DNA of 64,000 bases from Roseimaritima ulvae (GTDB lineage Bacteria > Planctomycetota > Planctomycetia > Pirellulales > Pirellulaceae): positions 1,612,001 to 1,676,000 of the forward strand of contig NZ_CP042914.1 of NCBI RefSeq assembly GCF_008065135.1, in the 5' to 3' direction. Positions 1 through 64,000 of the stretch are shown piece by piece (position 1 is the stretch's first letter; every line of letters begins with the position of its first letter). The notes beneath the pieces were generated by a model, which saw only the letters and a program-made list of their open reading frames with translations, was not told the DNA's origin and ran no database searches. Both the position numbers and the translations under genes were made by a program.

Positions 1-839
1 CAGTAAGCCTGCACGCGGTGGTCCGCCGAACCGAATTCGCCCGGCGGATCGGGGCTGATCCGTGGCAGCAAACCGCTGTTGGCATCGCCGGGGATTTTGT
101 AAGGGCTGATTTTGGTTTTTAAAACGCCAAAGTGGTGGCCGTGATGCAGGACGCCGGTCTGCACGCCATTCCATTTTTCATCGTACTGCTCCGTTGACTC
201 GCGGCCGACGTGGTAATCGACTCCCGCGGCGGCCATTAAGTCGCCCTCGTAAGTCGCGTCGATGAAGCAGCGGCCTTTCAGCTTGAACCCGCTGAGCATT
301 TGGATCGATTCGATGCGGCCGTCGCGTTTGACGACGCCGTCCGCTCGGTCCAGCCATTGATCGCGATACACGGGAATTTTGTAGTCGCGGACAAAGTCGT
401 CAAACACTTGTTCGGCGACATGCGGTTCAAAAATCCACATCGTGCGTTGTTGCCCATCGATGGCCGCATTGCCCTGACCCTTGTTGCCGTATTCCTCTCG
501 CGACTGCCAGGTCCAAGCATCTTCGTTGTTGTAATGTTTCCAAACGCGATGATAAAATTCGCGCGACAAGCCGCCGATGACCGCTTTGTTGCCCGTATCG
601 GTCCATCCCAATCCGCCGCTGGACAGCCCACCGAGATGTTTGTCGGGGCAGACAATCACGGCAGAGTGTCCCATCTTTTTGGCCTGCACAGCGGCGATCA
701 CCGCGCCCGAGGTGCCACCGTAGACGATCACATCGGCTTGTACGGTTTTGTCCGCCAATTGTGCGAAGGCGGTTTGCGCGAAGCCACAGATGCTGAACAG
801 GCAAAGCGATAGGGCGGCAGGATGAAACAATTGCGTCAC
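1..839 (-). CDS. FAD-dependent oxidoreductase, C-terminus cut by window edge
   Basis: The frame runs from a GTG at 839 to the window edge, about 279 codons, so the C-terminal part is missing. Residues 1-26 form an export signal (hydrophobic ALSLCLFSICGFA, then AQTAFA). Next comes a dinucleotide-binding Rossmann start, VIVYGGTSGAVIAAVQAKK, and later GRCFIDATYEGDLMAAAGV, the usual FAD_oxidored (PF12831) arrangement in which the second adenine-site strand precedes a D-A-T-Y-E-G-D stretch. Proteins of this family in planctomycetes are exported flavoproteins of unknown substrate, often near sugar or sulfatase genes. No strong ribosome-binding site precedes the GTG, so a nearby TTG is possible. Overlapping frames on either strand lack homology-like motifs and are shadows. 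Confidence 0.85.
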   Translation of the reverse strand, partial: MTQLFHPAALSLCLFSICGFAQTAFAQLADKTVQADVIVYGGTSGAVIAAVQAKKMGHSAVIVCPDKHLGGLSSGGLGWTDTGNKAVIGGLSREFYHRVWKHYNNEDAWTWQSREEYGNKGQGNAAIDGQQRTMWIFEPHVAEQVFDDFVRDYKIPVYRDQWLDRADGVVKRDGRIESIQMLSGFKLKGRCFIDATYEGDLMAAAGVDYHVGRESTEQYDEKWNGVQTGVLHHGHHFGVLKTKISPYKIPGDANSGLLPRISPDPPGEFGSADHRVQAY

Positions 840-927
840 AATTATGTCCAACAGGTTGTGGGGAATAAGGGAGAGGACAACAGCAGCCAGCAGGGGCAAG
901 AAATCGACGCGGAGGTCGAAAGGGGCG

Positions 928-1000
928 TGGACCTCGGCAAGCCCGAGGTCCATCATCGCCCCAAAAAGATTGGGGGCACATCAGCAGGGGCGACCCTGCT
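928..1000 (-). terminator. Two hairpins downstream of the cold-shock gene
   Basis: Two perfect stem-loops lie just past the cold-shock stop codon. One has a 7-bp stem (AGCAGGG/CCCTGCT, 983-1000) with a 4-base loop; the other a 10-bp stem (TGGACCTCGG/CCGAGGTCCA, 928-952) with a 5-base loop. Neither is followed by a clear U-tract on the minus strand, so termination is inferred from position and stem strength only. Confidence 0.4.
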
Positions 1001-1015
1001 CACGTGGCCGCAGCA

Positions 1016-1213
1016 TTAAGCCAGTTGGACGTTTTCTGCGCAGGGGCCTTTCGGTCCACGACCCTCTTCGTAAGTCACTCGTTGCCCTTCTCGCAGGTCG
1101 TCAAAATTGACGCCCACCAGGCTGGACATATGGAAAAACAAATCCTTGCTGCCACCCGAATCGATGAATCCGTAGCCCTTGTCCGTTACCCGTTTGATCG
1201 TACCTTCTGCCAT
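1016..1213 (-). CDS. Cold-shock domain protein
   Basis: A 65-residue protein made of a single cold-shock domain, the normal CspA-family length. RNP1 is visible as KGYGFI and RNP2 as DLFFHMSS, the two single-stranded nucleic-acid binding motifs on the OB-fold. It should act in the cytoplasm as an RNA chaperone. The ATG at 1213 is preceded by AGGA about 8 bases upstream. A possible -10 (TATACT on the minus strand, 1298-1293) would give a 5' leader of about 70 bases, consistent with the leader-based control common for this family. Transcribed alone, convergent with nothing close. Confidence 0.95.
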   Translation of the reverse strand: MAEGTIKRVTDKGYGFIDSGGSKDLFFHMSSLVGVNFDDLREGQRVTYEEGRGPKGPCAENVQLA

Positions 1214-1540
1214 TTTTCGTTCCTAAGGAATAAATGTTTGCCAGGTCACTCGAGAACCTTGGTGTTCAAGAGACGACCGAGCCAAGATTAAAAGTATATA
1301 GACCATTCACAGCAGGGGCGATGGTACACAAATGAATCGCCGCAATTTCCGCGGATTCGTCTCGGGGCAGACCGCTCGCGGGCAGCGGAGGGTTTGTCAG
1401 GCGAGCCCCCACAGCGGGCGGGACAGCCGCTCAGGGGGAAAGCAAAAGCGAAGCTGACACGAGCGGCTGAGAAAACTATAATGGGGGTCCCGCCAATCCT
1501 CCCCGCTCCGACCGACCCTCCTCACCCATACAGCCGATTG
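1214..1540. other. Divergent intergenic region
   Basis: This 327-bp space separates the cold-shock gene (minus) from the DUF1501 gene (plus). It holds the putative cold-shock leader (1214-1290) and the plus-strand promoter at 1454-1482. Reading frames that cross it start at TTG and run through the promoter, so I see no gene in it. Confidence 0.6.
1454..1482 (+). promoter_or_regulatory. Sigma-70-type promoter before the DUF1501 gene
   Basis: CTGACA (1454-1459), a 17-bp spacer and a consensus TATAAT (1477-1482). Transcription would start near 1489. This excludes the longer TTG (1394) and ATG (1481) starts of the downstream frame and supports ATG at 1541. Confidence 0.6.
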
Positions 1541-2983
1541 ATGTCCCAATCGCATCGCCGCCGCAAATCTTCTTCTTCACAAGGCTGTGCGGACTTTCGC
1601 CGCAGCCAGGCCACACGACGCCAACTATTGCAGGCCGGAATGTTGGGCGGCCTGGGGTTGGGAATGGCGGATTGGTTCCAGGCCCGCAGCGCGGCAGCCA
1701 CCTCCGAAGGGGCGATCGCCAAACCGGCCAAAGCCTGCATTTTTCTGTTCATGTGGGGTGGTCCCAGTCAGCTGGAAACATTTGACATGAAGCCGGAGGC
1801 GCCGGCCGAAGTCCGCGGCTCCTTTAACCCGGTGTCGACCAACGTCCCGGGGATTCAGATCTGCGAACACTTCACGCGACTGGCCAAGTTGACCGACAAA
1901 CTGGCCATCGTCCGCTCACTTTCTCACGACGATCCAGCGCATCTGTCCAGCGGTCACGCGACGGTGACCGGCCAGCCCGCGCCGGTATTGAAAAGCGATG
2001 CCACGCCGCCCAGCAACAACGACTCACCTCACCTGGGCGCATTGGTGTCCAAACTGCGGCCCAATCAATCCGGTTTGCCATCGTTTGTCACGCTACCCTG
2101 GAAAGCTCTGCACCCGGCGGCACCGGGGGGCGAAGCTCCGGGGCAACACGGCGGTTGGCTCGGTCCCAGTCACGACGGGTTGCTGTTGACCGGCGATCCC
2201 AACGCCCCTGACTGGCGTCCGTCGGGCTTGGCGCTACCGGCCGACATGCCCTTGGCTCGACTGGAATCCCGCTACGCGTTGCTGAAACAGTTGGATGCTC
2301 AGCGACGACAACTGCTCGCACCACTGCCCGCCGACGGGCCGGCGGCGCGGCTGGACGATCACCAATCGCGAGCCCATCAGTTGTTGGCGTCGACGCATGT
2401 ACGCGAGGCCTTCGATCTGGCGGCCGAACCGGACAAGGTGCGCGAACGCTATGGCCGTAACATCCATGGCCAGTCGGTGCTGATGGCGCGACGACTGGTC
2501 GAACACGGCGTGCCCTTGGTGAGCGTCAACTGGCACAACGACGGACGCAATTTTTGGGACACTCACGGCAACAATTTCAATCGCTTGAAAAACGATTTGA
2601 TCCCGCCGGCCGACATGGCGCTGTCGGCGCTGTTGGAAGATCTGGAGCAACGCGGCATGCTGGACGAGACGCTGGTCGTGTGGGTCGGAGAATTCGGCCG
2701 CAAGCCGCAGATCAATCCCGCCAACGCCGGCCGCGAGCACTGGCCGTTCTGTTACAGCGGGTTGTTGGCCGGCGGCGGTATTCACGGCGGGATGACCTAT
2801 GGCGAAAGCGATGCCTTGGCCGCGCATCCGATTTCCAACCCGGTCAGTCCCTACGATTTCGGGACTACGATCCTGCACGCCTTGGGGATCCCCACCGAAA
2901 CCTATCTGCCAGACCGCGAGAACCGGCCGCGTCCGATCGCTGCCGGCAAAGTCATCGAAGGATTGTTTACTGGGCGGGCCTAG
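1541..2983 (+). CDS. DUF1501 family exported protein
   Basis: A 480-residue DUF1501 protein, a sulfatase/alkaline-phosphatase-fold family strongly expanded in planctomycetes and usually paired with a DUF1549/DUF1553 cytochrome; its reaction is not established. A twin-arginine signal (RRQLLQAG, residues 26-33, then a Gly/Leu-rich stretch) predicts folded export. Family marks include FLFMWGGPSQLETFDMKP, SHDDPAHLSSGHATVTG, and near the C-terminus VVWVGEFGRKP and HWPFCYSGLLAGGG. The start is set by the promoter at 1454-1482. No partner cytochrome is adjacent, unlike the copy at 14.3 kb. The TAG stop lies inside the terminal CTAG of a 133-bp repeat element (2980-3112), so the present C-terminus may have been set by insertion. 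Confidence 0.9.
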   Translation: MSQSHRRRKSSSSQGCADFRRSQATRRQLLQAGMLGGLGLGMADWFQARSAAATSEGAIAKPAKACIFLFMWGGPSQLETFDMKPEAPAEVRGSFNPVSTNVPGIQICEHFTRLAKLTDKLAIVRSLSHDDPAHLSSGHATVTGQPAPVLKSDATPPSNNDSPHLGALVSKLRPNQSGLPSFVTLPWKALHPAAPGGEAPGQHGGWLGPSHDGLLLTGDPNAPDWRPSGLALPADMPLARLESRYALLKQLDAQRRQLLAPLPADGPAARLDDHQSRAHQLLASTHVREAFDLAAEPDKVRERYGRNIHGQSVLMARRLVEHGVPLVSVNWHNDGRNFWDTHGNNFNRLKNDLIPPADMALSALLEDLEQRGMLDETLVVWVGEFGRKPQINPANAGREHWPFCYSGLLAGGGIHGGMTYGESDALAAHPISNPVSPYDFGTTILHALGIPTETYLPDRENRPRPIAAGKVIEGLFTGRA

Positions 2984-3112
2984 CGCTGTGTCAAGATTTG
3001 ATCTTAGGGTCTGGCCGTCGCCGAAGTCGCCAGACTTTGGACCTTATTGCAGCGCCGATCCAGTCTCCGGCGACATCGGCTACCCTAAATGCAAATGTGG
3101 ACACAGCACTAG
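2980..3112. mobile_element. 133-bp CTAG-bounded repeat element, copy 1
   Basis: The element begins and ends with CTAG and has inverted ends of the form CTAGYGCTGTGTC. Its core is an imperfect palindrome with GCCGAAGTCGCCAGACTTTG on one arm and TCTCCGGCGACATCGGC on the other. A second copy of exactly 133 bp is at 54976-55108; by eye they match at about 113 of 133 positions. No coding capacity, so a MITE-like non-autonomous element is the simplest reading. Its first TAG is the stop codon of the DUF1501 gene. Confidence 0.65.
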
Positions 3113-3166
3113 CGGCCTGGAGCCGTGATCTATTCCGCACGATAACGAGGCCTATCGGATCGCTGC

Positions 3167-4921
3167 CTATTTATCGCCAGACACGGTTTCCGCGACATTT
3201 TCACTGTGGTCACGAACGCGAGCGTAGGCGTTCAGGGTCGCCAGATAAGCCACGCTGACCAGGGGCGGTATCACGCCGTCGGAAAGGGCTTCCAAGTGCT
3301 TGCGGCGTTGCTGTTTGATTTCGCTCCGCAAGCGTTTGGACGTGGCAGCGGTCTGCGTCAACACGCTGCGATTGCCTTGTGCGAGTCCTTCATTGATCTC
3401 GTTTAAGTAGCTTTGGGCTTGGCTGTTCAGTTCGCTCAATGCGACCCGTTGCTCCGCCGTGAAGCGGTGTCCGTCGCGGCGCAGCTTGCGGTCGAATTTG
3501 TCCATATTGGCGATGTAATCGCTGATCGATTCAAATTCATCGGCGATCCGCAGTTGCTGGCGAGCTTCGTCGGCCACACTGTGCGGGTTATCGTTGGCCA
3601 GCAGGTTGGTGACAAACACGGCCAGTTCGTCCTGCATCGAATCGAGCAGCTTTTCGCGGTGCTTTAATTTGTCCGCCAAGGCTTTGTCCGGATCGTCCGC
3701 GTTTCGCAATTCCTCGAGCCAGGTGAGCATTTTGGAACAGCCCGCACCCATCTTGAGAATCTCTTTTCGCGATTGTTCGATGGCCATCAGTGGCGTTTCC
3801 AACATCCGCACATCCAAATCGGTGAGCCGCGGCTTTTCTTTGTATCCCTTGCCGGGCACCAGGCGATTGAGCAGGCGCACGAAGTTCGGCAGGAAGGGTA
3901 AAAACAGAAGCATGTTGGCGACATTAAATACCGTGTGCGTCGCCGCTATCGCGGTCGTCATGTCGGGGAAGGTTTCCACACCGTCGACGACTTCAGCACG
4001 CATCACATCGCCGGGAAGAATGGACTGAATCAGGGCGATGTACCAGTGAAAGATCAGCGTGATCCAAAACACGCCGACGAAGTTAAAGATGACGTGGAAG
4101 TACGCCGCTCGCCGCGCGTTGGTCGTGGCTCCCAACGAGGCGATGAACGCTGTGATCGTGGTGCCGATGTTTTCTCCCAACACCAAGGCCGCCGCGGTTT
4201 CGTACGAGATCACCCCCTGGGTGGCCAGCGATATGGTGATGCCCAGAGTGGCGGAGGAGGATTGTACGAGGGTCGTCAGCACGCAGCCCACCATCGCGCA
4301 TTTCAGCACTCCCAGGTACGTGTCGGCTTGGAAAAAATGAAACGCTCGTTCAAACGAGGGGATGTCACGGATGATGGCACAGGCGTCCTTCATCAGCTCC
4401 AGGCCAAAAAACACCATCCCCGTGCCCATGATGGCCATCGCCCAAAACCGCCAGCGATCGCCCCGGGAGAACAGATACACAAAGGCGGCCCCGCCCAATA
4501 GGGGCAAGCCGTATTTGCCGATCTTCAAAGCCAAAAACCAACCCGTCACGGTGGTGCCTATGTTGGCCCCCACGATCACGCCGATGGCCTGAGACAGTTC
4601 CATCACGCCGCTGTTGACAAACCCGATCACCATCACGGTCGTAATCGAGCTGGACTGGACCACGCCGGTGACCACAATTCCCACGATCGTCGCCATGATC
4701 CGATTGTTGGTCACGATACTAATCAACCGACGCAGGCTGGCGCCGGCCACTGCCTGCATCCCATCAGACATGTTTTTCATACCCAGCAGGAAGATCCCCA
4801 AGCCCCCAACGAGTCCGAATACGAGATTGAGCAGTGCGTCAGTTTCCAAGAGATCACCGGAGACGAGAGGGAGGGGCGCCAATGGGTGGCTGCACAGATT
4901 GTGGTCAGTCATTCGCCGCAT
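3167..4921 (-). CDS. Na/Pi-cotransporter family protein with PhoU-like domain
   Basis: About 584 residues. The N-terminal two-thirds is a NptA/PF02690 membrane domain: LVFGLVGGLGIFLLGMKNM, then the two signature inverted-repeat motifs GVVQSSSITT and TLVQSSSATL, each within a helix pair. The C-terminal ~190 residues (from about 390) are a helical PhoU-like domain with many Lys/Arg and Leu heptads. Expected role: sodium-coupled phosphate transport across the inner membrane with cytoplasmic regulation. Start is uncertain: ATG at 4921 or 4912; a TTG at 5026 only adds a stretch unlike the family. The next gene on the same strand (MFS) is separated by a MITE-like element, so co-transcription is doubtful. 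Confidence 0.9.
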   Translation of the reverse strand: MRRMTDHNLCSHPLAPLPLVSGDLLETDALLNLVFGLVGGLGIFLLGMKNMSDGMQAVAGASLRRLISIVTNNRIMATIVGIVVTGVVQSSSITTVMVIGFVNSGVMELSQAIGVIVGANIGTTVTGWFLALKIGKYGLPLLGGAAFVYLFSRGDRWRFWAMAIMGTGMVFFGLELMKDACAIIRDIPSFERAFHFFQADTYLGVLKCAMVGCVLTTLVQSSSATLGITISLATQGVISYETAAALVLGENIGTTITAFIASLGATTNARRAAYFHVIFNFVGVFWITLIFHWYIALIQSILPGDVMRAEVVDGVETFPDMTTAIAATHTVFNVANMLLFLPFLPNFVRLLNRLVPGKGYKEKPRLTDLDVRMLETPLMAIEQSRKEILKMGAGCSKMLTWLEELRNADDPDKALADKLKHREKLLDSMQDELAVFVTNLLANDNPHSVADEARQQLRIADEFESISDYIANMDKFDRKLRRDGHRFTAEQRVALSELNSQAQSYLNEINEGLAQGNRSVLTQTAATSKRLRSEIKQQRRKHLEALSDGVIPPLVSVAYLATLNAYARVRDHSENVAETVSGDK

Positions 4922-5046
4922 TACAAACACGTCAGCCGCGTTTGCCGGGTCCGACCCGCAAATCTCAGCGATCGCGGCCAAACAGTGCGACGCTGGCCAT
5001 CGAAAGCAAAAACTAGTCGATCGCAAGCCGGCTTACCATGGGAAGC

Positions 5047-5247
5047 TCCCCTAGGGACGTGAAGTGTATTAATGCCGGATTCACTTCACTCTCCCTCTGG
5101 GAGAGTCGAGCGTCAGCGAGGAGAGGGCGACCGCGCCGCCGCGAAAGAACCTCCCCTCGCTAAGGCTCGACCCTCCTTAAAAAGGAGGGTGAAGCAAGCG
5201 GCCCCAAGGTCCAATGCTGCAGTAATACCTTTCACGTCCCTAGGGGA
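5047..5247. mobile_element. MITE-like element with 28-bp terminal inverted repeats
   Basis: The two ends (5047-5074 and 5220-5247) are inverted copies matching at 25 of 28 bases and start TCCCCTAGGGACGTGAA. Inside are two palindromic modules: CTCCCTCTGGGAGAGTCGAG (near 5090) and CCTTAAAAAGGAGGGTGAA (near 5175). No reading frame of significance. AAGC flanks both sides (5043-5046, 5249-5252) and could be a target duplication, though offset by one base. Related but truncated modules occur at 7481-7573, 20927-21050 and 23041-23165. It fills most of the 333-bp gap between the two transporter genes. Confidence 0.7.
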
Positions 5248-5254
5248 CAAGCCG

Positions 5255-6625
5255 CTACGACGGCGCGTCTGCCGGCTCTTCGGCACTCGCCGTCACCGGG
5301 CTGACCACGCTGCTGGCTCCTGGACGCACCGCCAGGATCCGCATCCGGATGGCACGCAGCGAATGGGTCGGCAAGGCGATTCCCGACAACACACCCAAGC
5401 ACAACAGTCGTCCGGCCGACGAGACGCCAAACAGCCAGTAGTAAGATTCACTGTGACAGCCGAAGACGTACAGCAAACCGGCACCGGCCATCGCCCCGGC
5501 CGCCATCGCCAGAGTATTGGCAAAGTTATAGTAGGTCAGCAGCCGCGTGCGTTGTCCGGCAGGCAGGGTCTCAAAAAACATCAGAAAGAAGCCCAGCTCG
5601 TAGGCGGCCCAGGCAACCCCGCTGACGATCTGAATTACCGCCAGCCAAACCACGTTGGTCGACACAATCCACAACGCCGACAACGGAACCAATCCAATCC
5701 CCCCCAGCCACAGCACTTTGCCGGCTCCCCGTTGCTCCGCCACCCGCCCCCAGAAGGTCATCGAAAACACTTTGCTGACAAACGCCAACGAGATCATCGC
5801 CACAAACGTGCCATAACTGAAATCGAGCCGTTCCAGCATATAAGGAACAAAAAACGGGCCGCTAAACTGGACGAAGACTTGCATCAACACCAGGTATGCC
5901 AGCAGCCGCTTGGCAGATGTCGGCGGCGTCTGAGCGCCGGAAGCATCGGGCAGCAACGGGGCCACCAGCATGTTGGTCGGCGCCAGCGGCGGAGCGTTGG
6001 TGCGGTGCAGGAACCACGCCGACACCAGTCGCAAGGAACCGGCGGCACAAAACAAGGCCGCGAACCCGAGCAAGGCAAATCCGCGTTGGGATGACCACTG
6101 CAGCATCCCCCCGGCGGCCAACAAAGCGGCGAAGGTGGTGAACTGCTGCAGCCGCGAGCGGCGTGAGAAAAATCGGGCCCGCTGCCCGGCCGGCACCACT
6201 TGCTCGATCCAGGTGTTCCATGCCGGGCCGGTGGCCAGGCCCGCCGCCCAGTACAGCGAAGCGATCAGCAGCAACAGCGTCAACGACAGCGCGCCGTACC
6301 ACGCCGCCACAGCCAGCGGAATAAAGGCTGCCGCTTGCAACACCGCTCCGGTAACAATCCAACGCCGCAAACTACCCAGCCAGCGAATCGCCCAAGGCGA
6401 AATTAACTGCAGCGTGCCGCCGGCGACCAACGGCACGCTGGCGACCAAACCGGCAGCCGTCTCGCCCAGCCCAACGGCCAGCGCAAACGCCGAAAAGTAG
6501 GTCTCGCCACAACCCACCATGCCTCCAAAAAACGCCGCGTCCCCCAGGCTGCGGACCAAGTTCTGATCCTCGGCACGGGGCGGCATGTCGGTGGCGAGCT
6601 CCTGCGCCGTTAAGATGCGATCCAT
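5255..6625 (-). CDS. MFS transporter
   Basis: 456 residues with about 12 hydrophobic segments, the standard major-facilitator size. The N-terminus reads MDRILTAQELATDMPPRAED, then FFGGMVGCGETYFSAFALAVGLGE, resembling planctomycete MFS proteins that begin with a short acidic cytoplasmic stretch. Aromatic-rich helices and the loop RWLGSLRRW fit the conserved cytoplasmic loop between helices 2 and 3. Substrate cannot be inferred. The ATG at 6625 is preferred over a GTG at 6715 because the extra 30 residues are basic and unlike the family. Divergent from the lipoprotein gene at 6826. Confidence 0.85.
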   Translation of the reverse strand: MDRILTAQELATDMPPRAEDQNLVRSLGDAAFFGGMVGCGETYFSAFALAVGLGETAAGLVASVPLVAGGTLQLISPWAIRWLGSLRRWIVTGAVLQAAAFIPLAVAAWYGALSLTLLLLIASLYWAAGLATGPAWNTWIEQVVPAGQRARFFSRRSRLQQFTTFAALLAAGGMLQWSSQRGFALLGFAALFCAAGSLRLVSAWFLHRTNAPPLAPTNMLVAPLLPDASGAQTPPTSAKRLLAYLVLMQVFVQFSGPFFVPYMLERLDFSYGTFVAMISLAFVSKVFSMTFWGRVAEQRGAGKVLWLGGIGLVPLSALWIVSTNVVWLAVIQIVSGVAWAAYELGFFLMFFETLPAGQRTRLLTYYNFANTLAMAAGAMAGAGLLYVFGCHSESYYWLFGVSSAGRLLCLGVLSGIALPTHSLRAIRMRILAVRPGASSVVSPVTASAEEPADAPS

Positions 6626-6825
6626 CCTGGCTTCCAAACGTGCATATTGCTGACGGTACTTTGATTGGCCGATTCGACGCGCTGACAAGAATAGTCGGCC
6701 GACCCCAAACTGCACAGCGTCTATTTTTCCGTTTCACGGCACGCCGATGCCGTAGAATAGGGTGGGGCGTCTCACCCCTGGTGATCCCCCTGTGTCGGCC
6801 ATTCCCGAAGCCACGGAGAGAAACC

Positions 6826-7419
6826 ATGAACCGTTCCATCCGCCCTGTGAGGGCGTTCGCGACTGTCGCTATCGGTCTATTTATGATTGGCGGTGTGGGA
6901 GGTTGTTTTAAGTCCAAGAACCCCCTTTCCGATCTTGCCAAAGCCAAAGTGGATGCGGAGTTGATCGGGACCTGGACCTGGGTGACGCACGGGGGCGAGG
7001 GGAATCGCTGGGTTGTCACGCCCGCCGGCAAAACGTTCCCCGAAGGCATGCTGCGAGTCGAAAACACCGACAACGGCGAGGTCAACGTGGGCTACTTCTT
7101 CACGACCAAGTTGGGTCCCGACCGGTACGTCAATTTTGTCAATTTCCGCGACGACAAAACCCCGGACCAGTGGGATCCGAAATTGGTGGAATACTATACG
7201 CTGATGCATTACCGCATCGCGGGCGACGAGTTTACGTCGACGTTGTTGGATTCTCGCTACCTGAATACCGCCATTCAGGACAAGCTCATCGCGGGCGAAT
7301 CCGGCGACCAACAGAACAGTCGTTTGCTGGCCGATACTGAAGAACTACAGGAGTTCTTTAAAAAGCACCGCACGCAAGTACTCAGCAAGCACACCACCAA
7401 GTCCAAAAAAGTACGTTAG
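6826..7419 (+). CDS. Putative small lipoprotein, function unknown
   Basis: 197 residues. The N-terminus has a basic start, a hydrophobic stretch (FATVAIGLFMIGGVG) and a plausible lipobox ending in Cys27 (VGGC), so it is probably lipid-anchored outside the cytoplasm. After the anchor comes GTWTWVTHGGEGNRWVVTPAGKT, a lipocalin/META-like start that occurs in many short planctomycete lipoproteins, but I cannot place it in a named family. The C-terminus is Lys-rich (SKHTTKSKK). The ATG at 6826 is preceded by GGAGAG; upstream in-frame sequence belongs to the divergent intergenic region. Confidence 0.75.
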   Translation: MNRSIRPVRAFATVAIGLFMIGGVGGCFKSKNPLSDLAKAKVDAELIGTWTWVTHGGEGNRWVVTPAGKTFPEGMLRVENTDNGEVNVGYFFTTKLGPDRYVNFVNFRDDKTPDQWDPKLVEYYTLMHYRIAGDEFTSTLLDSRYLNTAIQDKLIAGESGDQQNSRLLADTEELQEFFKKHRTQVLSKHTTKSKKVR

Positions 7420-7480
7420 CCTTTCCAGGCTGACAAAAGCCGGGGGCCGTTTGTTCCGCCCCAACGAGCTTGCCTCTAAT

Positions 7481-7573
7481 GGCGCGGTCGCCCTCTCCTC
7501 GCTGCCGCTCGACTCTCCCAGAGGGAGAGTGAAGGGAATCCGTCAATAATACATTTCACGTCCCTCGGGACCT
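7481..7573. repeat. Truncated copy of the MITE-like family
   Basis: Contains the inverted module CTCTCCTCGCTG...CTCTCCCAGAGGGAGAGTG and one terminal repeat (AATACATTTCACGTCCCT) of the element at 5047-5247, in the opposite orientation. The other end is missing, so it looks like a decayed copy. It lies in the 259-bp gap between the lipoprotein and methyltransferase genes. Confidence 0.6.
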
Positions 7574-7678
7574 AAGCTTGACGTACGGGGAGATTAGTCT
7601 TGATGTGAACGGACGTTACGCTTTAGGGTCCCGTTTTCAGATTCAAAACGGACTCTTCCCTTTGGGCGTCGCAAATTC

Positions 7679-8575
7679 ATGACTTTGACAGGCACTGCGC
7701 CACAAACCGGCACGGATGAATATCTACTGGGCCAGTACATTCCATTGGTCTACCACTACAACATGCTGCAGGACGAAGATCGCGTGAACGCGTTTCAGGC
7801 GGCGATCAATCATGTCGTCCAGCCCGGCATGCACGTCGTCGAACTGGGCGCCGGCACCGGCATCCTGTCTTCCTTTGCCGCTCGCCGCGGCGCCACGGTA
7901 ACCTGTGTGGAACGGATCCCCGATCTGGCCGATACCGCTCGCCGCTTGCTGACCCAAAACGGTTGGGGCGAACAGGTGACGGTGATTCAAGCCGACGCGG
8001 CAAAGTTCACGCCTTCCCGACCCGTGGACGTGGTCGTTTGCGAAATGTTGCATGTGGGCTTGCTGCGAGAAAAACAAGCTCAGGTGATCGCTGCGTTTAA
8101 ACGAAACTACCAGCGAGCGTTCGGCGGCGCATTGCCGGTGTTTATCCCCGAAGTCTCCATCTTGATGGTCCAGCCGGTCACTCAATCGTTTGACTTTGCC
8201 GGCTATCATGCCCCGGTGCCCAGCTTCCACGCGCCGGTGCTCGAGCAACCTCGGACCACCGAATTGGCACCGTTGGCGGCTTACGCCAATATCGACTACC
8301 GCGAAACCATTCCCATGCGGTTCGATTTTCAGATGCCCATGACGGCCGATCGCCCAGGCTCGGTCAACGCCCTACGGTTCATCACGCAAAACGTGTTGGC
8401 CATCGATATGAGCAAACAGGCAGCCATCACCTGGGCCAACCAGTGCATGGTGCTGCCCATCGACAAAGCTCTGGACGTCGCCGCGGGGCAGACGCTGGAG
8501 CTGCGGTTTGACTACGAAGCCGGCGGCAGTGTGGAATCGCTGAATAATTCGCTGGACGTCAAACTTGTCACATAG
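7679..8575 (+). CDS. PRMT-like SAM-dependent methyltransferase
   Basis: 298 residues. The N-terminus has the arrangement seen before the SAM domain of protein arginine methyltransferases (YHYNMLQDEDRVNAFQAAI; compare ML-x-D-x-x-R). The SAM motif I is VVELGAGTGIL (residues 53-63), acidic motif E78 ends strand 2, and CEMLHVGLLRE places two glutamates (E122, E131) nine residues apart, as in the PRMT double-E loop. The C-terminal barrel carries ITWANQCMVLPIDKALDVAAG, aligning with the PRMT THW loop, but with Thr where His is usual (T251-W252). Substrate may be protein arginine or something else; the fold assignment is firmer than the substrate. ATG at 7679, no strong ribosome-binding site. Confidence 0.75.
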   Translation: MTLTGTAPQTGTDEYLLGQYIPLVYHYNMLQDEDRVNAFQAAINHVVQPGMHVVELGAGTGILSSFAARRGATVTCVERIPDLADTARRLLTQNGWGEQVTVIQADAAKFTPSRPVDVVVCEMLHVGLLREKQAQVIAAFKRNYQRAFGGALPVFIPEVSILMVQPVTQSFDFAGYHAPVPSFHAPVLEQPRTTELAPLAAYANIDYRETIPMRFDFQMPMTADRPGSVNALRFITQNVLAIDMSKQAAITWANQCMVLPIDKALDVAAGQTLELRFDYEAGGSVESLNNSLDVKLVT

Positions 8576-8581
8576 CCGCTA

Positions 8582-8704
8582 GGCGTTGTCCGCTATCCAA
8601 GTCTTGGCCGATGCCACGGGCGTCGCTGAGCGGATGGTTCAATATCAGGACGTAGCGGTGCCGCTCGCCGACGCCTCCGGCTAGGGGTTAAACGAACAAC
8701 GCCT
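8582..8704. repeat. Inverted-repeat spacer
   Basis: The gap between the convergent methyltransferase and isomerase genes begins with GGCGTTGT (8582) and ends with its inverse ACAACGCC (8697-8704). Just beyond, 8731-8763 has a TCTGGCGACCGTAGCTACG motif that recurs at 28731-28755 and 49663-49690. No gene seen. Confidence 0.4.
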
Positions 8705-8784
8705 GTAAGCTCGGGGGCAGCGTCGTGCGGTTCCCACCGTCTGGCGACCGTAGCTACGGTGCGTCCTCGTAGTGACGCTGGCGG

Positions 8785-9801
8785 CTACTTGATTCCCAAC
8801 ATGCGGTCGAGTGAATCGGCGGTTTGGTAGATCAACGCTTCGGGATAGTGTTGGTAGGGATGAAAGTACTCGAACGTCAAATAGCCGTCGTAGTCGACCT
8901 GGTCGAAGGCTTCCAATACGGCGGGCCAATTCGTTGTGCCATCCAACAGCGGCCGAAACGCTTTCAGGGAATGGTCCGTGCTGTTCTTGCTGAACTCTTT
9001 CAAATGCACGTTCTTGGTACGCTTGCCCAGGATCGGAATCCAATGCTCGGGAAACTGGTACTCCATAATGTTGCCGGTATCAAAATGAACCCGCACGTAT
9101 TCGCTGGAGAAACTGTCAACGAAATCCACCATCTCCATCGGCGACATTAAAAAACCGTTGAAGAAGATGTTCTCGATATTCAGATGCACCTTCAGCTGTT
9201 CCGCTTGAGTCAGCAGTTTGCCGATCGCTTCCCGCGCCCGTCGGTCACACACATCGTTGGGCGTGGGGTCGTGATCGGCGCGCCAGGGCATGTGCACGGC
9301 GCCGGGCACCACCAACAAATTTTCGGTCCCCAGGTCATGGGCGGCTTGCGTCATCTTGGCGGCCAGTTCCATGCCGCGCGCCGCTTCGGCCGGATCGTTG
9401 CTGGTCAGCGGGTACGGCCAAAACAAGAACGAACACACACCGCTGATGGCGATCCCGATGTCTTCGGCCATTCGCCGGATCGCCTGGAACTCTTTGGTGC
9501 CCGACTTGGGCGACAGCTCGCTGTCCAGGTCGTAGTTTAGTTCGATGCCGTCGAAGCCGGCGTCTTTGGCCAGCTGCAGACACTGCTTTAACGACATCTT
9601 GTCTGGATACGGAAAGGCCCACAGATTGATCGATTTCTTCATCGAATAACGAGGCCGCGGTTTCGCAGCGGGCTGTGGAGTCGCTTGGGGTTGAGCGTCA
9701 TCGGCAGACGCTCGCGATCCGCCGGCCGATGCCGCCAAAGCCGTTCCGAAAGCGGCGTAGGTCAACAGCTCGCGGCGGCCCAGAGTGGGTTTGTCGTTCA
9801 C
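8785..9801 (-). CDS. Sugar phosphate isomerase/epimerase family protein, exported
   Basis: 338 residues: a twin-arginine signal (GRRELLTYAAFGTALAASAGG) followed by an AP-endonuclease-2-type TIM barrel (PF01261). Typical elements are INLWAFPYPDKMSLKQCLQLAKDAGFDGIEL near the start, ENIFFNGFLMSP and HFDTGNIMEY (metal ligands expected on Glu, His and Asp) and FEYFHPYQHYPE at the end. Such exported xylose-isomerase-like barrels are common in planctomycete sugar catabolism; the substrate is unknown. The GTG start at 9801 has AAGGA 8 bases upstream. A longer frame to 9939 crosses a repeat palindrome and is rejected. Confidence 0.85.
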   Translation of the reverse strand: MNDKPTLGRRELLTYAAFGTALAASAGGSRASADDAQPQATPQPAAKPRPRYSMKKSINLWAFPYPDKMSLKQCLQLAKDAGFDGIELNYDLDSELSPKSGTKEFQAIRRMAEDIGIAISGVCSFLFWPYPLTSNDPAEAARGMELAAKMTQAAHDLGTENLLVVPGAVHMPWRADHDPTPNDVCDRRAREAIGKLLTQAEQLKVHLNIENIFFNGFLMSPMEMVDFVDSFSSEYVRVHFDTGNIMEYQFPEHWIPILGKRTKNVHLKEFSKNSTDHSLKAFRPLLDGTTNWPAVLEAFDQVDYDGYLTFEYFHPYQHYPEALIYQTADSLDRMLGIK

Positions 9802-9852
9802 GAGAATTCCTTGTGTTGCAGGCGGTTTGTAAGTTGCGGGTTTCTCTTTTTT

Positions 9853-9927
9853 GTAGCATGGGCCCCCGGCCCGTGGAGCTCGATCACTAAGAATATCAAT
9901 GACACACGGGCCAGGGGCCCATGCTAC
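9853..9927. repeat. GTAGCATGGGCCC palindrome, locus 1
   Basis: A 75-bp inverted pair: GTAGCATGGGCCCCCGGCC on the left and its inverse ending in GGGGCCCATGCTAC on the right, separated by about 29 bases. The same unit occurs at 30225-30289 and 36729-36894. It sits between two minus-strand genes and could terminate or stabilise transcripts. Confidence 0.75.
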
Positions 9928-9969
9928 CAACTCTCCCAATTTATTTATCGCACTTCCCCGGAGGAGCCT

Positions 9970-12300
9970 CTATTGCGGTTGCAGATGGCTCAAACGAAAC
10001 GGACCTTGGATTTGCGTTTCATTATGGATATCTCGAATTTCGATCAGCAACTTCGGGTCCGCCGCGTCCCAGTCAATCGACAGCACGCCAAAGTTGGCCT
10101 CGTGATACGTTTTGGGGATCGAGCGGAAACGGTTTTCGGTGGGCGTGCCCCGAGGGTGTTTCTGGTTCAGACTGCTGGAGGTGACGTCGACCAGCGGATA
10201 AGCCGTTTGTTCTTCGGTCACCGAGACCTCTGACCAATGTCGGTCACCGCTGAGCACGATCACGCCGCCGGCGCCGGTTTCTGCAATCAGGTCAATCAAG
10301 CGTTGACGTTCGTGCGGCAAGTTCGACCAAGTTTCTTGGCCGGCCGCGGCGGCCACGAATTGGATACTCGATCCGATCACACGAACTTCCGCTGGCGTTC
10401 GCAGTTGCTGTTCGAGCCACTTCCATTGCGTTTCCCCCAGCATCGTTTTTTGCGGATCGTTGTCGGCGACATAGGGACCTCCGACTCGCTTTTCTCCTTT
10501 TTTTAGCGGTGAGCGAAAATAGCGGGTGTCCAGCATAATCACCTGCAACCGTTTTCCTTCGGGGCCAAAGATCTTGGCGTCGTACACGCCGGGGCGGTTG
10601 CGTTTGGGCGAAGCGGCCGGCTCGCCCCAGAAATCCAAATACGCCTGCTGCGCCTCGTCGCGTTTGGCGAAATCCGCCCCGCCATCGTTCACGCCGTAGT
10701 CATGATCGTCCCAGGTGGCCAGGATCGGACAAGCGGACCGCAACGCCGCGAAGTCTTCGTTGCCCGCCAACTGTTTGTACTTGGCACGCATCAGGTCGAT
10801 ATCGGATGTGTCCGCGTAAATATTGTCTCCTAGGAACAGCAACAGTTCCGGTTCGGCGGCCAACATCGTCTTCAAGATCGGTATGGGGCGATCTTGCTTG
10901 ATGCAGGAGCCGAATAGCACGCGAGAGATAGGTTGTTCGGACGACGCAGCTGCGGCGTCCGGCGACTTCAGCCCCACGGTGTTGACCGCGATCACTCGAT
11001 ACACATGATGCTTGCCGGCTTCGGCCGTGCTGTCGGTAAACCGCATCGCCACCAACGGTTGCGTGGGCGTGTCGCTGTACTGCAGATTCTGGAAGACCAC
11101 GCGACCATACGGGTTTTTTCCCTGCTGTGGGACTTCCGCCAGAACCTCGCCGTCGCGTTCGATGATGAACCGCGCCAACCCGCTTTCCAGATCCGCTTCG
11201 GCTTCCCAGACCAGCGTGTTGCCATCGACCTTCACGTTGCTGGGAGCCGGCGGGGGCGTGGTGTCGCTGACCGCCGTATCGGTGACGTACTGCATCCAGC
11301 GCTGGGCGATCGATTGGTTGGGCAACCAAGCGGCGGACAGCGGATCGGCTTGGAAGTCTGCCGCTGCCACGGCGGTGGTGCCGGTGGGGGCGGCCAGCCA
11401 TGCATCACCCGTGGGCATGGCCCGTAGCGGCTGATCGGCGGTCTTTGGCAATCGGGCTGTCAGGCAGGCGTCCAGCCAAGGAATAGCTAGGTAGCGTTGG
11501 TTGCCGCATTCGTGAGCGGTCAACGGATCGACTGCAACTCCCACCAATCCGCCCTTGCCGCGCACGGCTTCAAAAAACGTTTGATTGGCGGGCCAGACAC
11601 CGGCGAAGCGTCCGTCTTTCACAGTGACGCCTTCCTTCGTGCCCAAGTTGCACATCATCGGGACACCCAGTGCCTCGTCCGGCAAAGTATGCGGTTTGAT
11701 GGAGGACCGTTTGGGGTTGGCCTCCAGCAAGGGCACCCCGGAACGCAGCCATGCGGCGGCGACGCGTTCGGGATACAGCAATACCATACCGCCCGCCCAG
11801 TGTCCGCCGCCACTGTGCCCCCACAGCGCCCAGGGCACGGTCGCCAGCTCGGGATGAGCGGATTGTTTGCCCAGGTCAATCAGGCCTTGTTGAAAACTGG
11901 CCGCAGAACCGTTGCGGGGATCACACCACATCTGGCAATCGGCGGATTGTGGTTGTTCGTATGCCGGCGCCAATAGTGCGCAGTCGTGCCGGCGAGCCAA
12001 GGCCTGCCAGTGCAGATCGAAGGCGCCCGTCAAGCCAGACTTGCACGACCCTTCGCCGCAGCCGTGTTGATGCACGATCACGCCCCGCAACGTTTTGACG
12101 CCCTCGGGAATCCAGACCGTGTAGTTGACTGCAAAGCTCAAGCCACCCGGTTCGGTAGAGGCTTCATATCGCACGCGATAATAAGGCGGCTCGGCGTCAG
12201 GAAACACATCGTACGGAGGCTGTTGAGCGAACACCGCGAGGGGAAGCACCATCAGCTGCAAAGCCGCGAAACACGGCAAGAAGAAAGCTTGGGAAGGCAT
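9970..12300 (-). CDS. Exported esterase-like domain fused to FnIII and PhoD phosphatase
   Basis: 776 residues with a signal peptide ([18 protein letters not shown]). Residues ~40-330 resemble an alpha/beta hydrolase: [12 protein letters not shown] and the nucleophile elbow GHSGGG with Ser near 163. Residues ~345-435 are a fibronectin type III-like module ([19 protein letters not shown]). Residues ~440-776 are a PhoD-type metallophosphatase: [29 protein letters not shown] and SGDRHWSE carry the metal ligands. Two hydrolytic activities, carboxyl ester and phosphate ester, are therefore predicted in one periplasmic protein. PhoD enzymes cleave phosphodiesters such as phospholipid or teichoic acid; the true substrate is unknown. 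ATG at 12300; no strong ribosome-binding site. Confidence 0.85.
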
Positions 12301-12707
12301 AGGCGGGGGGTCTGGTCAGGGAAGCTGGCGGGAAAAGTAAATATGTTACCAGGCCCAGCGAGGGGGATCCAAATAAATCTCGTGCCGCTCTTGTGGGGTG
12401 TGCTGCAGGGGCATGTGGGCTATCTGAGATTCTGCTGTTGTAAAGTGAATGCGGGATCGTGAAGTGATGGCGGGGTTCGTGTTTGTGTAAAGCGATACAC
12501 ATATCGGGTGTTTGTAAGAAACTGTTAAAAAAATGAGTAATTAGTTATAGGTTTGCTCGTTGGCTAAGTCTTACAACGTTTTCTATTATGACTTTTTGCA
12601 AAAGGTAAATGGCATAAGAAACGTAGCTAACTATGTTGTTTGACTCGTTGTTGTTCAAGCAACGGTTGACGTCCCCGCCTCGCCTTCCTCACCTGGGAAA
12701 TCTGAAC
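12301..12707. other. Divergent intergenic region, AT-rich half
   Basis: A 407-bp space between the PhoD fusion (minus) and the PEP-CTERM gene (plus). Bases 12480-12640 are much more AT-rich than the surroundings. TTGGCT (12560-12565) with TATTAT (12584-12589), an 18-bp spacer, is a weak candidate promoter for the PEP-CTERM gene. No gene seen. Confidence 0.4.
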
Positions 12708-13493
12708 ATGAGTTGGAAGTTTTTAGTAGTCGCTGGACTGGCGACTTGTTTGATGCTGGAATCTGCATCCGCTGGTTTTACGCTGTTTCATATTCGTAAC
12801 GGTAACCCAGGCGGTACGGGGGCGGCCCCGGTGACCAGCAGCGACGGTTTGGGCGGGTACAGTATCGCTATCACTACCGGTGGGCAGAAAGTGGGCCTCG
12901 GGTCTTCGGATATGGATGGTAAGAAACTGAAATCTATTGATCGCTTGTCGATCACACGCTCTGACACATATACGGGCCCATCCGCAGGAGCGGCCGTGGC
13001 GCCCTATCTGAATTTTTGGATTACCGACGGAACCAATTTTGCCGTCGTCGCCAATGAGCCATCCAATGCCGCTTTTCAGCCGCTATTTAACAACGGCTAC
13101 GATTTAAGCTTCTCAGACTTGGCAGACAAAACCGCCAAGATCTTCGAGAACGACAACACGGCTTGGCTGCCTAATGGCGGTGTGGGCTTGACCTTTGCCG
13201 ACCTGGCCGACTTTACCGTTCAAGCTCCCACCGCCAGTCAGTTGGGTACCGGTTGGGCAGGGTTGGGAACCGGGGCGCCTCGCGAGCTGGTCACCAACCA
13301 AGCGTACGGAGTCAACTGGGTATTTGGCGATACGTTGAACAACTATGTTCCCGGAGTCTCGGGGGCGTACAGTGTCAGCAATCCTAGCGTAAGCACCGTT
13401 CCCGAGCCCAGCTCGATGCTGATTGCCTGCTGCGGTTTGTTTGCGGCTGGGGTGCATACGCGTCGTCGCAAACGCGCGTCGGTTGCCGTCTAA
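12708..13493 (+). CDS. PEP-CTERM sorted extracellular protein
   Basis: 261 residues. The signal peptide is FLVVAGLATCLMLESASA. The C-terminus is a textbook PEP-CTERM tripartite signal: VPEPSS at about 231, a hydrophobic helix (MLIACCGLFAAGV) and an Arg-rich tail (HTRRRKR). In known systems an exosortase cleaves at this motif and the protein goes to the cell surface or exopolysaccharide; no exosortase is in this window. The mature part is rich in Gly, Asn, Ser and Thr, like other adhesin-type cargos, and has no catalytic motif I recognise. ATG 12708 is chosen because it opens the signal peptide; the frame extends upstream to 12633 without a signal. Confidence 0.85.
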   Translation: MSWKFLVVAGLATCLMLESASAGFTLFHIRNGNPGGTGAAPVTSSDGLGGYSIAITTGGQKVGLGSSDMDGKKLKSIDRLSITRSDTYTGPSAGAAVAPYLNFWITDGTNFAVVANEPSNAAFQPLFNNGYDLSFSDLADKTAKIFENDNTAWLPNGGVGLTFADLADFTVQAPTASQLGTGWAGLGTGAPRELVTNQAYGVNWVFGDTLNNYVPGVSGAYSVSNPSVSTVPEPSSMLIACCGLFAAGVHTRRRKRASVAV

Positions 13494-13567
13494 ACCGTTT
13501 CTGTCAGAGTGAAGGTGGCCTGTTCCGAGTGCCGCTGCGGGTAGACAAACAACTCGTGGCAGGCCCC

Positions 13568-14311
13568 TTACTCGGCGGGATCGATGCGGGTGATGGATTC
13601 GTCTTCATCCAGTGGTCTGGCTTCCCCGGTGGGAGCGTCGATCACCTCGATTTCGCCAAACCCTTCGGCGTCGGGATCGATGCCCGCAGTGATGTGGTAG
13701 CTGTCCTCACCGGCGTGGGCGGCCAGGGCGTCCATCACCTGCTGGATCCGGGCGGGGCTGTCGTTGGGGCCTGCGATGAACATCGGTTTGCCGTCTTGTC
13801 CGAAGCTGAATTCCTGGTCGGATTGGGAGGCATCCACATCAGGCCAGATTTTTTCGACAGTGCGATAGTCAGGGTGTGGGGTAATCCCGAATTGTCCAGC
13901 CCACTGCACCGCGTCCGCAACACACTTCTTAGCCATTTCCGGCGAACATGGCCGCACAAGATCGTGTTCTCGCATGCCCTGAACATGTTCGGAGAATTGG
14001 CGAGGAGACATCATCCGTGCATAGCAATCTTTGACCCCCAGGCAAAATCGATCGATCAGGAAGCAAGCCGAGACCACGTTGCCGTCTGGCAGGAAACGGC
14101 TGACTACAACAGCGCCAATTCCATGGCTCTCGGCGTCGAGCAGAGAATTGTAAATATAGCACTGATGAAATTTGCCCGACGACGCGGCCGTCACCTGGCC
14201 GCCGATGGAGCGGAGGGCGTTTTTTTCGGCCGCCAATTGCTTGCGTTTGGCGATTTCCTTACTGCGTTTCTTGGCGAGTTTTTTCTGACGCTTTTGTTCC
14301 GAAGTGGCCAT
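13568..14311 (-). CDS. Lys-rich hypothetical protein
   Basis: 247 residues, not recognised. The first 35 residues are extremely basic and probably helical (KRQKKLAKKRSKEIAKRKQ), suited to binding nucleic acid or ribosomes. The rest is acidic to neutral with HQCYIYNSLLDAESHGIGAVVVSRFLPDGNVVSACFLIDRFCLGVKDCYA and conserved-looking ITPHPDY. There is no signal peptide or membrane segment, so it should be cytosolic. It ends 28 bp before the DUF1501 stop region and is on the same strand but downstream of it, so it could be the last gene of that operon. ATG at 14311. Confidence 0.75.
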   Translation of the reverse strand: MATSEQKRQKKLAKKRSKEIAKRKQLAAEKNALRSIGGQVTAASSGKFHQCYIYNSLLDAESHGIGAVVVSRFLPDGNVVSACFLIDRFCLGVKDCYARMMSPRQFSEHVQGMREHDLVRPCSPEMAKKCVADAVQWAGQFGITPHPDYRTVEKIWPDVDASQSDQEFSFGQDGKPMFIAGPNDSPARIQQVMDALAAHAGEDSYHITAGIDPDAEGFGEIEVIDAPTGEARPLDEDESITRIDPAE

Positions 14312-14338
14312 CGCGATCTCCTGGTTTTTGAACGGAGC

Positions 14339-15889
14339 TCAGCTTAACAGCGGCCACACCACGTGTGCTTCTTCCACGCCCGTCAGCTTTTGCTCCAATC
14401 CTTGGATTTTAAAGGTCAACCGCTCGTGGTCGATACCCAGGCAATGCAGGATGGTCGCGTTTAGGTCGCGAATATGCACCGGATCTTCGGTGATCGAGAA
14501 GGAAAAATCGTCGGTGGCGCCGTGGGCGATGCCGCCTTGGATTCCGCCACCGGCCAGCCACAAACTGAAGCACTTGGCGTGATGGTCGCGGCCGTAATTC
14601 TTTCGCGATAGTCCGCCCTGGGAGTACACCGTGCGGCCGAATTCGCCGGCCCACACTACCAGCGTGTCTTCCAGCATGCCTCGCTGTTTCAGGTCTTCCA
14701 GCAACCCATGCATGGCGGTGTCCGTTTCCGCACATAACTTGGGCAGGTCGCCGACCACGTTGCCGTGCACGTCCCAACCGCGTTTATAAACTTGAGTGAA
14801 CGGCACGCCGCGTTCGGCCAGCCGTCGGGCCATCAAGCAGTTGTAGGCAAAGCTCCCTGGTTGCTTGGCTTGTTCGCCGTACAGCTTCCAGGTGTGGTCG
14901 GATTCGTCGGAGAAATCCGTCAGTTCCGGAACGCTGGTTTGCATCCGAGCCGCCATTTCGTACTGGCTGATCCGCGACTGCGTTTCCGGATCGCCGAATT
15001 CATCGAAGGTGCGTTGGTTCAACTGCGCGACGGCGTCCAGCATGGTGCGGCGGACGTTGCGATCCATCCCCTGGGGATCCTGCAGGTACAGCACCGGATC
15101 TTTGGCCGATCGCAACAGCACGCCGGCGTGCCGCGACGACAGGAAGCCGCTGCCCCAGAGACGCGAGTTAATCGGTTGAGGGTTGCCGACGGTGAATTTT
15201 GAATTGAGCACCACAAAGGCCGGGAGGTTGTGGTTGGTGCTGCCCAGCCCGTAAGACATCCAAGCTCCCAACGATGGTTTGCCCGGGATCATATTGCCAG
15301 TGTTCATCAGCAAAATGGCCGGTTCGTGGTTGATCGCATCGGAGTGCATGGAGTGGATCACGGCGATGTCGTCAACCGATCGGGCCATCGCCGGTTGCAA
15401 GTCGCTGACCCAACGTCCGCATTGACCGTATTGCTGAAAGGCCCATTGCGACGGAGCGACGGGAAAGCGGGTTTGCCCCGCCGTCATTCCGGTGGGCATG
15501 GCGGTGCCCCGGATCGATTCGGGCAGGTCCTTGTCGTACCACTTGGCCAGATCGGGTTTGTAGTCCCACATGTCCATTTGGGGCGGACCGCCGGACATGA
15601 ATAAGTAGATGACGCGTTTGGCGGTGGGTTGAAAGTGCGGCCCGTCCAGAATGCCACCGCGGCGCTGGGCGGCGGCCGCTTGCGCTGTTCCGCCCACCTG
15701 CCCGCCACCCAGCTGCGCACCGCCCAGCAAAGATGCCAAGGCCGCCCAGCCCAGGGCGTTGCCGCCGCGGCCCAAGAAGTGCCGCCGCGTCTGTGCCGTC
15801 TTCCATTGTTGTTTCAGTTCGACGGGAATCGGCAGGTCACAGGGAGTTGGTCCGCAGCCGAAATTGTCGGAGCATTGAGAGTGAGTCAT
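14339..15889 (-). CDS. DUF1501 family protein (operon with PSCyt1 gene)
   Basis: 516 residues, DUF1501. The twin-arginine motif is RRHFLGRGGNALGWAALASLLGG. Conserved blocks: YLFMSGGPPQMDMWDYKP, IHSMHSDAINHEPAILLMNTG, and VVWAGEFGRTVYSQGG plus GRDHHAKCFSLWLAGGG near the C-terminus, with GYGATD-like metal-site region replaced by IAHGATDDFSF. Starts 12 bp after the stop of the 1254-residue PSCyt1/DUF1549/DUF1553 gene, the canonical planctomycete gene pair. In the known neighbourhood pattern the two proteins are exported together and are thought to work on sulfated or complex polysaccharides, but no activity has been shown. Confidence 0.9.
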   Translation of the reverse strand: MTHSQCSDNFGCGPTPCDLPIPVELKQQWKTAQTRRHFLGRGGNALGWAALASLLGGAQLGGGQVGGTAQAAAAQRRGGILDGPHFQPTAKRVIYLFMSGGPPQMDMWDYKPDLAKWYDKDLPESIRGTAMPTGMTAGQTRFPVAPSQWAFQQYGQCGRWVSDLQPAMARSVDDIAVIHSMHSDAINHEPAILLMNTGNMIPGKPSLGAWMSYGLGSTNHNLPAFVVLNSKFTVGNPQPINSRLWGSGFLSSRHAGVLLRSAKDPVLYLQDPQGMDRNVRRTMLDAVAQLNQRTFDEFGDPETQSRISQYEMAARMQTSVPELTDFSDESDHTWKLYGEQAKQPGSFAYNCLMARRLAERGVPFTQVYKRGWDVHGNVVGDLPKLCAETDTAMHGLLEDLKQRGMLEDTLVVWAGEFGRTVYSQGGLSRKNYGRDHHAKCFSLWLAGGGIQGGIAHGATDDFSFSITEDPVHIRDLNATILHCLGIDHERLTFKIQGLEQKLTGVEEAHVVWPLLS

Positions 15890-15901
15890 GGGGTCTTCTT
15901 G

Positions 15902-18900
15902 TTACTTATTAATTGCCGCGTCACTGTTCATCACCGTGGAAGCCAGCATCATCCACACCGCCAGTTCGGTGGCATCGATGCCGTTCGACTTGGCAACGGG
16001 CTGGGGCTCGCCAAACGCCAACACTTCCACCAGATGCCGCCCCACGTTGGCCGAGTTGTGCGTTTGGTTGACGCGGATGAAGCGAACTTGCCGTGGTTCG
16101 AATTCGCAGCGGATACCTGCGGCGGTTGAGGGTTGTTGGTTGTCGCGATGGTCGGCCACTAGGTCCCATTGTTGACCGTCCAGTGAGGTTTCGACGGTGA
16201 AACCATAGTGTCGCGAGTCGCCGTAGTAGCCGACCACGACCACACTGGCGACCTCCGTGGGCGTCTCCAGATCGACCTCCCACCAAGCCGGCTTGCCGCC
16301 GCTGGAATCCAGCGACCAGAAGCGATTGGTGTCGCTGCGGAGGCCGTCGTTGGCCAGCGAAGGTGGGTGACCGGCCTGGTGCTGCGGACTTCGCGACGGT
16401 TTGCCGGTGGTCAGACTGGGCTGGTCGGGGACCGACTGGTTTGAAGATTCACCGATGGAAATCAGGGCTTCGGCATCGCTGGGGTTGTCGGCAAAGCTGG
16501 CGGTCAAGCGATCAAAGGCGGCATGCAAGATTTTTTGATCGGCGTCGGAAAAGGAACGCGACAGCAGGACACGGCCGAGAAAATCAATCCGCTTCGCCGT
16601 GCTCGTCCCGCCTTCGCGAATCGCCCGTTCGCCGAGGTGCCGAGCGGCTTCCAGGTATTGCGGGTCGTTCATCAAGACCAACGCGGCCAGCGGAGTGTTG
16701 GTGCGTTGACGACGCACGCAGGTGGCCGAGCGGTCGGTGGCATCAAAGGCTTCCAGGTTCGGCATCGGCGCCATGCGTTTGACAAACGTGTAGAGACTGC
16801 GGCGATACAGATTGTCACCGTGATCCTGTTTGTAGATCCGCGTATTGCTGCCGCCGTAGCTGCCGGTTTCCCAGACACCTGGGGGTTGATAGGGTTTGAC
16901 GCTTTTTCCCCCAAGCTTTTCCACCAGCAGACCGCTGGCCTGCAGTGCACAGTCACGCAGCATTTCGCCATCCATGCGGAATCGCGGTCCGCGAGCCAGC
17001 AAGCGGTTGTCCGCATCGGTGGTGGCTAATTCGGCGGTGGCCACGGCCGACTGTTGATAGGTGGCCGACATCACGATGGTCTTGTAAAGCTGTTTCACTC
17101 GCCAGCCGCTGTCGACAAATTCAACCGCCAACCAGTCCAGCAATTCACGATGGGAGGGAGGCGAACCGACGGTGCCGAAATCATCGCTGGTGGCGACCAG
17201 ACCGGTGCCAAACAATTCCTGCCAAACGCGATTTACGGTGACGCGCGCGGTCAGCGGATTGTCCGGCGAGACCACCCACTCGGCCAAGCCCAGCCGGTTG
17301 TGGGGCGCATCGGGCGGCAGCGGCGGCAGGAACCGCGGCACGTCGGCCAGCACCCGCTCGGCGCGCGCGTTGAACACGCCACGGCTGAGCACGTCGGCGT
17401 AGGCCAGCCCGGTTTTCTCGCGGCAGACCAACGAGATCGCCCCGCCGGCCGACAGCCGCACCAGCTCCGCATCCAACGCCGGCAGTTGCTCTTGGAGGGC
17501 GATGGATTCCGCGTCGACGGTGTCAAAGAAATAGTCTTCCACAAGTTTGCGTTCGTCCAGCGTCCAGGCGTCGGGTTGTTTGGTGGCGATGATTTCCGCG
17601 GCGTAGTCTTCGCGCGGCAGGCGAGCGACTTCCGCGGCCGACAGTTCACGGTTGTAGATCCGCATGTCCTGGTAGGCGGTGGCTTGCATCGGATCACCAT
17701 CGTGTCGGCGGCCCAGCCACATCGGCGCTGGCGTGCGGATCGAACCGCTCAAGGCATCGCCCACCACCTTGGTTTTTTGCAGCTGTCCGTTGACGTAGAT
17801 CTTCACGCCCGCGGCGGTGCCCGAACCGTCATAGGTAAAACACACGTGCGCCCAACCACCACGAGGCAGCGTGACGTTGGGATCGGTGCCTTCGTAGGAT
17901 CCTTCGGGCAACCGAAACGGGCTGCGGTATTCGGTCGTGCCGACGGTTTCCAGCGAGATCAGATTTTGGGGCCATTGATGGATCAGCTGGACGTGCAGCG
18001 GGCCGCCGGAGTAATACAGGTTCCAGCCTCGGTATCCGCTCGCGATATCCATTTTGGCGATCAACGCGCCGGCTTTGGTGTTCCAGGCTTTGCCGCCCGG
18101 TACGTTGCGAGGTTTGATCCAGCCGCCGCAGGAGAACGCTTGATCTTTTTCAAAGTCGCCGGTTTGGCCCAGGTTGACCCGTGTGTTGGTATCCAGACGA
18201 AAGCTGGGCCACAAACAGGTGTCGTCGCCCCACTGGGGGGCGGGGCCGGTCGCGGTGAACTCGGGCGAATCCGTTCCCGGCGCCGTGTTGTGCAGCAGCG
18301 TCTTGTTGGGCTGACCGCTTTTGTAGTTTTCATCCAGCCGCAGTCTCAGCTGCAAGCCCTTGTCGGCTACTGCGGTGGGGCGGTTGCCGGCTTGCAACCA
18401 AGCGGTGATCAACTGGTCGGCGCGTTGGCGACGCTGTTGCAATTGCCGCAGCACATCGGCCTTTTGGGCCAGCACTTTGTCGTACGCCGCCGCGTTGTCG
18501 GGTTTGGGCACGGTCACGTTGGGCGGCCAGTCGGCGCGGTCGTCGCAGGATGCTTTTTCGGTCAGGTTGTTGAAAAATGCCGTCAGGGCGTAGAAGTCGC
18601 GTTGGCTGAGCGGATCGTATTTGTGATCGTGGCAGGCCGCGCAGCCGGTGGTCAGCCCCAGGTAGACGGCCCCAAACATCTCCGCGCGTTCGCGCGCAAG
18701 GTTGGCTTTCAGTTCCTCAATAATCGTGCCGCCTTCGCCGGTCGAGATGCCGCAGCGGATCAGCCCGGTGGCCACGATCTGGTCGAGCCTTTCGGGCGGC
18801 AACAGATCGCCGGCCAGTTGCTCCCGAGTGAATTGATCGTAAGGCATGTCGTCGTTGAAGGCCCGGATCACGTAGTCACGATACGGCCAACGATGTTGAT

Positions 18901-19666
18901 AGTTATCGACGTGCAAGCCTTGCGTATCGCCGTAGCGAGCGTAGTCCATCCAGTATCGCGCCCGGTGCTCGCCGTAACGGGGCGAGTCCAACAGGCGGTC
19001 GACGGCGTCTTCATAGGCGTCGGCGGAAGTGTCCGAGACGAACGCGTCGACTTCTTCCGGCGTGGGCAGCAAGCCGGTTAAATCCAGGCTCACGCGTCGT
19101 AGCAGATCGGCGCGACGAGCCTGCGGATTGGGGGACCGTTGCTGCCGTTCCAATTCCGCTAACACGAACCGATCGATGGGGCTGCGGCTCCAATCCGGCG
19201 TGGATACATCGGGCAGCGACGGGCGCCGGGGCGGCACAAACGCCCAATGCTCTCCCCACGAAGCCCCCTCGTCGATCCAGCGACGCAGCAACTCGATCTG
19301 CTCGGCCGGCAGTTGCTCGCCATGTTCATTGGGCGGCATCACTTCGTCCGGATCATGCGAGCGGACGCGGGAAAGCAGCGGGCTTTCGTCCGGCTTGCCC
19401 GGTACGATCACCGGATCGTATTCGCGGTCGGTGAATACCCCGGCGTAGGTGTCCAGACGCAAATCGGCTTCGCGGTGTGCTTCGTCGGGTCCGTGGCAGG
19501 CGAAACAATTCGCGGACAAGATCGGCCGAATGTCGCGATTAAAATCCAGCGTGCTGGGATCGGATCCATGGACGGTGGATGAAACGGCCCACAGCCCTAG
19601 CGTAAGGGCGGTTACCGTGCGATAGGCGTGCGTGCCGAGGCGGCCAGCAAAACCGAGGTTGGACAT
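15902..19666 (-). CDS. PSCyt1-DUF1549-LamG-DUF1553-discoidin giant protein
   Basis: 1254 residues with a signal peptide. Order: PSCyt1 with haem site C54-F-A-C57-H58 ([15 protein letters not shown]), DUF1549 including a second CXXCH ([14 protein letters not shown], about residue 341), a LamG/concanavalin-like domain (about 480-690; [23 protein letters not shown]), DUF1553 (about 770-1050; [38 protein letters not shown]), and an F5/8 type C-like end (about 1120-1230; [19 protein letters not shown]). Two haem-binding motifs suggest a periplasmic redox role; LamG and discoidin modules bind glycans. The ATG at 19666 is used; the TTG at 19744 adds 26 residues ahead of the signal. First gene of the pair with the DUF1501 protein. 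Confidence 0.9.
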   Translation of the reverse strand: [1254 protein letters not shown]

Positions 19667-19754
19667 GTTCAGTGCGGCGAACGGGGAGGGAGTGAAGGCG
19701 AGTCGTTTTATCTTAACCGATCTCGCCTTTTGCCGCTTCTTCAAACAGGCGGCT

Positions 19755-20735
19755 TTACACCGTCACCGCTTCTTGTTCCATGTGCGGTGCTACCGTTTTG
19801 CCGGCTTCGCCATCCAGCACGCGATAGCCCAGCGGTTGCGAGGGGTCGACCACAAACGATTTGGGATACTCAAAAACCTTGGGCTTGGTGGCGGTCAGTT
19901 TGTTGACGTAACGGACGCTGCGGGCGAGCAGTTGTTTGGCGTGAGCCTGGACGCCATCGATGGATGCCGAGCTCGGGTTCAGGCCCAAGCGATGACGCAA
20001 AAAATGATTGGCTTGATGCACATTTAATCGTCGGCGAGCCGCCGGGTTCTTGTGTTCGGTCGACAAGGACACGTTTAAGCCGTCCAGGTTGGTGACGCGA
20101 TGCGGCGTCAGTTGCGGCCAAGTGATCAGCTGGCCGGGTTGGGCGTCGAACACTTCGGCGTATTGGTCGTACGATGCGTCATAGGGGATCTCTTCGGACC
20201 ATTTGTTGACGCATACGTTTTCCAGAGCTTGCAGGCTGGCCACGCGGGTGTCGAACGGCGGGTAGACCCAGACGCGTTTCTGACCACGCAGATGCCACAG
20301 CATGTTGACCGGCATGTCGACGTGGTAATGGACCACGGCCGAGGGCGACGAGATCAACAGGTTGGCCGTGCGGTCTTCGGCGCGAAACTGCGGATTGCCG
20401 CCTTCCAGTTCGTCGTAGATCTCGTTTACCAGCCGAGCCAAGTGTGGTTGGTGTCGCATCAGTTGACGGCAGTTGATCCACAATTGTCCGCGACGAACGG
20501 TTTCCAGCAACGTTTCGCCCGATACGCCGCCACGATCACCGTCGCGCCACTCGAACGTCATGCTGTCGGCATTCATGGTCGACAATCCCAAAGCCTCATC
20601 GGGTTGACGGTCAAGGATTTCCACCAAGCCTTCGTCGCTGAATAAATCCAATTCGTGCAGACGGTGGCGGGCCACCAAGATCTGTTGTTCGAGAGCGGCA
20701 AATGTTTCGGGGTTCCAGTCGATCAGATGCGACAT
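19755..20735 (-). CDS. JmjC/cupin-like Fe(II)/2-oxoglutarate oxygenase family protein
   Basis: 326 residues, cytosolic. A double-stranded beta-helix core is indicated by SSPSAVVHYHVDMPVNMLWHL: the iron ligands would be H138 and D140 (HxD), with H212 in LTPHRV as the distal ligand; RVWVYPP follows as in cupin_8/JmjC proteins. Bacterial members hydroxylate amino acids or small molecules, some proteins; substrate unknown. It precedes the PSCyt1 operon by 88 bp on the same strand. Start ATG 20735; the longer frame to 20804 has no support. Confidence in the fold is good, in activity lower. Confidence 0.75.
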   Translation of the reverse strand: MSHLIDWNPETFAALEQQILVARHRLHELDLFSDEGLVEILDRQPDEALGLSTMNADSMTFEWRDGDRGGVSGETLLETVRRGQLWINCRQLMRHQPHLARLVNEIYDELEGGNPQFRAEDRTANLLISSPSAVVHYHVDMPVNMLWHLRGQKRVWVYPPFDTRVASLQALENVCVNKWSEEIPYDASYDQYAEVFDAQPGQLITWPQLTPHRVTNLDGLNVSLSTEHKNPAARRRLNVHQANHFLRHRLGLNPSSASIDGVQAHAKQLLARSVRYVNKLTATKPKVFEYPKSFVVDPSQPLGYRVLDGEAGKTVAPHMEQEAVTV

Positions 20736-21095
20736 CGGGGTTCGGCCTGTAGGGATCGAGGAGGGGACAACGTCAATGCAGCCCCATCCGCAATGAGACT
20801 GCACCGGAACCCTAGGTCACCGCCCTCGCCAACGCGGCATCACCGCAACAAAACCTGAGGTTTCCCGGCCCACCCGGACAAACCGTAGCGGTTCTCCCGC
20901 TTCCAACACGGCAAACGGCACTTTGTCCTCCCTTTGGGAGGGTCGAGCCTAAGCGAGGGGAGGGTTATTCGGCTGCGGATAACGCCTCTGACGACCTGCA
21001 AGTCCAACGAACCCTCCCCGCTCGTTCCTCGCGACCCTCCCAGGGGGAGGGTGGAATACTATTAACTCGCTCGCCTCCTTTCCTTTGGTTGCGAG
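20736..21095. other. Intergenic region with a repeat element
   Basis: A 360-bp space containing the inverted-end repeat at 20927-21050. The remainder shows no gene. Confidence 0.5.
20927..21050. repeat. Inverted-end repeat related to the MITE-like family
   Basis: About 40-base arms are inverted copies: the left arm starts CCTCCCTTTGGGAGGGTCGA and the right arm is its near inverse ending AGGGGGAGG. Both share the GGGTCGAG...AGCGAGG core seen at 5090-5190 and 23041-23158. Middle section is unrelated. Confidence 0.65.
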
Positions 21096-21944
21096 TCAAC
21101 TCACTAATTCGGCAGGCCAGTGGTTTGGCACAACAAACATTCGCTGGCTTTCAACGAACATCGGATCGCAATCCGGGCTGGGCTCCAATTGGCTGACCAG
21201 CACACAACGGTCGCGACTCGCAAAATGCTCCCTCAGCAGTTCCGCCAACTCTTCGTGCGAGAGCAGATCCGAATCGCTCTGCCCCGCCAGTTGTTCGGAC
21301 AACCAAAACGGTTTGTCGACGAGGCGATAAAAGACATCGTCGTCACGGTCGAGGGCGGCGACTTCGGCGGCTCGAATCCACTCGCACCGCAGATGGTCGG
21401 GCGACAGGTGCCGAGGCGTGTTCGCCGGAGCTACGTCGCGAGGGTGATAAAAGATGCGACCTTTTACAAAGGCTTGCCGAACATCCACATCTGGAAAGTC
21501 CCTTTTGCTGCGCGGCAGTTGAACATCGAACAACCGCTGCATCTTGCGTTCGAAGGTGTCTCGCACGTTGGGACCGAGGTAGTGACTGTTGAGGGCCCGA
21601 ACCTGGGGAACGTACAAGTAAAATTTGACCGCGAGTTCCCAGTGCGTCAGCCGCCCTTGTTCGTCGCGAAACAACAGATCGATTTCGCCAATCGTGCGTT
21701 TGCCCTTACGGACCGGCAGCGATTGGGCCACGATTTCGACGCGCCGCAAATGCTGCAACCAGTACAGCACCAAACGCTCGAAGTAGCGCCCGACACGGTA
21801 GCCGGAAAAATCAGCCAGCTCCGCGCTCAGGTGCTCGGCGTCTACTTTGTCGGGATCAACGCGGCCCGTCATCGGCCCGCCGCTGATCAGCGACGGGCTG
21901 TTGATCACCCAAGTTAGGTCGCGAAGGTATTGAGCCGTAGACAC
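21096..21944 (-). CDS. DUF1853 family protein
   Basis: 282 residues. It matches DUF1853 in its start (LRDLTWVINSPSLI), the block GEIDLLFRDEQGRLTHWELAVKFYL, which looks like a restriction-endonuclease-like active site (E/D-x-x-x-x-x-E-x-K), and GPNVRDTFERKMQRLFDVQL. No signal peptide, so cytosolic. Function unproven; a nuclease-like core is an inference from the D-E-K pattern. It starts 7 bp after the preceding esterase gene and is very probably co-transcribed. The GTG at 21944 fits the spacing. Confidence 0.8.
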   Translation of the reverse strand: MSTAQYLRDLTWVINSPSLISGGPMTGRVDPDKVDAEHLSAELADFSGYRVGRYFERLVLYWLQHLRRVEIVAQSLPVRKGKRTIGEIDLLFRDEQGRLTHWELAVKFYLYVPQVRALNSHYLGPNVRDTFERKMQRLFDVQLPRSKRDFPDVDVRQAFVKGRIFYHPRDVAPANTPRHLSPDHLRCEWIRAAEVAALDRDDDVFYRLVDKPFWLSEQLAGQSDSDLLSHEELAELLREHFASRDRCVLVSQLEPSPDCDPMFVESQRMFVVPNHWPAELVS

Positions 21945-21951
21945 GTTCCGC

Positions 21952-22926
21952 TTATTCGTCCGCGTCTTGCATCAGGTCCAGCATCGCGGCGCCCATGGCG
22001 TCGCCGATCAGGTAATACGTTTCGGCATTGTTGTTCCAGTGGTATGCCTGACCGCTAGGTGATTGATCTTTGGGCCGATAAAAATCTTTGGTGCCCACAA
22101 AAGCCACATTGCCTTGGAATTCATCACGTTCTGCGACAGCCGCTTGAGCTCGCATCAACGACAACGCGCGAGGGTGTTTTTCTTCGTGCCCTGACATGCC
22201 GGTTTCGGCAATCACGAACGGCAGCTCGGGAGCCTTCAACTCCTTGCGAACATCACGAATGAAGTTGGACATGTTCTCTTCATAAGCGTCGTTGTGAGCT
22301 TGGTTGATGCGGTCGTTCCAGCCTTGATGCCAGCCGAAACCGGCCAGTTCATAGCCGCGTCCATCGTACTGCGGGAAGTGCGATTGGATGTCGCCCAACA
22401 CTTCCCGCACATGCTGCATCAATTGCGTGTAGTAGGGGCCGACTTCGCCGCCACTGCTGGGCGGCCGGAAGTCCACAGCCAGGCTCTTGCCGCCCCAGGC
22501 GATTTTGATCAGCAAGACCTGTTCGTTTAGCGCTTCGCCGACCGTGTGCCCAAACCCAAACTCCGGGCCAATCATGGTGTCGCGTGAACCGTATCCGGTG
22601 GTCAGCTTGCCTTTGCGATCGAAATACCAAATCCACACATCGTCGCGCACCGCCCAGTGGCCGTCGGTGGCGACCAGATGCTTGGTACGCGCGGCCATCT
22701 TGGGATCCTTGACCATGGCTTCCAAACTGCCCCGACCGTCGTTGCGATTGGGGTCCAGTGGAACCACGCCCGCCCCCACCATGTTCGATTGGCCGGCCAA
22801 TATGAAAACTTTTAAGGGGCCCTGGGCCGGCTGTTCAGCTGGCGAATCCGCAAACGTTTTCAATGAAGCTGTGAAGACAGTGAGCAATGCCACCATCATG
22901 GCCAGTCGAGTTTTCAGTCCAGTCAT
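21952..22926 (-). CDS. Sialate O-acetylesterase-like (SASA/CE6) exported esterase
   Basis: 324 residues. Signal peptide MTGLKTRLAMMVALLTVFTASLKTFA. The catalytic Ser is in VFILAGQSNMVGAG, the SGNH/GDS-type block of the SASA family (PF03629). GFGWHQGWNDRINQAHNDAYEENM contains the family's WHQG block III, and the final His would be near the C-terminus. Expected role: removing O-acetyl groups from polysaccharide outside the cytoplasm. The ATG at 22926 opens the signal; a frame running to 22998 reads through half of a perfect inverted repeat and is unlikely to be translated. Followed by DUF1853 7 bp downstream. Confidence 0.85.
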   Translation of the reverse strand: MTGLKTRLAMMVALLTVFTASLKTFADSPAEQPAQGPLKVFILAGQSNMVGAGVVPLDPNRNDGRGSLEAMVKDPKMAARTKHLVATDGHWAVRDDVWIWYFDRKGKLTTGYGSRDTMIGPEFGFGHTVGEALNEQVLLIKIAWGGKSLAVDFRPPSSGGEVGPYYTQLMQHVREVLGDIQSHFPQYDGRGYELAGFGWHQGWNDRINQAHNDAYEENMSNFIRDVRKELKAPELPFVIAETGMSGHEEKHPRALSLMRAQAAVAERDEFQGNVAFVGTKDFYRPKDQSPSGQAYHWNNNAETYYLIGDAMGAAMLDLMQDADE

Positions 22927-22958
22927 AAGGTGTGCCTTAAAATCAGTGGGGAAGCCAA

Positions 22959-23033
22959 GGTCGCTTTTCGCTCCGCGAAAATTGCGAAGGGGAAACATCT
23001 CTTCTCACAATTTTCGCGGAGCGAAAAGCGACC
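22959..23033. repeat. Perfect 26-bp inverted repeat in the esterase leader
   Basis: Arms at 22959-22984 and 23008-23033 are exact inverses, beginning GGTCGCTTTTCGCTCCGCG, with a 23-base loop. It lies 33 bp upstream of the esterase ATG and could fold in the leader RNA. The unit also looks like a common planctomycete intergenic repeat; only one copy is seen here. Confidence 0.8.
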
Positions 23034-23040
23034 ATTTTCT

Positions 23041-23165
23041 TCACCCTCCTTTTCAAGGAGCGGCGAGCCTTAGCGAGGGGCGGTTCTTATGATTTTTGCA
23101 GCGGCGCGGTCGCCCTCTCCTCGCTGACGCTCGACTCTCCCAGAGGGAGAGTGAAGTGAATCCAT
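23041..23165. repeat. Decayed copy of the MITE-like family, reversed
   Basis: The order CCCTCCTTTTCAAGGAG, CTTAGCGAGGGG, CGCGGTCGCCCTCTCCTCGC, CTCCCAGAGGGAGAGTGAAG is the reverse complement of the inner part of 5084-5195. The terminal inverted repeats are absent. Confidence 0.65.
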
Positions 23166-23295
23166 CAATATAGACGGGCGGTCGCTTGCTTGCGGTGCGG
23201 AAGACGCACGCGAAAAAGTAATTTTGGGCCGTCGCGTTTTCTGCTAAACTAGCACTCCCCGCCACCTTTCCCCCCTCTCATGGAAAATCCGCCTG

Positions 23296-25374
23296 ATGCG
23301 GAATCAACCGCCCCACCGCCTGCTGCTGACCTTCCTCCTGCTGATCTGTGGGGCTGGGCTGTCGGTCCACGGTGCGGTGGCCGCCGAGACCGGTGCGTTT
23401 TCCACAGTGGTTGCCCCGGCCCTGAGAACGCACTGCGCCAAATGCCATGGCGCCGACGGCGAACGCGAAGGCGACGTGGACGTATTGGCCCTGCACCGCG
23501 ACAACATCGCTGACGATCTGGATTTGGTGCAGCGTCTGATCGATGTGCTGGACCTGGAAGAGATGCCTCCGGAAGACGAACCTCCGCTCGATGCGTCGTT
23601 GCGGCAGCAATTGATCACGGAGCTGAAGGCGATTTTGCACGCTTCGCTGGAGACGCAGAAAACCTATCCACACACGCCGATCCGGCGGATGAATCGTTTT
23701 CAGTACAATAATGCGGTGACCGACCTGCTGGATTTGAAGTGCATCGTGTTCACGTTGCCCGAGCGGATGATGCGCGAGCACAATGGATACTTCCAACCGG
23801 CTTCCGGCAAGATGGCTGACGTGGTGACCGTGGGCAGTCGGCCGCTGGGCAAGTCGCAGATGATCGAACGACGATTGGCTGGGGTGGCCGCGTTTCCCCA
23901 GGATCTGCGCGCCGAACACGGATTCGATAATCAGGCCGACCATTTGTCCTTGTCGCCGCTGTTGATGGAAGCCTTCCTGAATCTGGGCCAGTCGATCGTC
24001 GAAAGTCCGGATTTTACACCGAAGAATGTTGGCATCTGGCAGACGTTTTTCGCACCGCCGGATCAGGGCTCCGAACGAGACGCCGAAGTGCAGCGGAGAA
24101 TGGAGTCGTTTTTGACGCGTGCCTTCCGGCGGCCGGTCGAAGCGGACGTGTTGGCTCGCTACGTCGGTTATGTAAGCCGCCAATTGGATGCGGGCGTGGC
24201 ATTTGAAGACGCCATGAAGTCCGTGGTGGCGGCGACGCTGGCTTCGCCCAAGTTCCTCTATCTGTACGACACGCAGAGTGAGGACGGCGAGGGTGCTCAG
24301 CCCGTGGACGACTTTGAACTCGCTTCCCGGCTGTCCTTCTTTCTGTGGGGAAGCCTGCCCGATCAACCGCTGCTGGAATTGGCTGCGACGGGTGAGTTGC
24401 ATCAGCCGGAGGTGCTGGCCGCGCAGTTCGAACGGATGATGAAGAACCGCAAACTGAAACGGTTCTGCGACAGCTTTCCCGCCCAGTGGTTGCAACTGGA
24501 ACGGATCATTTCTTCGGTGCCCGATCGCAAGCAGTTTCCAGACTTTTACTTTCTCAAATACCGCGACAGCATGCACATGATGCTGGAGCCGCTGTTGCTG
24601 TTTGAAACCGTGTTGATTGAAGACCAACCGATAACCCAGCTGATCGATCCGGATTTCACGTATCGTTCGCCGCTGTTGGAGAATGCCTACGGCGAACTGG
24701 CCACCGAAGCGGGCCGCCGTGGCGGCGCGGTGACGGTACTCAAATTCCGCCGTTTGCCGGTCACCGATCGTCGCATTGGTGGCGTGATCACCAACGCCGC
24801 CGTGATGACCATGACGTCCGGTCCCGAACGCACCCAGCCGATCACACGCGGGGCCTGGCTGGCCGGTGTGATCTTTAATAATCCGCCCGAACCGCCGCCG
24901 GCCGACGTGCCGCCGTTGGCAGAGAAACCGGCCGAAGGCGAAGAGCACCTGACGCTCCGCGAGCGGCTTTCCATGCATCGCCAAAGAGCGGACTGCATGG
25001 GCTGTCATGAACAGATCGATCCGCTGGGCTTTGCACTGGAAAACTTTAATCCCATTGGCGTGTGGCGTGACAAATACGACAACGGTCGCGAGGTCGATAT
25101 GGCGGGCACGCTGTTTCGCAAACATGAATTCGAAGACGTGATCGAATTTAAAGATGCCCTGTTAGCCGAAAAAGATCGCTTCACGCGGGCTCTGGCCGGA
25201 CACCTGCTGTCCTTTGCGCTCGGTCGCAGGCTCGGTGCCGCCGATCAAATCTCGCTCGACGAAATCACCGCCGCGACCGCGGCCGATGGTTACAAGATGC
25301 AAACCTTGCTGCGGCAAGTGGTTCTCAGCGAGCCCTTTCAAACCAAATCGATTCCCGCACCCGCAAACGACTGA
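23296..25374 (+). CDS. DUF1592/DUF1588-type planctomycete cytochrome
   Basis: 692 residues. Signal peptide (LLLTFLLLICGAGLSVHGAVAA), haem site C47-A-K-C50-H51 (THCAKCHGADGEREG), DUF1587-like PIRRMNRFQYNNAVTDLL, DUF1595/1592 central blocks (FLTRAFRRPVEADVLARYVGY, ASPKFLYLYDTQS, LSFFLWGSLPDQPLLELA), then DUF1588 and DUF1585 with a second CXXCH (ADCMGCHEQIDPLGFALENFN, near 570) and LLSFALGRRLG at the end. Exported, probably periplasmic; role unknown but tightly tied to DUF1552 proteins. ATG 23296; DUF1552 starts 6 bp after the stop. Confidence 0.9.
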   Translation: MRNQPPHRLLLTFLLLICGAGLSVHGAVAAETGAFSTVVAPALRTHCAKCHGADGEREGDVDVLALHRDNIADDLDLVQRLIDVLDLEEMPPEDEPPLDASLRQQLITELKAILHASLETQKTYPHTPIRRMNRFQYNNAVTDLLDLKCIVFTLPERMMREHNGYFQPASGKMADVVTVGSRPLGKSQMIERRLAGVAAFPQDLRAEHGFDNQADHLSLSPLLMEAFLNLGQSIVESPDFTPKNVGIWQTFFAPPDQGSERDAEVQRRMESFLTRAFRRPVEADVLARYVGYVSRQLDAGVAFEDAMKSVVAATLASPKFLYLYDTQSEDGEGAQPVDDFELASRLSFFLWGSLPDQPLLELAATGELHQPEVLAAQFERMMKNRKLKRFCDSFPAQWLQLERIISSVPDRKQFPDFYFLKYRDSMHMMLEPLLLFETVLIEDQPITQLIDPDFTYRSPLLENAYGELATEAGRRGGAVTVLKFRRLPVTDRRIGGVITNAAVMTMTSGPERTQPITRGAWLAGVIFNNPPEPPPADVPPLAEKPAEGEEHLTLRERLSMHRQRADCMGCHEQIDPLGFALENFNPIGVWRDKYDNGREVDMAGTLFRKHEFEDVIEFKDALLAEKDRFTRALAGHLLSFALGRRLGAADQISLDEITAATAADGYKMQTLLRQVVLSEPFQTKSIPAPAND

Positions 25375-25380
25375 GCGGCT

Positions 25381-26727
25381 ATGTTTCCCAGCACACGACG
25401 AACCTTTTTGCGTGGCCTCGGCGGCACTGCCTTGGCCTTGCCCTGGATGCCCAGCCTGCACGCGGCCGGTTCAGCGACTCAGGTGCCCATGCGGATGGCT
25501 CATTTTTATGTGCCCATCGGAGTGGTGCGGCGCGGCTTCTTCCCCGGCGAAGCGGACGACGTGATCCCCAAGGGCAACCTCGGCAACGTGATGAAGTCGC
25601 TGGGCAAACAGGATCCCTTCGGCAGCGTTAAACCGCTGCGTGACTTGACGCCCACGATGCAACCGCTGGATGGATTCAAAGACAAGATCAATCTGATCAC
25701 CGGCATGGATCGCACTTTCCAGCAAGGCACCGACGTGCACGCCCAGTGCGCCTCGTGTTACCTCAGCAGCGCCGTGCCCTATACGATCGAGGGCACCGCC
25801 TGGCCGCTGGACCGCACGCTGGATCATCTGGTCGCCGACCACGTGGGCACCGAGACGCCGTTTTCGACTTTGGAATTCAGCTGTAACAGCCACCGCGACA
25901 ACAAAGAATCGATTTACTTCGACAATATTTCCTGGTACGGCACCGGTCATTTGGCGCCCTCGATTCGCGATCCACGCAAGATGTATCGTCGATTGTTCTC
26001 GACGCAGGAAATCGATCGCTACCGTGACATCACCGACCTGGTGCTGGAAGACGCCCGCTCGCTGAAGAAAGACTTAGGCTACACCGATCGCCACAAGTTC
26101 GCGGAATATTTTGATTCCATTCGCACTATCGAAACGCAGATGGATCGCTTGGAAAATATGAAAACGGAACTGTCTCAGGTGAAACTGGACGAACCGCCCG
26201 AAGCTTACATGCCTCGCGGCGAGTACATTCGGCTGATGGGCGACCTGATGGTCGTGGCCCTGCAGACCGGATTAACCAATGTGGCGACCTTTATGGTGGG
26301 CCCCGAACGCTGGGATACGCCCTATAAATTCGAGGGCTTGTTCGACACGCCGCGCAGCCATCATCAGATGTCCCACAATCAAACCAAGATGATCGACGAT
26401 CTGTTGAAGGTGGACCGCTTCCACATGCAGCAATACGTGTATCTGCTGGAGAAGATGGACGCGATCGAACAAGCCGACGGAACCACGCTGCTGGACAATA
26501 CGTTGTTTACCTATGGTTCCGGCTTGGGAGACGGTTCGACACACCAATACAACGATCTACCGATCATCGTCGCCGGTGGCGGGCGGCGGGTCAAATCCGG
26601 TCAACACATCAACATGCCCGAGGGCACCCCGCTGGCAAATCTGTGGTTAACACAAGCCCAAATGATGGGCGTGCCGATGCAACGCTTTGCCGACAGTACC
26701 GGCACGGTCAAGCCGCTGCTGGCGTAG
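25381..26727 (+). CDS. DUF1552 family exported protein
   Basis: 448 residues, DUF1552. Twin-arginine signal TRRTFLRGLGGTALALPWMPSL. Conserved blocks include HFYVPIGVVRRGFFPGE, INLITGMDRTFQQGTDVHAQCASCYLSS, and near the C-terminus TLFTYGSGLGDGSTHQYNDLPIIVAGGG. It resembles DUF1501 in overall design and is expected to fold as a periplasmic hydrolase-like domain. The 6-bp spacing places it in an operon with the upstream cytochrome, the usual DUF1592-DUF1552 pair. Confidence 0.9.
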   Translation: MFPSTRRTFLRGLGGTALALPWMPSLHAAGSATQVPMRMAHFYVPIGVVRRGFFPGEADDVIPKGNLGNVMKSLGKQDPFGSVKPLRDLTPTMQPLDGFKDKINLITGMDRTFQQGTDVHAQCASCYLSSAVPYTIEGTAWPLDRTLDHLVADHVGTETPFSTLEFSCNSHRDNKESIYFDNISWYGTGHLAPSIRDPRKMYRRLFSTQEIDRYRDITDLVLEDARSLKKDLGYTDRHKFAEYFDSIRTIETQMDRLENMKTELSQVKLDEPPEAYMPRGEYIRLMGDLMVVALQTGLTNVATFMVGPERWDTPYKFEGLFDTPRSHHQMSHNQTKMIDDLLKVDRFHMQQYVYLLEKMDAIEQADGTTLLDNTLFTYGSGLGDGSTHQYNDLPIIVAGGGRRVKSGQHINMPEGTPLANLWLTQAQMMGVPMQRFADSTGTVKPLLA

Positions 26728-26764
26728 CGGTGCGCGGGCGGCAAAACCGCTGGACTCCAGCGGT

Positions 26765-28804
26765 TTATTCGGTTTGCTCTTCTTCGACGCTTAGGTGGAT
26801 CGTTTGCACGCGTTGGCGAAACAGGCTGACCGGGTTTTGCATGACGGCCAACACGCGGTTGCCGCTGATCACGCGGGGCACCGTGAAGGTGGCCATGTCG
26901 ATGCGGTAGTAATCCTTGTCCAGCCCCGCCGAGGTAAACGCTCCGCGACGTTGACCCGTATGACGGTCGATGATTCGCTTGCCATATTCGACCAGCCAGC
27001 CGTGTCCGTTTTCCAGAAACTGCAATCGATAGCGATTCGGATATTTGACGCTGCGGTGACCGCTCCACGGCGTCACGGTGGGAAAGAACGCCGTGATCGC
27101 TCCTGATTCCCAGTGGTAGTTCACCAGATACATGTTGCCGATCTCACCCACCACGGCGGCGAATTCTTTGCCGTCCGGCGAAAACCCAAGCTCAGCGGGC
27201 ATGAGTCGCCCTCGCGAACCGGCGGGCTGCCGTTCGCGAGCCGGTAATTTGGGCAACGGATTGCGGCCGACTAATTGCTCGTTCGCTGCGTCCCATACCA
27301 ACAATTCGAATTGATCCGAAAACGCGGCCACGTATCGGCCTCCCGGACTGGCTGCGTACACGCCATAGGGAATCTTCACGCCCGGCATGCTCTGCGAATC
27401 AACGGGATTGTTTGAACCCGGCCAACGAAAGGCGAAGCGATCGGGACCGCTGCCACCGTAGCTGTACGAGTTGCGGTGCAGGATGGGAAATACGGCCGTG
27501 GGGTGCCCGGAGGTGACCAGCATGGTCGACAGATCGATGATGCTGACGCCCGGTCGGGGCGCCGCCTCCGTGGCGTGGATTTTGGCAACATTTTCAAAGC
27601 CGCGGGGAAACACCACGTCGCCGTGGTAGCCCGTTCGGTCGCGCATCATGATCTCGCAGCGGACGTCTTCGCGAAAAAAATTCAGCGGTTCCGTTGTCGG
27701 GTCGGCTTGAACTTTCCACAATGCGGGCGGTTCGTGTTCCGGCACCACCGACGTCTCGGGAATGTCGTCCCAGTGTTTCCAGGCCAGCGGACGCAGTGAA
27801 ACGGGCAATTCGAATTCATTCAAGAACGCATCGCGGAACATCTGACGTGCGAAATCGGCCACCGCGATCGGCAAGCTACTGAAGTGATCGCCGAGCACAA
27901 ACCGCGTGTTCAAATGGGGGGATGATGGGGTGATCAAGTTCTCGCACAACGGATCGGCCAGCCCCAGGTAGGCATAATGCGAGCGCTTCATCGACGCGAC
28001 GTTGTCAAGCAGGGTTCGCAATTGGTAGTCCCTCGGATTCTCCGATGCAAACGGCGGTGCGGGGTTCCAATCGCGAAGGTGAGATGGGCGATAGAGGCCG
28101 CCGCAACTGCCACTGAAACGAATCGGAACGTCGGCGTCGGCCAAAGACAACAAGGCCGATATTCCACCGCCAGCGCTGTGTCCAAACGTGTAAATATGCT
28201 CGCCATCGATCTCGGGCTGCTTCGCCAACCAGCGGACCGCGGCCAGAGCGTCGTCGACCTCACCCCAGAACAGTTCGAAGTGACCGGGGTTGCCGTTCTC
28301 GCCGCGCAGGCTGGGCAGCATCACCGCAAAACCAGCATCCAGGAAAGGACGCACCTGTTCGAGGTCCGACGCGCCTAACTCGTGCCCCGAATGAAAGTAC
28401 ACCACTGCAGGTCGTGTGATCGCTTCACGCTTAACCTCCGCATCATCCGGCATCACCAGCCACGCGTATAGGCGAAGCGTTTCTCCAGTGGAATCGCGCG
28501 AAGTGTATTCGACCGCGCGAACACCCTCGGGAGCGTAGGTCGGCTGGGTGAAGGGATGCGTTACCGGCGGAGTATCAAAAACCTGCGGCGCTTCCGCTCG
28601 CCGTTCCATCCACGATGGCGGGGCGACCGGAGTGGGGGCGGGGGGCGAAGGGGGTGGTGAGGTGGTGGGTTTGCAGCCCAGCAGCAGACAGGCGGCTAGG
28701 CAGGCGATGGAGAGGTAGCTCAGTGCGGCCCACGCTCTGGCGAGCGTAGCTACGGAGTAGAGAATATGTCCAGCGAATCGGTGGCCAGCGAATCGAGCAG
28801 GCAT
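26765..28804 (-). CDS. Lipoprotein alpha/beta hydrolase (acetyl xylan esterase-like)
   Basis: 679 residues. After the hydrophobic stretch YLSIACLAACLLLGC is a lipobox (LLGC), then a Pro/Thr/Ser linker. The hydrolase domain covers about 80-320: VVYFHSGHELGASDLEQVRPFLDAGFAVMLPSLRGENGNPG and nucleophile elbow FGHSAGGG. The remaining ~350 residues are beta-rich, with WD/PQQ-like VAAFSDQFELLVWDAANEQ and SPDGKEFAAVVGEIG. It likely hydrolyses esters at the cell surface. The ATG at 28804 overlaps the upstream stop (TGATG), indicating translational coupling. The segment around 28731-28755, coding for part of the N-terminus, matches a repeated intergenic motif, so a later start is possible. Confidence 0.8.
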   Translation of the reverse strand: MPARFAGHRFAGHILYSVATLARAWAALSYLSIACLAACLLLGCKPTTSPPPSPPAPTPVAPPSWMERRAEAPQVFDTPPVTHPFTQPTYAPEGVRAVEYTSRDSTGETLRLYAWLVMPDDAEVKREAITRPAVVYFHSGHELGASDLEQVRPFLDAGFAVMLPSLRGENGNPGHFELFWGEVDDALAAVRWLAKQPEIDGEHIYTFGHSAGGGISALLSLADADVPIRFSGSCGGLYRPSHLRDWNPAPPFASENPRDYQLRTLLDNVASMKRSHYAYLGLADPLCENLITPSSPHLNTRFVLGDHFSSLPIAVADFARQMFRDAFLNEFELPVSLRPLAWKHWDDIPETSVVPEHEPPALWKVQADPTTEPLNFFREDVRCEIMMRDRTGYHGDVVFPRGFENVAKIHATEAAPRPGVSIIDLSTMLVTSGHPTAVFPILHRNSYSYGGSGPDRFAFRWPGSNNPVDSQSMPGVKIPYGVYAASPGGRYVAAFSDQFELLVWDAANEQLVGRNPLPKLPARERQPAGSRGRLMPAELGFSPDGKEFAAVVGEIGNMYLVNYHWESGAITAFFPTVTPWSGHRSVKYPNRYRLQFLENGHGWLVEYGKRIIDRHTGQRRGAFTSAGLDKDYYRIDMATFTVPRVISGNRVLAVMQNPVSLFRQRVQTIHLSVEEEQTE

Positions 28805-29511
28805 CAGCTTTTGCGTCCTAGCTTTTCTTGCAGGTAATCGGACGTCAGATGTTTCAACACGTCCAGCGGTTCGCAACTGTTGTCGTCGCCGTAGTCGATG
28901 TCGACCGGACCAATCGCTTGGGCGGCGGCGATGGCGGCTTGGTTGAGTTGTTGGTTGCGTTTGCCGATGCCCATCAGCGCGGACAGCATCGACTCACGCA
29001 CCCACATCGGCTCGTCGTGGATCGTGTTGCGAATCAAGTCGATCCGCTCCAGCAGAAACGCATCGTCCATGCCCTTGGGCTTTTTCTTGGAGAGTTCGTA
29101 CAGCAGGCCATATCCACAGCGTCGCCGAACCTCGTCGTCGCTGGCCATCCAGTCGTAAGCCAGTTCAAAAGCGAAAGGCGTTTTGGCCAGCGTGGCATCA
29201 CAGGAAGCGAATACGTGGGACAGCATGCCGCCTCCCAAGCCGCTATCGACCTGTTGTTCGGCCTGCTCGCGCGTCATCTTCTTGGGTTCATCGATCAACA
29301 GGCCGATAACCTTGGCGTCGTAGATGTTGCTCTTCCACAGCGACTGCGCCAGTTTGTGGTCGCGACCGATCTGCTTAGCGAGTTTCCGCAGACGGGTCAG
29401 CCCGATGCCAAAACTTTTTAGTTTGCTGCCGGTCTTGTTCCAGTTTGCGATCCCACGCTCGTCCGCATTGTCTTTCAACAACGCGATCACTTCGGTTTTG
29501 GTCATCGCCAT
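28804..29511 (-). CDS. AlkD-like DNA alkylation repair protein
   Basis: 235 residues, PF08713 DNA alkylation repair. The helical HEAT-like repeats start at TKTEVIALLKDNADERGIANW and LRKLAKQIGRDHKLAQSLWKS; further blocks are AEQQVDSGLGGGMLSHVFASC and PFAFELAYDWMASDDEVRRRCGYGLL. AlkD-type glycosylases remove bulky cationic alkyl lesions from DNA. Rather unexpectedly it shares a TGATG overlap with an exported esterase gene. ATG 29511 has AAGGA upstream; the TTG at 29550 is rejected. Confidence 0.85.
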   Translation of the reverse strand: MAMTKTEVIALLKDNADERGIANWNKTGSKLKSFGIGLTRLRKLAKQIGRDHKLAQSLWKSNIYDAKVIGLLIDEPKKMTREQAEQQVDSGLGGGMLSHVFASCDATLAKTPFAFELAYDWMASDDEVRRRCGYGLLYELSKKKPKGMDDAFLLERIDLIRNTIHDEPMWVRESMLSALMGIGKRNQQLNQAAIAAAQAIGPVDIDYGDDNSCEPLDVLKHLTSDYLQEKLGRKS

Positions 29512-29624
29512 GAGGGAATCCTTGTCGTGGGCACAGGTCGTTTTTATCAATGCTTTGTTTAGCTTGGATGATACAATCTACGGCAAAACAAACGATCCAC
29601 AATTATGCGAAAAGTACAAGCCTG

Positions 29625-30224
29625 ATGAAAATCCTCTACGATTATCGCGACCGGCGGCCAAGACGATCGTCTCTCCAAATCGTTGCTTGGGGGCTGGGGC
29701 TGGCGATGATTCTAGTCTCGTCCGAATCCCAGGTGGCCGCCGCCGATCCACCAGTGGCTGAATCCTCGGCTGAGGCGGCCGAGCCCAGCGTGGCGGAATC
29801 CAGCAAGCACAAGAAACGTCGGCGTCAGCGGGCGGCGAGAAAACGCAACGGTCGGCCTGCTCGATCGGCTCGGCCAGCTCAGGCCGAAGAGCAAGTTCCG
29901 CATCCGTCCGAACCCGTTTATGGTCGGTTGCAATTAATTGGTTCGTTTTCCTTGGAACTAGGCGGCACCAACGTCGTTCATGGTGAAGGAAGTATGACGA
30001 TCGAACTGGATCGAGCTACCGTGGAAAAATTGGCCGAGGGGATGGAGCAAAACCTGGATAAGGCCGTACCAGTTCTCTCGAATTGGTTACAGATCATCGA
30101 GGCACTCCCGCAAACGCTCGAGTCGACCAGCCAGATCCTCAAACGGCTTGCCGATCCACAAGCCCAACAGCAACTTCGTCAAGTAGAGCAGATGCTGCGT
30201 CTGTTGCCGCAACCCGAAAGCTAA
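29625..30224 (+). CDS. Basic exported hypothetical protein
   Basis: 199 residues, not recognised. A basic start (YDYRDRRPRRSS) and hydrophobic stretch (LQIVAWGLGLAMILVSS) give a signal or anchor. Next comes a low-complexity Ala/Glu/Ser stretch, then a strongly basic region KHKKRRRQRAARKRNGRPAR, and a folded-looking C-terminal part with helical heptads (ATVEKLAEGMEQNLDKAVPVLSNWLQ). It may bind a polyanion or stay in the envelope. ATG 29625; the stop TAA at 30222-30224 is followed immediately by a GTAGCATGGGCCC palindrome. Confidence 0.6.
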   Translation: MKILYDYRDRRPRRSSLQIVAWGLGLAMILVSSESQVAAADPPVAESSAEAAEPSVAESSKHKKRRRQRAARKRNGRPARSARPAQAEEQVPHPSEPVYGRLQLIGSFSLELGGTNVVHGEGSMTIELDRATVEKLAEGMEQNLDKAVPVLSNWLQIIEALPQTLESTSQILKRLADPQAQQQLRQVEQMLRLLPQPES

Positions 30225-30289
30225 GTAGCATGGGCCCCTGCCCCGTGACTTGAGAAAAGTTCTTCACACGGGCCAGGGCCCCATGCTAC
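30225..30289. repeat. GTAGCATGGGCCC palindrome, locus 2
   Basis: Inverted pair starting GTAGCATGGGCCCC immediately after a TAA stop and ending with GGGGCCCCATGCTAC. Together with the tandem array at 30324 it fills the 391-bp space to the sulfatase gene. Confidence 0.75.
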
Positions 30290-30323
30290 TTAGGGAGCGT
30301 CCTCAAATAAGTTACCGAATCGA

Positions 30324-30616
30324 ATTGTAGCGGCAGGGCGCAAGCCCTCCGGTATTGCGGCACCGGACGGCTTGCGCCGTTCCGCTAAGAATTGTAGCGG
30401 CAGGGCGCGAGCCCTCCGGTATGTCGGCACCAGACGGCTTGCGCCGTTCCGCTAAGAATTGTAGCGGCAGGGCGCGAGCCCGTCCGGTATTGCGGCACCG
30501 GACGGCTTGCGCCGTTCCGCTAAGAATGGTAGCGGCAGGGCGCAAGCCCTCCGGTATTGCGGCACCAGACGGCTTGCGCCGTTCCGCTAAGATGTTGTCG
30601 GCACCGGACGGTCCCT
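30324..30616. repeat. Four tandem 67-bp repeats plus a partial fifth
   Basis: Units start at 30324, 30391, 30458 and 30526 with lengths 67, 67, 68 and 67 bp, each running from TTGTAGCGGCAGGGCGC to CCGTTCCGCTAAGA. They differ at a few positions. Each unit is itself palindromic (GCGCAAGCC.../GGCTTGCGC). A partial unit (GGCACCGGACGG) ends at the sulfatase stop. There are no spacers, so it is not a CRISPR. Confidence 0.9.
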
Positions 30617-32136
30617 TAGTACTTGCCGTTGGTTCCGAACATTTGCTGTTTGGATGGGCGTGGTCGAACGCGGACGCTGTGGTCGGGTTCTCCCGTGACG
30701 CGATCAAATTCGTCAGGGGTGCGGCGCGTGGGAATGTAGTCCTGCGTTTGCTTCGTCCACTCCGCAAGAGCTGCCTGCAATCGTTCACGCACGGAACGGT
30801 AGGCCGCGTCGTCGATCAGGTTGTTCAGCTCGCCGGGATCTCGCTGCAAGTCATACAGTTCCCACTCGGGACGCGGTGCCAAGAAACAGGTCTGCTGGTG
30901 GAGCGGCAGCTTGTTCTGTTTGTATAGCCGCAGCATGTTTTGCCAACTCAGCCCTCGACCGGCGTCGGCAGACGGAGTCGACGGCAGGTCGATGTAATCG
31001 TTGCGGATCAGTTTGTATTGCTGGGTGGCGACGCTGCGAGCGTGGTCTTCGTAGTCATGCCAGTGGTCTTCGGCAAATGCAAACTCGCGGTGCGCCAGCG
31101 TCGGTTGCCGCAACACATGGGCAAAGCTGTGGCCTTCGCAGGGAAAGTCGTTTGCCTTCGCTTCGCCACCATGAGCTAATTCCAAAAACGTTGGAGCGAT
31201 ATCGACCGCGCTGACCAACGCATCGGTGGAAACACCCGCGGTGACTTGCCCTGGCCAGCGGATGATCCAAGGCGTGCGAATTCCGCCGTCGTACAAGGTC
31301 GTTTTGTCACGTGGGAAGGGACGTCCGTTGTCGCTGATGAATAGAATCAGCGTGTTGTCATCGACGCCCTGCTGTTTCAATTTCGCCAGGACTTTGCCAA
31401 CATAAGTGTCCAAACGACCGATCTCGTCGTAATACAGTCGCAGGTCCTCGCGCACGTCGGGGGTATCCGGCAGATGCGGCGGCACGATCACGTCGGTGAG
31501 CGAATGGGGCGGATCGAGGGCGCCGGGGGTGTATTCGCGATGCGGATCGAGTGCGGCCAACCACATGAAAAACGGCCGGTCCTTCGGTCGGTCATCGAAC
31601 GCTCGTTCCCAGTCTTCACAGCCGCTGGGCTGGGCAGCGATCATTTTGGGCGGTTCACCATCGGTGCCTGAAGGCAACACAAATCCGGCGGTGGAGGCTT
31701 CGTAGATGCGGTCGAAATGATCCCGTACCGCGTCGCCTAAATGCCACTTGCCGGCGGCGGCCGTGTAATAACCGGCTTTACCAAGTTCCTGTGCGAATGT
31801 CCGACTGCCGACAGGCAACGGCCAGTGCAATTGTTCAGCGCCGGTGTTGTGAGGGTATTTGCCCGTCAACAAGCTGGAACGTGAGGGGCTGCAGGAGTTG
31901 GTCGTCAAATAGGCGTGCTTAAACCGCAAGCCCTCTTTAGCCAGTCGATCAATGTTGGGCGTGCGGATGGCGGGATGCCCATAGGCGCCGCAGTCATCCC
32001 AGTTCATGTCGTCGGCGATGATCAGGACAAGATTGGGCGGTGGCAGCCGATCCGCGGCCTCGCTGGTTCCCAGTGGGAAGCAGGACCACAGCAGGGACAG
32101 GAAGAAGAACCGAAAGGCTGAATTTCGAATGAACAT
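30616..32136 (-). CDS. Sulfatase (formylglycine-dependent)
   Basis: 506 residues. Signal peptide FRFFFLSLLWSCFPLGTSEA. The metal-binding start is VLIIADDMNWDD (D42-D43), and the FGly motif is C82-S-P-S-R with following SSLLTG, so C82 is expected to be converted by a formylglycine-generating enzyme. AAAGKWHLGD and FISDNGRPFPRDKTTLYDGGIRTPWI complete the arylsulfatase pattern. It acts outside the cytoplasm on sulfated polysaccharide; no maturase is in the window. ATG 32136; longer frame reads through repeat DNA. Convergent with the tandem array. Confidence 0.9.
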   Translation of the reverse strand: MFIRNSAFRFFFLSLLWSCFPLGTSEAADRLPPPNLVLIIADDMNWDDCGAYGHPAIRTPNIDRLAKEGLRFKHAYLTTNSCSPSRSSLLTGKYPHNTGAEQLHWPLPVGSRTFAQELGKAGYYTAAAGKWHLGDAVRDHFDRIYEASTAGFVLPSGTDGEPPKMIAAQPSGCEDWERAFDDRPKDRPFFMWLAALDPHREYTPGALDPPHSLTDVIVPPHLPDTPDVREDLRLYYDEIGRLDTYVGKVLAKLKQQGVDDNTLILFISDNGRPFPRDKTTLYDGGIRTPWIIRWPGQVTAGVSTDALVSAVDIAPTFLELAHGGEAKANDFPCEGHSFAHVLRQPTLAHREFAFAEDHWHDYEDHARSVATQQYKLIRNDYIDLPSTPSADAGRGLSWQNMLRLYKQNKLPLHQQTCFLAPRPEWELYDLQRDPGELNNLIDDAAYRSVRERLQAALAEWTKQTQDYIPTRRTPDEFDRVTGEPDHSVRVRPRPSKQQMFGTNGKY

Positions 32137-32172
32137 TGGCGATGTCACTTCCACGTCGGCGGACGGACCCAA

Positions 32173-32287
32173 CCCGTAGCCGAAGTCGCCAGACTTTGGA
32201 TGGCAGGGCGAAAGGTCCAAACTCTGGCGAGTTCGGCTACGGGGTGCGGGGATAAGCGTCCGAACTCTGGCGAGTTCGGCTACGGGG
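32173..32287. repeat. GTAGCCGAAGTCGCCAGAC palindromes
   Basis: One arm GTAGCCGAAGTCGCCAGAC and two inverse arms (AACTCTGGCGAGTTCGGCTAC at 32219 and 32264). It shares the core of the 133-bp element but lacks its CTAG ends. It separates the aldo/keto reductase stop from the sulfatase start. Confidence 0.7.
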
Positions 32288-32300
32288 TGGTTGGGGAATA

Positions 32301-33275
32301 CTAATACACACCGCGAATATGGGCTTTAATCGACGATGCATATAATGCGGCGAGTTGTTGATGCGTTTGGTCGCTCAATCGGTCCAGATCCGAGACCGCG
32401 GTGTTGTCCGCCACCTGAGATGGCTTGGACGCTCCGGTAATCACGGTGGTCACTGCCGGATGATCCAAAATCCATCGCTGGGAAAACTGAGCCATTGTCA
32501 TGCCGGTCGGAACCCGGGTTTTGATCTGGTCGGCCAGAGCCACCCCTGTTTCGAAGGGTAGTCCGGCAAAGGTTTCGCCGACGTTAAACGCATCGCCATT
32601 GCGATTGTAGTTACGGTGGTCGTCGTCGGCGAATGTGGTCTCGGTCGTGAACTTTCCCGCCAGCAGTCCGCTGGCCAGCGGCAACCGCACAATAATGCCC
32701 ACGCCGCGGGCCAGGGCTTGATCAAACAGGGCCGTGATCGGCTTCTGGCGAAAGATATTAAAAATGATCTGCAGCGAAGTCAGTTCGGGTTGGTCGAGGA
32801 TGCCGACGGCTTCGTCCATCGACTCCACGCTGGCCCCAAAAGTTTTGATCAGCCCGTCGCGTTTGAATTCACGCAGCCAGTCGAAGATGTCTCCGGCGGC
32901 CATGACTTCCGACGGCACACAGTGCAGTTGCACCAAGTCCAAGCTGTCGACGCCCAAGCGTTCGATCGAGTCGCTGATATGTCGCTTGAGAAGTTCTTCC
33001 GTGTAGGGGCCCGGGTAGTTTTGCCGCCCCACTTTGGTAGCCACGAAAATTTCGTCACGATGCTGTGGAATGAAACGGCCGATCAGCTGTTCGCTGCGGC
33101 CGCTGCCGTACACATCGGCGGTGTCAAAAAATGTGACGCCGTGTTCCCAAGCGGTTTCCAGAATCTGCATCGCTTGCGGTTCACTGACGTGGCCCCAATC
33201 GGCGCCCAGTTGCCAACAGCCCAGACCGATTTCAGAAACTGATCGACCGCTATTTCCCAGTGTTCTCGTCTTCAT
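32301..33275 (-). CDS. Aldo/keto reductase
   Basis: 324 residues. Signature blocks: TRTLGNSGRSVSEIGLGCWQLG, FFDTADVYGSGRSEQLIGR (Asp and catalytic Tyr), IFVATKVGRQNYP (catalytic Lys) and LDLVQLHC (His). An NAD(P)H-dependent carbonyl reductase of the broad AKR superfamily; the substrate cannot be read from sequence. Start ATG 33275. It lies between sulfatase and epimerase genes on the same strand, with 164- and 101-bp spacings. Confidence 0.9.
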   Translation of the reverse strand: MKTRTLGNSGRSVSEIGLGCWQLGADWGHVSEPQAMQILETAWEHGVTFFDTADVYGSGRSEQLIGRFIPQHRDEIFVATKVGRQNYPGPYTEELLKRHISDSIERLGVDSLDLVQLHCVPSEVMAAGDIFDWLREFKRDGLIKTFGASVESMDEAVGILDQPELTSLQIIFNIFRQKPITALFDQALARGVGIIVRLPLASGLLAGKFTTETTFADDDHRNYNRNGDAFNVGETFAGLPFETGVALADQIKTRVPTGMTMAQFSQRWILDHPAVTTVITGASKPSQVADNTAVSDLDRLSDQTHQQLAALYASSIKAHIRGVY

Positions 33276-33376
33276 CTTGGCTTTCAATCAGGCACGTGCA
33301 GGGTTCGATAAGATTCCAGGAAATCGTACTCGGTTTTATGTCAATCAGCCAGACGACGCGGCTTCACGTGGCATCC

Positions 33377-34354
33377 TCATTCGCTGTGTGACGACCAAGC
33401 TTGGAGCGCTGCTTCCAGTTCTGGATATGCAAATACGAACCCCTGCTGCGGCAAACGTTCGGAGACGACATAGCGGCCATACAACGCCAGTTCCGGGTCG
33501 GTACGCAGCAGGTACGGGGCGCCGAACCGCACCATCCACTCAAACGCCGGTAATCCGATCGGCATGCCAACGGCGCGGCGCAGTGTTCGCATGAATTCGA
33601 TTTGTGAAACCGGGTGAGGCGAGGAAGCAATGTAAACACCTGTCATGGATTCGTTCTCGATCGCATCGGCAATCAACCGGTTCAGGTCGGTTTCGTGGAT
33701 CCAACTCATGCCCTGGGTTCCGCTACCCACGCGACCGCCCAGCCCAAACCTTGCCAACCTACCCAGCGTGGCCATCGCCCCGCCGCCGGCGCCGCGGTCG
33801 CGCCCGATCACAAAACTGGTCCGCATCACCACGCCACGCTGATCGGGCAGCTTGCTTTCGGTAAAGGCCTGTTCCCAAGCTCGACCGATCTGCGGAGCGA
33901 AGCCAAACCCCAACTCGGAGTTTTCCGTACAAACCAAACGCGGCGGATCGCCATAAATGTGTGCCGTACTCATTTGTACCCACACCGGCGGAGGCGAAGC
34001 GACGTTCCGCATGGCGGCGCCCAATACCCGCGTCGCTTCCACACGCGAGCGGAGGATTTCGTCTTGATGATCGGGAGTCTTGATGCAGTTGACGGAGCGC
34101 CCGGCTAGGTTGATCACCGCGTCGGCTCCGTCGAGCGTTTCGACCCAGTTGCCCGCTGAACCGGTTTTTGCGGTAGAAGTTTCCAAGCTGCGGGCGTCCC
34201 AGATATGATGTGTCCAGTTTCCCACGACTATCGGCACGGATCGAGACAGCACCGAAACGCTCGCACCAGCAGCAGCCAGAAACCGAGCCATCGAAACGCC
34301 CAGAAAACCGCTGCCGCCAGCGATCACGATCTGCTTTCCCTGCAAGTTTAACAT
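33377..34354 (-). CDS. NAD-dependent epimerase, TIGR01777/DUF1731 type
   Basis: 325 residues. Rossmann motif GGSGFLG near residue 14 ([22 protein letters not shown]), then [16 protein letters not shown] and [12 protein letters not shown] with the Tyr of the SDR active site. The C-terminal part ([50 protein letters not shown]) matches DUF1731, as in the YfcH/SulA-like family. Cytosolic; reaction unknown. ATG 34354. Confidence 0.9.
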
Positions 34355-34619
34355 GGTGTTGTGGGGGTCCGGCGGTCCAAGGTTTTGTGTGTGGTTGTGT
34401 GTTTGTGTGTATAGCGTGTTTTGCTGGGGCCCTAACCGTAATCACCGCGGAGAGACAACAGGGGGGTAAGGCTCCTGGGGATTTTTGAAGGATCTGACAA
34501 AGGTGGATTGCGAAGCCGCATTAAAAACGCGAGCGGCGGACCAATGTTAGCCCGCGATTGTTTATTCTTATGCCAAACCGGCAACTCCCTGATATCGACA
34601 TCCCACCCGATCGGACAAC

Positions 34620-36710
34620 ATGCTCACAACGACTTGCTCGCCCAATCCGAATCCCCACCTCCCCGTAGCCGAAGTCGCCCGACTTTGGACAGCGACCGCC
34701 CTCCTCTTCGTCTTCGTTTGCTTCGCCCACGCCACCCCCGCATTCACCGCGGACGTCGTCGGTCCGCTGTTGGGCACGGTGGAATCGACCACGGCGCACA
34801 TTTTGTATCGCCCGGCCGCTGAACCCTCGTCGCTAGAACTGTCCGTGATTTTGCCCGCCGGTGAAGTGGTCAAAACGGTTACCGCTCGCGGCACCGCCGA
34901 CAACGATTTCGTCGCCAAGTTCGCCATCGCCGGGCTCCAACCCAACACTCAGTATCGATACCAAATCGATTCACTTGATAACGGCGAGACATTAATCCAA
35001 GCCGATGAATCGCACACCTTCACCACCGCCAACGCCAAACGTACGGGGCACTCAGTGACGGTGGGGTTTGTTTCCTGCGTCGACATCGAACCCAACGGGA
35101 TGTGGAAGGATATGCAGCAACTGGGCGTCGACGCCCTGTGCCTGATGGGCGACACGCCGTACATCGACAAAACCGAATTGGAATTTGTCCGCGGCAGGCA
35201 TCGCAGTCTATTGCAGCTGCCGGACTTGGCCGCCTTGGCACGCCATACGTCGGTGGTAGGCACTTGGGACGACCATGACTTTGGCTTGAACAACGGCAAC
35301 GGACGCAACGTGATGCAGGGCAAGCCGCACACGCGGCAAGCGTTTGTCGAATACCGGGCTCATAACCAGTACGGTACCGGCCGCGAAGGTGTGTACCACA
35401 AGATGGACCTGGGTATGATCGAAGTCTTCCTGCTCGATCCCCGCTACTTCTCACAAACCGAAGCTTCGCCCGTCGATCCTGCGCAGCCCACTTGTTTGGG
35501 CGCGGAACAATGGGCGTGGCTGCTGGAAAATTTGCGAGCTTCAAAGGCCCCGTTCAAAGTGCTGGCGATGGGAGCGATTTGGGAAGACAAAAAGAACTCC
35601 GAAACCGACGACATGTTTACGTACTGGTACGAGCGTGATGCGTTGTTGGACGTCGTCAAACGCGAACAGATCAGCGGCGTGGTGTTGTTGGGCGGCGACA
35701 TTCACGTCGCGCGGCATTTGATTCATCCGCGACGCGTCGGATATGACCTGCACGACTTTGTGATTTCGCCCGGACATACCCGGGTGATTACGCAGCTGGA
35801 TGTCTATCACCCTTCGCTGGAATGGTCTTTGGTCGAAGGTTGGCAGTTTCTGACCCTGACGGCGGATGGCACCAGCGACTCGCCGACGTTGACGGCTCGG
35901 TACCGGCAGCCCGACGGTGTGATTAACCGGACGGTGACCATTCCGCTCAAGCAACTCACGGCGCCTGATGATCCAGGCCAGGATGGAGACGCGGACCTGC
36001 GTGCGGCTTGGTCATTCGACGAAGGCTTCACCAACGCGTCGACGCTGGGGGCTCGTATCGACGCGATTCCCTACAACGGGGCTACCATCGACGCCAAGGC
36101 TGGCATCCGAGGCGGTGCCCTGAAATTGGAACGAGCCGAACAGCAATTCGCCGTCGTGCCACGCAGTTTTTTAGACGACAATTCGGCGGGGCACAGCATG
36201 TCGATGTGGTTCAAACCGACCAGTTTGCCGGCACACGACAGCGGCGAGCGGCAGTTTTTGTTGGAGAGCACGGCCGAGGGCAGACCCGCATCGGCGGCGG
36301 CCTATCACTTGTCGTTGGGGCTGCGAGCGGCCGACGAAGCGGACAAGGTGAACCTGCAACTGTATACCCAGACGCTGCAACCGGCCGCCGAGCCCGAAGC
36401 GGCACCTCGGGGGATTTCGCAAGGAGGGTTCGACGCGCTGATCCCCCGCGAACGACTGGCCGATCGCTGGAACCATGTGGCCGTCGTGTTTGATGCGGAA
36501 TCCTTGGTGCTGTATCTGAATGGAGAGCGACTGGCGGTGCACCGCTTGCCGGTGCCGGGACCGGCCGCGGAATTTGGAGGCCTGGTGATCGGCGGCCATC
36601 GGGACGGGACGGGACGCAGTTTTGACGGCTGGATCGACGAAGTCAAAATCTGGCAGGGTGTATTGGATGAGCAACGGATCGGCGAAGTCTTTCGGGCCAA
36701 CGGCCCATAG
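34620..36710 (+). CDS. PhoD-like phosphatase with LamG domain
   Basis: 696 residues. Signal segment WTATALLFVFVCFAHATPAFT. Next an FnIII-like N-terminal PhoD domain (TVESTTAHILYRPAA, LQPNTQYRYQI), then the metal site FVSCVDIEPN (~147), LMGDTPYIDK (~177), TWDDHDFGLNNGNG (~216) and LGGDIHVARH (~358). Residues ~470-690 are a LamG/concanavalin domain (WSFDEGF, MSMWFKPTSL, WNHVAVVFDAESLVLYLNGERL). Exported phosphodiesterase-type enzyme with a glycan-binding module. Residues 12-23 (PVAEVARLWTAT) are encoded by a repeat element (34662-34689), so the N-terminus may be recently acquired, or the true start is later. Confidence 0.85.
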   Translation: MLTTTCSPNPNPHLPVAEVARLWTATALLFVFVCFAHATPAFTADVVGPLLGTVESTTAHILYRPAAEPSSLELSVILPAGEVVKTVTARGTADNDFVAKFAIAGLQPNTQYRYQIDSLDNGETLIQADESHTFTTANAKRTGHSVTVGFVSCVDIEPNGMWKDMQQLGVDALCLMGDTPYIDKTELEFVRGRHRSLLQLPDLAALARHTSVVGTWDDHDFGLNNGNGRNVMQGKPHTRQAFVEYRAHNQYGTGREGVYHKMDLGMIEVFLLDPRYFSQTEASPVDPAQPTCLGAEQWAWLLENLRASKAPFKVLAMGAIWEDKKNSETDDMFTYWYERDALLDVVKREQISGVVLLGGDIHVARHLIHPRRVGYDLHDFVISPGHTRVITQLDVYHPSLEWSLVEGWQFLTLTADGTSDSPTLTARYRQPDGVINRTVTIPLKQLTAPDDPGQDGDADLRAAWSFDEGFTNASTLGARIDAIPYNGATIDAKAGIRGGALKLERAEQQFAVVPRSFLDDNSAGHSMSMWFKPTSLPAHDSGERQFLLESTAEGRPASAAAYHLSLGLRAADEADKVNLQLYTQTLQPAAEPEAAPRGISQGGFDALIPRERLADRWNHVAVVFDAESLVLYLNGERLAVHRLPVPGPAAEFGGLVIGGHRDGTGRSFDGWIDEVKIWQGVLDEQRIGEVFRANGP
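34662..34689. repeat. Repeat arm inside the PhoD-LamG coding sequence
   Basis: GTAGCCGAAGTCGCCCGAC, one arm of the palindrome family at 2980, 32173 and 54976, lies in the first 25 codons of the PhoD-LamG gene. Confidence 0.6.
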
Positions 36711-36728
36711 CACGCACGCCAACCCCAC

Positions 36729-36894
36729 GTAGCATGGGTCCCCGGCCCGTGGTGGTTTTGTCTCTCGTAGCATGGGTCCCCGGCCCGTGGTGGGGTTTTT
36801 AAGGCGGTCACACGGGCCGGGGGCCCATGCTACTTAGGTCACACGGGCCGGGGGCCCATGCTACTTTGCCCACACGGGCCCCTAGCCCATGCTT
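36729..36894. repeat. Five-unit GTAGCATGGGCCC cluster
   Basis: Two forward units (36729 and ~36769) and three inverted units (~36811, ~36840, ~36871) of the same palindrome arm as at 9853. It fills most of the 279-bp gap between the PhoD-LamG and kinase genes. Confidence 0.8.
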
Positions 36895-36989
36895 CGGAAG
36901 ACATTCTGGAAATTCTCTGTTGCGCGGTCGCGCTGTTTACGTTTAGGAGAGTGTGAATTCTTGGCGACCCATACTGGAGTTGAACGGGC

Positions 36990-39900
36990 ATGAATCCTTC
37001 CGATGAAAACGACGTGGAGCTGCGGATCGCCGAGGTGGTGGCCCGGTGGATGCAGTTGCCGGCGGTCCGGCGATGGGACGCAGCGGTGGTTTCCGAGCTA
37101 ATTGCCCAGCATCCCGAGTTGGCACCGGGATTGGAGGAATGTCTGCAAGGACTGCGGCGAATCGAAGCGGTGGCGACCCTCAGTACCGGTGATTCCGACG
37201 CCGCGGTGGTCACCAGCGAAGCCGAACTCCCGCAAATTCCCGATTTCCAGATTACTGGTGAACTGGGACGCGGCGGGATGGGCGTGGTCTACGAAGCTCG
37301 CCAGTTGTCGCTGAACCGGGTGGTGGCCTTAAAAGTGTTGCCGATGGGGCGGGTCGACCGGGGGGCGGTGGAGCGGTTTGTGCGAGAAGCCAACACGGTG
37401 GCGGGGATGCAGCACGAGGGCATCGTGCCGGTGTTTGCGGTCGGTGTCCACGAAGGGTTGCATTGGTTTGCCATGCAGCGGATCGAAGGCATGCCCCTGT
37501 CACAATGGTTCGCTCACCGCAAAGTCGCTTCTCGCCAACAAGCGATCGAGGAAGTCGTGCGGGTGGGCATCGAAGCGGCCGCCGCGCTCGATCACGCGCA
37601 TCAACGCGGCGTGATTCATCGCGATGTCAAACCGGGGAACCTGCTGGTCGACTCAAATCATAAAGTCTGGCTGACCGATTTCGGATTGGCGCGACGGGAT
37701 GTGGATGTCACGGCGACGGCCACCGGAGCGATGCTGGGCACGCCGCGATACATGAGTCCCGAACAAATCTCTCACGCACAGCACCTGATCGATGCGCGAA
37801 CCGATGTGTATTCGTTGGGGGCCACGTTGTACGAGATGGCAACTGGTCGACCGCCGTTTGCGACCGAATCGCCGCTGCAATTGTTGAACCACATCCAACA
37901 AGACGAACCGCCCGCGCCGCGGCAGTTGGATGGCTCGATTCCACGGCCTTTGGAATTGGTGATCCTCAAATGTTTAGACAAAGATCCCGATCGACGTTAC
38001 GCCACGGCGGGAGAATTGGGCGAGGACCTGCGTGCGATTCGCGACGATCGTCCGATCAACGCCAAGGGATTGCCCCTGTGGGTGCGGATGGAGCGATGGG
38101 GTAAACGCCATCAACAGCCCCTCCATACGGCCGTCAGCGCGATCGTGCTGACCGTCGCGATCATGGGGGCGGCGTTTGTGTTGTGGCAACAAACCCAACA
38201 AATGCGCCAGGGGCAGGTGCGAATCAATACGCCTGGCGGATTGTACGTGGCCAGCATCCATCCCCAGCAGCCCACCGCCGAAGCGAAGGCCGGTGGGGCG
38301 GCCAATCAAGCCGTGTTGGTGACCACGCCCATGCAAGCGCCGATGCCGCTTGCCGCCGGCAACTATACCGTCCGTTTGGAAGGCGACGGGAATGTTTCCC
38401 AGGTTTCGCAGGTAAGCGTTGCGGCTGGCGATACCGCGGAACTGCAGTACGTCGACCGCCGCCCGCCTCCGCCACAAATCGACATCCACGGCAAACTGGC
38501 TCGATCCTGGAGCGGGGGAGCGTTGGCCGTGCTGGGGCAGGAAGCCTTGCAGGTCTTCGAACCAGGTGGCGTCCTGCGGTTTTCCCTGCCCCTCGAAGCA
38601 TTGGCGCCAGAGGAAATTGACACAAGCGTCGAGGCCGAAACCGATGCCGGTAACAAACCTGCCAAGCCCCCGCGTGATCGCGGCGATCCGCTGAGTTTTG
38701 CTTTCCAACGCGAGCAGGTTTTTCAGGGCGATTTTGACGTGTCCCATCCCGGTTTTGCCAGAATCGCCCGGCTGGTCCCTTTATCGCTGGACTTGGACGA
38801 CGATCAACACCCCGACCTGCTGGTCACCGCCGCGCGACATGCTGCCATCAGTGCCGTTTCCTCCTCCGGTACCGTACTTTGGAAACGTCGTTTGCCCATG
38901 GGCTTTGAAGCGAACGTCCCGACGTCCCGCTTTCCTTTTCGAAACATGCCTGTCGAAGCGATTGTGGGCGTCCAGCCGGTGGCGGACTTGAATGGGGATG
39001 GCACCGCGGACCTGTTGATCAACGCAGCCGTGTTTGATCCCAGCGGGTTCAGCCGGCCGCAACTGTTCACGCTCAGTGGTCGCGACGGTCGCTCCATCGC
39101 CGTGACGGATCTGCCGACGGTCGATATGAGGCAAGCGGGGCCTTGGCCCTGGCCCGGGGTGCTGCGACACAACCGTGGATTCAACTCCTCGCAGCGACGC
39201 TCTCGGTATTTGGTTGGCTACTTCGATCAAATACGGTCGTTTGGTCAGACACACGATTTGCATAACATGCAGTGGAGCGGGAACAGCGCGTCATCGGCCC
39301 TGTATGTGTTGCCAACACCCCAGTTGGTCGGTGAAGTTGCCGCCACAGCCATCAAACAATCGATTCACTTCATCGACGTTGCTACAGGGGAGGCTGCTGG
39401 TCCTGCGATCCCGTTGTCAGAACCGATTTGTCGCGGTCCCTTAAAAGTACAGCTTGCCGATGGCCAATGGGGCGTCGTGGTGGTGACAGGAAAACCCAGC
39501 AACTCCTATTCGGTATGCCAATTGAGTCTCTGTGTGCCGCACGAAAATCAGCCGCGTTGGACGGTGCCACAAAGCATGAATGCTTATGAATTGGTGGCGG
39601 GGGCGGCCGAGAGTTCCTTTCCGCTGGTGGTTGATTTGGACCAGGATGGCGAGAGTGAAGTCATCACCACCACCAATGCCGATGCGCCCTTTGCTTCGTC
39701 CGTCCTGGAATGCTTTGAAGCGACAACCGGCAAACGGCTGTGGGTGTCGCCGCAGCTGATCGCGTTTGCCAAGCTGGCGGACAAAGCGGTCGCGGTGGGC
39801 GATGTGGACCAGGATGGAATCGGTGATCTGGCCGTGCTGGGCATCGCCGAGCGACCGGCGCCGCAAGGTGGACCAAGGGGCATCCTGCTGGTGGTCGATT

Positions 39901-42188
39901 TTGTCAGTGGGCGGACCGGACAGCGGTTGGGATTTCGCGAAGAAGCGTTTGCCACCGCCATCGACGGCGTGGTCGAAATCGATGAAGTTCACTTCCAGGG
40001 AACTCACCTCAGCTGTTCCATTGTGTATAACGCCGTCAATGAATTGGAACTCTCCTCGCTCAGCTTTACCATCGATCTGTCCAGCCACCGTCCAGCCACC
40101 GTGGCTCGGGGGCTGACGCTGTTGCCGGGCGACGACTCCACCATCGCTGGTCCCGCGGGACGTTGGTATCGTCGCCGCAGTGGCCCCTATGCTGCGAACG
40201 CGGATCACGCGGTTTGGGTGCCGCGGCCGTATCGCTCGTTCCGCATGCCCGCTACCGTGTTGGCAAACGCTTGGACGACCGCACAGGGGCAGCCTCGCGT
40301 ACTGCTGCAAGACAATGGCGTCGCGCGAGTGGTGGATCCGCTGAGCGGTGAAACGCAATGGGAACATCAAGCGTTTGAGCAACCTTCACGCACTCACGTG
40401 CTGCCCGCGGCGGACGGCGAAATTGAATTGTTGTGGGAAGACGATCAGCATCGAGCCGCGTTTCACAATTCGTTGAACGGACGTTTGAAGTTTCAGCTGG
40501 AGTCGCCACCGAACCGCGGAATTCATTTTCTGGATTTCGATCAACAGGCTCCTCAGCGGTTTGTCTACGCGTTGGTCGATGCCGACCCGACGCCCGCCCA
40601 GCAGATGTCCTCACGTGTGCCGCTGGGCTATCGTTTGTTGAAAATCGACCGACAGCAACGCACCGTCGTTTGGTCGCAACCGATGCTGTCCTGGTTAGAC
40701 GTTAGACGCCCACACTTACAGCCTTCCAGGGTGCTGCAAGTCGACGTGAACCAGGACGGCATGCTGGACGTGATCGTGGCTCATAACAACAAGGACGAGG
40801 TTTTTGTCCAGGCGCTCAACGGTCGCGATGGCAAACGCATGTGGGGGACGCCGCTGGAGCTTGTCCCCAGCGAACAACTGTGGCCCTGGAATATCCGTTG
40901 GCCGCAAATGGAATTGGTTTCCAGCCGCCAGGGGCGCTTTTTGCTGGTTGTCGATGCCGTCGCAAACGATGACCAGGCGGTGCAGTTCAAATGTTTCGAT
41001 ATTCACAACGGCCGCCTGCTGTCGACGATCCAACAACCGCTGCGGCAGTCGTTGCGGCACTCCACTTCTGCCGGCGACCTGCAGTGGAGAGTGCTGACAC
41101 CGGGCAGCAACGACGGTTTGGTAGGGCTGTCGATGGTCGACAAAACCACCGGGCATGTGTTTGTTGTGCTGCAGGTGAACCCACAAGGTCAATTGGCCGT
41201 GCAGCATCGTTTCCCCACCGGCAACCGTACCATGACGGCGGATGTGGACTATGACGGAACGCTGGACCGGATCAGCATCAAAGGCGAGGAGGTGACGATC
41301 TATGCCGGGACCTCCGACCAGCCGCTGACGAGCTTTACACTTCCCGACTCGCTGATCATTCGCCGCATCGAGCAGGCCGGCAATCAATCGTATCTGGTGG
41401 GGCACGATGGCGACATGCATTGCTGGATCGAATTGCCCAGCGGCAACATAGCCGTGGAAACGCACCAAGGTTTTCAAGCGTTGACGATTCACCACACGGA
41501 GTATCCGCGTTTACTACCACACGCGGAGGGAACCTTGTTGATCGGCACGACGCCCGAAGGTCCGCTGTGCATCGAGCTTCCGTGGAACAGGCAGAAGAAG
41601 GAAGCGTTGCCGGCTGCCTTCGCCATGCAACGCCCCGAAACCGATTCGCGGTACCTTCGCCCTATCCGTGCTCTGGGACCGTATCGCTACAAATCGCTTG
41701 CCGATGTCCTGTGGTTGGGCGTTTTGACATTCCTAGCGCTGTGGCTGCCGGTCGTCTATGGCGTACGTGCCATCTGGCGCAGGCAATGGTCCTTGCGCGC
41801 CTTGTTGCTGGCTCCTTTGCTAACCATGTTGGCCATCTATGGCTGGCGTGCCCTGGCGACGTTGCACCGCGGACAAATCGGCACCAACGTCTTGCTGGGA
41901 ACCTTGGTGACCGCAGCCATCTGGTCGGTCGGATATTTGATCGTCCACAAACACTGGCGGCCGTTGGCAATGGTCACCGCCGTAAGTGCACTGCTGGCGA
42001 CGTTGTTGATGTTCGCTACCGAGCAGTCCATGGTGGCCCGTTCACCCGGATTAATCGGCTACTGGACGCTGCCCAACTGGCTGGCCGCCGTGCTGACAAC
42101 GGCGTCGTTTTTGCTGGGCATCGTCGGAGTACTGGCCCTTCGCCAGGACATGCAAAATCGTCGCCGCAAGTTACGTTGGCTACGGTAA
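36990..42188 (+). CDS. Giant membrane Ser/Thr protein kinase with FG-GAP-like repeats
   Basis: 1732 residues. Kinase domain ~84-350: glycine loop GELGRGGMGVVYEA (G90-G98), K115 in VALKVLP, catalytic VIHRDVKPGNLLV (D212), LTDFGLAR (D230). A transmembrane helix follows near 378-400, then a PEGA-like part. A long outer region carries Asp-rich loops of the FG-GAP/VCBS kind near residues 602, 666, 882, 937, 1251 and 1417 (for example DLNGDGTADLLI, DVDQDGIGDLAVLG). The C-terminal ~165 residues hold several more membrane helices. It should sense an external signal and phosphorylate cytosolic targets. ATG 36990 has GGAG upstream; the ECF sigma gene starts 9 bp after the stop. Confidence 0.9.
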   Translation: MNPSDENDVELRIAEVVARWMQLPAVRRWDAAVVSELIAQHPELAPGLEECLQGLRRIEAVATLSTGDSDAAVVTSEAELPQIPDFQITGELGRGGMGVVYEARQLSLNRVVALKVLPMGRVDRGAVERFVREANTVAGMQHEGIVPVFAVGVHEGLHWFAMQRIEGMPLSQWFAHRKVASRQQAIEEVVRVGIEAAAALDHAHQRGVIHRDVKPGNLLVDSNHKVWLTDFGLARRDVDVTATATGAMLGTPRYMSPEQISHAQHLIDARTDVYSLGATLYEMATGRPPFATESPLQLLNHIQQDEPPAPRQLDGSIPRPLELVILKCLDKDPDRRYATAGELGEDLRAIRDDRPINAKGLPLWVRMERWGKRHQQPLHTAVSAIVLTVAIMGAAFVLWQQTQQMRQGQVRINTPGGLYVASIHPQQPTAEAKAGGAANQAVLVTTPMQAPMPLAAGNYTVRLEGDGNVSQVSQVSVAAGDTAELQYVDRRPPPPQIDIHGKLARSWSGGALAVLGQEALQVFEPGGVLRFSLPLEALAPEEIDTSVEAETDAGNKPAKPPRDRGDPLSFAFQREQVFQGDFDVSHPGFARIARLVPLSLDLDDDQHPDLLVTAARHAAISAVSSSGTVLWKRRLPMGFEANVPTSRFPFRNMPVEAIVGVQPVADLNGDGTADLLINAAVFDPSGFSRPQLFTLSGRDGRSIAVTDLPTVDMRQAGPWPWPGVLRHNRGFNSSQRRSRYLVGYFDQIRSFGQTHDLHNMQWSGNSASSALYVLPTPQLVGEVAATAIKQSIHFIDVATGEAAGPAIPLSEPICRGPLKVQLADGQWGVVVVTGKPSNSYSVCQLSLCVPHENQPRWTVPQSMNAYELVAGAAESSFPLVVDLDQDGESEVITTTNADAPFASSVLECFEATTGKRLWVSPQLIAFAKLADKAVAVGDVDQDGIGDLAVLGIAERPAPQGGPRGILLVVDFVSGRTGQRLGFREEAFATAIDGVVEIDEVHFQGTHLSCSIVYNAVNELELSSLSFTIDLSSHRPATVARGLTLLPGDDSTIAGPAGRWYRRRSGPYAANADHAVWVPRPYRSFRMPATVLANAWTTAQGQPRVLLQDNGVARVVDPLSGETQWEHQAFEQPSRTHVLPAADGEIELLWEDDQHRAAFHNSLNGRLKFQLESPPNRGIHFLDFDQQAPQRFVYALVDADPTPAQQMSSRVPLGYRLLKIDRQQRTVVWSQPMLSWLDVRRPHLQPSRVLQVDVNQDGMLDVIVAHNNKDEVFVQALNGRDGKRMWGTPLELVPSEQLWPWNIRWPQMELVSSRQGRFLLVVDAVANDDQAVQFKCFDIHNGRLLSTIQQPLRQSLRHSTSAGDLQWRVLTPGSNDGLVGLSMVDKTTGHVFVVLQVNPQGQLAVQHRFPTGNRTMTADVDYDGTLDRISIKGEEVTIYAGTSDQPLTSFTLPDSLIIRRIEQAGNQSYLVGHDGDMHCWIELPSGNIAVETHQGFQALTIHHTEYPRLLPHAEGTLLIGTTPEGPLCIELPWNRQKKEALPAAFAMQRPETDSRYLRPIRALGPYRYKSLADVLWLGVLTFLALWLPVVYGVRAIWRRQWSLRALLLAPLLTMLAIYGWRALATLHRGQIGTNVLLGTLVTAAIWSVGYLIVHKHWRPLAMVTAVSALLATLLMFATEQSMVARSPGLIGYWTLPNWLAAVLTTASFLLGIVGVLALRQDMQNRRRKLRWLR

Positions 42189-42197
42189 GATACGGCG

Positions 42198-42758
42198 ATG
42201 AAGACGGAACCCGAACAGGAACTGTGTGACAGCTGGTCCATCGGCCGCTTGCGACCCTGGTTGCAGATGGTTGCCGAGCACGAGATGCCCGCTGCGCTGC
42301 GCGGACGCTTGGAGCCCTCGGATCTGGTGCAACAAACGTTGTTACAAGCTTGGCAGGGAGCCGGCGGTCTATCCGACGCCACGCACGCCCAGCGGTTGGC
42401 GTGGTTGCGTACGATTCTCAAAAACACGATCCGCGACCAACAGCGGGCCGCTCTGGCAGGCAAACGTGGACGTGGCAAAGAACGCCTGGCTTCGGAAGTG
42501 TTTCATGACCCCGAAGCCAGGATCAGTCAACACGCGGTCGCTCCGCCAGCGGCGGCGAGCGCGGAACTGGTCGCCGCTGAAACGGCCGCCGAGTTAGCCG
42601 CCGCGATCCGCGGGCTTCCGGAACTGCAACGTCGCGTGATCGAGCTGCGGCATTATGAAGATCTTTCGCACGCCGAGATCGCTGTGCGGCTCGACAAAAC
42701 CGAATCAGCCATCCGCATGTTGTGGGTCCGCGCCCTACGCAACCTAAAGCACGAATAA
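42198..42758 (+). CDS. ECF-type RNA polymerase sigma factor
   Basis: 186 residues, sigma-70 family without regions 1 and 3. Region 2 is seen as LEPSDLVQQTLLQAWQG and LAWLRTILKNTIRDQQR; region 4 as LPELQRRVIELRHYEDLSHAEIAVRLDKTESAIRMLWVRAL, a helix-turn-helix. It begins 9 bp after the kinase gene, a pairing well known in planctomycetes, where kinases adjoin ECF sigma factors in place of anti-sigma factors. Regulation by phosphorylation is therefore likely but not shown. Confidence 0.9.
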   Translation: MKTEPEQELCDSWSIGRLRPWLQMVAEHEMPAALRGRLEPSDLVQQTLLQAWQGAGGLSDATHAQRLAWLRTILKNTIRDQQRAALAGKRGRGKERLASEVFHDPEARISQHAVAPPAAASAELVAAETAAELAAAIRGLPELQRRVIELRHYEDLSHAEIAVRLDKTESAIRMLWVRALRNLKHE

Positions 42759-42797
42759 GTTTCCTTTCCCGGTACTTGTGTCACGGCCGGTCACCTG

Positions 42798-42826
42798 TTG
42801 ACACGGTATCTGTTGGCACTTACAGT
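42798..42826 (+). promoter_or_regulatory. Sigma-70-type promoter for the MarR gene
   Basis: TTGACA (42798-42803), 17-bp spacer, TACAGT (42821-42826). The predicted start of transcription (42832-42834) coincides with the ATG at 42833, so the message may be leaderless. Confidence 0.6.
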
Positions 42827-42832
42827 TGGGCC

Positions 42833-43315
42833 ATGGAGACAACGCCCCCCACCGATCTAGCCGCGGAACTGGGCAAGCAGAACGGGTTTGCCTGTTTGCA
42901 AGAGGAGACGTACCTCAACCTGGTACGCACTCATGAGCCGTTGCAGGCGGAGTTTGCGCGGTTTTTTAAGTCGCACGGTATATCCGATGCGCAGTACAAC
43001 GCGCTGCGGATTCTGCGTGGTGCCGGCCGGCCGCTGCAGGTCTATCAGATCGCCGAACAAATGATCTCGCAGCAGACCGATATTTCACGGCTGATCCACC
43101 GCCTGCATGCGGCGGATTTGATTCGCCGCGAGCGGTGCAGCGAGGACCGCCGGGTGGTCTGGGTGCAGTTGACCGACAAAGCCAAGCGGTTGCTCAAGAA
43201 AATGGACCAGCCCCTGCGGCAGCTCCATGCCTCGCAGTTCCCATCGCTGTCTTCCAAAGAACTGAAAACCTTGAACGATCTGTTGTTTAAGGCTCGCCAA
43301 GCGGCGGGCAGCTAA
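42833..43315 (+). CDS. MarR family transcriptional regulator
   Basis: 160 residues with a winged helix: SDAQYNALRILRGAGRPLQVYQIAEQM, then ISQQTDISRLIHRLHAADLIRR (recognition helix) and CSEDRRVVWVQLTDKAKRLL (wing). Regulators of this kind sense phenolic or oxidative compounds and often repress a nearby DoxX or oxidoreductase gene; a DoxX gene starts 54 bp downstream. ATG 42833 is preferred over the TTG at 42722, which lies inside the sigma-factor gene and upstream of the promoter. Confidence 0.9.
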   Translation: METTPPTDLAAELGKQNGFACLQEETYLNLVRTHEPLQAEFARFFKSHGISDAQYNALRILRGAGRPLQVYQIAEQMISQQTDISRLIHRLHAADLIRRERCSEDRRVVWVQLTDKAKRLLKKMDQPLRQLHASQFPSLSSKELKTLNDLLFKARQAAGS

Positions 43316-43368
43316 AAAATTTAGCCATTTGTCTGTTGTAACACATAAGCACTTTTGGGAGCCCACCG

Positions 43369-43818
43369 ATGAACTCAACCGTACAAGCCGTATTGGGCAT
43401 CGTCGCCCGCGTCATGCTGGCCACCATCTTTTTGATGAGCGCTCTGGGCAAGAAGATTCCCGACTTCGCTGGCACGGTGGAGTACATGAAGGCGCATCAG
43501 GTTCCGGCGCCCAGTGTCTTGTTGGTCGGCGCGATCGCTTTTTTATTGGTCGGCAGCGTGACCGTGGTGCTGGGCTACAAGGCACGGTTGGGGGCGGGGT
43601 TGTTGTTTGTGTTCCTGGTGCTGGCTACCTATTATTTCCACAACTTCTGGAACTACGCGGCGGACAGCCAGGAGTTTCAGATGCAGATGATTCAGTTCAT
43701 GAAGAACCTGGGCTTGATGGGAGCCATGTTGATGATCATGGTCAACGGCCCCGGGGCGGGCAGCCTGGACGCACGAAAGGGTGAGGCGGAAGATGGTCGT
43801 CTTTCGCTCGGGACGTGA
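43369..43818 (+). CDS. DoxX family membrane protein
   Basis: 149 residues with four hydrophobic helices (VLGIVARVMLATIFLMSALGK, VLLVGAIAFLLVGSVTVVLG, GAGLLFVFLVLATYYF, LGLMGAMLMIMV), the DoxX/SURF4-like design. Members are linked to thiosulfate oxidation or to quinone and oxidative stress, and are often under MarR control, which matches the gene just upstream. GGGAG precedes the ATG. The C-terminal tail is charged and unlike typical short family members. Confidence 0.85.
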   Translation: MNSTVQAVLGIVARVMLATIFLMSALGKKIPDFAGTVEYMKAHQVPAPSVLLVGAIAFLLVGSVTVVLGYKARLGAGLLFVFLVLATYYFHNFWNYAADSQEFQMQMIQFMKNLGLMGAMLMIMVNGPGAGSLDARKGEAEDGRLSLGT

Positions 43819-43863
43819 AAGCAACGCCAGCTAACGGGATGAACTTTCCGACATTGGGCGAGG

Positions 43864-45141
43864 CTACGCCACCCCGACCGCCTTGGCCACCACGTTCATG
43901 GTTTCTCGTTGGCGCTGGCGGACGAACTGCCGAGCCTGTTCGGTCTTGGCTTTGGCGGCTTCGAAGTCACGGGCCATAGCGATCACGGCGTCCGGCACGC
44001 GGGCCGCTTCGGCTTCGATGTCCAAGTCAAACAGCCAGTCGCCCAGCCCGATGTCGCGCCACATGATGCCCTTGCTGGTCTGTTCTTTAAAGCGGCAGAC
44101 AATGGCCGGGATGCCGTTGCCGACGGCCATGATCGGCGAGTGCATTTCGCTGCCGAACAGGCCGGCGCTGCGAACGTAGACGCTGAGCGCCAGATCGGTC
44201 AGCCAGAAGTCCTCGCGCCAGACGACTCGGGGCTTTACATCTTCAGGCAGCTTGTCGTACAGGTTTTCTTTACCGACAGCCATTTGCGTCATGTCTTCGG
44301 GGCACAGCAAAACCTTCAGGTCGGTTTCGCGGACGACGCGGACAATGGCTTCGCGAATCGGCGCGTGATCGCTTTCCTTCATGGCTTCGTTGCGGGCGAT
44401 CCGCTGGGGATCGGGTTTGCGCCGGCTGCCCGGAATCGTCCAGTAGGGTGTGTACCGCAGGCGGGATAAGCAGCACAGGAATTTGCCTTCTTCCAGGTCG
44501 TTGGCGGCGAGGAATTCGGTGGCGCCCGCTTCGTCGCGGAGGTCACAAGCGAACGCGCCGTCGGGTCCAAACGCCATGACCGGCGCCTTGACCCCGTGTT
44601 GCTTGGCCAGTTCCAGCGAAACGGAATCGCGAAAGAACACGAACTCGGCTTGGCTCAGCAAGTCCCCGTCATCGCCGGACAGGAAGGAACCGTGTGTGAT
44701 CCCGTAAACGCCAAACGGTTTTCCGGTGTGTTTGACAAACGCAGCCACGTCGCGGGCGGCCACCAACGAAGGCCCCGAACCGTGCAGCAGGAAATCCGTC
44801 CACTCGATCGCCGCTTGCAGGTCCGCATTCGACGCGCTGCCGTCTGAGCGAATCGAGCCCTTAACGATCTTTAGTTTCGGAAACCGCTCGTGTTCCATCG
44901 TGGCGACTTCGTTCGTCAGGTTACCCGATGCCCAGAGCATAACTTCGGCGTCGGGCAGATGTTGTTCAAGTAAGGCTAGCACGCCGGGGGTGTGAGCGAT
45001 ATCGCCGATGTTGACCGTCTGCCAGGAGGATCGCAGCAGGATGCGAGCCGGGCGATCTGCGTCGGCGGCCCATAGCGATGGAGCGGAAGCCAAGGCAACC
45101 GGAGCGGCAATCGCATGGCCAAGAAATTGTCGTCGCTTCAT
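43864..45141 (-). CDS. Polysaccharide pyruvyl transferase family protein, exported
   Basis: 425 residues. A twin-arginine-like signal (KRRQFLGHAIAAPVALASAPSLWA) is followed by the PF04230 domain: QTVNIGDIAHTPGVLALLEQHL, FLLHGSGPSLVAARDVAAF, GKPFGVYGITHG and, later, GLFGSEMHSPIMAVGNGIPAIVC. The family transfers ketal pyruvate to exopolysaccharide and normally acts in the cytoplasm, so an export signal is unusual and the role may differ. ATG 45141 opens the signal; the frame extends to 45204 without it. Confidence 0.8.
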   Translation of the reverse strand: MKRRQFLGHAIAAPVALASAPSLWAADADRPARILLRSSWQTVNIGDIAHTPGVLALLEQHLPDAEVMLWASGNLTNEVATMEHERFPKLKIVKGSIRSDGSASNADLQAAIEWTDFLLHGSGPSLVAARDVAAFVKHTGKPFGVYGITHGSFLSGDDGDLLSQAEFVFFRDSVSLELAKQHGVKAPVMAFGPDGAFACDLRDEAGATEFLAANDLEEGKFLCCLSRLRYTPYWTIPGSRRKPDPQRIARNEAMKESDHAPIREAIVRVVRETDLKVLLCPEDMTQMAVGKENLYDKLPEDVKPRVVWREDFWLTDLALSVYVRSAGLFGSEMHSPIMAVGNGIPAIVCRFKEQTSKGIMWRDIGLGDWLFDLDIEAEAARVPDAVIAMARDFEAAKAKTEQARQFVRQRQRETMNVVAKAVGVA

Positions 45142-45821
45142 GATGGGGTTTTGCAAATGGTGTTCAGGACTGATTTCGATACAACCTATACTAACTTGTC
45201 GCACAAACCGTCGTTGTGTCGGCCCTTCAGGCCTCTAAATCTGATGGGATACACTTACCGGGGCTTAACAGCCCCGGCAGAGATTCTGTCGACCCTCCGG
45301 GCCTGAGTCCCGCAGGATAAATCCTGCGTTCCACGCAGCCCACAATTACATGGGGCCATGAACCAACTGCTTGCGCAAGATGCTAAAGAGGCGATCGGCA
45401 TTTTGATGGTATTTAACGCCTGTCCTCATTTAACGCCGCGGCGTTGAAGGCGTCGATGTTTGCCGACGCATGCAGTCAGTCCCTGTTTGGCGTGGGTGGA
45501 TGTTTTCCGGGCGACGAACGGAGCCCTTGGAAATCGATTGCGCGGATTAGGCCGGATCGTAGCTCTGCACCGTTTTTCGGGGGCCGATTGCCGCTTTATC
45601 GTCATGACCAGCCGCGAAGTGGTGGATTGGCCGACAGGTGGTGCGGTGAGTGCGGCCGAATGTCGCGGACCTGCGCTGTGGGGAAGTGTGAGGATTAGGT
45701 AGTTTTTGTAGTTTGGGGCGGATAGGCTTTCCGTGCTCCAAATGGTAAGCCATACTAGTTTGTGTTGTTGGTAGCGTGTGCCTACCCACTACCTGGAATT
45801 ACTTCGAGAGAGAGAGTTGTT
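45142..45821. other. Gene-poor region with hairpins
   Basis: A 680-bp space. It has a CCGGGGC/GCCCCGG hairpin (45258-45277) and an 8-bp CGCAGGAT/ATCCTGCG hairpin (45311-45328), typical of intergenic repeats. Two short frames (45444-45702) overlap in different frames, have no signal, no domain and no good start site, so I do not call them. Confidence 0.5.
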
Positions 45822-46163
45822 ATGAATGGTTTGCGTGGTTTGTTGATCGGATGTGTAGCTGCTGGATTGTTTGCCGTTGTCGACGTCGCTCAAGCGGACG
45901 CCGGCGTGTGCTGCGCCCCGGCCCCTGTTTGCTGCTGCCCTCCCCCGCCAGTGAAAGTGTCTTGGTGCGTCCAAGTTCCTTGCACTTGCTGCAGCTATGA
46001 AGTGTCGGCTTGTGTTCCCGCTTGCTGTGCCGGCGTGGAGCCCTGCTTGGTCGATTGCCGCAAGGGAATCTTTGGTCGCAAGATTTTGACCTACAAGTTC
46101 CCCTGCTGCGATCACTGCGTGGAAGTTGTTGTCACCAAGCACGGTCGCACCATCGTCCGTTAA
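45822..46163 (+). CDS. Small exported cysteine-rich protein
   Basis: 113 residues with 18 Cys, 17 of them after the signal peptide (LLIGCVAAGLFAVVDVAQADA). Cysteines occur in CC and CCC clusters (GVCCAPAPVCCCPPPP, CTCCSYEVSACVPACC, FPCCDHC), mixed with Pro and ending in a basic tail. The pattern suits a disulfide-rich or metal-binding envelope protein; planctomycete cell walls are known to be rich in Cys proteins. I know no family that matches. GAGAG precedes the ATG at 45822. Confidence 0.8.
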   Translation: MNGLRGLLIGCVAAGLFAVVDVAQADAGVCCAPAPVCCCPPPPVKVSWCVQVPCTCCSYEVSACVPACCAGVEPCLVDCRKGIFGRKILTYKFPCCDHCVEVVVTKHGRTIVR

Positions 46164-46483
46164 GGAATCCTGTCCTGAGGATCGGATTAAAATTCTTTTA
46201 TGCCCTGTCCCGAAATGGGGAGGGCATCGGCCTTCGCGTTCTATCGGAAGGTCTTGGGGCACGAGTCGCGAGTCACGGTAATTTTTACCCTGCAACGGCG
46301 ACGTGGCTTCCGTAAACCGCTTGCAAGGGACGATGGCCAGCGGTTGTGTTATCCGCCTCGGCCGACGTCGGGAAAAACCCTTGTAATCGTCTTGCCATCG
46401 CGTGAATTTTGCCCAATGCTTTCGCAGGCCTCAGGATGTGGCCGCTAAGAATAGATCAAGCGAAAAACCTGGATTGCAATCTC
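46164..46483. other. Intergenic region with a strong hairpin
   Basis: A 320-bp space. It has a small hairpin just after the Cys-rich stop (46167-46182) and a stronger one at 46201-46226 (TGCCCT/AGGGCA with inner CC/GG pairs). Either could end the Cys-rich transcript, but neither has a T-tract. No gene seen. Confidence 0.5.
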
Positions 46484-48133
46484 ATGTCTCCTATAGCGTC
46501 CGCGATTCTCATAATCACGCTGGTCGCCGTCTGCGGTCTGCTGTTCGGCAGTATTCGGATTCGAGGCATCGGGTTGGGGCCGGCTGGTGTCTTGTTCGCT
46601 GGGATCTTGTTTGGGCATTTTGGTGCGTCGGTCGACCATGATATCGCAGGGTTCACCAAAGAGTTTGGGCTGATCCTGTTCGTGTTCACGATTGGGTTGC
46701 AGTTGGGGCCCGGCGTGGTGGAGTTGTGGAAGAAGCAGGGCATCCGCCTGAACGCCATGGCTCTTTCGATCGTGTTTCAGGCCGTGTTGTTGATCGCCGG
46801 GTTTTTGCTGCTGTTGGATCTGCCCCCGTTAACGGCTGCGGGTTTGTTCAGTGGTGCGACGACCAACACGCCTTCGTTGGGGGCTGCCGAGCAGGCGGCA
46901 CAGACGCTTGAGAGCAGTGAAGACGCGGGCGGGATCGAATCGCTGGCGTCGGCCTATGCGGTTGCCTATCCCGGCGGAATCATCGGGATCATCGCCTCGA
47001 TGTTGCTAATCCGGCGCTTGTTCGGAGTCAATGTCGAGAAGGAAGCGGCCCAGATGAAGGAGCAAGAGGGGCTCGATCGCGAACCCATCGAACGTCGCTC
47101 GGTGGTCATCGGCAACAGCAATCTGGACGCCCTGCCCTTTGGCCAGATTCCGGGGATCGAAGAGACGGGAGTGCGACTGTCGCGGATTCGGCGGGCCGGA
47201 GAAGATACGGTGCATGCCGCCACGGATGAAACCATCTTGCACGATGGGGACGTGATTCAAGTGGTCGGAACCCACAGCGGGCTTGATCGCTTTACGCCGA
47301 TCCTGGGGCATACGGTCGATGTCGATTTGATGAAGTCGACCGGCGAAGTTGAATTCCGTCGGGTGTTTGTGACCGAACCGCGGGCTCTGCGTACCTCGCT
47401 GCGTGATTTGAGTCTGGACAAGGTTTACGGTGTCACGGTCACGCGTATTATCCGTTCGAGTGTGGAGATGACGGCCCGCGGATCGAGCCGTTTTCACTAT
47501 GGTGACACCGCGCACATCGTGGGCGACAAGCAGTCGCTTGAACGGGTGACAGGTTTTCTGGGCAACTCGGGTAAATCGATGCGGGAGACCCATTTTTCGC
47601 CGTTGTTCTTCGGCATTGTGGTGGGCGTGATGTTGGGGATGATTCCCTTTACCCTGCCCGGCGTTCCCTTTCCGGTACGGCTAGGTTTTGCCGGCGGGCC
47701 CTTGGTCGCCGCCATCGTGCTCAGTTTGATCGGCAGCGTCGGCAAGGTGGTTTGGTACATTCCCTACTCGGCGAATTTGGCGCTGCGTGAGCTGGGCATT
47801 ATTTTGTTTCTGGCCTGCGCGGGGCTGGGAGCTGGGGAGACATTTTTTGAGTCGGCGCTCAGTCTTCAAGGCGTGAAGTGGATGGGCGTGGGGATCGCCG
47901 TGACGATGGTCCCGCTGCTGACGACGGGTATCTTTGCCCGCTTGTTTTGGAAGCAAAACTACTTGACCATCTGTGGCGTGATCGCCGGCAGCATGACCGA
48001 CCCGCCAGCCCTGGCGTTTGCTAATTCGCTGGCCGATTCCGAAGCCAGTTCGACCGCGTATGCCGCCGTCTATCCCCTGACCATGATCATGCGGATCATC
48101 GCTGCCCAGACGATCGTGATGTTGTTTGCCTAG
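46484..48133 (+). CDS. AspT/YidE-like transporter with two RCK_C domains
   Basis: 549 residues. Two membrane halves (residues ~1-180 and ~380-549) flank two RCK_C/TrkA-C domains (~200-345; SNLDALPFGQIPGIEETGVRLSRIRRAGED, TSLRDLSLDKVYGVTVTRII). Duplication signatures in each half: LFSGATTNTPSLGAAEQA and IAGSMTDPPALAFANSLAD. This is the aspartate-alanine antiporter-like family; many members have unknown ions or acids as substrates, with the RCK domains sensing a nucleotide. ATG 46484 begins the first helix. Confidence 0.85.
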   Translation: MSPIASAILIITLVAVCGLLFGSIRIRGIGLGPAGVLFAGILFGHFGASVDHDIAGFTKEFGLILFVFTIGLQLGPGVVELWKKQGIRLNAMALSIVFQAVLLIAGFLLLLDLPPLTAAGLFSGATTNTPSLGAAEQAAQTLESSEDAGGIESLASAYAVAYPGGIIGIIASMLLIRRLFGVNVEKEAAQMKEQEGLDREPIERRSVVIGNSNLDALPFGQIPGIEETGVRLSRIRRAGEDTVHAATDETILHDGDVIQVVGTHSGLDRFTPILGHTVDVDLMKSTGEVEFRRVFVTEPRALRTSLRDLSLDKVYGVTVTRIIRSSVEMTARGSSRFHYGDTAHIVGDKQSLERVTGFLGNSGKSMRETHFSPLFFGIVVGVMLGMIPFTLPGVPFPVRLGFAGGPLVAAIVLSLIGSVGKVVWYIPYSANLALRELGIILFLACAGLGAGETFFESALSLQGVKWMGVGIAVTMVPLLTTGIFARLFWKQNYLTICGVIAGSMTDPPALAFANSLADSEASSTAYAAVYPLTMIMRIIAAQTIVMLFA

Positions 48134-48210
48134 CTGGGCAGCCAATTTCTGGTGTCGTTGCGGTATATTGGGCGAGCAATGCATTTTTCTCCGCCAGGGC
48201 CCGCAACGAC

Positions 48211-49653
48211 ATGCTCGTCACCAAACCCATTCGCTGGAATTTAGGCTTACCTTCTCTCGTCTTGCTGCTGGTGTCCGCCATCGCAGCGAACGCGGATGAA
48301 CCACCGAACCGAGGTGAACCCGCAGGGGCCGGTGAGGCATCGCGGAGGCCGGATCTAGTTGTTTACCTGGCCGATGATTTGTCCGCGGCGGATTTGCCGC
48401 TGTACGGTGGCAAAAATATCCAGACCCCCTTCATCGACCGCTTGGCGGCTGAGGGGATGACGTTCGAGCGAGCGTTTGTGGCGAGCCCGTCTTGCGCGCC
48501 CAGCCGAGCGGCGTTGTTAACCGGGTTGATGCCGGCTCGCAATGGTGCCGAAGAAAACCACAGCTATCCGGGCGATGATATTCTTCGCTTGCCCGAGGTC
48601 CTGAATGAATTGGGCTACCAGACGGTCGCCTTTGGCAAAGTCGCTCATTCACGCAGCGTCGATTCCTATGGCTTTGACACGTACGATCGGAAGCAGGACA
48701 TTGCCGACGTTCGCAAGAACGTTCAGGCCTTTCTCGAAAACCGCACGGACCGGCGACCGCTGGCGTTATTTGTCGGCGTCTCGAATCCGCATGTGCCCTG
48801 GCCGGCTGAGTCGTCGGTGGATCCGACGGCGATGTCGATACCGCCGCAGTTGCTCGACACGCCGCGGACGCGTGTCCAAAGGTCGCGATACTTGCAGGAG
48901 GTCAAGGATCTGGACGCCTACCTGGGAGAGCTGCGTCGGTTGGTCGATAAACATTTGTCGTCGGACAAGCTGTTCGTGTTTTCCAGCGATCACGGCGCTC
49001 AGTTTCCGTTCGGCAAGTGGACGCTTTATGACGAAGGGATTCGCGTACCATTCATTGTGGTTAGGGAAGGCAAAATCAAGCCTTCCACCCGCACCGCCGC
49101 GATGGTTAGCTGGGTGGACGTGTTGCCCACCCTGATTGATGTTGCAGGCGGGCAAGTACCTGCGAATCTTGATGGTCGTTCGTTCGCGACGGTGCTTGAA
49201 GACGCCAATAGGTCTCATCGCAATCGCATCTTCACTACGCATAGTGGTGATAAGATGATGAACGTCTACCTGAGCCGTTCAGTCCGCAGCGAGCGTTACA
49301 AGTTTATCTGGAATCCTCATCCGGAATTCGCTTTCACAACGCACATCGATCTGTTGCTGCGAGAGACCTCCGGCGACTACTTCAAACAATGGAAGCAGCA
49401 AGCGGAGACCGACCAGCGTGCCGCTGAGCTATTGGCCAAGCATCACGGCCGTCCGGAGTTCGAACTGTTCGACTTGCAGCAAGACCCGCACGAGCAGACA
49501 AATCTGGCGGGACAAGCAAGCCTGGCCACGGTTCAGCAAGAATTGCAGGCGGAGTTGCAGGCTTGGATCAAGCAGCAGGACGATCAGCTGACCGTGTTCC
49601 ACGAACCACTGATGTTGGACGCCCCGCAGACCTGGGTGCCACGAAAACCATAG
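48211..49653 (+). CDS. Sulfatase (formylglycine-dependent), sulfamidase-like
   Basis: 480 residues. Signal peptide LPSLVLLLVSAIAANA. Metal site VVYLADDLSAADLPLYGG (D55-D56), FGly motif C95-A-P-S-R, FGKVAHSRSVDSYGFD and FSSDHGAQFPFGKWTLYDEGIRVPF. Closest in design to heparan N-sulfatase-like planctomycete enzymes. Expected to act extracellularly on sulfated glycans. ATG 48211. Confidence 0.9.
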   Translation: MLVTKPIRWNLGLPSLVLLLVSAIAANADEPPNRGEPAGAGEASRRPDLVVYLADDLSAADLPLYGGKNIQTPFIDRLAAEGMTFERAFVASPSCAPSRAALLTGLMPARNGAEENHSYPGDDILRLPEVLNELGYQTVAFGKVAHSRSVDSYGFDTYDRKQDIADVRKNVQAFLENRTDRRPLALFVGVSNPHVPWPAESSVDPTAMSIPPQLLDTPRTRVQRSRYLQEVKDLDAYLGELRRLVDKHLSSDKLFVFSSDHGAQFPFGKWTLYDEGIRVPFIVVREGKIKPSTRTAAMVSWVDVLPTLIDVAGGQVPANLDGRSFATVLEDANRSHRNRIFTTHSGDKMMNVYLSRSVRSERYKFIWNPHPEFAFTTHIDLLLRETSGDYFKQWKQQAETDQRAAELLAKHHGRPEFELFDLQQDPHEQTNLAGQASLATVQQELQAELQAWIKQQDDQLTVFHEPLMLDAPQTWVPRKP

Positions 49654-49662
49654 GTTGGCACG

Positions 49663-49690
49663 CCCACCTTCTGGCGAAGGTAGCTACGTT
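49663..49690. repeat. TCTGGCGAnGGTAGCTAC motif
   Basis: CTTCTGGCGAAGGTAGCTACG after the sulfatase stop is a third copy of the motif at 8731-8763 and 28731-28755. Short intergenic repeat. Confidence 0.45.
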
Positions 49691-49711
49691 TAGGATGGAC
49701 GCGGTAATTCA

Positions 49712-50908
49712 TTGACTCGGTGGAGTGATTTTTTGGACGTCGAACGCCGAGAACAGCTGCTCGCGGTCTATCGTGATGGCTTGTTGGACAACACGCTGCC
49801 GTTCTGGTTGAAGTTCGGCGTGGACGAACAGCACGGTGGCGTTCTAACGTCGCTGGATCGCCAGGGCCGTGTCGTCGATACCGACAAAGGCGTCTGGCAG
49901 CAGGCCCGCTTTACGTGGCTGCTCGGCGAACTCTACAACCGCGTCGAGCCCCGTCGGCAGTGGTTGGAGTTGGCGAAGCGAGGGGCCGCGTTTTTGGAAC
50001 AGCATTGCCTCGATCCAGACGACGGACGGATGTGGTTCCATGTCACCCGCGACGGCAAACCGATCCGCAAACGACGGTACGCATTCTCCGAGTGCTTCGC
50101 CGCGATTGCTTTTGGCGAACTGGCCCAGGCTACCGGGGAATCGCACTATGCCGAAAAGGCTCGGCAAGCGTTCCAAAAATTCCTCGACCACAACCTCCAT
50201 CCGCCTCGCAGCGCAGCGAAATTTACCGACACCCGGCCCACTCGCGGTATGGGCTTTCCGATGCAGACGATCGTCACGGCGCAGGAGCTGCGCGATTCGA
50301 TTGGGTTGCAAAATGCCGAGCAGTGGATCGACCGCAGCATCGAAGACATCCGCCGATTCCATTTCAAGGAAGATCTGCAGTGCGTGATGGAAACCGTCGG
50401 TCCTGATGGCCAGGTCATCGATCATTTCGACGGTCGCACACTGAACCCGGGGCACGCCATTGAAGGCGCCTGGTTTATCATGCTCGAAGGCAAGCTCCGC
50501 GGCGAACAAGGTTTGATCGGTACCGGCTGTCAGATGCTGGACTGGATGTGGGAGCGTGGTTGGGATTCGCAGCACGGTGGGATGTTGTATTTTGTCGACC
50601 TATACGGTTTGCCGGTGCAGGAGTATTGGCACGACATGAAATTCTGGTGGCCGCAGAACGAAACCATCATCGCGACGCTGCTGGCCTACATGCTGACCGG
50701 CGATCCCAAGTACGCGGACTGGCACCGCCAGATACACGACTGGGCCTATCGACATTTTCCGGACCCGGAGCACGGTGAGTGGTTTGGCTACCTGCATCGC
50801 GACGGTAGCCTCAGTTCCACGCTGAAGGGCAATCTCTGGAAAGGTCCCTTCCATCTGCCGCGGATGCAGTTGGTGTGTTGGCAACTGCTGGCTAATGAGG
50901 CTCGGTGA
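49712..50908 (+). CDS. N-acylglucosamine 2-epimerase family protein
   Basis: 398 residues, AGE/cellobiose-epimerase type (alpha/alpha)6 barrel. Conserved blocks: FWLKFGVDEQHGGVLTSLDRQG, KGVWQQARFTWLLGELYN, RYAFSECFAAIAFGELA, NPGHAIEGAWFIM and PQNETIIATLLAYMLTG, with the active-site His and Glu expected in the last blocks. Epimerises sugars at the reducing end. The frame begins at a TTG (49712); no ATG is near, so the exact start is uncertain. Its 3' end overlaps the convergent MarR gene by 17 bp. Confidence 0.85.
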   Translation: MTRWSDFLDVERREQLLAVYRDGLLDNTLPFWLKFGVDEQHGGVLTSLDRQGRVVDTDKGVWQQARFTWLLGELYNRVEPRRQWLELAKRGAAFLEQHCLDPDDGRMWFHVTRDGKPIRKRRYAFSECFAAIAFGELAQATGESHYAEKARQAFQKFLDHNLHPPRSAAKFTDTRPTRGMGFPMQTIVTAQELRDSIGLQNAEQWIDRSIEDIRRFHFKEDLQCVMETVGPDGQVIDHFDGRTLNPGHAIEGAWFIMLEGKLRGEQGLIGTGCQMLDWMWERGWDSQHGGMLYFVDLYGLPVQEYWHDMKFWWPQNETIIATLLAYMLTGDPKYADWHRQIHDWAYRHFPDPEHGEWFGYLHRDGSLSSTLKGNLWKGPFHLPRMQLVCWQLLANEAR

Positions 50909-51419
50909 TTTCGCCGGGCGTTAGGTGGGGGGCGGCGTCGATGCCGTCGGCGTCCATCAGGGCGGCAACGCGTTGCAGCGTGGCCAGGATTTGGGTTCGT
51001 TCCCACGACTGCAGCGAACTGAGCGAGTCGCGAAAGCGGTCCTGCATCAGGGAGGGGGAAGATGCCAGGACCTCGGAGCCGTGTTCGGAAATCGCGATTT
51101 GGACCGACCGCCGATCGGCTGAGCTGGGCTGGCGGTTGACCAGATCGCGAGCTTCCAGTCGCTTCAAAATGCCCGTCACCGTGGCTTGGCTAAGGTGCAC
51201 CGCGGCGGCGAGTTGTTTGGGAGAGGCCGTGCCCAGCCGCTGCAGTTCCTGCAGAACCGCCAGTTGGGGGCCGGTTAAACCGTAAGCGCTGACCAGGCTT
51301 CGCGAATGCAAATCGACGGCGCGGATGATTTTTCGAATCGCAGCGACGATTTGATCTTCGTGCGAAAGTGGGCGGGGGGCTGGGGGTGGAGCGGGCGTTG
51401 GCGGCGAGGGCGAATTCAT
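50892..51419 (-). CDS. MarR family regulator, divergent from the carbamoyl-compound cluster
   Basis: 175 residues. A Pro-rich disordered start, then winged helix: YGLTGPQLAVLQELQRLG, ASPKQLAAAVHLSQATVTGILKRLEARDLVNRQ (recognition helix) and DRRSVQIAISEHG (wing). It faces the operon that begins at 51.6 kb, across a region with a near-palindromic operator candidate at 51493-51510. EctR, a MarR protein that controls ectoine synthesis, shows that MarR proteins can run osmolyte genes. ATG 51419 is chosen over upstream starts because it opens the conserved part. Confidence 0.85.
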   Translation of the reverse strand: MNSPSPPTPAPPPAPRPLSHEDQIVAAIRKIIRAVDLHSRSLVSAYGLTGPQLAVLQELQRLGTASPKQLAAAVHLSQATVTGILKRLEARDLVNRQPSSADRRSVQIAISEHGSEVLASSPSLMQDRFRDSLSSLQSWERTQILATLQRVAALMDADGIDAAPHLTPGEITEPH

Positions 51420-51481
51420 GAATTCATAACCGCGCAGGGCGGCGAGGGAGTTGGCATGGGGCGATGGACGCAGTTTAGATA

Positions 51482-51596
51482 GTGCTTTCAACGCTAAGCA
51501 AATTCTGTTAGCCTGTGAAGATCGGAGACAGTCTCGGCTGGCAAGTTTGAGGCCATTTTCCGAAATTCAGCAAAGTGGGGATGCTTTCAACGCTAA
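51482..51596. repeat. 15-bp direct repeat exactly 100 bp apart
   Basis: TGCTTTCAACGCTAA occurs at 51482-51496 and 51582-51596. The first copy overlaps the operator-like palindrome, so paired binding of the MarR protein is possible. Confidence 0.7.
51493..51510. promoter_or_regulatory. Candidate MarR operator
   Basis: CTAAGCAAATTCTGTTAG, an 18-bp near-palindrome (CTAA...AATT...TTAG) of the size and AT-content typical of MarR sites, 74 bp upstream of the MarR start and on the other side facing the transporter operon. The CTAA half-site recurs at 51593. Confidence 0.5.
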
Positions 51597-51652
51597 TGAT
51601 GAGCGGCCCGCTTTGGTACGTAAAACGCAATTCTCAGGAGACTTACGGCTTG

Positions 51653-51883
51653 ATGGATGATCCAATCGAAACGGGAACCAAAACCTACGATGTTCAGCAG
51701 TTGGATGCTGACGGCGACGTGCTGGCGTCGGTCAAGGTAGAAGCTCTCAGCGGCGAGGCGGCAGCGAAACAGCTCCGCGAAGTCGCTTCCGGTACCGAAT
51801 CGATTGCGGTCTGTTTGGGCGACGAAGTCATGAATGAGATGGGCGTGCAGTACTGGCAACAACGGGTCCGGGGACGCCGTTGA
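51653..51883 (+). CDS. Small soluble protein of unknown function
   Basis: 76 residues, first gene of the run. Acidic (TYDVQQLDADGDVLASVKVEALSGEAAAKQLREVASGTESIAVCLGDE), no signal or membrane segment. AGGAG lies at 51636-51640, 12 bases before this ATG and 9 before an in-frame TTG. Its stop overlaps the next start (TGATG), indicating coupling. I recognise no family; a ligand-binding or regulatory subunit role is only a guess from position. Confidence 0.6.
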   Translation: MDDPIETGTKTYDVQQLDADGDVLASVKVEALSGEAAAKQLREVASGTESIAVCLGDEVMNEMGVQYWQQRVRGRR

Positions 51884-52275
51884 TGCCTCAGTCGGAAGCC
51901 ACGCTAGAATTTACCGTCGATCAATTCGATGACGTACGCGAAGGCCATGTCACGCTGGACTGGACGGCTGTCGATGCGGCGACGGTGTATTCGGTGACCG
52001 ACGAACGCAACGTGGAAGTGTTTCGGGGCACAACCCCGCAAGCCTTCGTTTCCGGCTTGCCCGATGGGCAGCACGTGTTTACCGTGGCCGCGATGGATGG
52101 ACAGGGCCAGGTGTTGGTCCAGTCGCCCACGCCCGCGGTCGTAACCGTGAAGCATTGGTCGCTGGGCATGGCCTTGTCGCTGTTCGTTTGCGGCTTTGTA
52201 GTGCTGTTAGCCGTCGTCGGCGTATTGGTGTTGGGCACACGGAATGCTAGATCACGTTCGGATGCAAGCGAGTGA
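51883..52275 (+). CDS. Membrane-anchored FnIII-like protein
   Basis: 130 residues. Residues ~10-85 have a fibronectin-III-like pattern (HVTLDWTAVDAATVYSVTDE, SGLPDGQHVFTVAAMDGQGQ); residues ~90-115 are a single membrane helix (MALSLFVCGFVVLLAVVGVLVLG) with a basic cytosolic end. No export signal is seen at the N-terminus, so the domain's side is unclear. It overlaps the upstream stop by one base and the transporter start by four (GTGA), so all three are translated together. It may be a transporter accessory subunit. Confidence 0.7.
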   Translation: MPQSEATLEFTVDQFDDVREGHVTLDWTAVDAATVYSVTDERNVEVFRGTTPQAFVSGLPDGQHVFTVAAMDGQGQVLVQSPTPAVVTVKHWSLGMALSLFVCGFVVLLAVVGVLVLGTRNARSRSDASE

Positions 52276-53762
52276 ACGTGAGCGAGGCAATGCTGATGAT
52301 TGATGCCGGCGTATTGGCGACGGCGATTCTGTCGCCCACCGCTGGGTATGTCTTGCTGGCCGTTTTTGGGGTCACCTGGGTGGCCTTGGGGATGTGGTGG
52401 GGACGTCGCGCAAAGTCCTATGACGGGTTTGCGGTGGCCGGCCGTAATGTCGGTTTGGCACTGGCTTCGGCCACGGCGGTGGCCACCTGGATCACCTCCA
52501 ATACAGTCATGTTGGCACCGCAGTTTGCCATGCAATTGGGCGTGTGGGGCGCGGTCGCTTATTCGACGGCCAGTTTCGGGTTGTTTGCTTTTGCGCCGAT
52601 GAGCGGCCGGATTCGAGAATTGATGCCGCATGGCTACACGGCTGTGGAATTTGTTCGCCGTCGCTACGGCAGGCTGGGCAGCATTCCCTTCCTGATCATC
52701 TCGTTCTTTTATGCTCTGACGTGGTTAATTTCGATGGCCATGGCCGGTGGCAAGCTGTTGAACGTGTTGTCAGGCATTCCCTATGAGGTCGGGATGACAG
52801 TGGTCGTCTCGGTGTGTGTGCTGTACACGCTGTTCGGGGGAATGTACGCGGTCATTGGCACCGATTTCATTCAGAGCCTGATCATCTTGATCGGTTTGGT
52901 GGTGGTGGCCACGGCGGTGTTGATGAATGTCAGCGTCGCCGAGGTGCATGAGACTTTGGTTACTGAACGTCCGATGCTGCTGTCGTTTCTGTTTCCGGCG
53001 GCATTGATGGCGTTGTTTAATAATATGTTGTTTGGGTTTGGCGAGATATTTCACTCCAACGTGTGGTGGAGCCGCGCGTTTGCGATGCGCGAGGGCGTGG
53101 GCCCGAAGGCTTATGCTCTGGGCGGCTTATTGTGGTTGCCGGTTCCGATCGTGGCCGGATTCTTGGGACTGGCCTCCCCCGCATTGGGGATTGGCATCAG
53201 CCAACCCGATACTGCGGGCCCCTTGGTGGCGGCCAACTTGTTGGGCACCGGCGGAGCGTTGCTGGTGTTTGTGGTCGTGTTCTGCTCGTTGGCGTCCAGT
53301 ATCGATAGTCTGCTGGCGGCCACCTCCGACATGGTCGTCAACGACATCGTCGAGCCGGTGGCGGGGCAGATGAGCGACGCGGCCAAGCGCAAAGCGGCGA
53401 TGGTAAGTATTATTGTTCTGGGGGTGGCGGCCTGGGCCGTGGCCTGGCCCAACGTGGGCACGCTGGCGACGGTGTTGTTTTTTGCCGGACCGCTGGTGGG
53501 CAGTTGTATTTGGCCGATTCTGGCCGGCCTGTATTTCCGCTCGGCCAGCCCGATCGCTGCCTGTGCGGCGATGGTCCTGGGCAGCGTCAGCGGCCTGGTG
53601 GCCTACTTTGCCATCGGCTGGTTCGTGGCCTCGTTGATCGGAGCCGCGGTTTCAGGGATCGTATTTGCGATCGCGGTGCATCTGTGGCCTGACGAGTTTG
53701 ATTTCCGTACGCTTCGCGAGCCTCCGGTGGATGTTCCCAGCAACCCAAACTCGGTAAGCTGA
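52272..53762 (+). CDS. Sodium:solute symporter
   Basis: 496 residues with about 13 membrane helices, SSS family. Typical blocks: VALGMWWGRRAKSYDGFAVAGR, ASATAVATWITSNTVML near the first substrate helices, and GTDFIQSLIILIGLVVVATAV around the sodium-site helix. Substrates of the family include urea, allantoin-like ureides, proline and osmolytes; the neighbours favour a ureido or amino-acid amide. The GTG start (52272) overlaps the previous stop. Confidence 0.9.
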   Translation: MNVSEAMLMIDAGVLATAILSPTAGYVLLAVFGVTWVALGMWWGRRAKSYDGFAVAGRNVGLALASATAVATWITSNTVMLAPQFAMQLGVWGAVAYSTASFGLFAFAPMSGRIRELMPHGYTAVEFVRRRYGRLGSIPFLIISFFYALTWLISMAMAGGKLLNVLSGIPYEVGMTVVVSVCVLYTLFGGMYAVIGTDFIQSLIILIGLVVVATAVLMNVSVAEVHETLVTERPMLLSFLFPAALMALFNNMLFGFGEIFHSNVWWSRAFAMREGVGPKAYALGGLLWLPVPIVAGFLGLASPALGIGISQPDTAGPLVAANLLGTGGALLVFVVVFCSLASSIDSLLAATSDMVVNDIVEPVAGQMSDAAKRKAAMVSIIVLGVAAWAVAWPNVGTLATVLFFAGPLVGSCIWPILAGLYFRSASPIAACAAMVLGSVSGLVAYFAIGWFVASLIGAAVSGIVFAIAVHLWPDEFDFRTLREPPVDVPSNPNSVS

Positions 53763-53766
53763 TAAG

Positions 53767-53886
53767 ATGTTTCCATTATGGCTGTTGCAAATTCTTGTGA
53801 TTGGCGGCTTGGTGCTTTGCGGCACCGGCGCGGCGGCGCTGATCGGCTTTTTAATCCTTGATTCCAAGAACAAGAAAATCTGGTAG
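53767..53886 (+). CDS. 39-residue membrane peptide
   Basis: Reads MFPLWLLQILVIGGLVLCGTG then an Ala/Leu stretch and a charged end SKNKKIW. A single membrane helix (about residues 4-31). It starts 4 bp after the symporter stop and ends 10 bp before the carbamoyltransferase ATG, so it sits exactly where a co-translated small subunit would be. Too short for ordinary gene calling. Could be a transporter regulatory peptide, or only a spacer. Confidence 0.6.
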   Translation: MFPLWLLQILVIGGLVLCGTGAAALIGFLILDSKNKKIW

Positions 53887-53896
53887 GACCGATCGG

Positions 53897-54979
53897 ATGA
53901 GTACCTCCGCGTCTAGTGCGGCGAGCAATGTCGCGCGCAATTCTAAGGGACGGATCCTGCATGCTGAAAAGCTGCTGGAGCTGACCGATGGCGTCGTCGA
54001 CTTGCCTCCCCTGCAGGCCCTGGCCGGCCAGTCGATTTTGAATCCGCGGCAGTTTGAACGCCGCAGCGTGGTCGCCTTGGCGCAACTGGCGGCGGTCCTG
54101 GAACTTCGGAACGTCGAAATTGAAAAACCGCTGGACGGCAAAATCGCCATCACCGCGTTTTTTGAAGCCAGTACTCGGACGCGATTGTCCTTCGAAAGCG
54201 CCGTCCTGCGACTCGACGGCAAAGTGCTGTCGGTGCCGGACGGGCAGGTAACCGGGATTGCCAAAGGCGAATCGCTGGCGGATATCGGGGAAATGTTTAA
54301 CACCTATGGCGACGTCGTGGTGATGCGTCATCCCGATACCAGTTGCCTGGACGAAATTCGCACCAACTTGCAGCGGCCGTTGATCAACGCCGGCAACGGC
54401 AGTGGCCACCATCCCACGCAGGCCCTGATCGATTGGTTCGCCTTACTCAAATGGCGCCCCGAGCTGTGCCTGCCCGATTGCCCGCCTGAAAAACGCATCC
54501 ACCTGGGCATCATCGGCACGCCCGGTTCGATGCGAGCGGTCAAAAGCTTTCTGCGGTTGGCCCTGATGTTCACCGGAGCCGTCTCCAAAATCACCATCAT
54601 TTCCGAGATGGCCGATCCGGTGGGCTTGGATTTGACCGAGCCGATTGAAGAGTCGCCGATTCCGATTGAAGTCATCAACGACGTCCAAGACGCGCTGCCT
54701 GAGCTGGACGTGATCTATGTCAATTCAATCGCATTTTTGGGTGACAGTTACCGCAATCTAGATGATCGCTATACCTTGCAGCGGAACAGTAATCTGAAAC
54801 CCGGAGCGGTGATCTTGCACCCCCTGGCCCGGAATATGGAACTGTCGGTCGATCTGGATGACACCGACCACAACCTGTATTTTGCGCAAGCGGCGGGAGC
54901 CGTGTTTGTCAGGCAAGCCATCCTGATCGCTGTGCTGGACCGACTGGACCGGATCGGCGACCTGGCCAAATCTCGCTAG
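53897..54979 (+). CDS. Aspartate/ornithine carbamoyltransferase homologue
   Basis: 360 residues. Carbamoyl-phosphate site: FFEAST then S92-T-R-T-R96, RHPDTSCLDEI and H172-P-T-Q-A-L. In E. coli PyrB an Arg and Gln (T-R-V-Q) bind the aspartate in the second-domain loop; the matching stretch here is DVIYVNSIAFLGD (271-283), with neither residue, and the later HPLPR is H308-P-L-A-R. It should therefore carbamoylate an amine other than aspartate. Longer than PyrB (~310). ATG 53897 has AGGA upstream. Its stop codon lies in the end of a 133-bp repeat element. Confidence 0.85.
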   Translation: MSTSASSAASNVARNSKGRILHAEKLLELTDGVVDLPPLQALAGQSILNPRQFERRSVVALAQLAAVLELRNVEIEKPLDGKIAITAFFEASTRTRLSFESAVLRLDGKVLSVPDGQVTGIAKGESLADIGEMFNTYGDVVVMRHPDTSCLDEIRTNLQRPLINAGNGSGHHPTQALIDWFALLKWRPELCLPDCPPEKRIHLGIIGTPGSMRAVKSFLRLALMFTGAVSKITIISEMADPVGLDLTEPIEESPIPIEVINDVQDALPELDVIYVNSIAFLGDSYRNLDDRYTLQRNSNLKPGAVILHPLARNMELSVDLDDTDHNLYFAQAAGAVFVRQAILIAVLDRLDRIGDLAKSR

Positions 54980-55108
54980 GGGCGTGGCAACATTTGATCT
55001 TCGGGTCTGGCCGTAGCCGAAGTCGCCAGACTTTGGACCTTTCTGCCGCCCCGATCCAATCTCTGGCGAGATCGGCTACTCTAAGTCTAAACGTGGACAA
55101 AGCACTAG
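54976..55108. mobile_element. 133-bp CTAG-bounded repeat element, copy 2
   Basis: Same length and ends as the copy at 2980-3112, and again its first TAG is the stop codon of the gene in front. It fills most of the 156-bp gap between the carbamoyltransferase and amidotransferase genes. Confidence 0.65.
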
Positions 55109-55135
55109 GCTTCCCTCTTAACAATAAATGACGAT

Positions 55136-57055
55136 ATGTGCGGCCTTACTGGATTTTGGGATCCTTCTAAAACACAACAACGCGAAATGCGGTTTGCCCT
55201 CGATGGCATGCTGGACGTGCTCGACCATCGCGGCCCCGATGAACGCGGCAGCCGACTGTATGTCGAGCAGGGTTTGGCGCTGGGGCATACCCGGCTGTCG
55301 CTTGTCGGGCTCGATCATGGGCACCAGCCGATCGAAACTTCCGACGGCGATTTTGCGGTCACCGTCAACGGCGAGCTGTACGGCTACAAACGCATCCGTA
55401 CGCAACTGGCTTGTGAGACGCTTTCGGTCGATCGCAAAAGTGACAGCGCGATCAGTTTGCCGCTGTACCTGAAACACGGTCTGGCCATGGTCGAACATCT
55501 GCGAGGTGAATTTGCCATCGTGCTGTACGACCACCGCGAGAAACGGCTGCTGTTGATTCGCGACCGGTTTGGCATCAAGCCGCTGTATTATGCCAAGACC
55601 GAACGAGGCATCGTCTGGGGCTCGGAGGTCAAGTCGATTCTCAAGCATCCCGACGTGCAGGCCAAATTGTGTCCCAAAGCGGCCTTGCACCAGATGATGC
55701 AAGTCATGGTTCCCGGTTCCACGTCCTTCGAAGGCGTGCAGGCGATCCAGCCCGGGCACATGATGATTGTCGAGCTGCGGGATGGTCGTTTGGAAACTCG
55801 CACCAAGCGATACTGGGATTTGAACTTCCCCACTTCGCATGATCCCAATCCGGATCCCGCCGAATACGTGCAGGGCGTGCAAGATCGCTTGGTCGATGCG
55901 GTGGCCACGCGGTTGGAAGCCGATGTGCCGGTCGGCTGTTACCTGTCGGGAGGTATCGATAGTTGCTCGATCCTGGGCTTGGCTACGACGCTGCAGCAAT
56001 CGCCGGTGAAAGCGTTCACGATCGCGTTTGACAATGCCGAATACGACGAATCGCATATCGCCAAACTGATGGCCGAGCGTACCGGTGCCGAGCAGGAACT
56101 GTTGCTGTTGACCGAAAAGGAACTGTATGGCCCCGCCTTTGAGCGGGCCACCTGGCACGCCGAACGCACCTTCTACAACACGCTGGCGGTTGCCAAGTGG
56201 CACATGAGTCGCCGCGTGCGGGCTTGCAATTACAAAGCCGTGGTGACCGGGGAAGGCTCCGACGAATTGTTCGGCGGCTATCCGTTCTTTAAACGCGATT
56301 GGTTGGGACGCGAGGACGAAGGCGGTATCTTTGCCGGCGCAATTCTGGCCGAAGAAGATTTGCAACACTCGGCTTGGCAGGACCTCTGCGGTTTCACCCC
56401 GTCATGGATCCAGCCCTGGATGCTGACGCTGGAAAAGATCCGCCCGTTGCTGTCCGACGATATGCAGGATTTGCTCCGCGAATACGATCCGGTGGCGGCG
56501 GTGGCCGGGGCCATCGATGCCGATGCGGTGGCCGGTCGCCATCGCTTAGACATCTCGCAGTACACCTGGTGCAAGACGATGCTGGAAGGTCAGATTCTGA
56601 CCTGGGGCGGCGACCGCATGGACATGGCCAACAGCATGGAAGCTCGCCCGGCGTTTTTGGACCATCACCTGGCGGAATACGCGGTCACGATTCCTCCGGA
56701 AGTCCGAATTCGCGACGGTGTGGAAAAATGGGTGCTGCGAGAAGCCATGGTGAATGTGTTGCCGCGCGAATTGTACGAACGCAAAAAGTTCGCATTCATG
56801 GCGCCGCCGGCACACACCGACCCGATCAAACGCGCCGCCATCCAAGAGATGATCGACCATTGGCTGACGCCCCAGCGCGTGCAAACCTTAAATGTGTTGG
56901 ATGCCGGTCGACTGAAACAATTCATTTCCGACGCTTGGCAGGAAACCGATGGCACGGTCGCCCGTCGCAATGACATCGTGATGAACCACTCGTTGCAACT
57001 GCATATGTTGCAAGGCCAGTACGTCGAAGGCCTGCCCCTGCCGGTCGTCGACTAG
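55136..57055 (+). CDS. AsnB-type glutamine-dependent amidotransferase
   Basis: 639 residues. Class II glutaminase domain with Cys2 as the nucleophile (MCGLTGFWD; DHRGPDERGSR; RLSLVGLDHGHQP) and an ATP-pyrophosphatase synthetase domain with SGGIDS (S271-S276). In asparagine synthetase it amidates aspartate via an AMP-ester. AsnO, a relative, makes the terminal amide of N-acetylglutaminylglutamine amide. Its place next to a carbamoyltransferase suggests it amidates an N-carbamoyl amino acid. No clear ribosome-binding site; the ATG is fixed by the need for Cys at position 2. Confidence 0.85.
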   Translation: MCGLTGFWDPSKTQQREMRFALDGMLDVLDHRGPDERGSRLYVEQGLALGHTRLSLVGLDHGHQPIETSDGDFAVTVNGELYGYKRIRTQLACETLSVDRKSDSAISLPLYLKHGLAMVEHLRGEFAIVLYDHREKRLLLIRDRFGIKPLYYAKTERGIVWGSEVKSILKHPDVQAKLCPKAALHQMMQVMVPGSTSFEGVQAIQPGHMMIVELRDGRLETRTKRYWDLNFPTSHDPNPDPAEYVQGVQDRLVDAVATRLEADVPVGCYLSGGIDSCSILGLATTLQQSPVKAFTIAFDNAEYDESHIAKLMAERTGAEQELLLLTEKELYGPAFERATWHAERTFYNTLAVAKWHMSRRVRACNYKAVVTGEGSDELFGGYPFFKRDWLGREDEGGIFAGAILAEEDLQHSAWQDLCGFTPSWIQPWMLTLEKIRPLLSDDMQDLLREYDPVAAVAGAIDADAVAGRHRLDISQYTWCKTMLEGQILTWGGDRMDMANSMEARPAFLDHHLAEYAVTIPPEVRIRDGVEKWVLREAMVNVLPRELYERKKFAFMAPPAHTDPIKRAAIQEMIDHWLTPQRVQTLNVLDAGRLKQFISDAWQETDGTVARRNDIVMNHSLQLHMLQGQYVEGLPLPVVD

Positions 57056-57081
57056 CCTGCTCCTACCACCTATAGGCATTT

Positions 57082-58311
57082 ATGGATCTTTCCGTCGACC
57101 TAGACCGCATCAAACACGACATCCTTTCGTTGGCTGAAATCGGCCGCAACGAACAGGATCGTGGTATTTATCGGATGGCCTTCACCGATGCCGATATGGA
57201 AGGCAAGCGTTGGCTCAGCGAGCGGATTAAAGACGCCGATCTGGAATGTTCGTTCGATGGCGCGGTGAACGTTTCAGGAACTCTGCCGGGGCGTTCAGCG
57301 GGACCACGGATTCTGGTCGGCTCGCATATCGATACCGTGCCCTGTGCCGGAGCGTTGGACGGTACGCTGGGCGTTGTCACCGGCCTGGAATGTTTGCGAT
57401 GTATGCGGCAAGCCGGGATCACGCCGCCACGCACGATCGAACTGATCGCCTTCAGTGACGAAGAAGGCCGGTTTGGTGGTATGTTCGGCTCGCAGTCGGT
57501 ATGCGGCGAAATCAATCCTCAGTCGCTGGCCCAAATGGCGGATCTGGGCGGCGTCACATTGCAGGACGAACTGCGTCGTCACGGCTATGACCCGATGGGC
57601 TCTCTGGATGCGGCTCGCGATCCTGAATCGATTGCCGCCTATCTGGAATTGCACATCGAGCAGGGCCCGGTGCTCGACCGAACCAAAAAATCAATCGGAG
57701 TCGTCGACGAAATTACCGGACTGTTTACCTGGTCGGTTTGCCTGCGGGGCGAAGCGAATCACGCCGGGACAACGCCCATGGATATGCGCAACGATGCCTT
57801 CATGGGACTGGCTGATTTTGCCCATGAAGTCCCTCGGGTGCTGGAAGAAAACGGCAGCGATCGCAGTCGTGCCACGATCGGCAAAGCCCAGATCCTGCCG
57901 GGGGCCACCAATACCGTGCCGGGACTGGTGGAGTTTTCGCTGGACGTACGCGATACGTCGGAAGCCGTCCTCGACGAGCTGGCTTCGGCGTTTCGCAAAG
58001 CATTGTCGGCGATCGCGCGACGCCGACATCTGATGTTTGAGTTCGAACAGAAGAGCTATCTGCAGCCGGTGGCCTGCGATCAAACGATCGTCAGCCGTTT
58101 GATGAAGCAGGCCGAACGCTTGCAGTTGGAGCATGTGAAGATGCCCAGTGGGGCCGCCCACGACGCCCAAATTATGGGCAAGATGGTGCCGGTGGGGATG
58201 ATCTTTGTGCCCAGCAAAAACGGCCAAAGCCACTCGCCCGCCGAATGGACCGCCTGGTCGGATATCGAAGCCGGAGCGAACTTGATGCTGCAAACTTTAC
58301 TTAATATGTAA
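57082..58311 (+). CDS. Hydantoinase/carbamoylase-family Zn amidohydrolase
   Basis: 409 residues, M20-like (TIGR01879 type). Metal ligands: H82 in GSHID, D93 in GALDG, E128 in SDEEGRFGGMFGS, H191 in LHIEQGPVLD and H384 near SHSPAEW. Also GEANHAGTTPM, SGAAHDAQ, FVPSKNGQSH. Members include N-carbamoyl-L-amino-acid hydrolase, allantoate amidohydrolase and beta-ureidopropionase. It would release NH3 and CO2 from an N-carbamoyl compound. ATG 57082, 26 bp after the AsnB-like stop. Confidence 0.9.
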   Translation: MDLSVDLDRIKHDILSLAEIGRNEQDRGIYRMAFTDADMEGKRWLSERIKDADLECSFDGAVNVSGTLPGRSAGPRILVGSHIDTVPCAGALDGTLGVVTGLECLRCMRQAGITPPRTIELIAFSDEEGRFGGMFGSQSVCGEINPQSLAQMADLGGVTLQDELRRHGYDPMGSLDAARDPESIAAYLELHIEQGPVLDRTKKSIGVVDEITGLFTWSVCLRGEANHAGTTPMDMRNDAFMGLADFAHEVPRVLEENGSDRSRATIGKAQILPGATNTVPGLVEFSLDVRDTSEAVLDELASAFRKALSAIARRRHLMFEFEQKSYLQPVACDQTIVSRLMKQAERLQLEHVKMPSGAAHDAQIMGKMVPVGMIFVPSKNGQSHSPAEWTAWSDIEAGANLMLQTLLNM

Positions 58312-58331
58312 TCACACTCATAAGAGACAAC

Positions 58332-59078
58332 ATGAATTCACCCGAGCACATCGACCCGCTGAAAGATGTCTACCACGATTCGTTCGTGGACAATCCGGCA
58401 CACCGCGAGTTCATGGTCGAAGGGCATACGGCGCTGCTGTGTATTGATTTGCAGTACCTGGATGCCGCGCCCGGCCATGGCGTGTTTAAAGATGCCGCGG
58501 AAAGCGGCGTGCCGGCGGAAGCCCAGGCGTATTACTTTGATCGCTTGGAGAACATGGTGCTGCCCAACGTGCGTGCCTTGCAAGATTCGTTTCGCTCGCA
58601 CGATATGGAAGTCATCCACACCCGCATCCAATCCTTGACCCAAGACGGACGCGATCGCGGCAAGGGGCATCGGCGATTGGGGCTGCTGGCGCCTCCGGGC
58701 AGTCGCGATGCGGATTTTTTGGAGCAGGTTGCGCCAAAGAGGCAGCGCGATGAAATCATCATCAACAAGACGGCCAGCGGTGTGTTTTCATCGACCAACA
58801 TCCATTACGTGTTGAAGAACATGGGCGTTGAGTCGTTGTTTGTGGTCGGCGTGTATACCAACGAATGCGTGGAAACGACCGTGCGAGATGCCTGCGACTT
58901 GGGCTATCTGGTGACGATCGTGGAAGATTGTTGTGCCACGGTCACGCCGGAATTGCACGACGCTTCGCTGGCCACGCTCCGCGACCGCTACGCACGAATC
59001 ATGAAACTCGAGGAAGCTCAGCAAGTCATCCGCCAACTGATTCCGCGACGAGGCAACACGACCCCGGCCTCGCCGTAG
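58332..59078 (+). CDS. Isochorismatase-family cysteine amidohydrolase
   Basis: 248 residues. The D-K-C triad is D39 (LLCIDLQYLD), K146 (IIINKTASGVF) and C179 (VVGVYTNECVETTVRDAC). This triad is found in N-carbamoylsarcosine amidohydrolase, ureidoacrylate hydrolase (RutB) and biuret hydrolase, all of which cut C-N bonds. In this cluster it could deamidate the product of the AsnB-like protein. ATG 58332, 20 bp after the previous stop; last gene of the run, followed by inverted repeats. Confidence 0.9.
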   Translation: MNSPEHIDPLKDVYHDSFVDNPAHREFMVEGHTALLCIDLQYLDAAPGHGVFKDAAESGVPAEAQAYYFDRLENMVLPNVRALQDSFRSHDMEVIHTRIQSLTQDGRDRGKGHRRLGLLAPPGSRDADFLEQVAPKRQRDEIIINKTASGVFSSTNIHYVLKNMGVESLFVVGVYTNECVETTVRDACDLGYLVTIVEDCCATVTPELHDASLATLRDRYARIMKLEEAQQVIRQLIPRRGNTTPASP

Positions 59079-59114
59079 CTTCGACTCTGCGAAGGACGCA
59101 TCCACGGCATCGAC

Positions 59115-59211
59115 GTAGCTTGACTCTCCGAGTCGAGCATTTCACGGATTCTAATCGCCCCGACTCGGGAGAGTCAGGCTACAGCGGCCCGACTCGGGAG
59201 AGTCAGGCTAC
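59115..59211. repeat. Inverted repeats at the end of the cluster
   Basis: One arm TAGCTTGACTCTCCGAGTCG (near 59116-59135) and two inverse arms (CGACTCGGGAGAGTCAGGC near 59161 and 59190). These can form hairpins after the isochorismatase stop and serve both convergent genes as a terminator. No T-tract. Confidence 0.6.
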
Positions 59212-60764
59212 TCGGGCTGCGCGCACCAGCGGATGGCGTCGACGATCATCGATTGCAGCGCTTCGTCGGCTTCGGGATGCGGACTGATGGAAATCACGCG
59301 GCCGTCTTGGAAGCGGCCGCTGACGATTGCCGGCGTGTCGACCATCGTGCCTCGCTGCGGATCGTAGCGGACCTGCTCGCTGCGGAACCAAGCCAGCGGA
59401 GTGTAGTCTTCGATTTCTGGATTTCCGTTGGGAGACAGGATCGGACCGTTGTGATAGCGGACATCAAACTGCACAGCGACGTCGGTGAACACGCGCTTCC
59501 CCGCTTCGCTCAGTTCCAACTGCACCCGCGTCGCATTGCCGCGATACCACATCTGCTTGCGGCCCACGCCGGGGATCTCCTTCGCTCCGGTGAAGACTTC
59601 TGCGTCCACCAGATCCAGCGACCAGGCGTAATGATCGGAACACAGGTACGCTCCGGCGCAAACGCCCAGATACCCACCTCCGTCCTGAACAAAGGCACGC
59701 ACGTGTTCACGTCCTTGTGAGCCGATTGCGCGGGCCTGCTTGCTGCCGCTGCCGCCGGGAAACAACAGCACGTCGAATTGGCTAAGCAGCGCGGGTTGGA
59801 TATCTTCCACGCCGATGAAATGGATTTGCATCCCGGCAGTCTGGTCGACGATCCGTGGGAAGTCCTGCTTGCCGCCGGAGCCGGTTCCGGGGCCGTCAAA
59901 CAGTCCGACCTGAATCCAACCCTGTCGAACGTTGGGCGTCAACTGTTTCGAACAGTCTCGGTCTAGCAAACCGATATCGTTCAGCAACGAATTCACCATC
60001 GCTCGCTGCTGGCGTGTTCGCAGTGAGAGCGGTTGGTTCTGATATGTGGTTTCGATGATGAATGTATTAGCACCGAGGGCTCGGTGCGCGGTACTGGCCA
60101 AACTGCCTTTAACCGGCCCCTTGTCGAGAGCCACGAAACGACGCTGCGAATCATCGACGTGTGCGTTGGCGGTCGCCAGAGCTCGCCGGACTAGCGGATC
60201 GAGCGAATCGCTGTGGTGATAGATGATGGAGGAGCCGACCGAACGATTTTTGCCTTTGGCAGGACGGTGCGAAATATAAAACTGATAGCCCTCATGTAAA
60301 TCGATAATCCAGTTAGGACGCAGTCGCTCGACAAGCTGCCACAGTTCGGTCGCCAGCGTTCCCGCCGTGATGATCTGGCCGTCTTCGCCGATAATAAAGT
60401 TTCGGTTCAGATCATGATGGGGCTTGTCGGTGTCGGGCAGATAACGCGTGCTGGCTTGGAGACCGGGTCGGTTGACGCCGGGGACCACGACCAGGCGACC
60501 TTTGGCGATCGGCCAATGACGAATCTGTTCGGCGGCGCGATAGCCTGCCGGTTCATTGCCGTGAATGCCGCCGGTGACCAACACGGTTTCGCCCACGACG
60601 CCGGAATCGATTATGTAATAGGGCGTCTCCCAACGTGTGCCGGCAGCGATTTTGCCAGTGGATACCGCGTTGGTGGCGAACACTGAGGAGTGGAAGACCA
60701 ACGTCAGGCCGATGGCACAAACGATTGCAAACGTCGTGAATGGTCGCAGTGGAGGGCAATACAT
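59208..60764 (-). CDS. M14-like deacylase fused to a BPL_N class I glutamine-amidotransferase-like domain
   Basis: 518 residues, exported (hydrophobic TFAIVCAIGLTLVFHSSVFA). Residues ~35-275 match aspartoacylase/M14 enzymes: GGIHGNEPAG (H68, E71) and DLHEGY (H157) as Zn ligands. Residues ~285-518 are a BPL_N/DJ-1-like fold, GGGYLGVCAGAYL with the Cys near 368. M14 enzymes remove peptides or acyl groups; the second domain in BirA binds no biotin. The combination is unusual. It runs convergent with the isochorismatase gene. ATG 60764. Confidence 0.8.
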   Translation of the reverse strand: MYCPPLRPFTTFAIVCAIGLTLVFHSSVFATNAVSTGKIAAGTRWETPYYIIDSGVVGETVLVTGGIHGNEPAGYRAAEQIRHWPIAKGRLVVVPGVNRPGLQASTRYLPDTDKPHHDLNRNFIIGEDGQIITAGTLATELWQLVERLRPNWIIDLHEGYQFYISHRPAKGKNRSVGSSIIYHHSDSLDPLVRRALATANAHVDDSQRRFVALDKGPVKGSLASTAHRALGANTFIIETTYQNQPLSLRTRQQRAMVNSLLNDIGLLDRDCSKQLTPNVRQGWIQVGLFDGPGTGSGGKQDFPRIVDQTAGMQIHFIGVEDIQPALLSQFDVLLFPGGSGSKQARAIGSQGREHVRAFVQDGGGYLGVCAGAYLCSDHYAWSLDLVDAEVFTGAKEIPGVGRKQMWYRGNATRVQLELSEAGKRVFTDVAVQFDVRYHNGPILSPNGNPEIEDYTPLAWFRSEQVRYDPQRGTMVDTPAIVSGRFQDGRVISISPHPEADEALQSMIVDAIRWCAQPE

Positions 60765-60860
60765 GGGGCGGCGGGAGGATCGTGGCAGGCGGGTGGAGTG
60801 GGCAGGCTTGTGGATAGCGCGGCGGTAGGTGGAGTAAAGCGTTATTCGATCCGCTGGCGA

Positions 60861-62885
60861 TCAGGCGGTCAAGTTGGCCAGTTCGTTGCTCAGCACGTTC
60901 AGGTTCTGTGCCGATTGTTCGATCTGTTTAATTGTTTCGGCTTGTCGTTGGGTGATATTGTGGATGCTGTTCATGCCTTCGTTCAATTGGCTCACACCGA
61001 CGGCTTGTTGGTTTGCGGAAGCCGAAATCTGCATTGCCAGTTTTGCCGAGGTGGAAAGCGTAGCGACCAGCTGATTGATCGTTTCGCCGGCTTCCCCGAC
61101 GACTCGGCTGGCCGTGCCCACGGCCTTGGTGCCATCTTCGGTCGACAGCACCGCTTCCTGAGTCGCGCGTTGGATTTCGGTGAGGATTTTGCGAACTTGA
61201 TGCGTGGCGTTTTTGGATTGTTGAGCCAGCGATTTGACTTCCGAGGCGACCACGGCGAAGCCCTTGCCGTGTTCACCGGCTCGCGACGCTTCGACAGCGG
61301 CGTTCAGGGCCAGCACGTTGGTTTGTTCGGCGATGTCGTTGACGGTGGCCGTGATTTCACCGATGGCCTGAGCGCGTTCGGCGAGGGAGAGGATGTTTTG
61401 GGCGAGCGATTCCACCTGAGTTTGCACCTGCTCCATGGCCTGGACCGATTCTTCGATCGCTGCGCTGCCGGCGTTGCCGATATCGTCGCAGTGGCGGGCT
61501 GATTCGGCGACTTCCTTGGCACGCTGGGCGGCCTGTTGCGCGGTGTGGGCGATTTCGTTCACGGTGGAAACGGTTTGCGCGACGGTGGAAGCTTGTTCCT
61601 GAGTGCCCACGGACTGCTCCGAGGTGGACTCCAGGATTTGGCGGCTGGCGACGGTCAGGCGTTGGACCGCATCGCGGATGGCGTGAAACAGATTTTGCCG
61701 TTGTGCCTCATCCTGTTTACGTACCGTAATATCCTGCAGCGTGGCGATGGTCAGGCGTTCGCCGGCGTAATCCAGCTCGCGGATTCGCAGCGCGATGGGG
61801 TATTCATCGCCTTGCGCGGTACGTGCTTGGACCTCGGATTCGTTGTGATCGGCCCTTCCGTGTTGGCGGCGTACCGCATCGCCTGAGGTACCGTTTGTAT
61901 GGAGTGCCGGGATGAAGCTGTCTACGGGGGTATCGATCGCGGTGTCGGCTTGGCAGCCCAGCAGACGTTCGGCGGCCACGTTCATCGAACGCAGGTGTCC
62001 GCGCGCGTCAACGGTCAGGATACCGTCGGCGGTCGAGTTCAAAATGGCTTGGGTCCGACGTTCTTCTTCCGCCAACCGCAGCAGCGTGGCTTGCATGTTT
62101 TCAATCATCTGGTTGAAGGCCGTCGCCAGGGCCCGCAGTTCGTCTTGCGAACGCAGTTCGATGCGTTCGTCCAGCTGGTCAAATAATCCACGCGTGGCAT
62201 TTTCAGCGATGCGGGTGGCGATCCGACGCATTTTTTCGATGGGACCGATGATCGTGGTAGCGGTTAGGTAACCGAGCGCCCCGACAAACAAGGTTAGACA
62301 GATGATCAAGTAGAAGTACCACCGGCTGGAGGCTTCAAATCGCTGCTCGGCCTCGGCATAGACGCTGTCCGCATTTTGTTGTTTCTGCTGCATCCAATCA
62401 TTCAAACGGTCTTTGACGATTTGAAACTGTTCCTTTTCGGCTTGGATGGAATTGATAAAGGCTTCTTCACGGTAGTCGTTTAGGACTTTGTTGACGGTGA
62501 CGTCTTTGATCGCAACGTAGCGTTCCCAACTGGCCTGCAGCGCCGCTACCGCTTCTCGTTCTTGCTTGGTTCTGCCGTTGGGATCCCAATTCGTCAGCAC
62601 CGCGTTCAAATCTTGCGTGACGCGTCGTTGCTGATCGTTCAGGGTCCGACGCATCTTTTCGTCGGGCGACATCACCATGCGCATCGACAATTCGCGCAGT
62701 TGATTCAACGGTTCGGTGATCTGTTGGGCGACGTTGCGAAATTCCACCGCCGTCTCACGGACTTCACGAACCGATTGAAAGGTCTGGCGGTTGGTCCGCA
62801 CGCCAAACATCCCCAACGCACAAAAAGCCGCGATCGAGACGACCACCAAGACGACTAGTTTTAGTAAAACGCCGCGATTTAACAT
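60861..62885 (-). CDS. Methyl-accepting chemotaxis protein
   Basis: 674 residues. First membrane helix LLKLVVLVVVSIAAFCALG; an extracytoplasmic helical sensor (~30-190); second helix ~190-215; HAMP (GPIEKMRRIATRIAEN); a PAS-like domain (AILNSTADGILTVDARGHL); and a signalling domain with EIAHTAQQAAQRAKEVAES and the conserved hairpin EQTNVLALNAAVEASRAGE. It should signal to a CheA/CheW complex. The ATG overlaps the preceding stop (TGATG), so it is coupled to the solute-binding protein. Confidence 0.9.
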   Translation of the reverse strand: MLNRGVLLKLVVLVVVSIAAFCALGMFGVRTNRQTFQSVREVRETAVEFRNVAQQITEPLNQLRELSMRMVMSPDEKMRRTLNDQQRRVTQDLNAVLTNWDPNGRTKQEREAVAALQASWERYVAIKDVTVNKVLNDYREEAFINSIQAEKEQFQIVKDRLNDWMQQKQQNADSVYAEAEQRFEASSRWYFYLIICLTLFVGALGYLTATTIIGPIEKMRRIATRIAENATRGLFDQLDERIELRSQDELRALATAFNQMIENMQATLLRLAEEERRTQAILNSTADGILTVDARGHLRSMNVAAERLLGCQADTAIDTPVDSFIPALHTNGTSGDAVRRQHGRADHNESEVQARTAQGDEYPIALRIRELDYAGERLTIATLQDITVRKQDEAQRQNLFHAIRDAVQRLTVASRQILESTSEQSVGTQEQASTVAQTVSTVNEIAHTAQQAAQRAKEVAESARHCDDIGNAGSAAIEESVQAMEQVQTQVESLAQNILSLAERAQAIGEITATVNDIAEQTNVLALNAAVEASRAGEHGKGFAVVASEVKSLAQQSKNATHQVRKILTEIQRATQEAVLSTEDGTKAVGTASRVVGEAGETINQLVATLSTSAKLAMQISASANQQAVGVSQLNEGMNSIHNITQRQAETIKQIEQSAQNLNVLSNELANLTA

Positions 62886-64000
62886 CAGTTTGGCTCTAAG
62901 CTGCGTGGGAACCGTGTCATCCGGACAGGGCCTCGGGAGACATTTGCGTAGGGACCTTTGCGGATCGACCAATGTTGGTTGGTAATCTGAATGCTCCACA
63001 ACGGTGCGCAGGCCATGCGGTAGGGTTCGTAGACGACTTCTTTGTTCATCGCAATCACCTTGTTGGGTGTGGGCACAAACAGCATGTAGGCCTCGTCGAA
63101 GGCGCGTTGCATGATCTTGCCGCAAACCTGGGCGAATTCCGGAGTGTCCACGCTGGCCCGAAACATTTCATCGATGTAGCCGTCCATCACCGCATCGGGA
63201 TACACGGTGCTCCAGGCATTGCTGGTGCGATACACCAGAAACGCGGTGAAGGGATGATTAAAGAACCAGTCGTCGTTGCCCCAGACTAACAGGTCCCAAG
63301 AGACTTCATTGGCGTCCGCATTGGTTTGCAACAGCGGCTCAAAGATCTCTTTCTCACTGTCGACGACCACGATGTCCAAAGTGACGCCCACCTTTCCCAG
63401 CTGACTTTCGATGCCTCGCCAGAGTGCCAAGAAACGATCCTGGGTTAAGACCTTTAGACGCAACCCTTGAAGGGTGGAGCGCAGAGCGGCCTGCTTGGCG
63501 GGTTGATAAGGATCTTGGATTTCCGAGAAAGGACGCATCGATCGGATGGCTTGGTCAACGCCCGGAAACAGGGGCGAAGCCAGGGTCGGTGAGAGTACCC
63601 CTTCGTTATCAAAAACAAAGTGCAGCAGGTTGCGTTGGTGGAGCGCCTCGTTCAAAGCCCGACGGACCGATTGGTCTCGCAGACGCGGGTTGCCGTTGAT
63701 CAGATTCATGTGGATCGCCAGACTATCGTTGGAAGGCGCCGTGATCACTTTGGCAAATGGAGACAGAATTGTTTCGACTTTATATTCCGGACTGATCATC
63801 GCGATGTCGACTTCACCTTCTTGGTACAGCACGCTGTCCTTGGCTTGGTCGGAATCCAAGCGGGTATAGATGGTGATCGTTTCAACTTTGGGATACTCGG
63901 GGTTCCAGTAGTACGGGTTAGCCTCTAGCACCGCGGTGGCCGTGGCGCGATCCCCTTCGATATAGCCTTGCTTCAAAATGTAAGGTCCCAATCCATAAGG
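62885..64000 (-). CDS. Peptide/nickel-type ABC solute-binding protein (SBP_bac_5), N-terminus cut
   Basis: At least 371 residues, C-terminal part of a family 5 solute-binding protein; the N-terminus and signal are beyond the window. Blocks: GLGPYILKQGYIEGDRATATAVLEANPYYW, LRDQSVRRALNEALHQRNLLHFVFDNEG, and WGNDDWFFNHPFTAFLVYRTSN. Family members bind oligopeptides, sugars or metals for ABC import. It ends in a TGATG overlap with a chemotaxis receptor, so it may also serve as the receptor's ligand-presenting protein. Confidence 0.85.
   Translation of the reverse strand, partial: PYGLGPYILKQGYIEGDRATATAVLEANPYYWNPEYPKVETITIYTRLDSDQAKDSVLYQEGEVDIAMISPEYKVETILSPFAKVITAPSNDSLAIHMNLINGNPRLRDQSVRRALNEALHQRNLLHFVFDNEGVLSPTLASPLFPGVDQAIRSMRPFSEIQDPYQPAKQAALRSTLQGLRLKVLTQDRFLALWRGIESQLGKVGVTLDIVVVDSEKEIFEPLLQTNADANEVSWDLLVWGNDDWFFNHPFTAFLVYRTSNAWSTVYPDAVMDGYIDEMFRASVDTPEFAQVCGKIMQRAFDEAYMLFVPTPNKVIAMNKEVVYEPYRMACAPLWSIQITNQHWSIRKGPYANVSRGPVRMTRFPRSLEPN

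What the first reader, a model, noticed from the sequence alone, without database searches (positions are those of the whole stretch)
50892..59078. Candidate system for making and recycling an N-carbamoyl amino-acid amide
A MarR regulator faces a run of two small proteins, a sodium:solute symporter, a 39-residue membrane peptide, a carbamoyltransferase, an AsnB-like amidotransferase, a carbamoylase-family hydrolase and an isochorismatase-family amidohydrolase. The order fits carbamoylation of an amine, amidation of its carboxyl, uptake, and stepwise breakdown. N-carbamoyl-glutamine-1-amide (a known compatible solute) is one product that needs this chemistry, and AsnO shows the amidation has a precedent. 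The product is inferred; a ureide nitrogen-scavenging role is the main alternative.
Basis: partly seen in the sequence, partly recalled or inferred. Interest (0 to 1): 0.85.

Follow-up and report, generated by a model that had tools for sequence, protein, structure and literature searches.

The report
Operon making a carbamoylated amino-acid amide
Bacteria of several phyla share a compact set of genes that looks built to cap an amino acid at both ends, keep or recapture the product and, in many of them, break it down again, which would give a genetic handle on a rare salt-protecting compound whose synthesis genes I did not find described.

Summary
Window 50892-59078 carries MarR | p102-p131-SSF-p39-CT-ASN-HYU-ISO. 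A named-genome scan kept 80 of 117 relatives, from Planctomycetota, Verrucomicrobiota, Bacteroidota, Myxococcota and other lineages; SSF, CT and ASN lie on one strand in all 77 loci that show all three. The 39-aa peptide is real: a small ORF ending D-x6-W lies between SSF and CT in 79 of 79 loci. CT is one of three transcarbamylases in all 13 further genomes checked. It keeps most carbamoyl-phosphate and the alpha-carboxylate residues but has lost the two that hold aspartate's beta-carboxylate (82 of 82 rows). HYU and ISO mostly travel as a pair (44 both, 32 neither, 4 HYU only), and ISO occurs almost only where CT does. Best reading: carbamoylation of the alpha-amino group and amidation of the alpha-carboxyl of an amino acid other than aspartate, with its own uptake system and an optional degradation pair, in parallel to the NAGGN osmolyte operon. 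N-carbamoyl-glutamine amide is the best single product guess, unproven. The known producer Ectothiorhodospira marismortui could not be tested here.

The parts
50892..51491 (-). MarR-family regulator (true start perhaps ATG 51419)
   Evidence: PF01047 E 1.9e-16; a MarR match in 22 of 81 loci
51575..51883 (+). p102, small protein, perhaps 76 aa from ATG 51653
   Evidence: matches in 8 of 80 loci, all Pirellulales-type names, and in L024; no Pfam or NCBIfam hit at E 0.001
51880..52275 (+). p131, fibronectin-III-like domain plus C-terminal membrane helix (ATG at 51883)
   Evidence: an ORF of at least 70 aa with a hydrophobic C-terminal stretch precedes SSF in 69 of 74 testable loci; 16 of these align; AF2 mean pLDDT 94.2; best Foldseek hits are FnIII-like modules, E 2.8e-4
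52272..53762 (+). SSF sodium:solute symporter
   Evidence: PF00474 E 1.2e-17; S342, S343, D345 in 77 of 77 rows
53767..53886 (+). p39, single-helix membrane micropeptide ending D-x6-W
   Evidence: 79 of 79 loci against 14 of 1600 random 270-base windows; no convincing Pfam or NCBIfam match
53897..54979 (+). CT, transcarbamylase of unassigned specificity
55136..57055 (+). ASN, glutamine-dependent AsnB-family amidotransferase
57082..58311 (+). HYU, M20 N-carbamoyl-amino-acid hydrolase family
   Evidence: H82, D93, E127, H191, H384, R290 in 48 of 48 rows
58332..59078 (+). ISO, isochorismatase-family cysteine amidohydrolase
   Evidence: D39, K146, C179 in 46 of 46 rows
51484..51596 (.). perfect 14-bp direct repeat GCTTTCAACGCTAA at 51484 and 51583, candidate regulator site between MarR and p102
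   Evidence: one exact copy in L056, not general in the 17 loci scanned

Best explanation
The operon makes, recaptures and (where HYU-ISO is present) degrades an N-carbamoyl alpha-amino-acid amide. CT moves the carbamoyl group of carbamoyl phosphate to the alpha-amino group of an amino acid that is not aspartate or ornithine. ASN then uses ATP and glutamine to turn the alpha-carboxyl into an amide, giving a doubly capped amino acid. SSF, with the micropeptide p39 and the membrane-anchored FnIII protein p131, takes the product (or its precursor) back up with Na+. ISO removes the amide and HYU the carbamoyl group, returning the amino acid, ammonia and CO2. MarR is the likely local repressor. The most likely use is as a compatible solute, and N-carbamoyl-glutamine 1-amide is the best single candidate. 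Shown here: gene content, linkage, co-occurrence, catalytic residues, loss of the aspartate-specific residues. Inferred: the reactions, their order, the roles of SSF, p39, p131 and MarR, the product, the osmotic role. Rough odds: carbamoylation plus amidation of one amino acid 0.7; compatible-solute role 0.5; glutamine as the amino acid 0.35.
For: CT, 82 rows (window, 80 loci, and L054, which is the same place as L078, so 81 distinct): equivalents of S52, T53, R54, T55, K84, R105, H134, R167 kept in 82, Q137 in 81; R229 becomes S (81) or A (1), Q231 becomes A (79) or T (3), while the 11 PyrB-type proteins counted from the same genomes keep R229 and Q231. Shi et al. say R229/Q231 anchor aspartate's beta-carboxyl and R167/K84 help place its alpha-carboxyl (passages of PMC4581275), so CT should still bind an alpha-amino acid but with another side chain. 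CT is an extra copy: three OTCace_N proteins in the window's genome (the other two show PyrB and ArgF motifs) and in 13 of 13 further genomes. SSF, CT, ASN on one strand 77 of 77. HYU/ISO: among 39 loci with at least 7.5 kb on each side 29 have both, 10 neither, 0 one; the order is HYU then ISO in all 44 with both. ISO and CT in 239 genomes of the order of G457 (Haloferula luteola): 21 both, 2 CT only, 1 ISO only, 215 neither (Fisher p 8e-27, relatedness not corrected); and the same 2 of 392 Planctomycetota genomes, one of them the window's own. HYU's best equivalog-type family is the N-carbamyl-L-glutamate hydrolase ErtE (365 bits, below its cut-off of 520). The NAGGN operon has the same logic. 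N-carbamoyl-glutamine 1-amide is a known osmolyte.
Against: No reaction or product has been measured. R. baltica's main solutes by NMR were sucrose, glutamate, trehalose and MGG, and the word carbamoyl is not in that paper's main text (PMC3694870, passages), though a genome named R. baltica (BR-MGV) carries the operon; I did not check the strain used. The R. baltica stress transcriptome paper's main text has no word beginning carbamoyl, asparagine, isochorismatase or symporter (PMC2754498). Some hosts (Chitinophaga japonensis, Sphingobacterium) are terrestrial by my recall. CT has G at S80 in 82 of 82, a carbamoyl-phosphate contact by my recall, and at P268 has A (81) or S (1), departing from the family-wide HxLP motif; the co-resident PyrB and ArgF rows do not show P at that column either. 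ASN is not sister to S. meliloti AsnO. A basic residue after Y285 in the 18 aligned CT rows leaves glutamate possible. ISO's closest named relatives include biuret hydrolase, RutB and carbamoylsarcosine amidase, so ISO and HYU could have the opposite tasks. L129 has HYU without ISO in view.
Confidence: 0.58

Rival explanations
1. Ureide nitrogen scavenging: SSF imports a ureide, ISO and HYU break it down for nitrogen, and CT runs backwards to recover carbamoyl phosphate.
For: HYU passes a model labelled allantoate amidohydrolase (526 vs 399 bits); ISO's nearest named families include biuret hydrolase and RutB; catabolic transcarbamylases exist.
Against: 7 of 15 genomes checked, a set chosen mostly for lacking the pair beside CT, have no HYU or ISO orthologue at all (some are MAGs and may be incomplete). 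SSF stays with CT-ASN in the 15 loci where HYU-ISO is on the other strand. ASN costs ATP and glutamine (family knowledge). ISO is nearly absent from genomes without CT. CT has P, not T/S, at the position of the ureidoglycine transcarbamylase H(T/S)LP motif. I ran no search for carbamate kinase; none of the printed recurrent families is in more than 11 of 80 loci beyond the set.
Confidence: 0.1
2. Same chemistry, other purpose: the capped amino acid is a nitrogen store, a secreted or signalling metabolite, or a precursor of something larger, not an osmolyte.
For: No osmotic evidence; some hosts terrestrial (recalled); the R. baltica NMR list has no such solute; importer conserved with the synthesis genes.
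Against: NAGGN parallel; most named isolates in the list are marine by my recall, not counted; no further gene family recurs widely nearby.
Confidence: 0.22
3. CT is a second aspartate transcarbamylase and ASN an ordinary asparagine synthetase, linked for pyrimidine or asparagine supply.
For: Nearest structures are ATCases; ASN passes the generic asparagine synthase model TIGR01536 (389 vs 267 bits).
Against: Both aspartate beta-carboxyl residues are lost in 82 of 82 rows while the 11 PyrB-type proteins from the same genomes keep them; PyrB model score 163 vs cut-off 263; two other transcarbamylases in 13 of 13 genomes.
Confidence: 0.04
4. The carbamoylated substrate is an imported amine, not a common amino acid; SSF is the precursor importer.
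For: SSF is found with CT and ASN in 77 of 77 complete loci.
Against: R167 and K84, which help place the alpha-carboxyl in ATCase, are invariant, which favours an alpha-amino acid.
Confidence: 0.06

Closest known systems
NAGGN osmolyte operon (AsnO-Ngg-peptidase with divergent MarR PA3458)
   Same: N-capping enzyme, AsnB-type amidotransferase, hydrolase and divergent MarR in one unit; product a doubly capped amino-acid derivative
   Different: The N-cap would be a carbamoyl group from a transcarbamylase instead of acetyl plus peptide bond from a GNAT enzyme; own SSF/p39/p131 genes; different hydrolases; ASN scores 267 vs the 570 cut-off of TIGR03104
Aspartate transcarbamylase (PyrB)
   Same: Fold, SxRT and HPxQ motifs, R167, K84
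   Different: R229 and Q231 lost, S80 is G, final P of HxLP is A or S; next to ASN and SSF
N-carbamoyl-L-glutamine 1-amide of Ectothiorhodospira marismortui
   Same: A compound with exactly the two modifications inferred
   Different: Known as a chemical; my paper searches showed no synthesis genes; whether that species carries this operon is untested

Membership tests
Aspartate transcarbamylase | RxQxER motif in the 240s loop | tested here: not met
   S/A and A/T at R229/Q231 in 82 of 82 rows; motif from PMC4581275
Ornithine transcarbamylase | DxxxSMG motif | tested here: not met
   VNSIAFLGD, MNSIALLGD, MNSIAFLGD in the three CT rows printed; the 7 OTCase-like references show SMG
Transcarbamylase superfamily | SxRT and HPxQ motifs | tested here: met
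   S, R, T in 82 of 82; H in 82 and Q in 81 of 82
Transcarbamylase superfamily | HxLP motif | tested here: not met
   the P268 column is A in 81 and S in 1 of 82; the 18 co-resident references do not have P there either in this alignment
Ureidoglycine transcarbamylase | H(T/S)LP motif | tested here: not met
   P at the T/S position in 82 of 82; motif from PMC4581275
Knotted transcarbamylases (AOTCase, SOTCase, YTCase) | proline-rich loop and knot | tested here: inconclusive
   the 50 listed Foldseek hits are ATCases, described as unknotted; the knot itself was not analysed
AsnB-type glutamine-dependent amidotransferase | N-terminal Cys, SGGxDS loop, catalytic Lys (roles recalled) | tested here: met
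   Cys 72 of 74 rows; S, G, G, D of the loop 74 of 74; Lys 74 of 74
E. coli AsnB-type asparagine synthetase | TTIR acceptor-site motif (role recalled) | tested here: not met
   replaced by NTL and a gap in 74 of 74 rows; the other AsnB-like proteins compared lack it too, so this is weak evidence
NAGGN amidotransferase AsnO (TIGR03104) | model cut-off 570 bits | tested here: not met
   267 bits; not sister to S. meliloti AsnO
N-carbamoyl-L-amino-acid hydrolase (M20) | metal ligands and substrate Arg (positions recalled) | tested here: met
   H82, D93, E127, H191, H384, R290 in 48 of 48 rows
Isochorismatase-fold cysteine amidohydrolase | D-K-C triad (recalled) | tested here: met
   46 of 46 rows
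N-carbamoyl-glutamine amide biosynthesis | presence in a known producer | not testable with these tools

The most novel reading that the evidence does not exclude
This is a pathway, spread over several bacterial phyla, for N-carbamoyl amino-acid amides such as N-carbamoyl-glutamine 1-amide. It has a new transcarbamylase specificity (for example a glutamine transcarbamylase), a dedicated ISO-HYU recycling pair, and an SSF symporter working with two partners for which I found no family model or only a general fold: a micropeptide with an invariant C-terminal tryptophan and an FnIII membrane protein.
Probability: 0.4. Interest if true: 0.9.

Novelty: new variant of a known kind. Interest (0 to 1): 0.78.

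Why it matters
The operon is compact, found in several phyla and present in cultured bacteria, yet CT scores best against aspartate transcarbamylase models and ASN passes the generic asparagine synthase model, so the pathway is easily hidden in annotation. It offers concrete candidate genes for an osmolyte whose structure was reported in 1991 (reference seen), a transcarbamylase specificity that a simple enzyme assay can settle, and a conserved 39-aa transporter-linked peptide without a family model.

Tried and rejected
the first residue comparison used reference proteins read from mis-oriented loci; its reference columns are worthless and were replaced. In one search three long reference ORFs (L149, L152, L154) were left out before counting, leaving 18 references plus E. 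coli PyrB; L167-L177 were CT copies and not used as references. In one search, 73 of 79 ASN hits plus the window were long enough to count. In one search, 39 of 80 loci had at least 7.5 kb on each side; over all 80 the pair count is 44 both, 32 neither, 4 HYU only (L110 and L123 cut by a contig end, L101 with ISO on another contig, L129 with no ISO in view). L054 and L078 are one place, so the row counts hold one duplicate. Loci L056 and L069 are the contigs of G001 and G003, so and overlap. The tblastn of CT against plasmids listed nothing above 35.3% identity. The pSymB match in L178 was first taken for AsnO; it is not, and the real one was found. A shared MarR operator was sought: the 14-bp repeat is exact only in the window and L056. 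Rfam found no RNA in 49000-61000. Paper searches; judged by title and start of abstract, none listed describes this operon or genes for N-carbamoyl-glutamine amide. Passages only were read from PMC7824335, PMC1224877, PMC3694870, PMC8070244, PMC2754498 and PMC4581275 (for the last also the abstract); no paper was read whole.

Habitat statements rest on my recall of the organism names and were not counted. The 80 loci are the best of 117, chosen by similarity to CT, and many are close relatives (18 Pirellulales), so counts over them are not a random sample.
Full report
What is there. The stretch holds a MarR gene on the minus strand and, on the plus strand, two small genes (p102, p131), an SSF symporter, a 39-aa membrane peptide (p39), a transcarbamylase (CT), an AsnB-family amidotransferase (ASN), an M20 carbamoylase-family hydrolase (HYU) and an isochorismatase-family hydrolase (ISO). 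Gaps are a few bases or overlaps up to CT, 156 bases between CT and ASN, where an inverted repeat element lies, then 26 and 20 bases. The genome is one contig of 8.2 Mb.

Distribution. Of 60 genomes of relatives, seven have a strong CT match (594 bits or more), the window's own among them; the next is 87 bits. The six others carry p131-SSF-p39-CT-ASN; four have HYU-ISO behind, one does not at that place (G016), one is cut by the contig end (G003). In 392 genomes drawn from the phylum CT stands out in two (741 bits, the window's own, and 537 bits; the next at 167 or less, read as ordinary ATCases). The second, G084, has the gene set except p102 in two divergent units: MarR, HYU, ISO on one strand and p131, SSF, p39, CT, ASN on the other (same place as L078). 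A scan of named genomes gave 117 relatives, 80 kept, with titles from Planctomycetota, Verrucomicrobiota, Bacteroidota, Myxococcota and MAGs labelled GN15 and Calditrichaeota (phyla of named genera recalled).

Linkage. SSF is found in 79 and ASN in 78 of these 80 loci; in the exceptions (L076, L106, L119) CT lies near a contig end. Where all three are present they are on one strand in 77 of 77. Nine of the 77 failed a simple spacing filter, most with negative gaps because the filter measured stop-to-stop frames; L087 has 2.8 kb between CT and ASN and L129 about 2.1 kb between SSF and CT. A small ORF ending D-x6-W lies between SSF and CT in 79 of 79 loci, against 14 of 1600 random windows; L129 is doubtful because its SSF frame is broken. 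In 19 aligned p39 sequences L25, D32 and the final W39 are invariant. Pfam and NCBIfam gave only scattered weak matches for p39, the best CcmD at E 0.0037 for one member. An ORF with a hydrophobic C-terminal stretch precedes SSF in 69 of 74 testable loci; the model of p131 is confident (pLDDT 94.2) and matches FnIII-like modules, while Pfam hits of its relatives are weak. In the clustering of ORFs of 90 aa or more, the commonest family outside the set, sulfatase-like, is in 11 of 80 loci; a 22-locus cluster looks like an antisense frame.

The transcarbamylase. CT forms a clade of its own in a tree with 19 other transcarbamylases (82 rows, support 0.86). Its model (pLDDT 85.3) matches ATCases. 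Against E. coli PyrB, S52, T53, R54, T55, K84, R105, H134 and R167 are kept in 82 of 82 rows and Q137 in 81; S80 is G in 82; R229 and Q231 are lost in 82, while the 11 PyrB-type proteins counted from these genomes keep both. According to Shi et al. R229 and Q231 hold the beta-carboxyl of aspartate, and R167 and K84 help place its alpha-carboxyl (PMC4581275, passages). So CT should accept an alpha-amino acid with another side chain. The final P of the family-wide HxLP motif is A or S in CT; the co-resident references also lack P at that column. Each of 13 further genomes has exactly three such proteins.

The amidotransferase. ASN keeps its glutaminase Cys (72 of 74 rows), nucleotide-loop residues and catalytic Lys (74 of 74), and has at the acceptor site a nearly invariant stretch FYNTL-(G/A/S)VAK. 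It forms one clade (support 0.90), nearest in this small set to a Methylobacterium nodulans plasmid protein, not to S. meliloti AsnO. The window's genome has ten other Asn_synthase-domain matches.

The hydrolases. In 39 loci with at least 7.5 kb on each side, 29 have both, 10 neither, none only one; over all 80 it is 44, 32 and 4 HYU only. In the 44 the order is HYU then ISO: 29 downstream in the same direction, 10 upstream divergent, 5 downstream on the other strand. Of the ten loci without the pair, three genomes hold it elsewhere (G450 about 15 kb from CT on the same contig, G465 on another contig, G467 on two contigs) and seven have no orthologue; G455 and G462 have only a HYU homologue of 37% and 32%. 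G016 and G003 hold the pair on another contig. In 239 genomes of the order of G457, CT and ISO: 21 both, 2 CT only (G549, G606), 1 ISO only (G603), 215 neither. The expected catalytic residues are intact. This is what a system for degrading the cell's own product looks like, more than a general scavenging enzyme.

Reading. N-carbamoylation plus alpha-amidation of an amino acid is the simplest use of CT and ASN together. A compound of this type, N-carbamoyl-L-glutamine 1-amide, is a compatible solute of E. marismortui (PMC1224877, passage; also named in PMC7824335). The P. aeruginosa NAGGN operon pairs an AsnB-type enzyme with an acyltransferase and a hydrolase under a divergent MarR repressor (PMC8070244, passages). 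Against an osmolyte: R. baltica's published solute list lacks such a compound (PMC3694870, passages). The side-chain pocket does not decide between glutamine and glutamate: the loop reads N-S-I-A without Arg, but a basic residue follows Y285.

Verdict. A real, conserved metabolic operon, undescribed as far as my paper searches reach; chemistry likely, product and role open but readily tested.

Noticed in passing
window 55013-55079, also 3017-3083, 32176-32283, 34665-34682: Inverted repeat element around GTAGCCGAAGTCGCCAGA, 8 matches with up to 2 mismatches against 0 expected; one copy lies in the CT-ASN gap. Looks like a REP-type interspersed repeat.
   Followed up: partly
window 51484-51497 and 51583-51596: Perfect 14-bp direct repeat around the MarR/p102 intergenic region; one exact copy in L056.
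   Followed up: partly
window 53767-53886 and the SSF-CT gap of the related loci: The micropeptide p39 with L25, D32 and C-terminal W39 invariant in 19 aligned members is a candidate symporter subunit without a family model.
   Followed up: yes
window 59208-60764, minus strand: Protein joining an AstE/AspA-type domain and a BPL_N domain, next to the operon; no match in any of the ten related loci searched.
   Followed up: no
window 48211-49653; sulfatase-like ORFs in 11 of 80 related loci: A sulfatase-like gene (my reading of the sequence) lies upstream in the window, and sulfatase-like ORFs are the commonest other family near the related clusters, 7 of 11 in Pirellulales.
   Followed up: no
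L087, between CT and ASN: About 2.8 kb inserted between CT and ASN, including a weak HYU-like match (27%).
   Followed up: no
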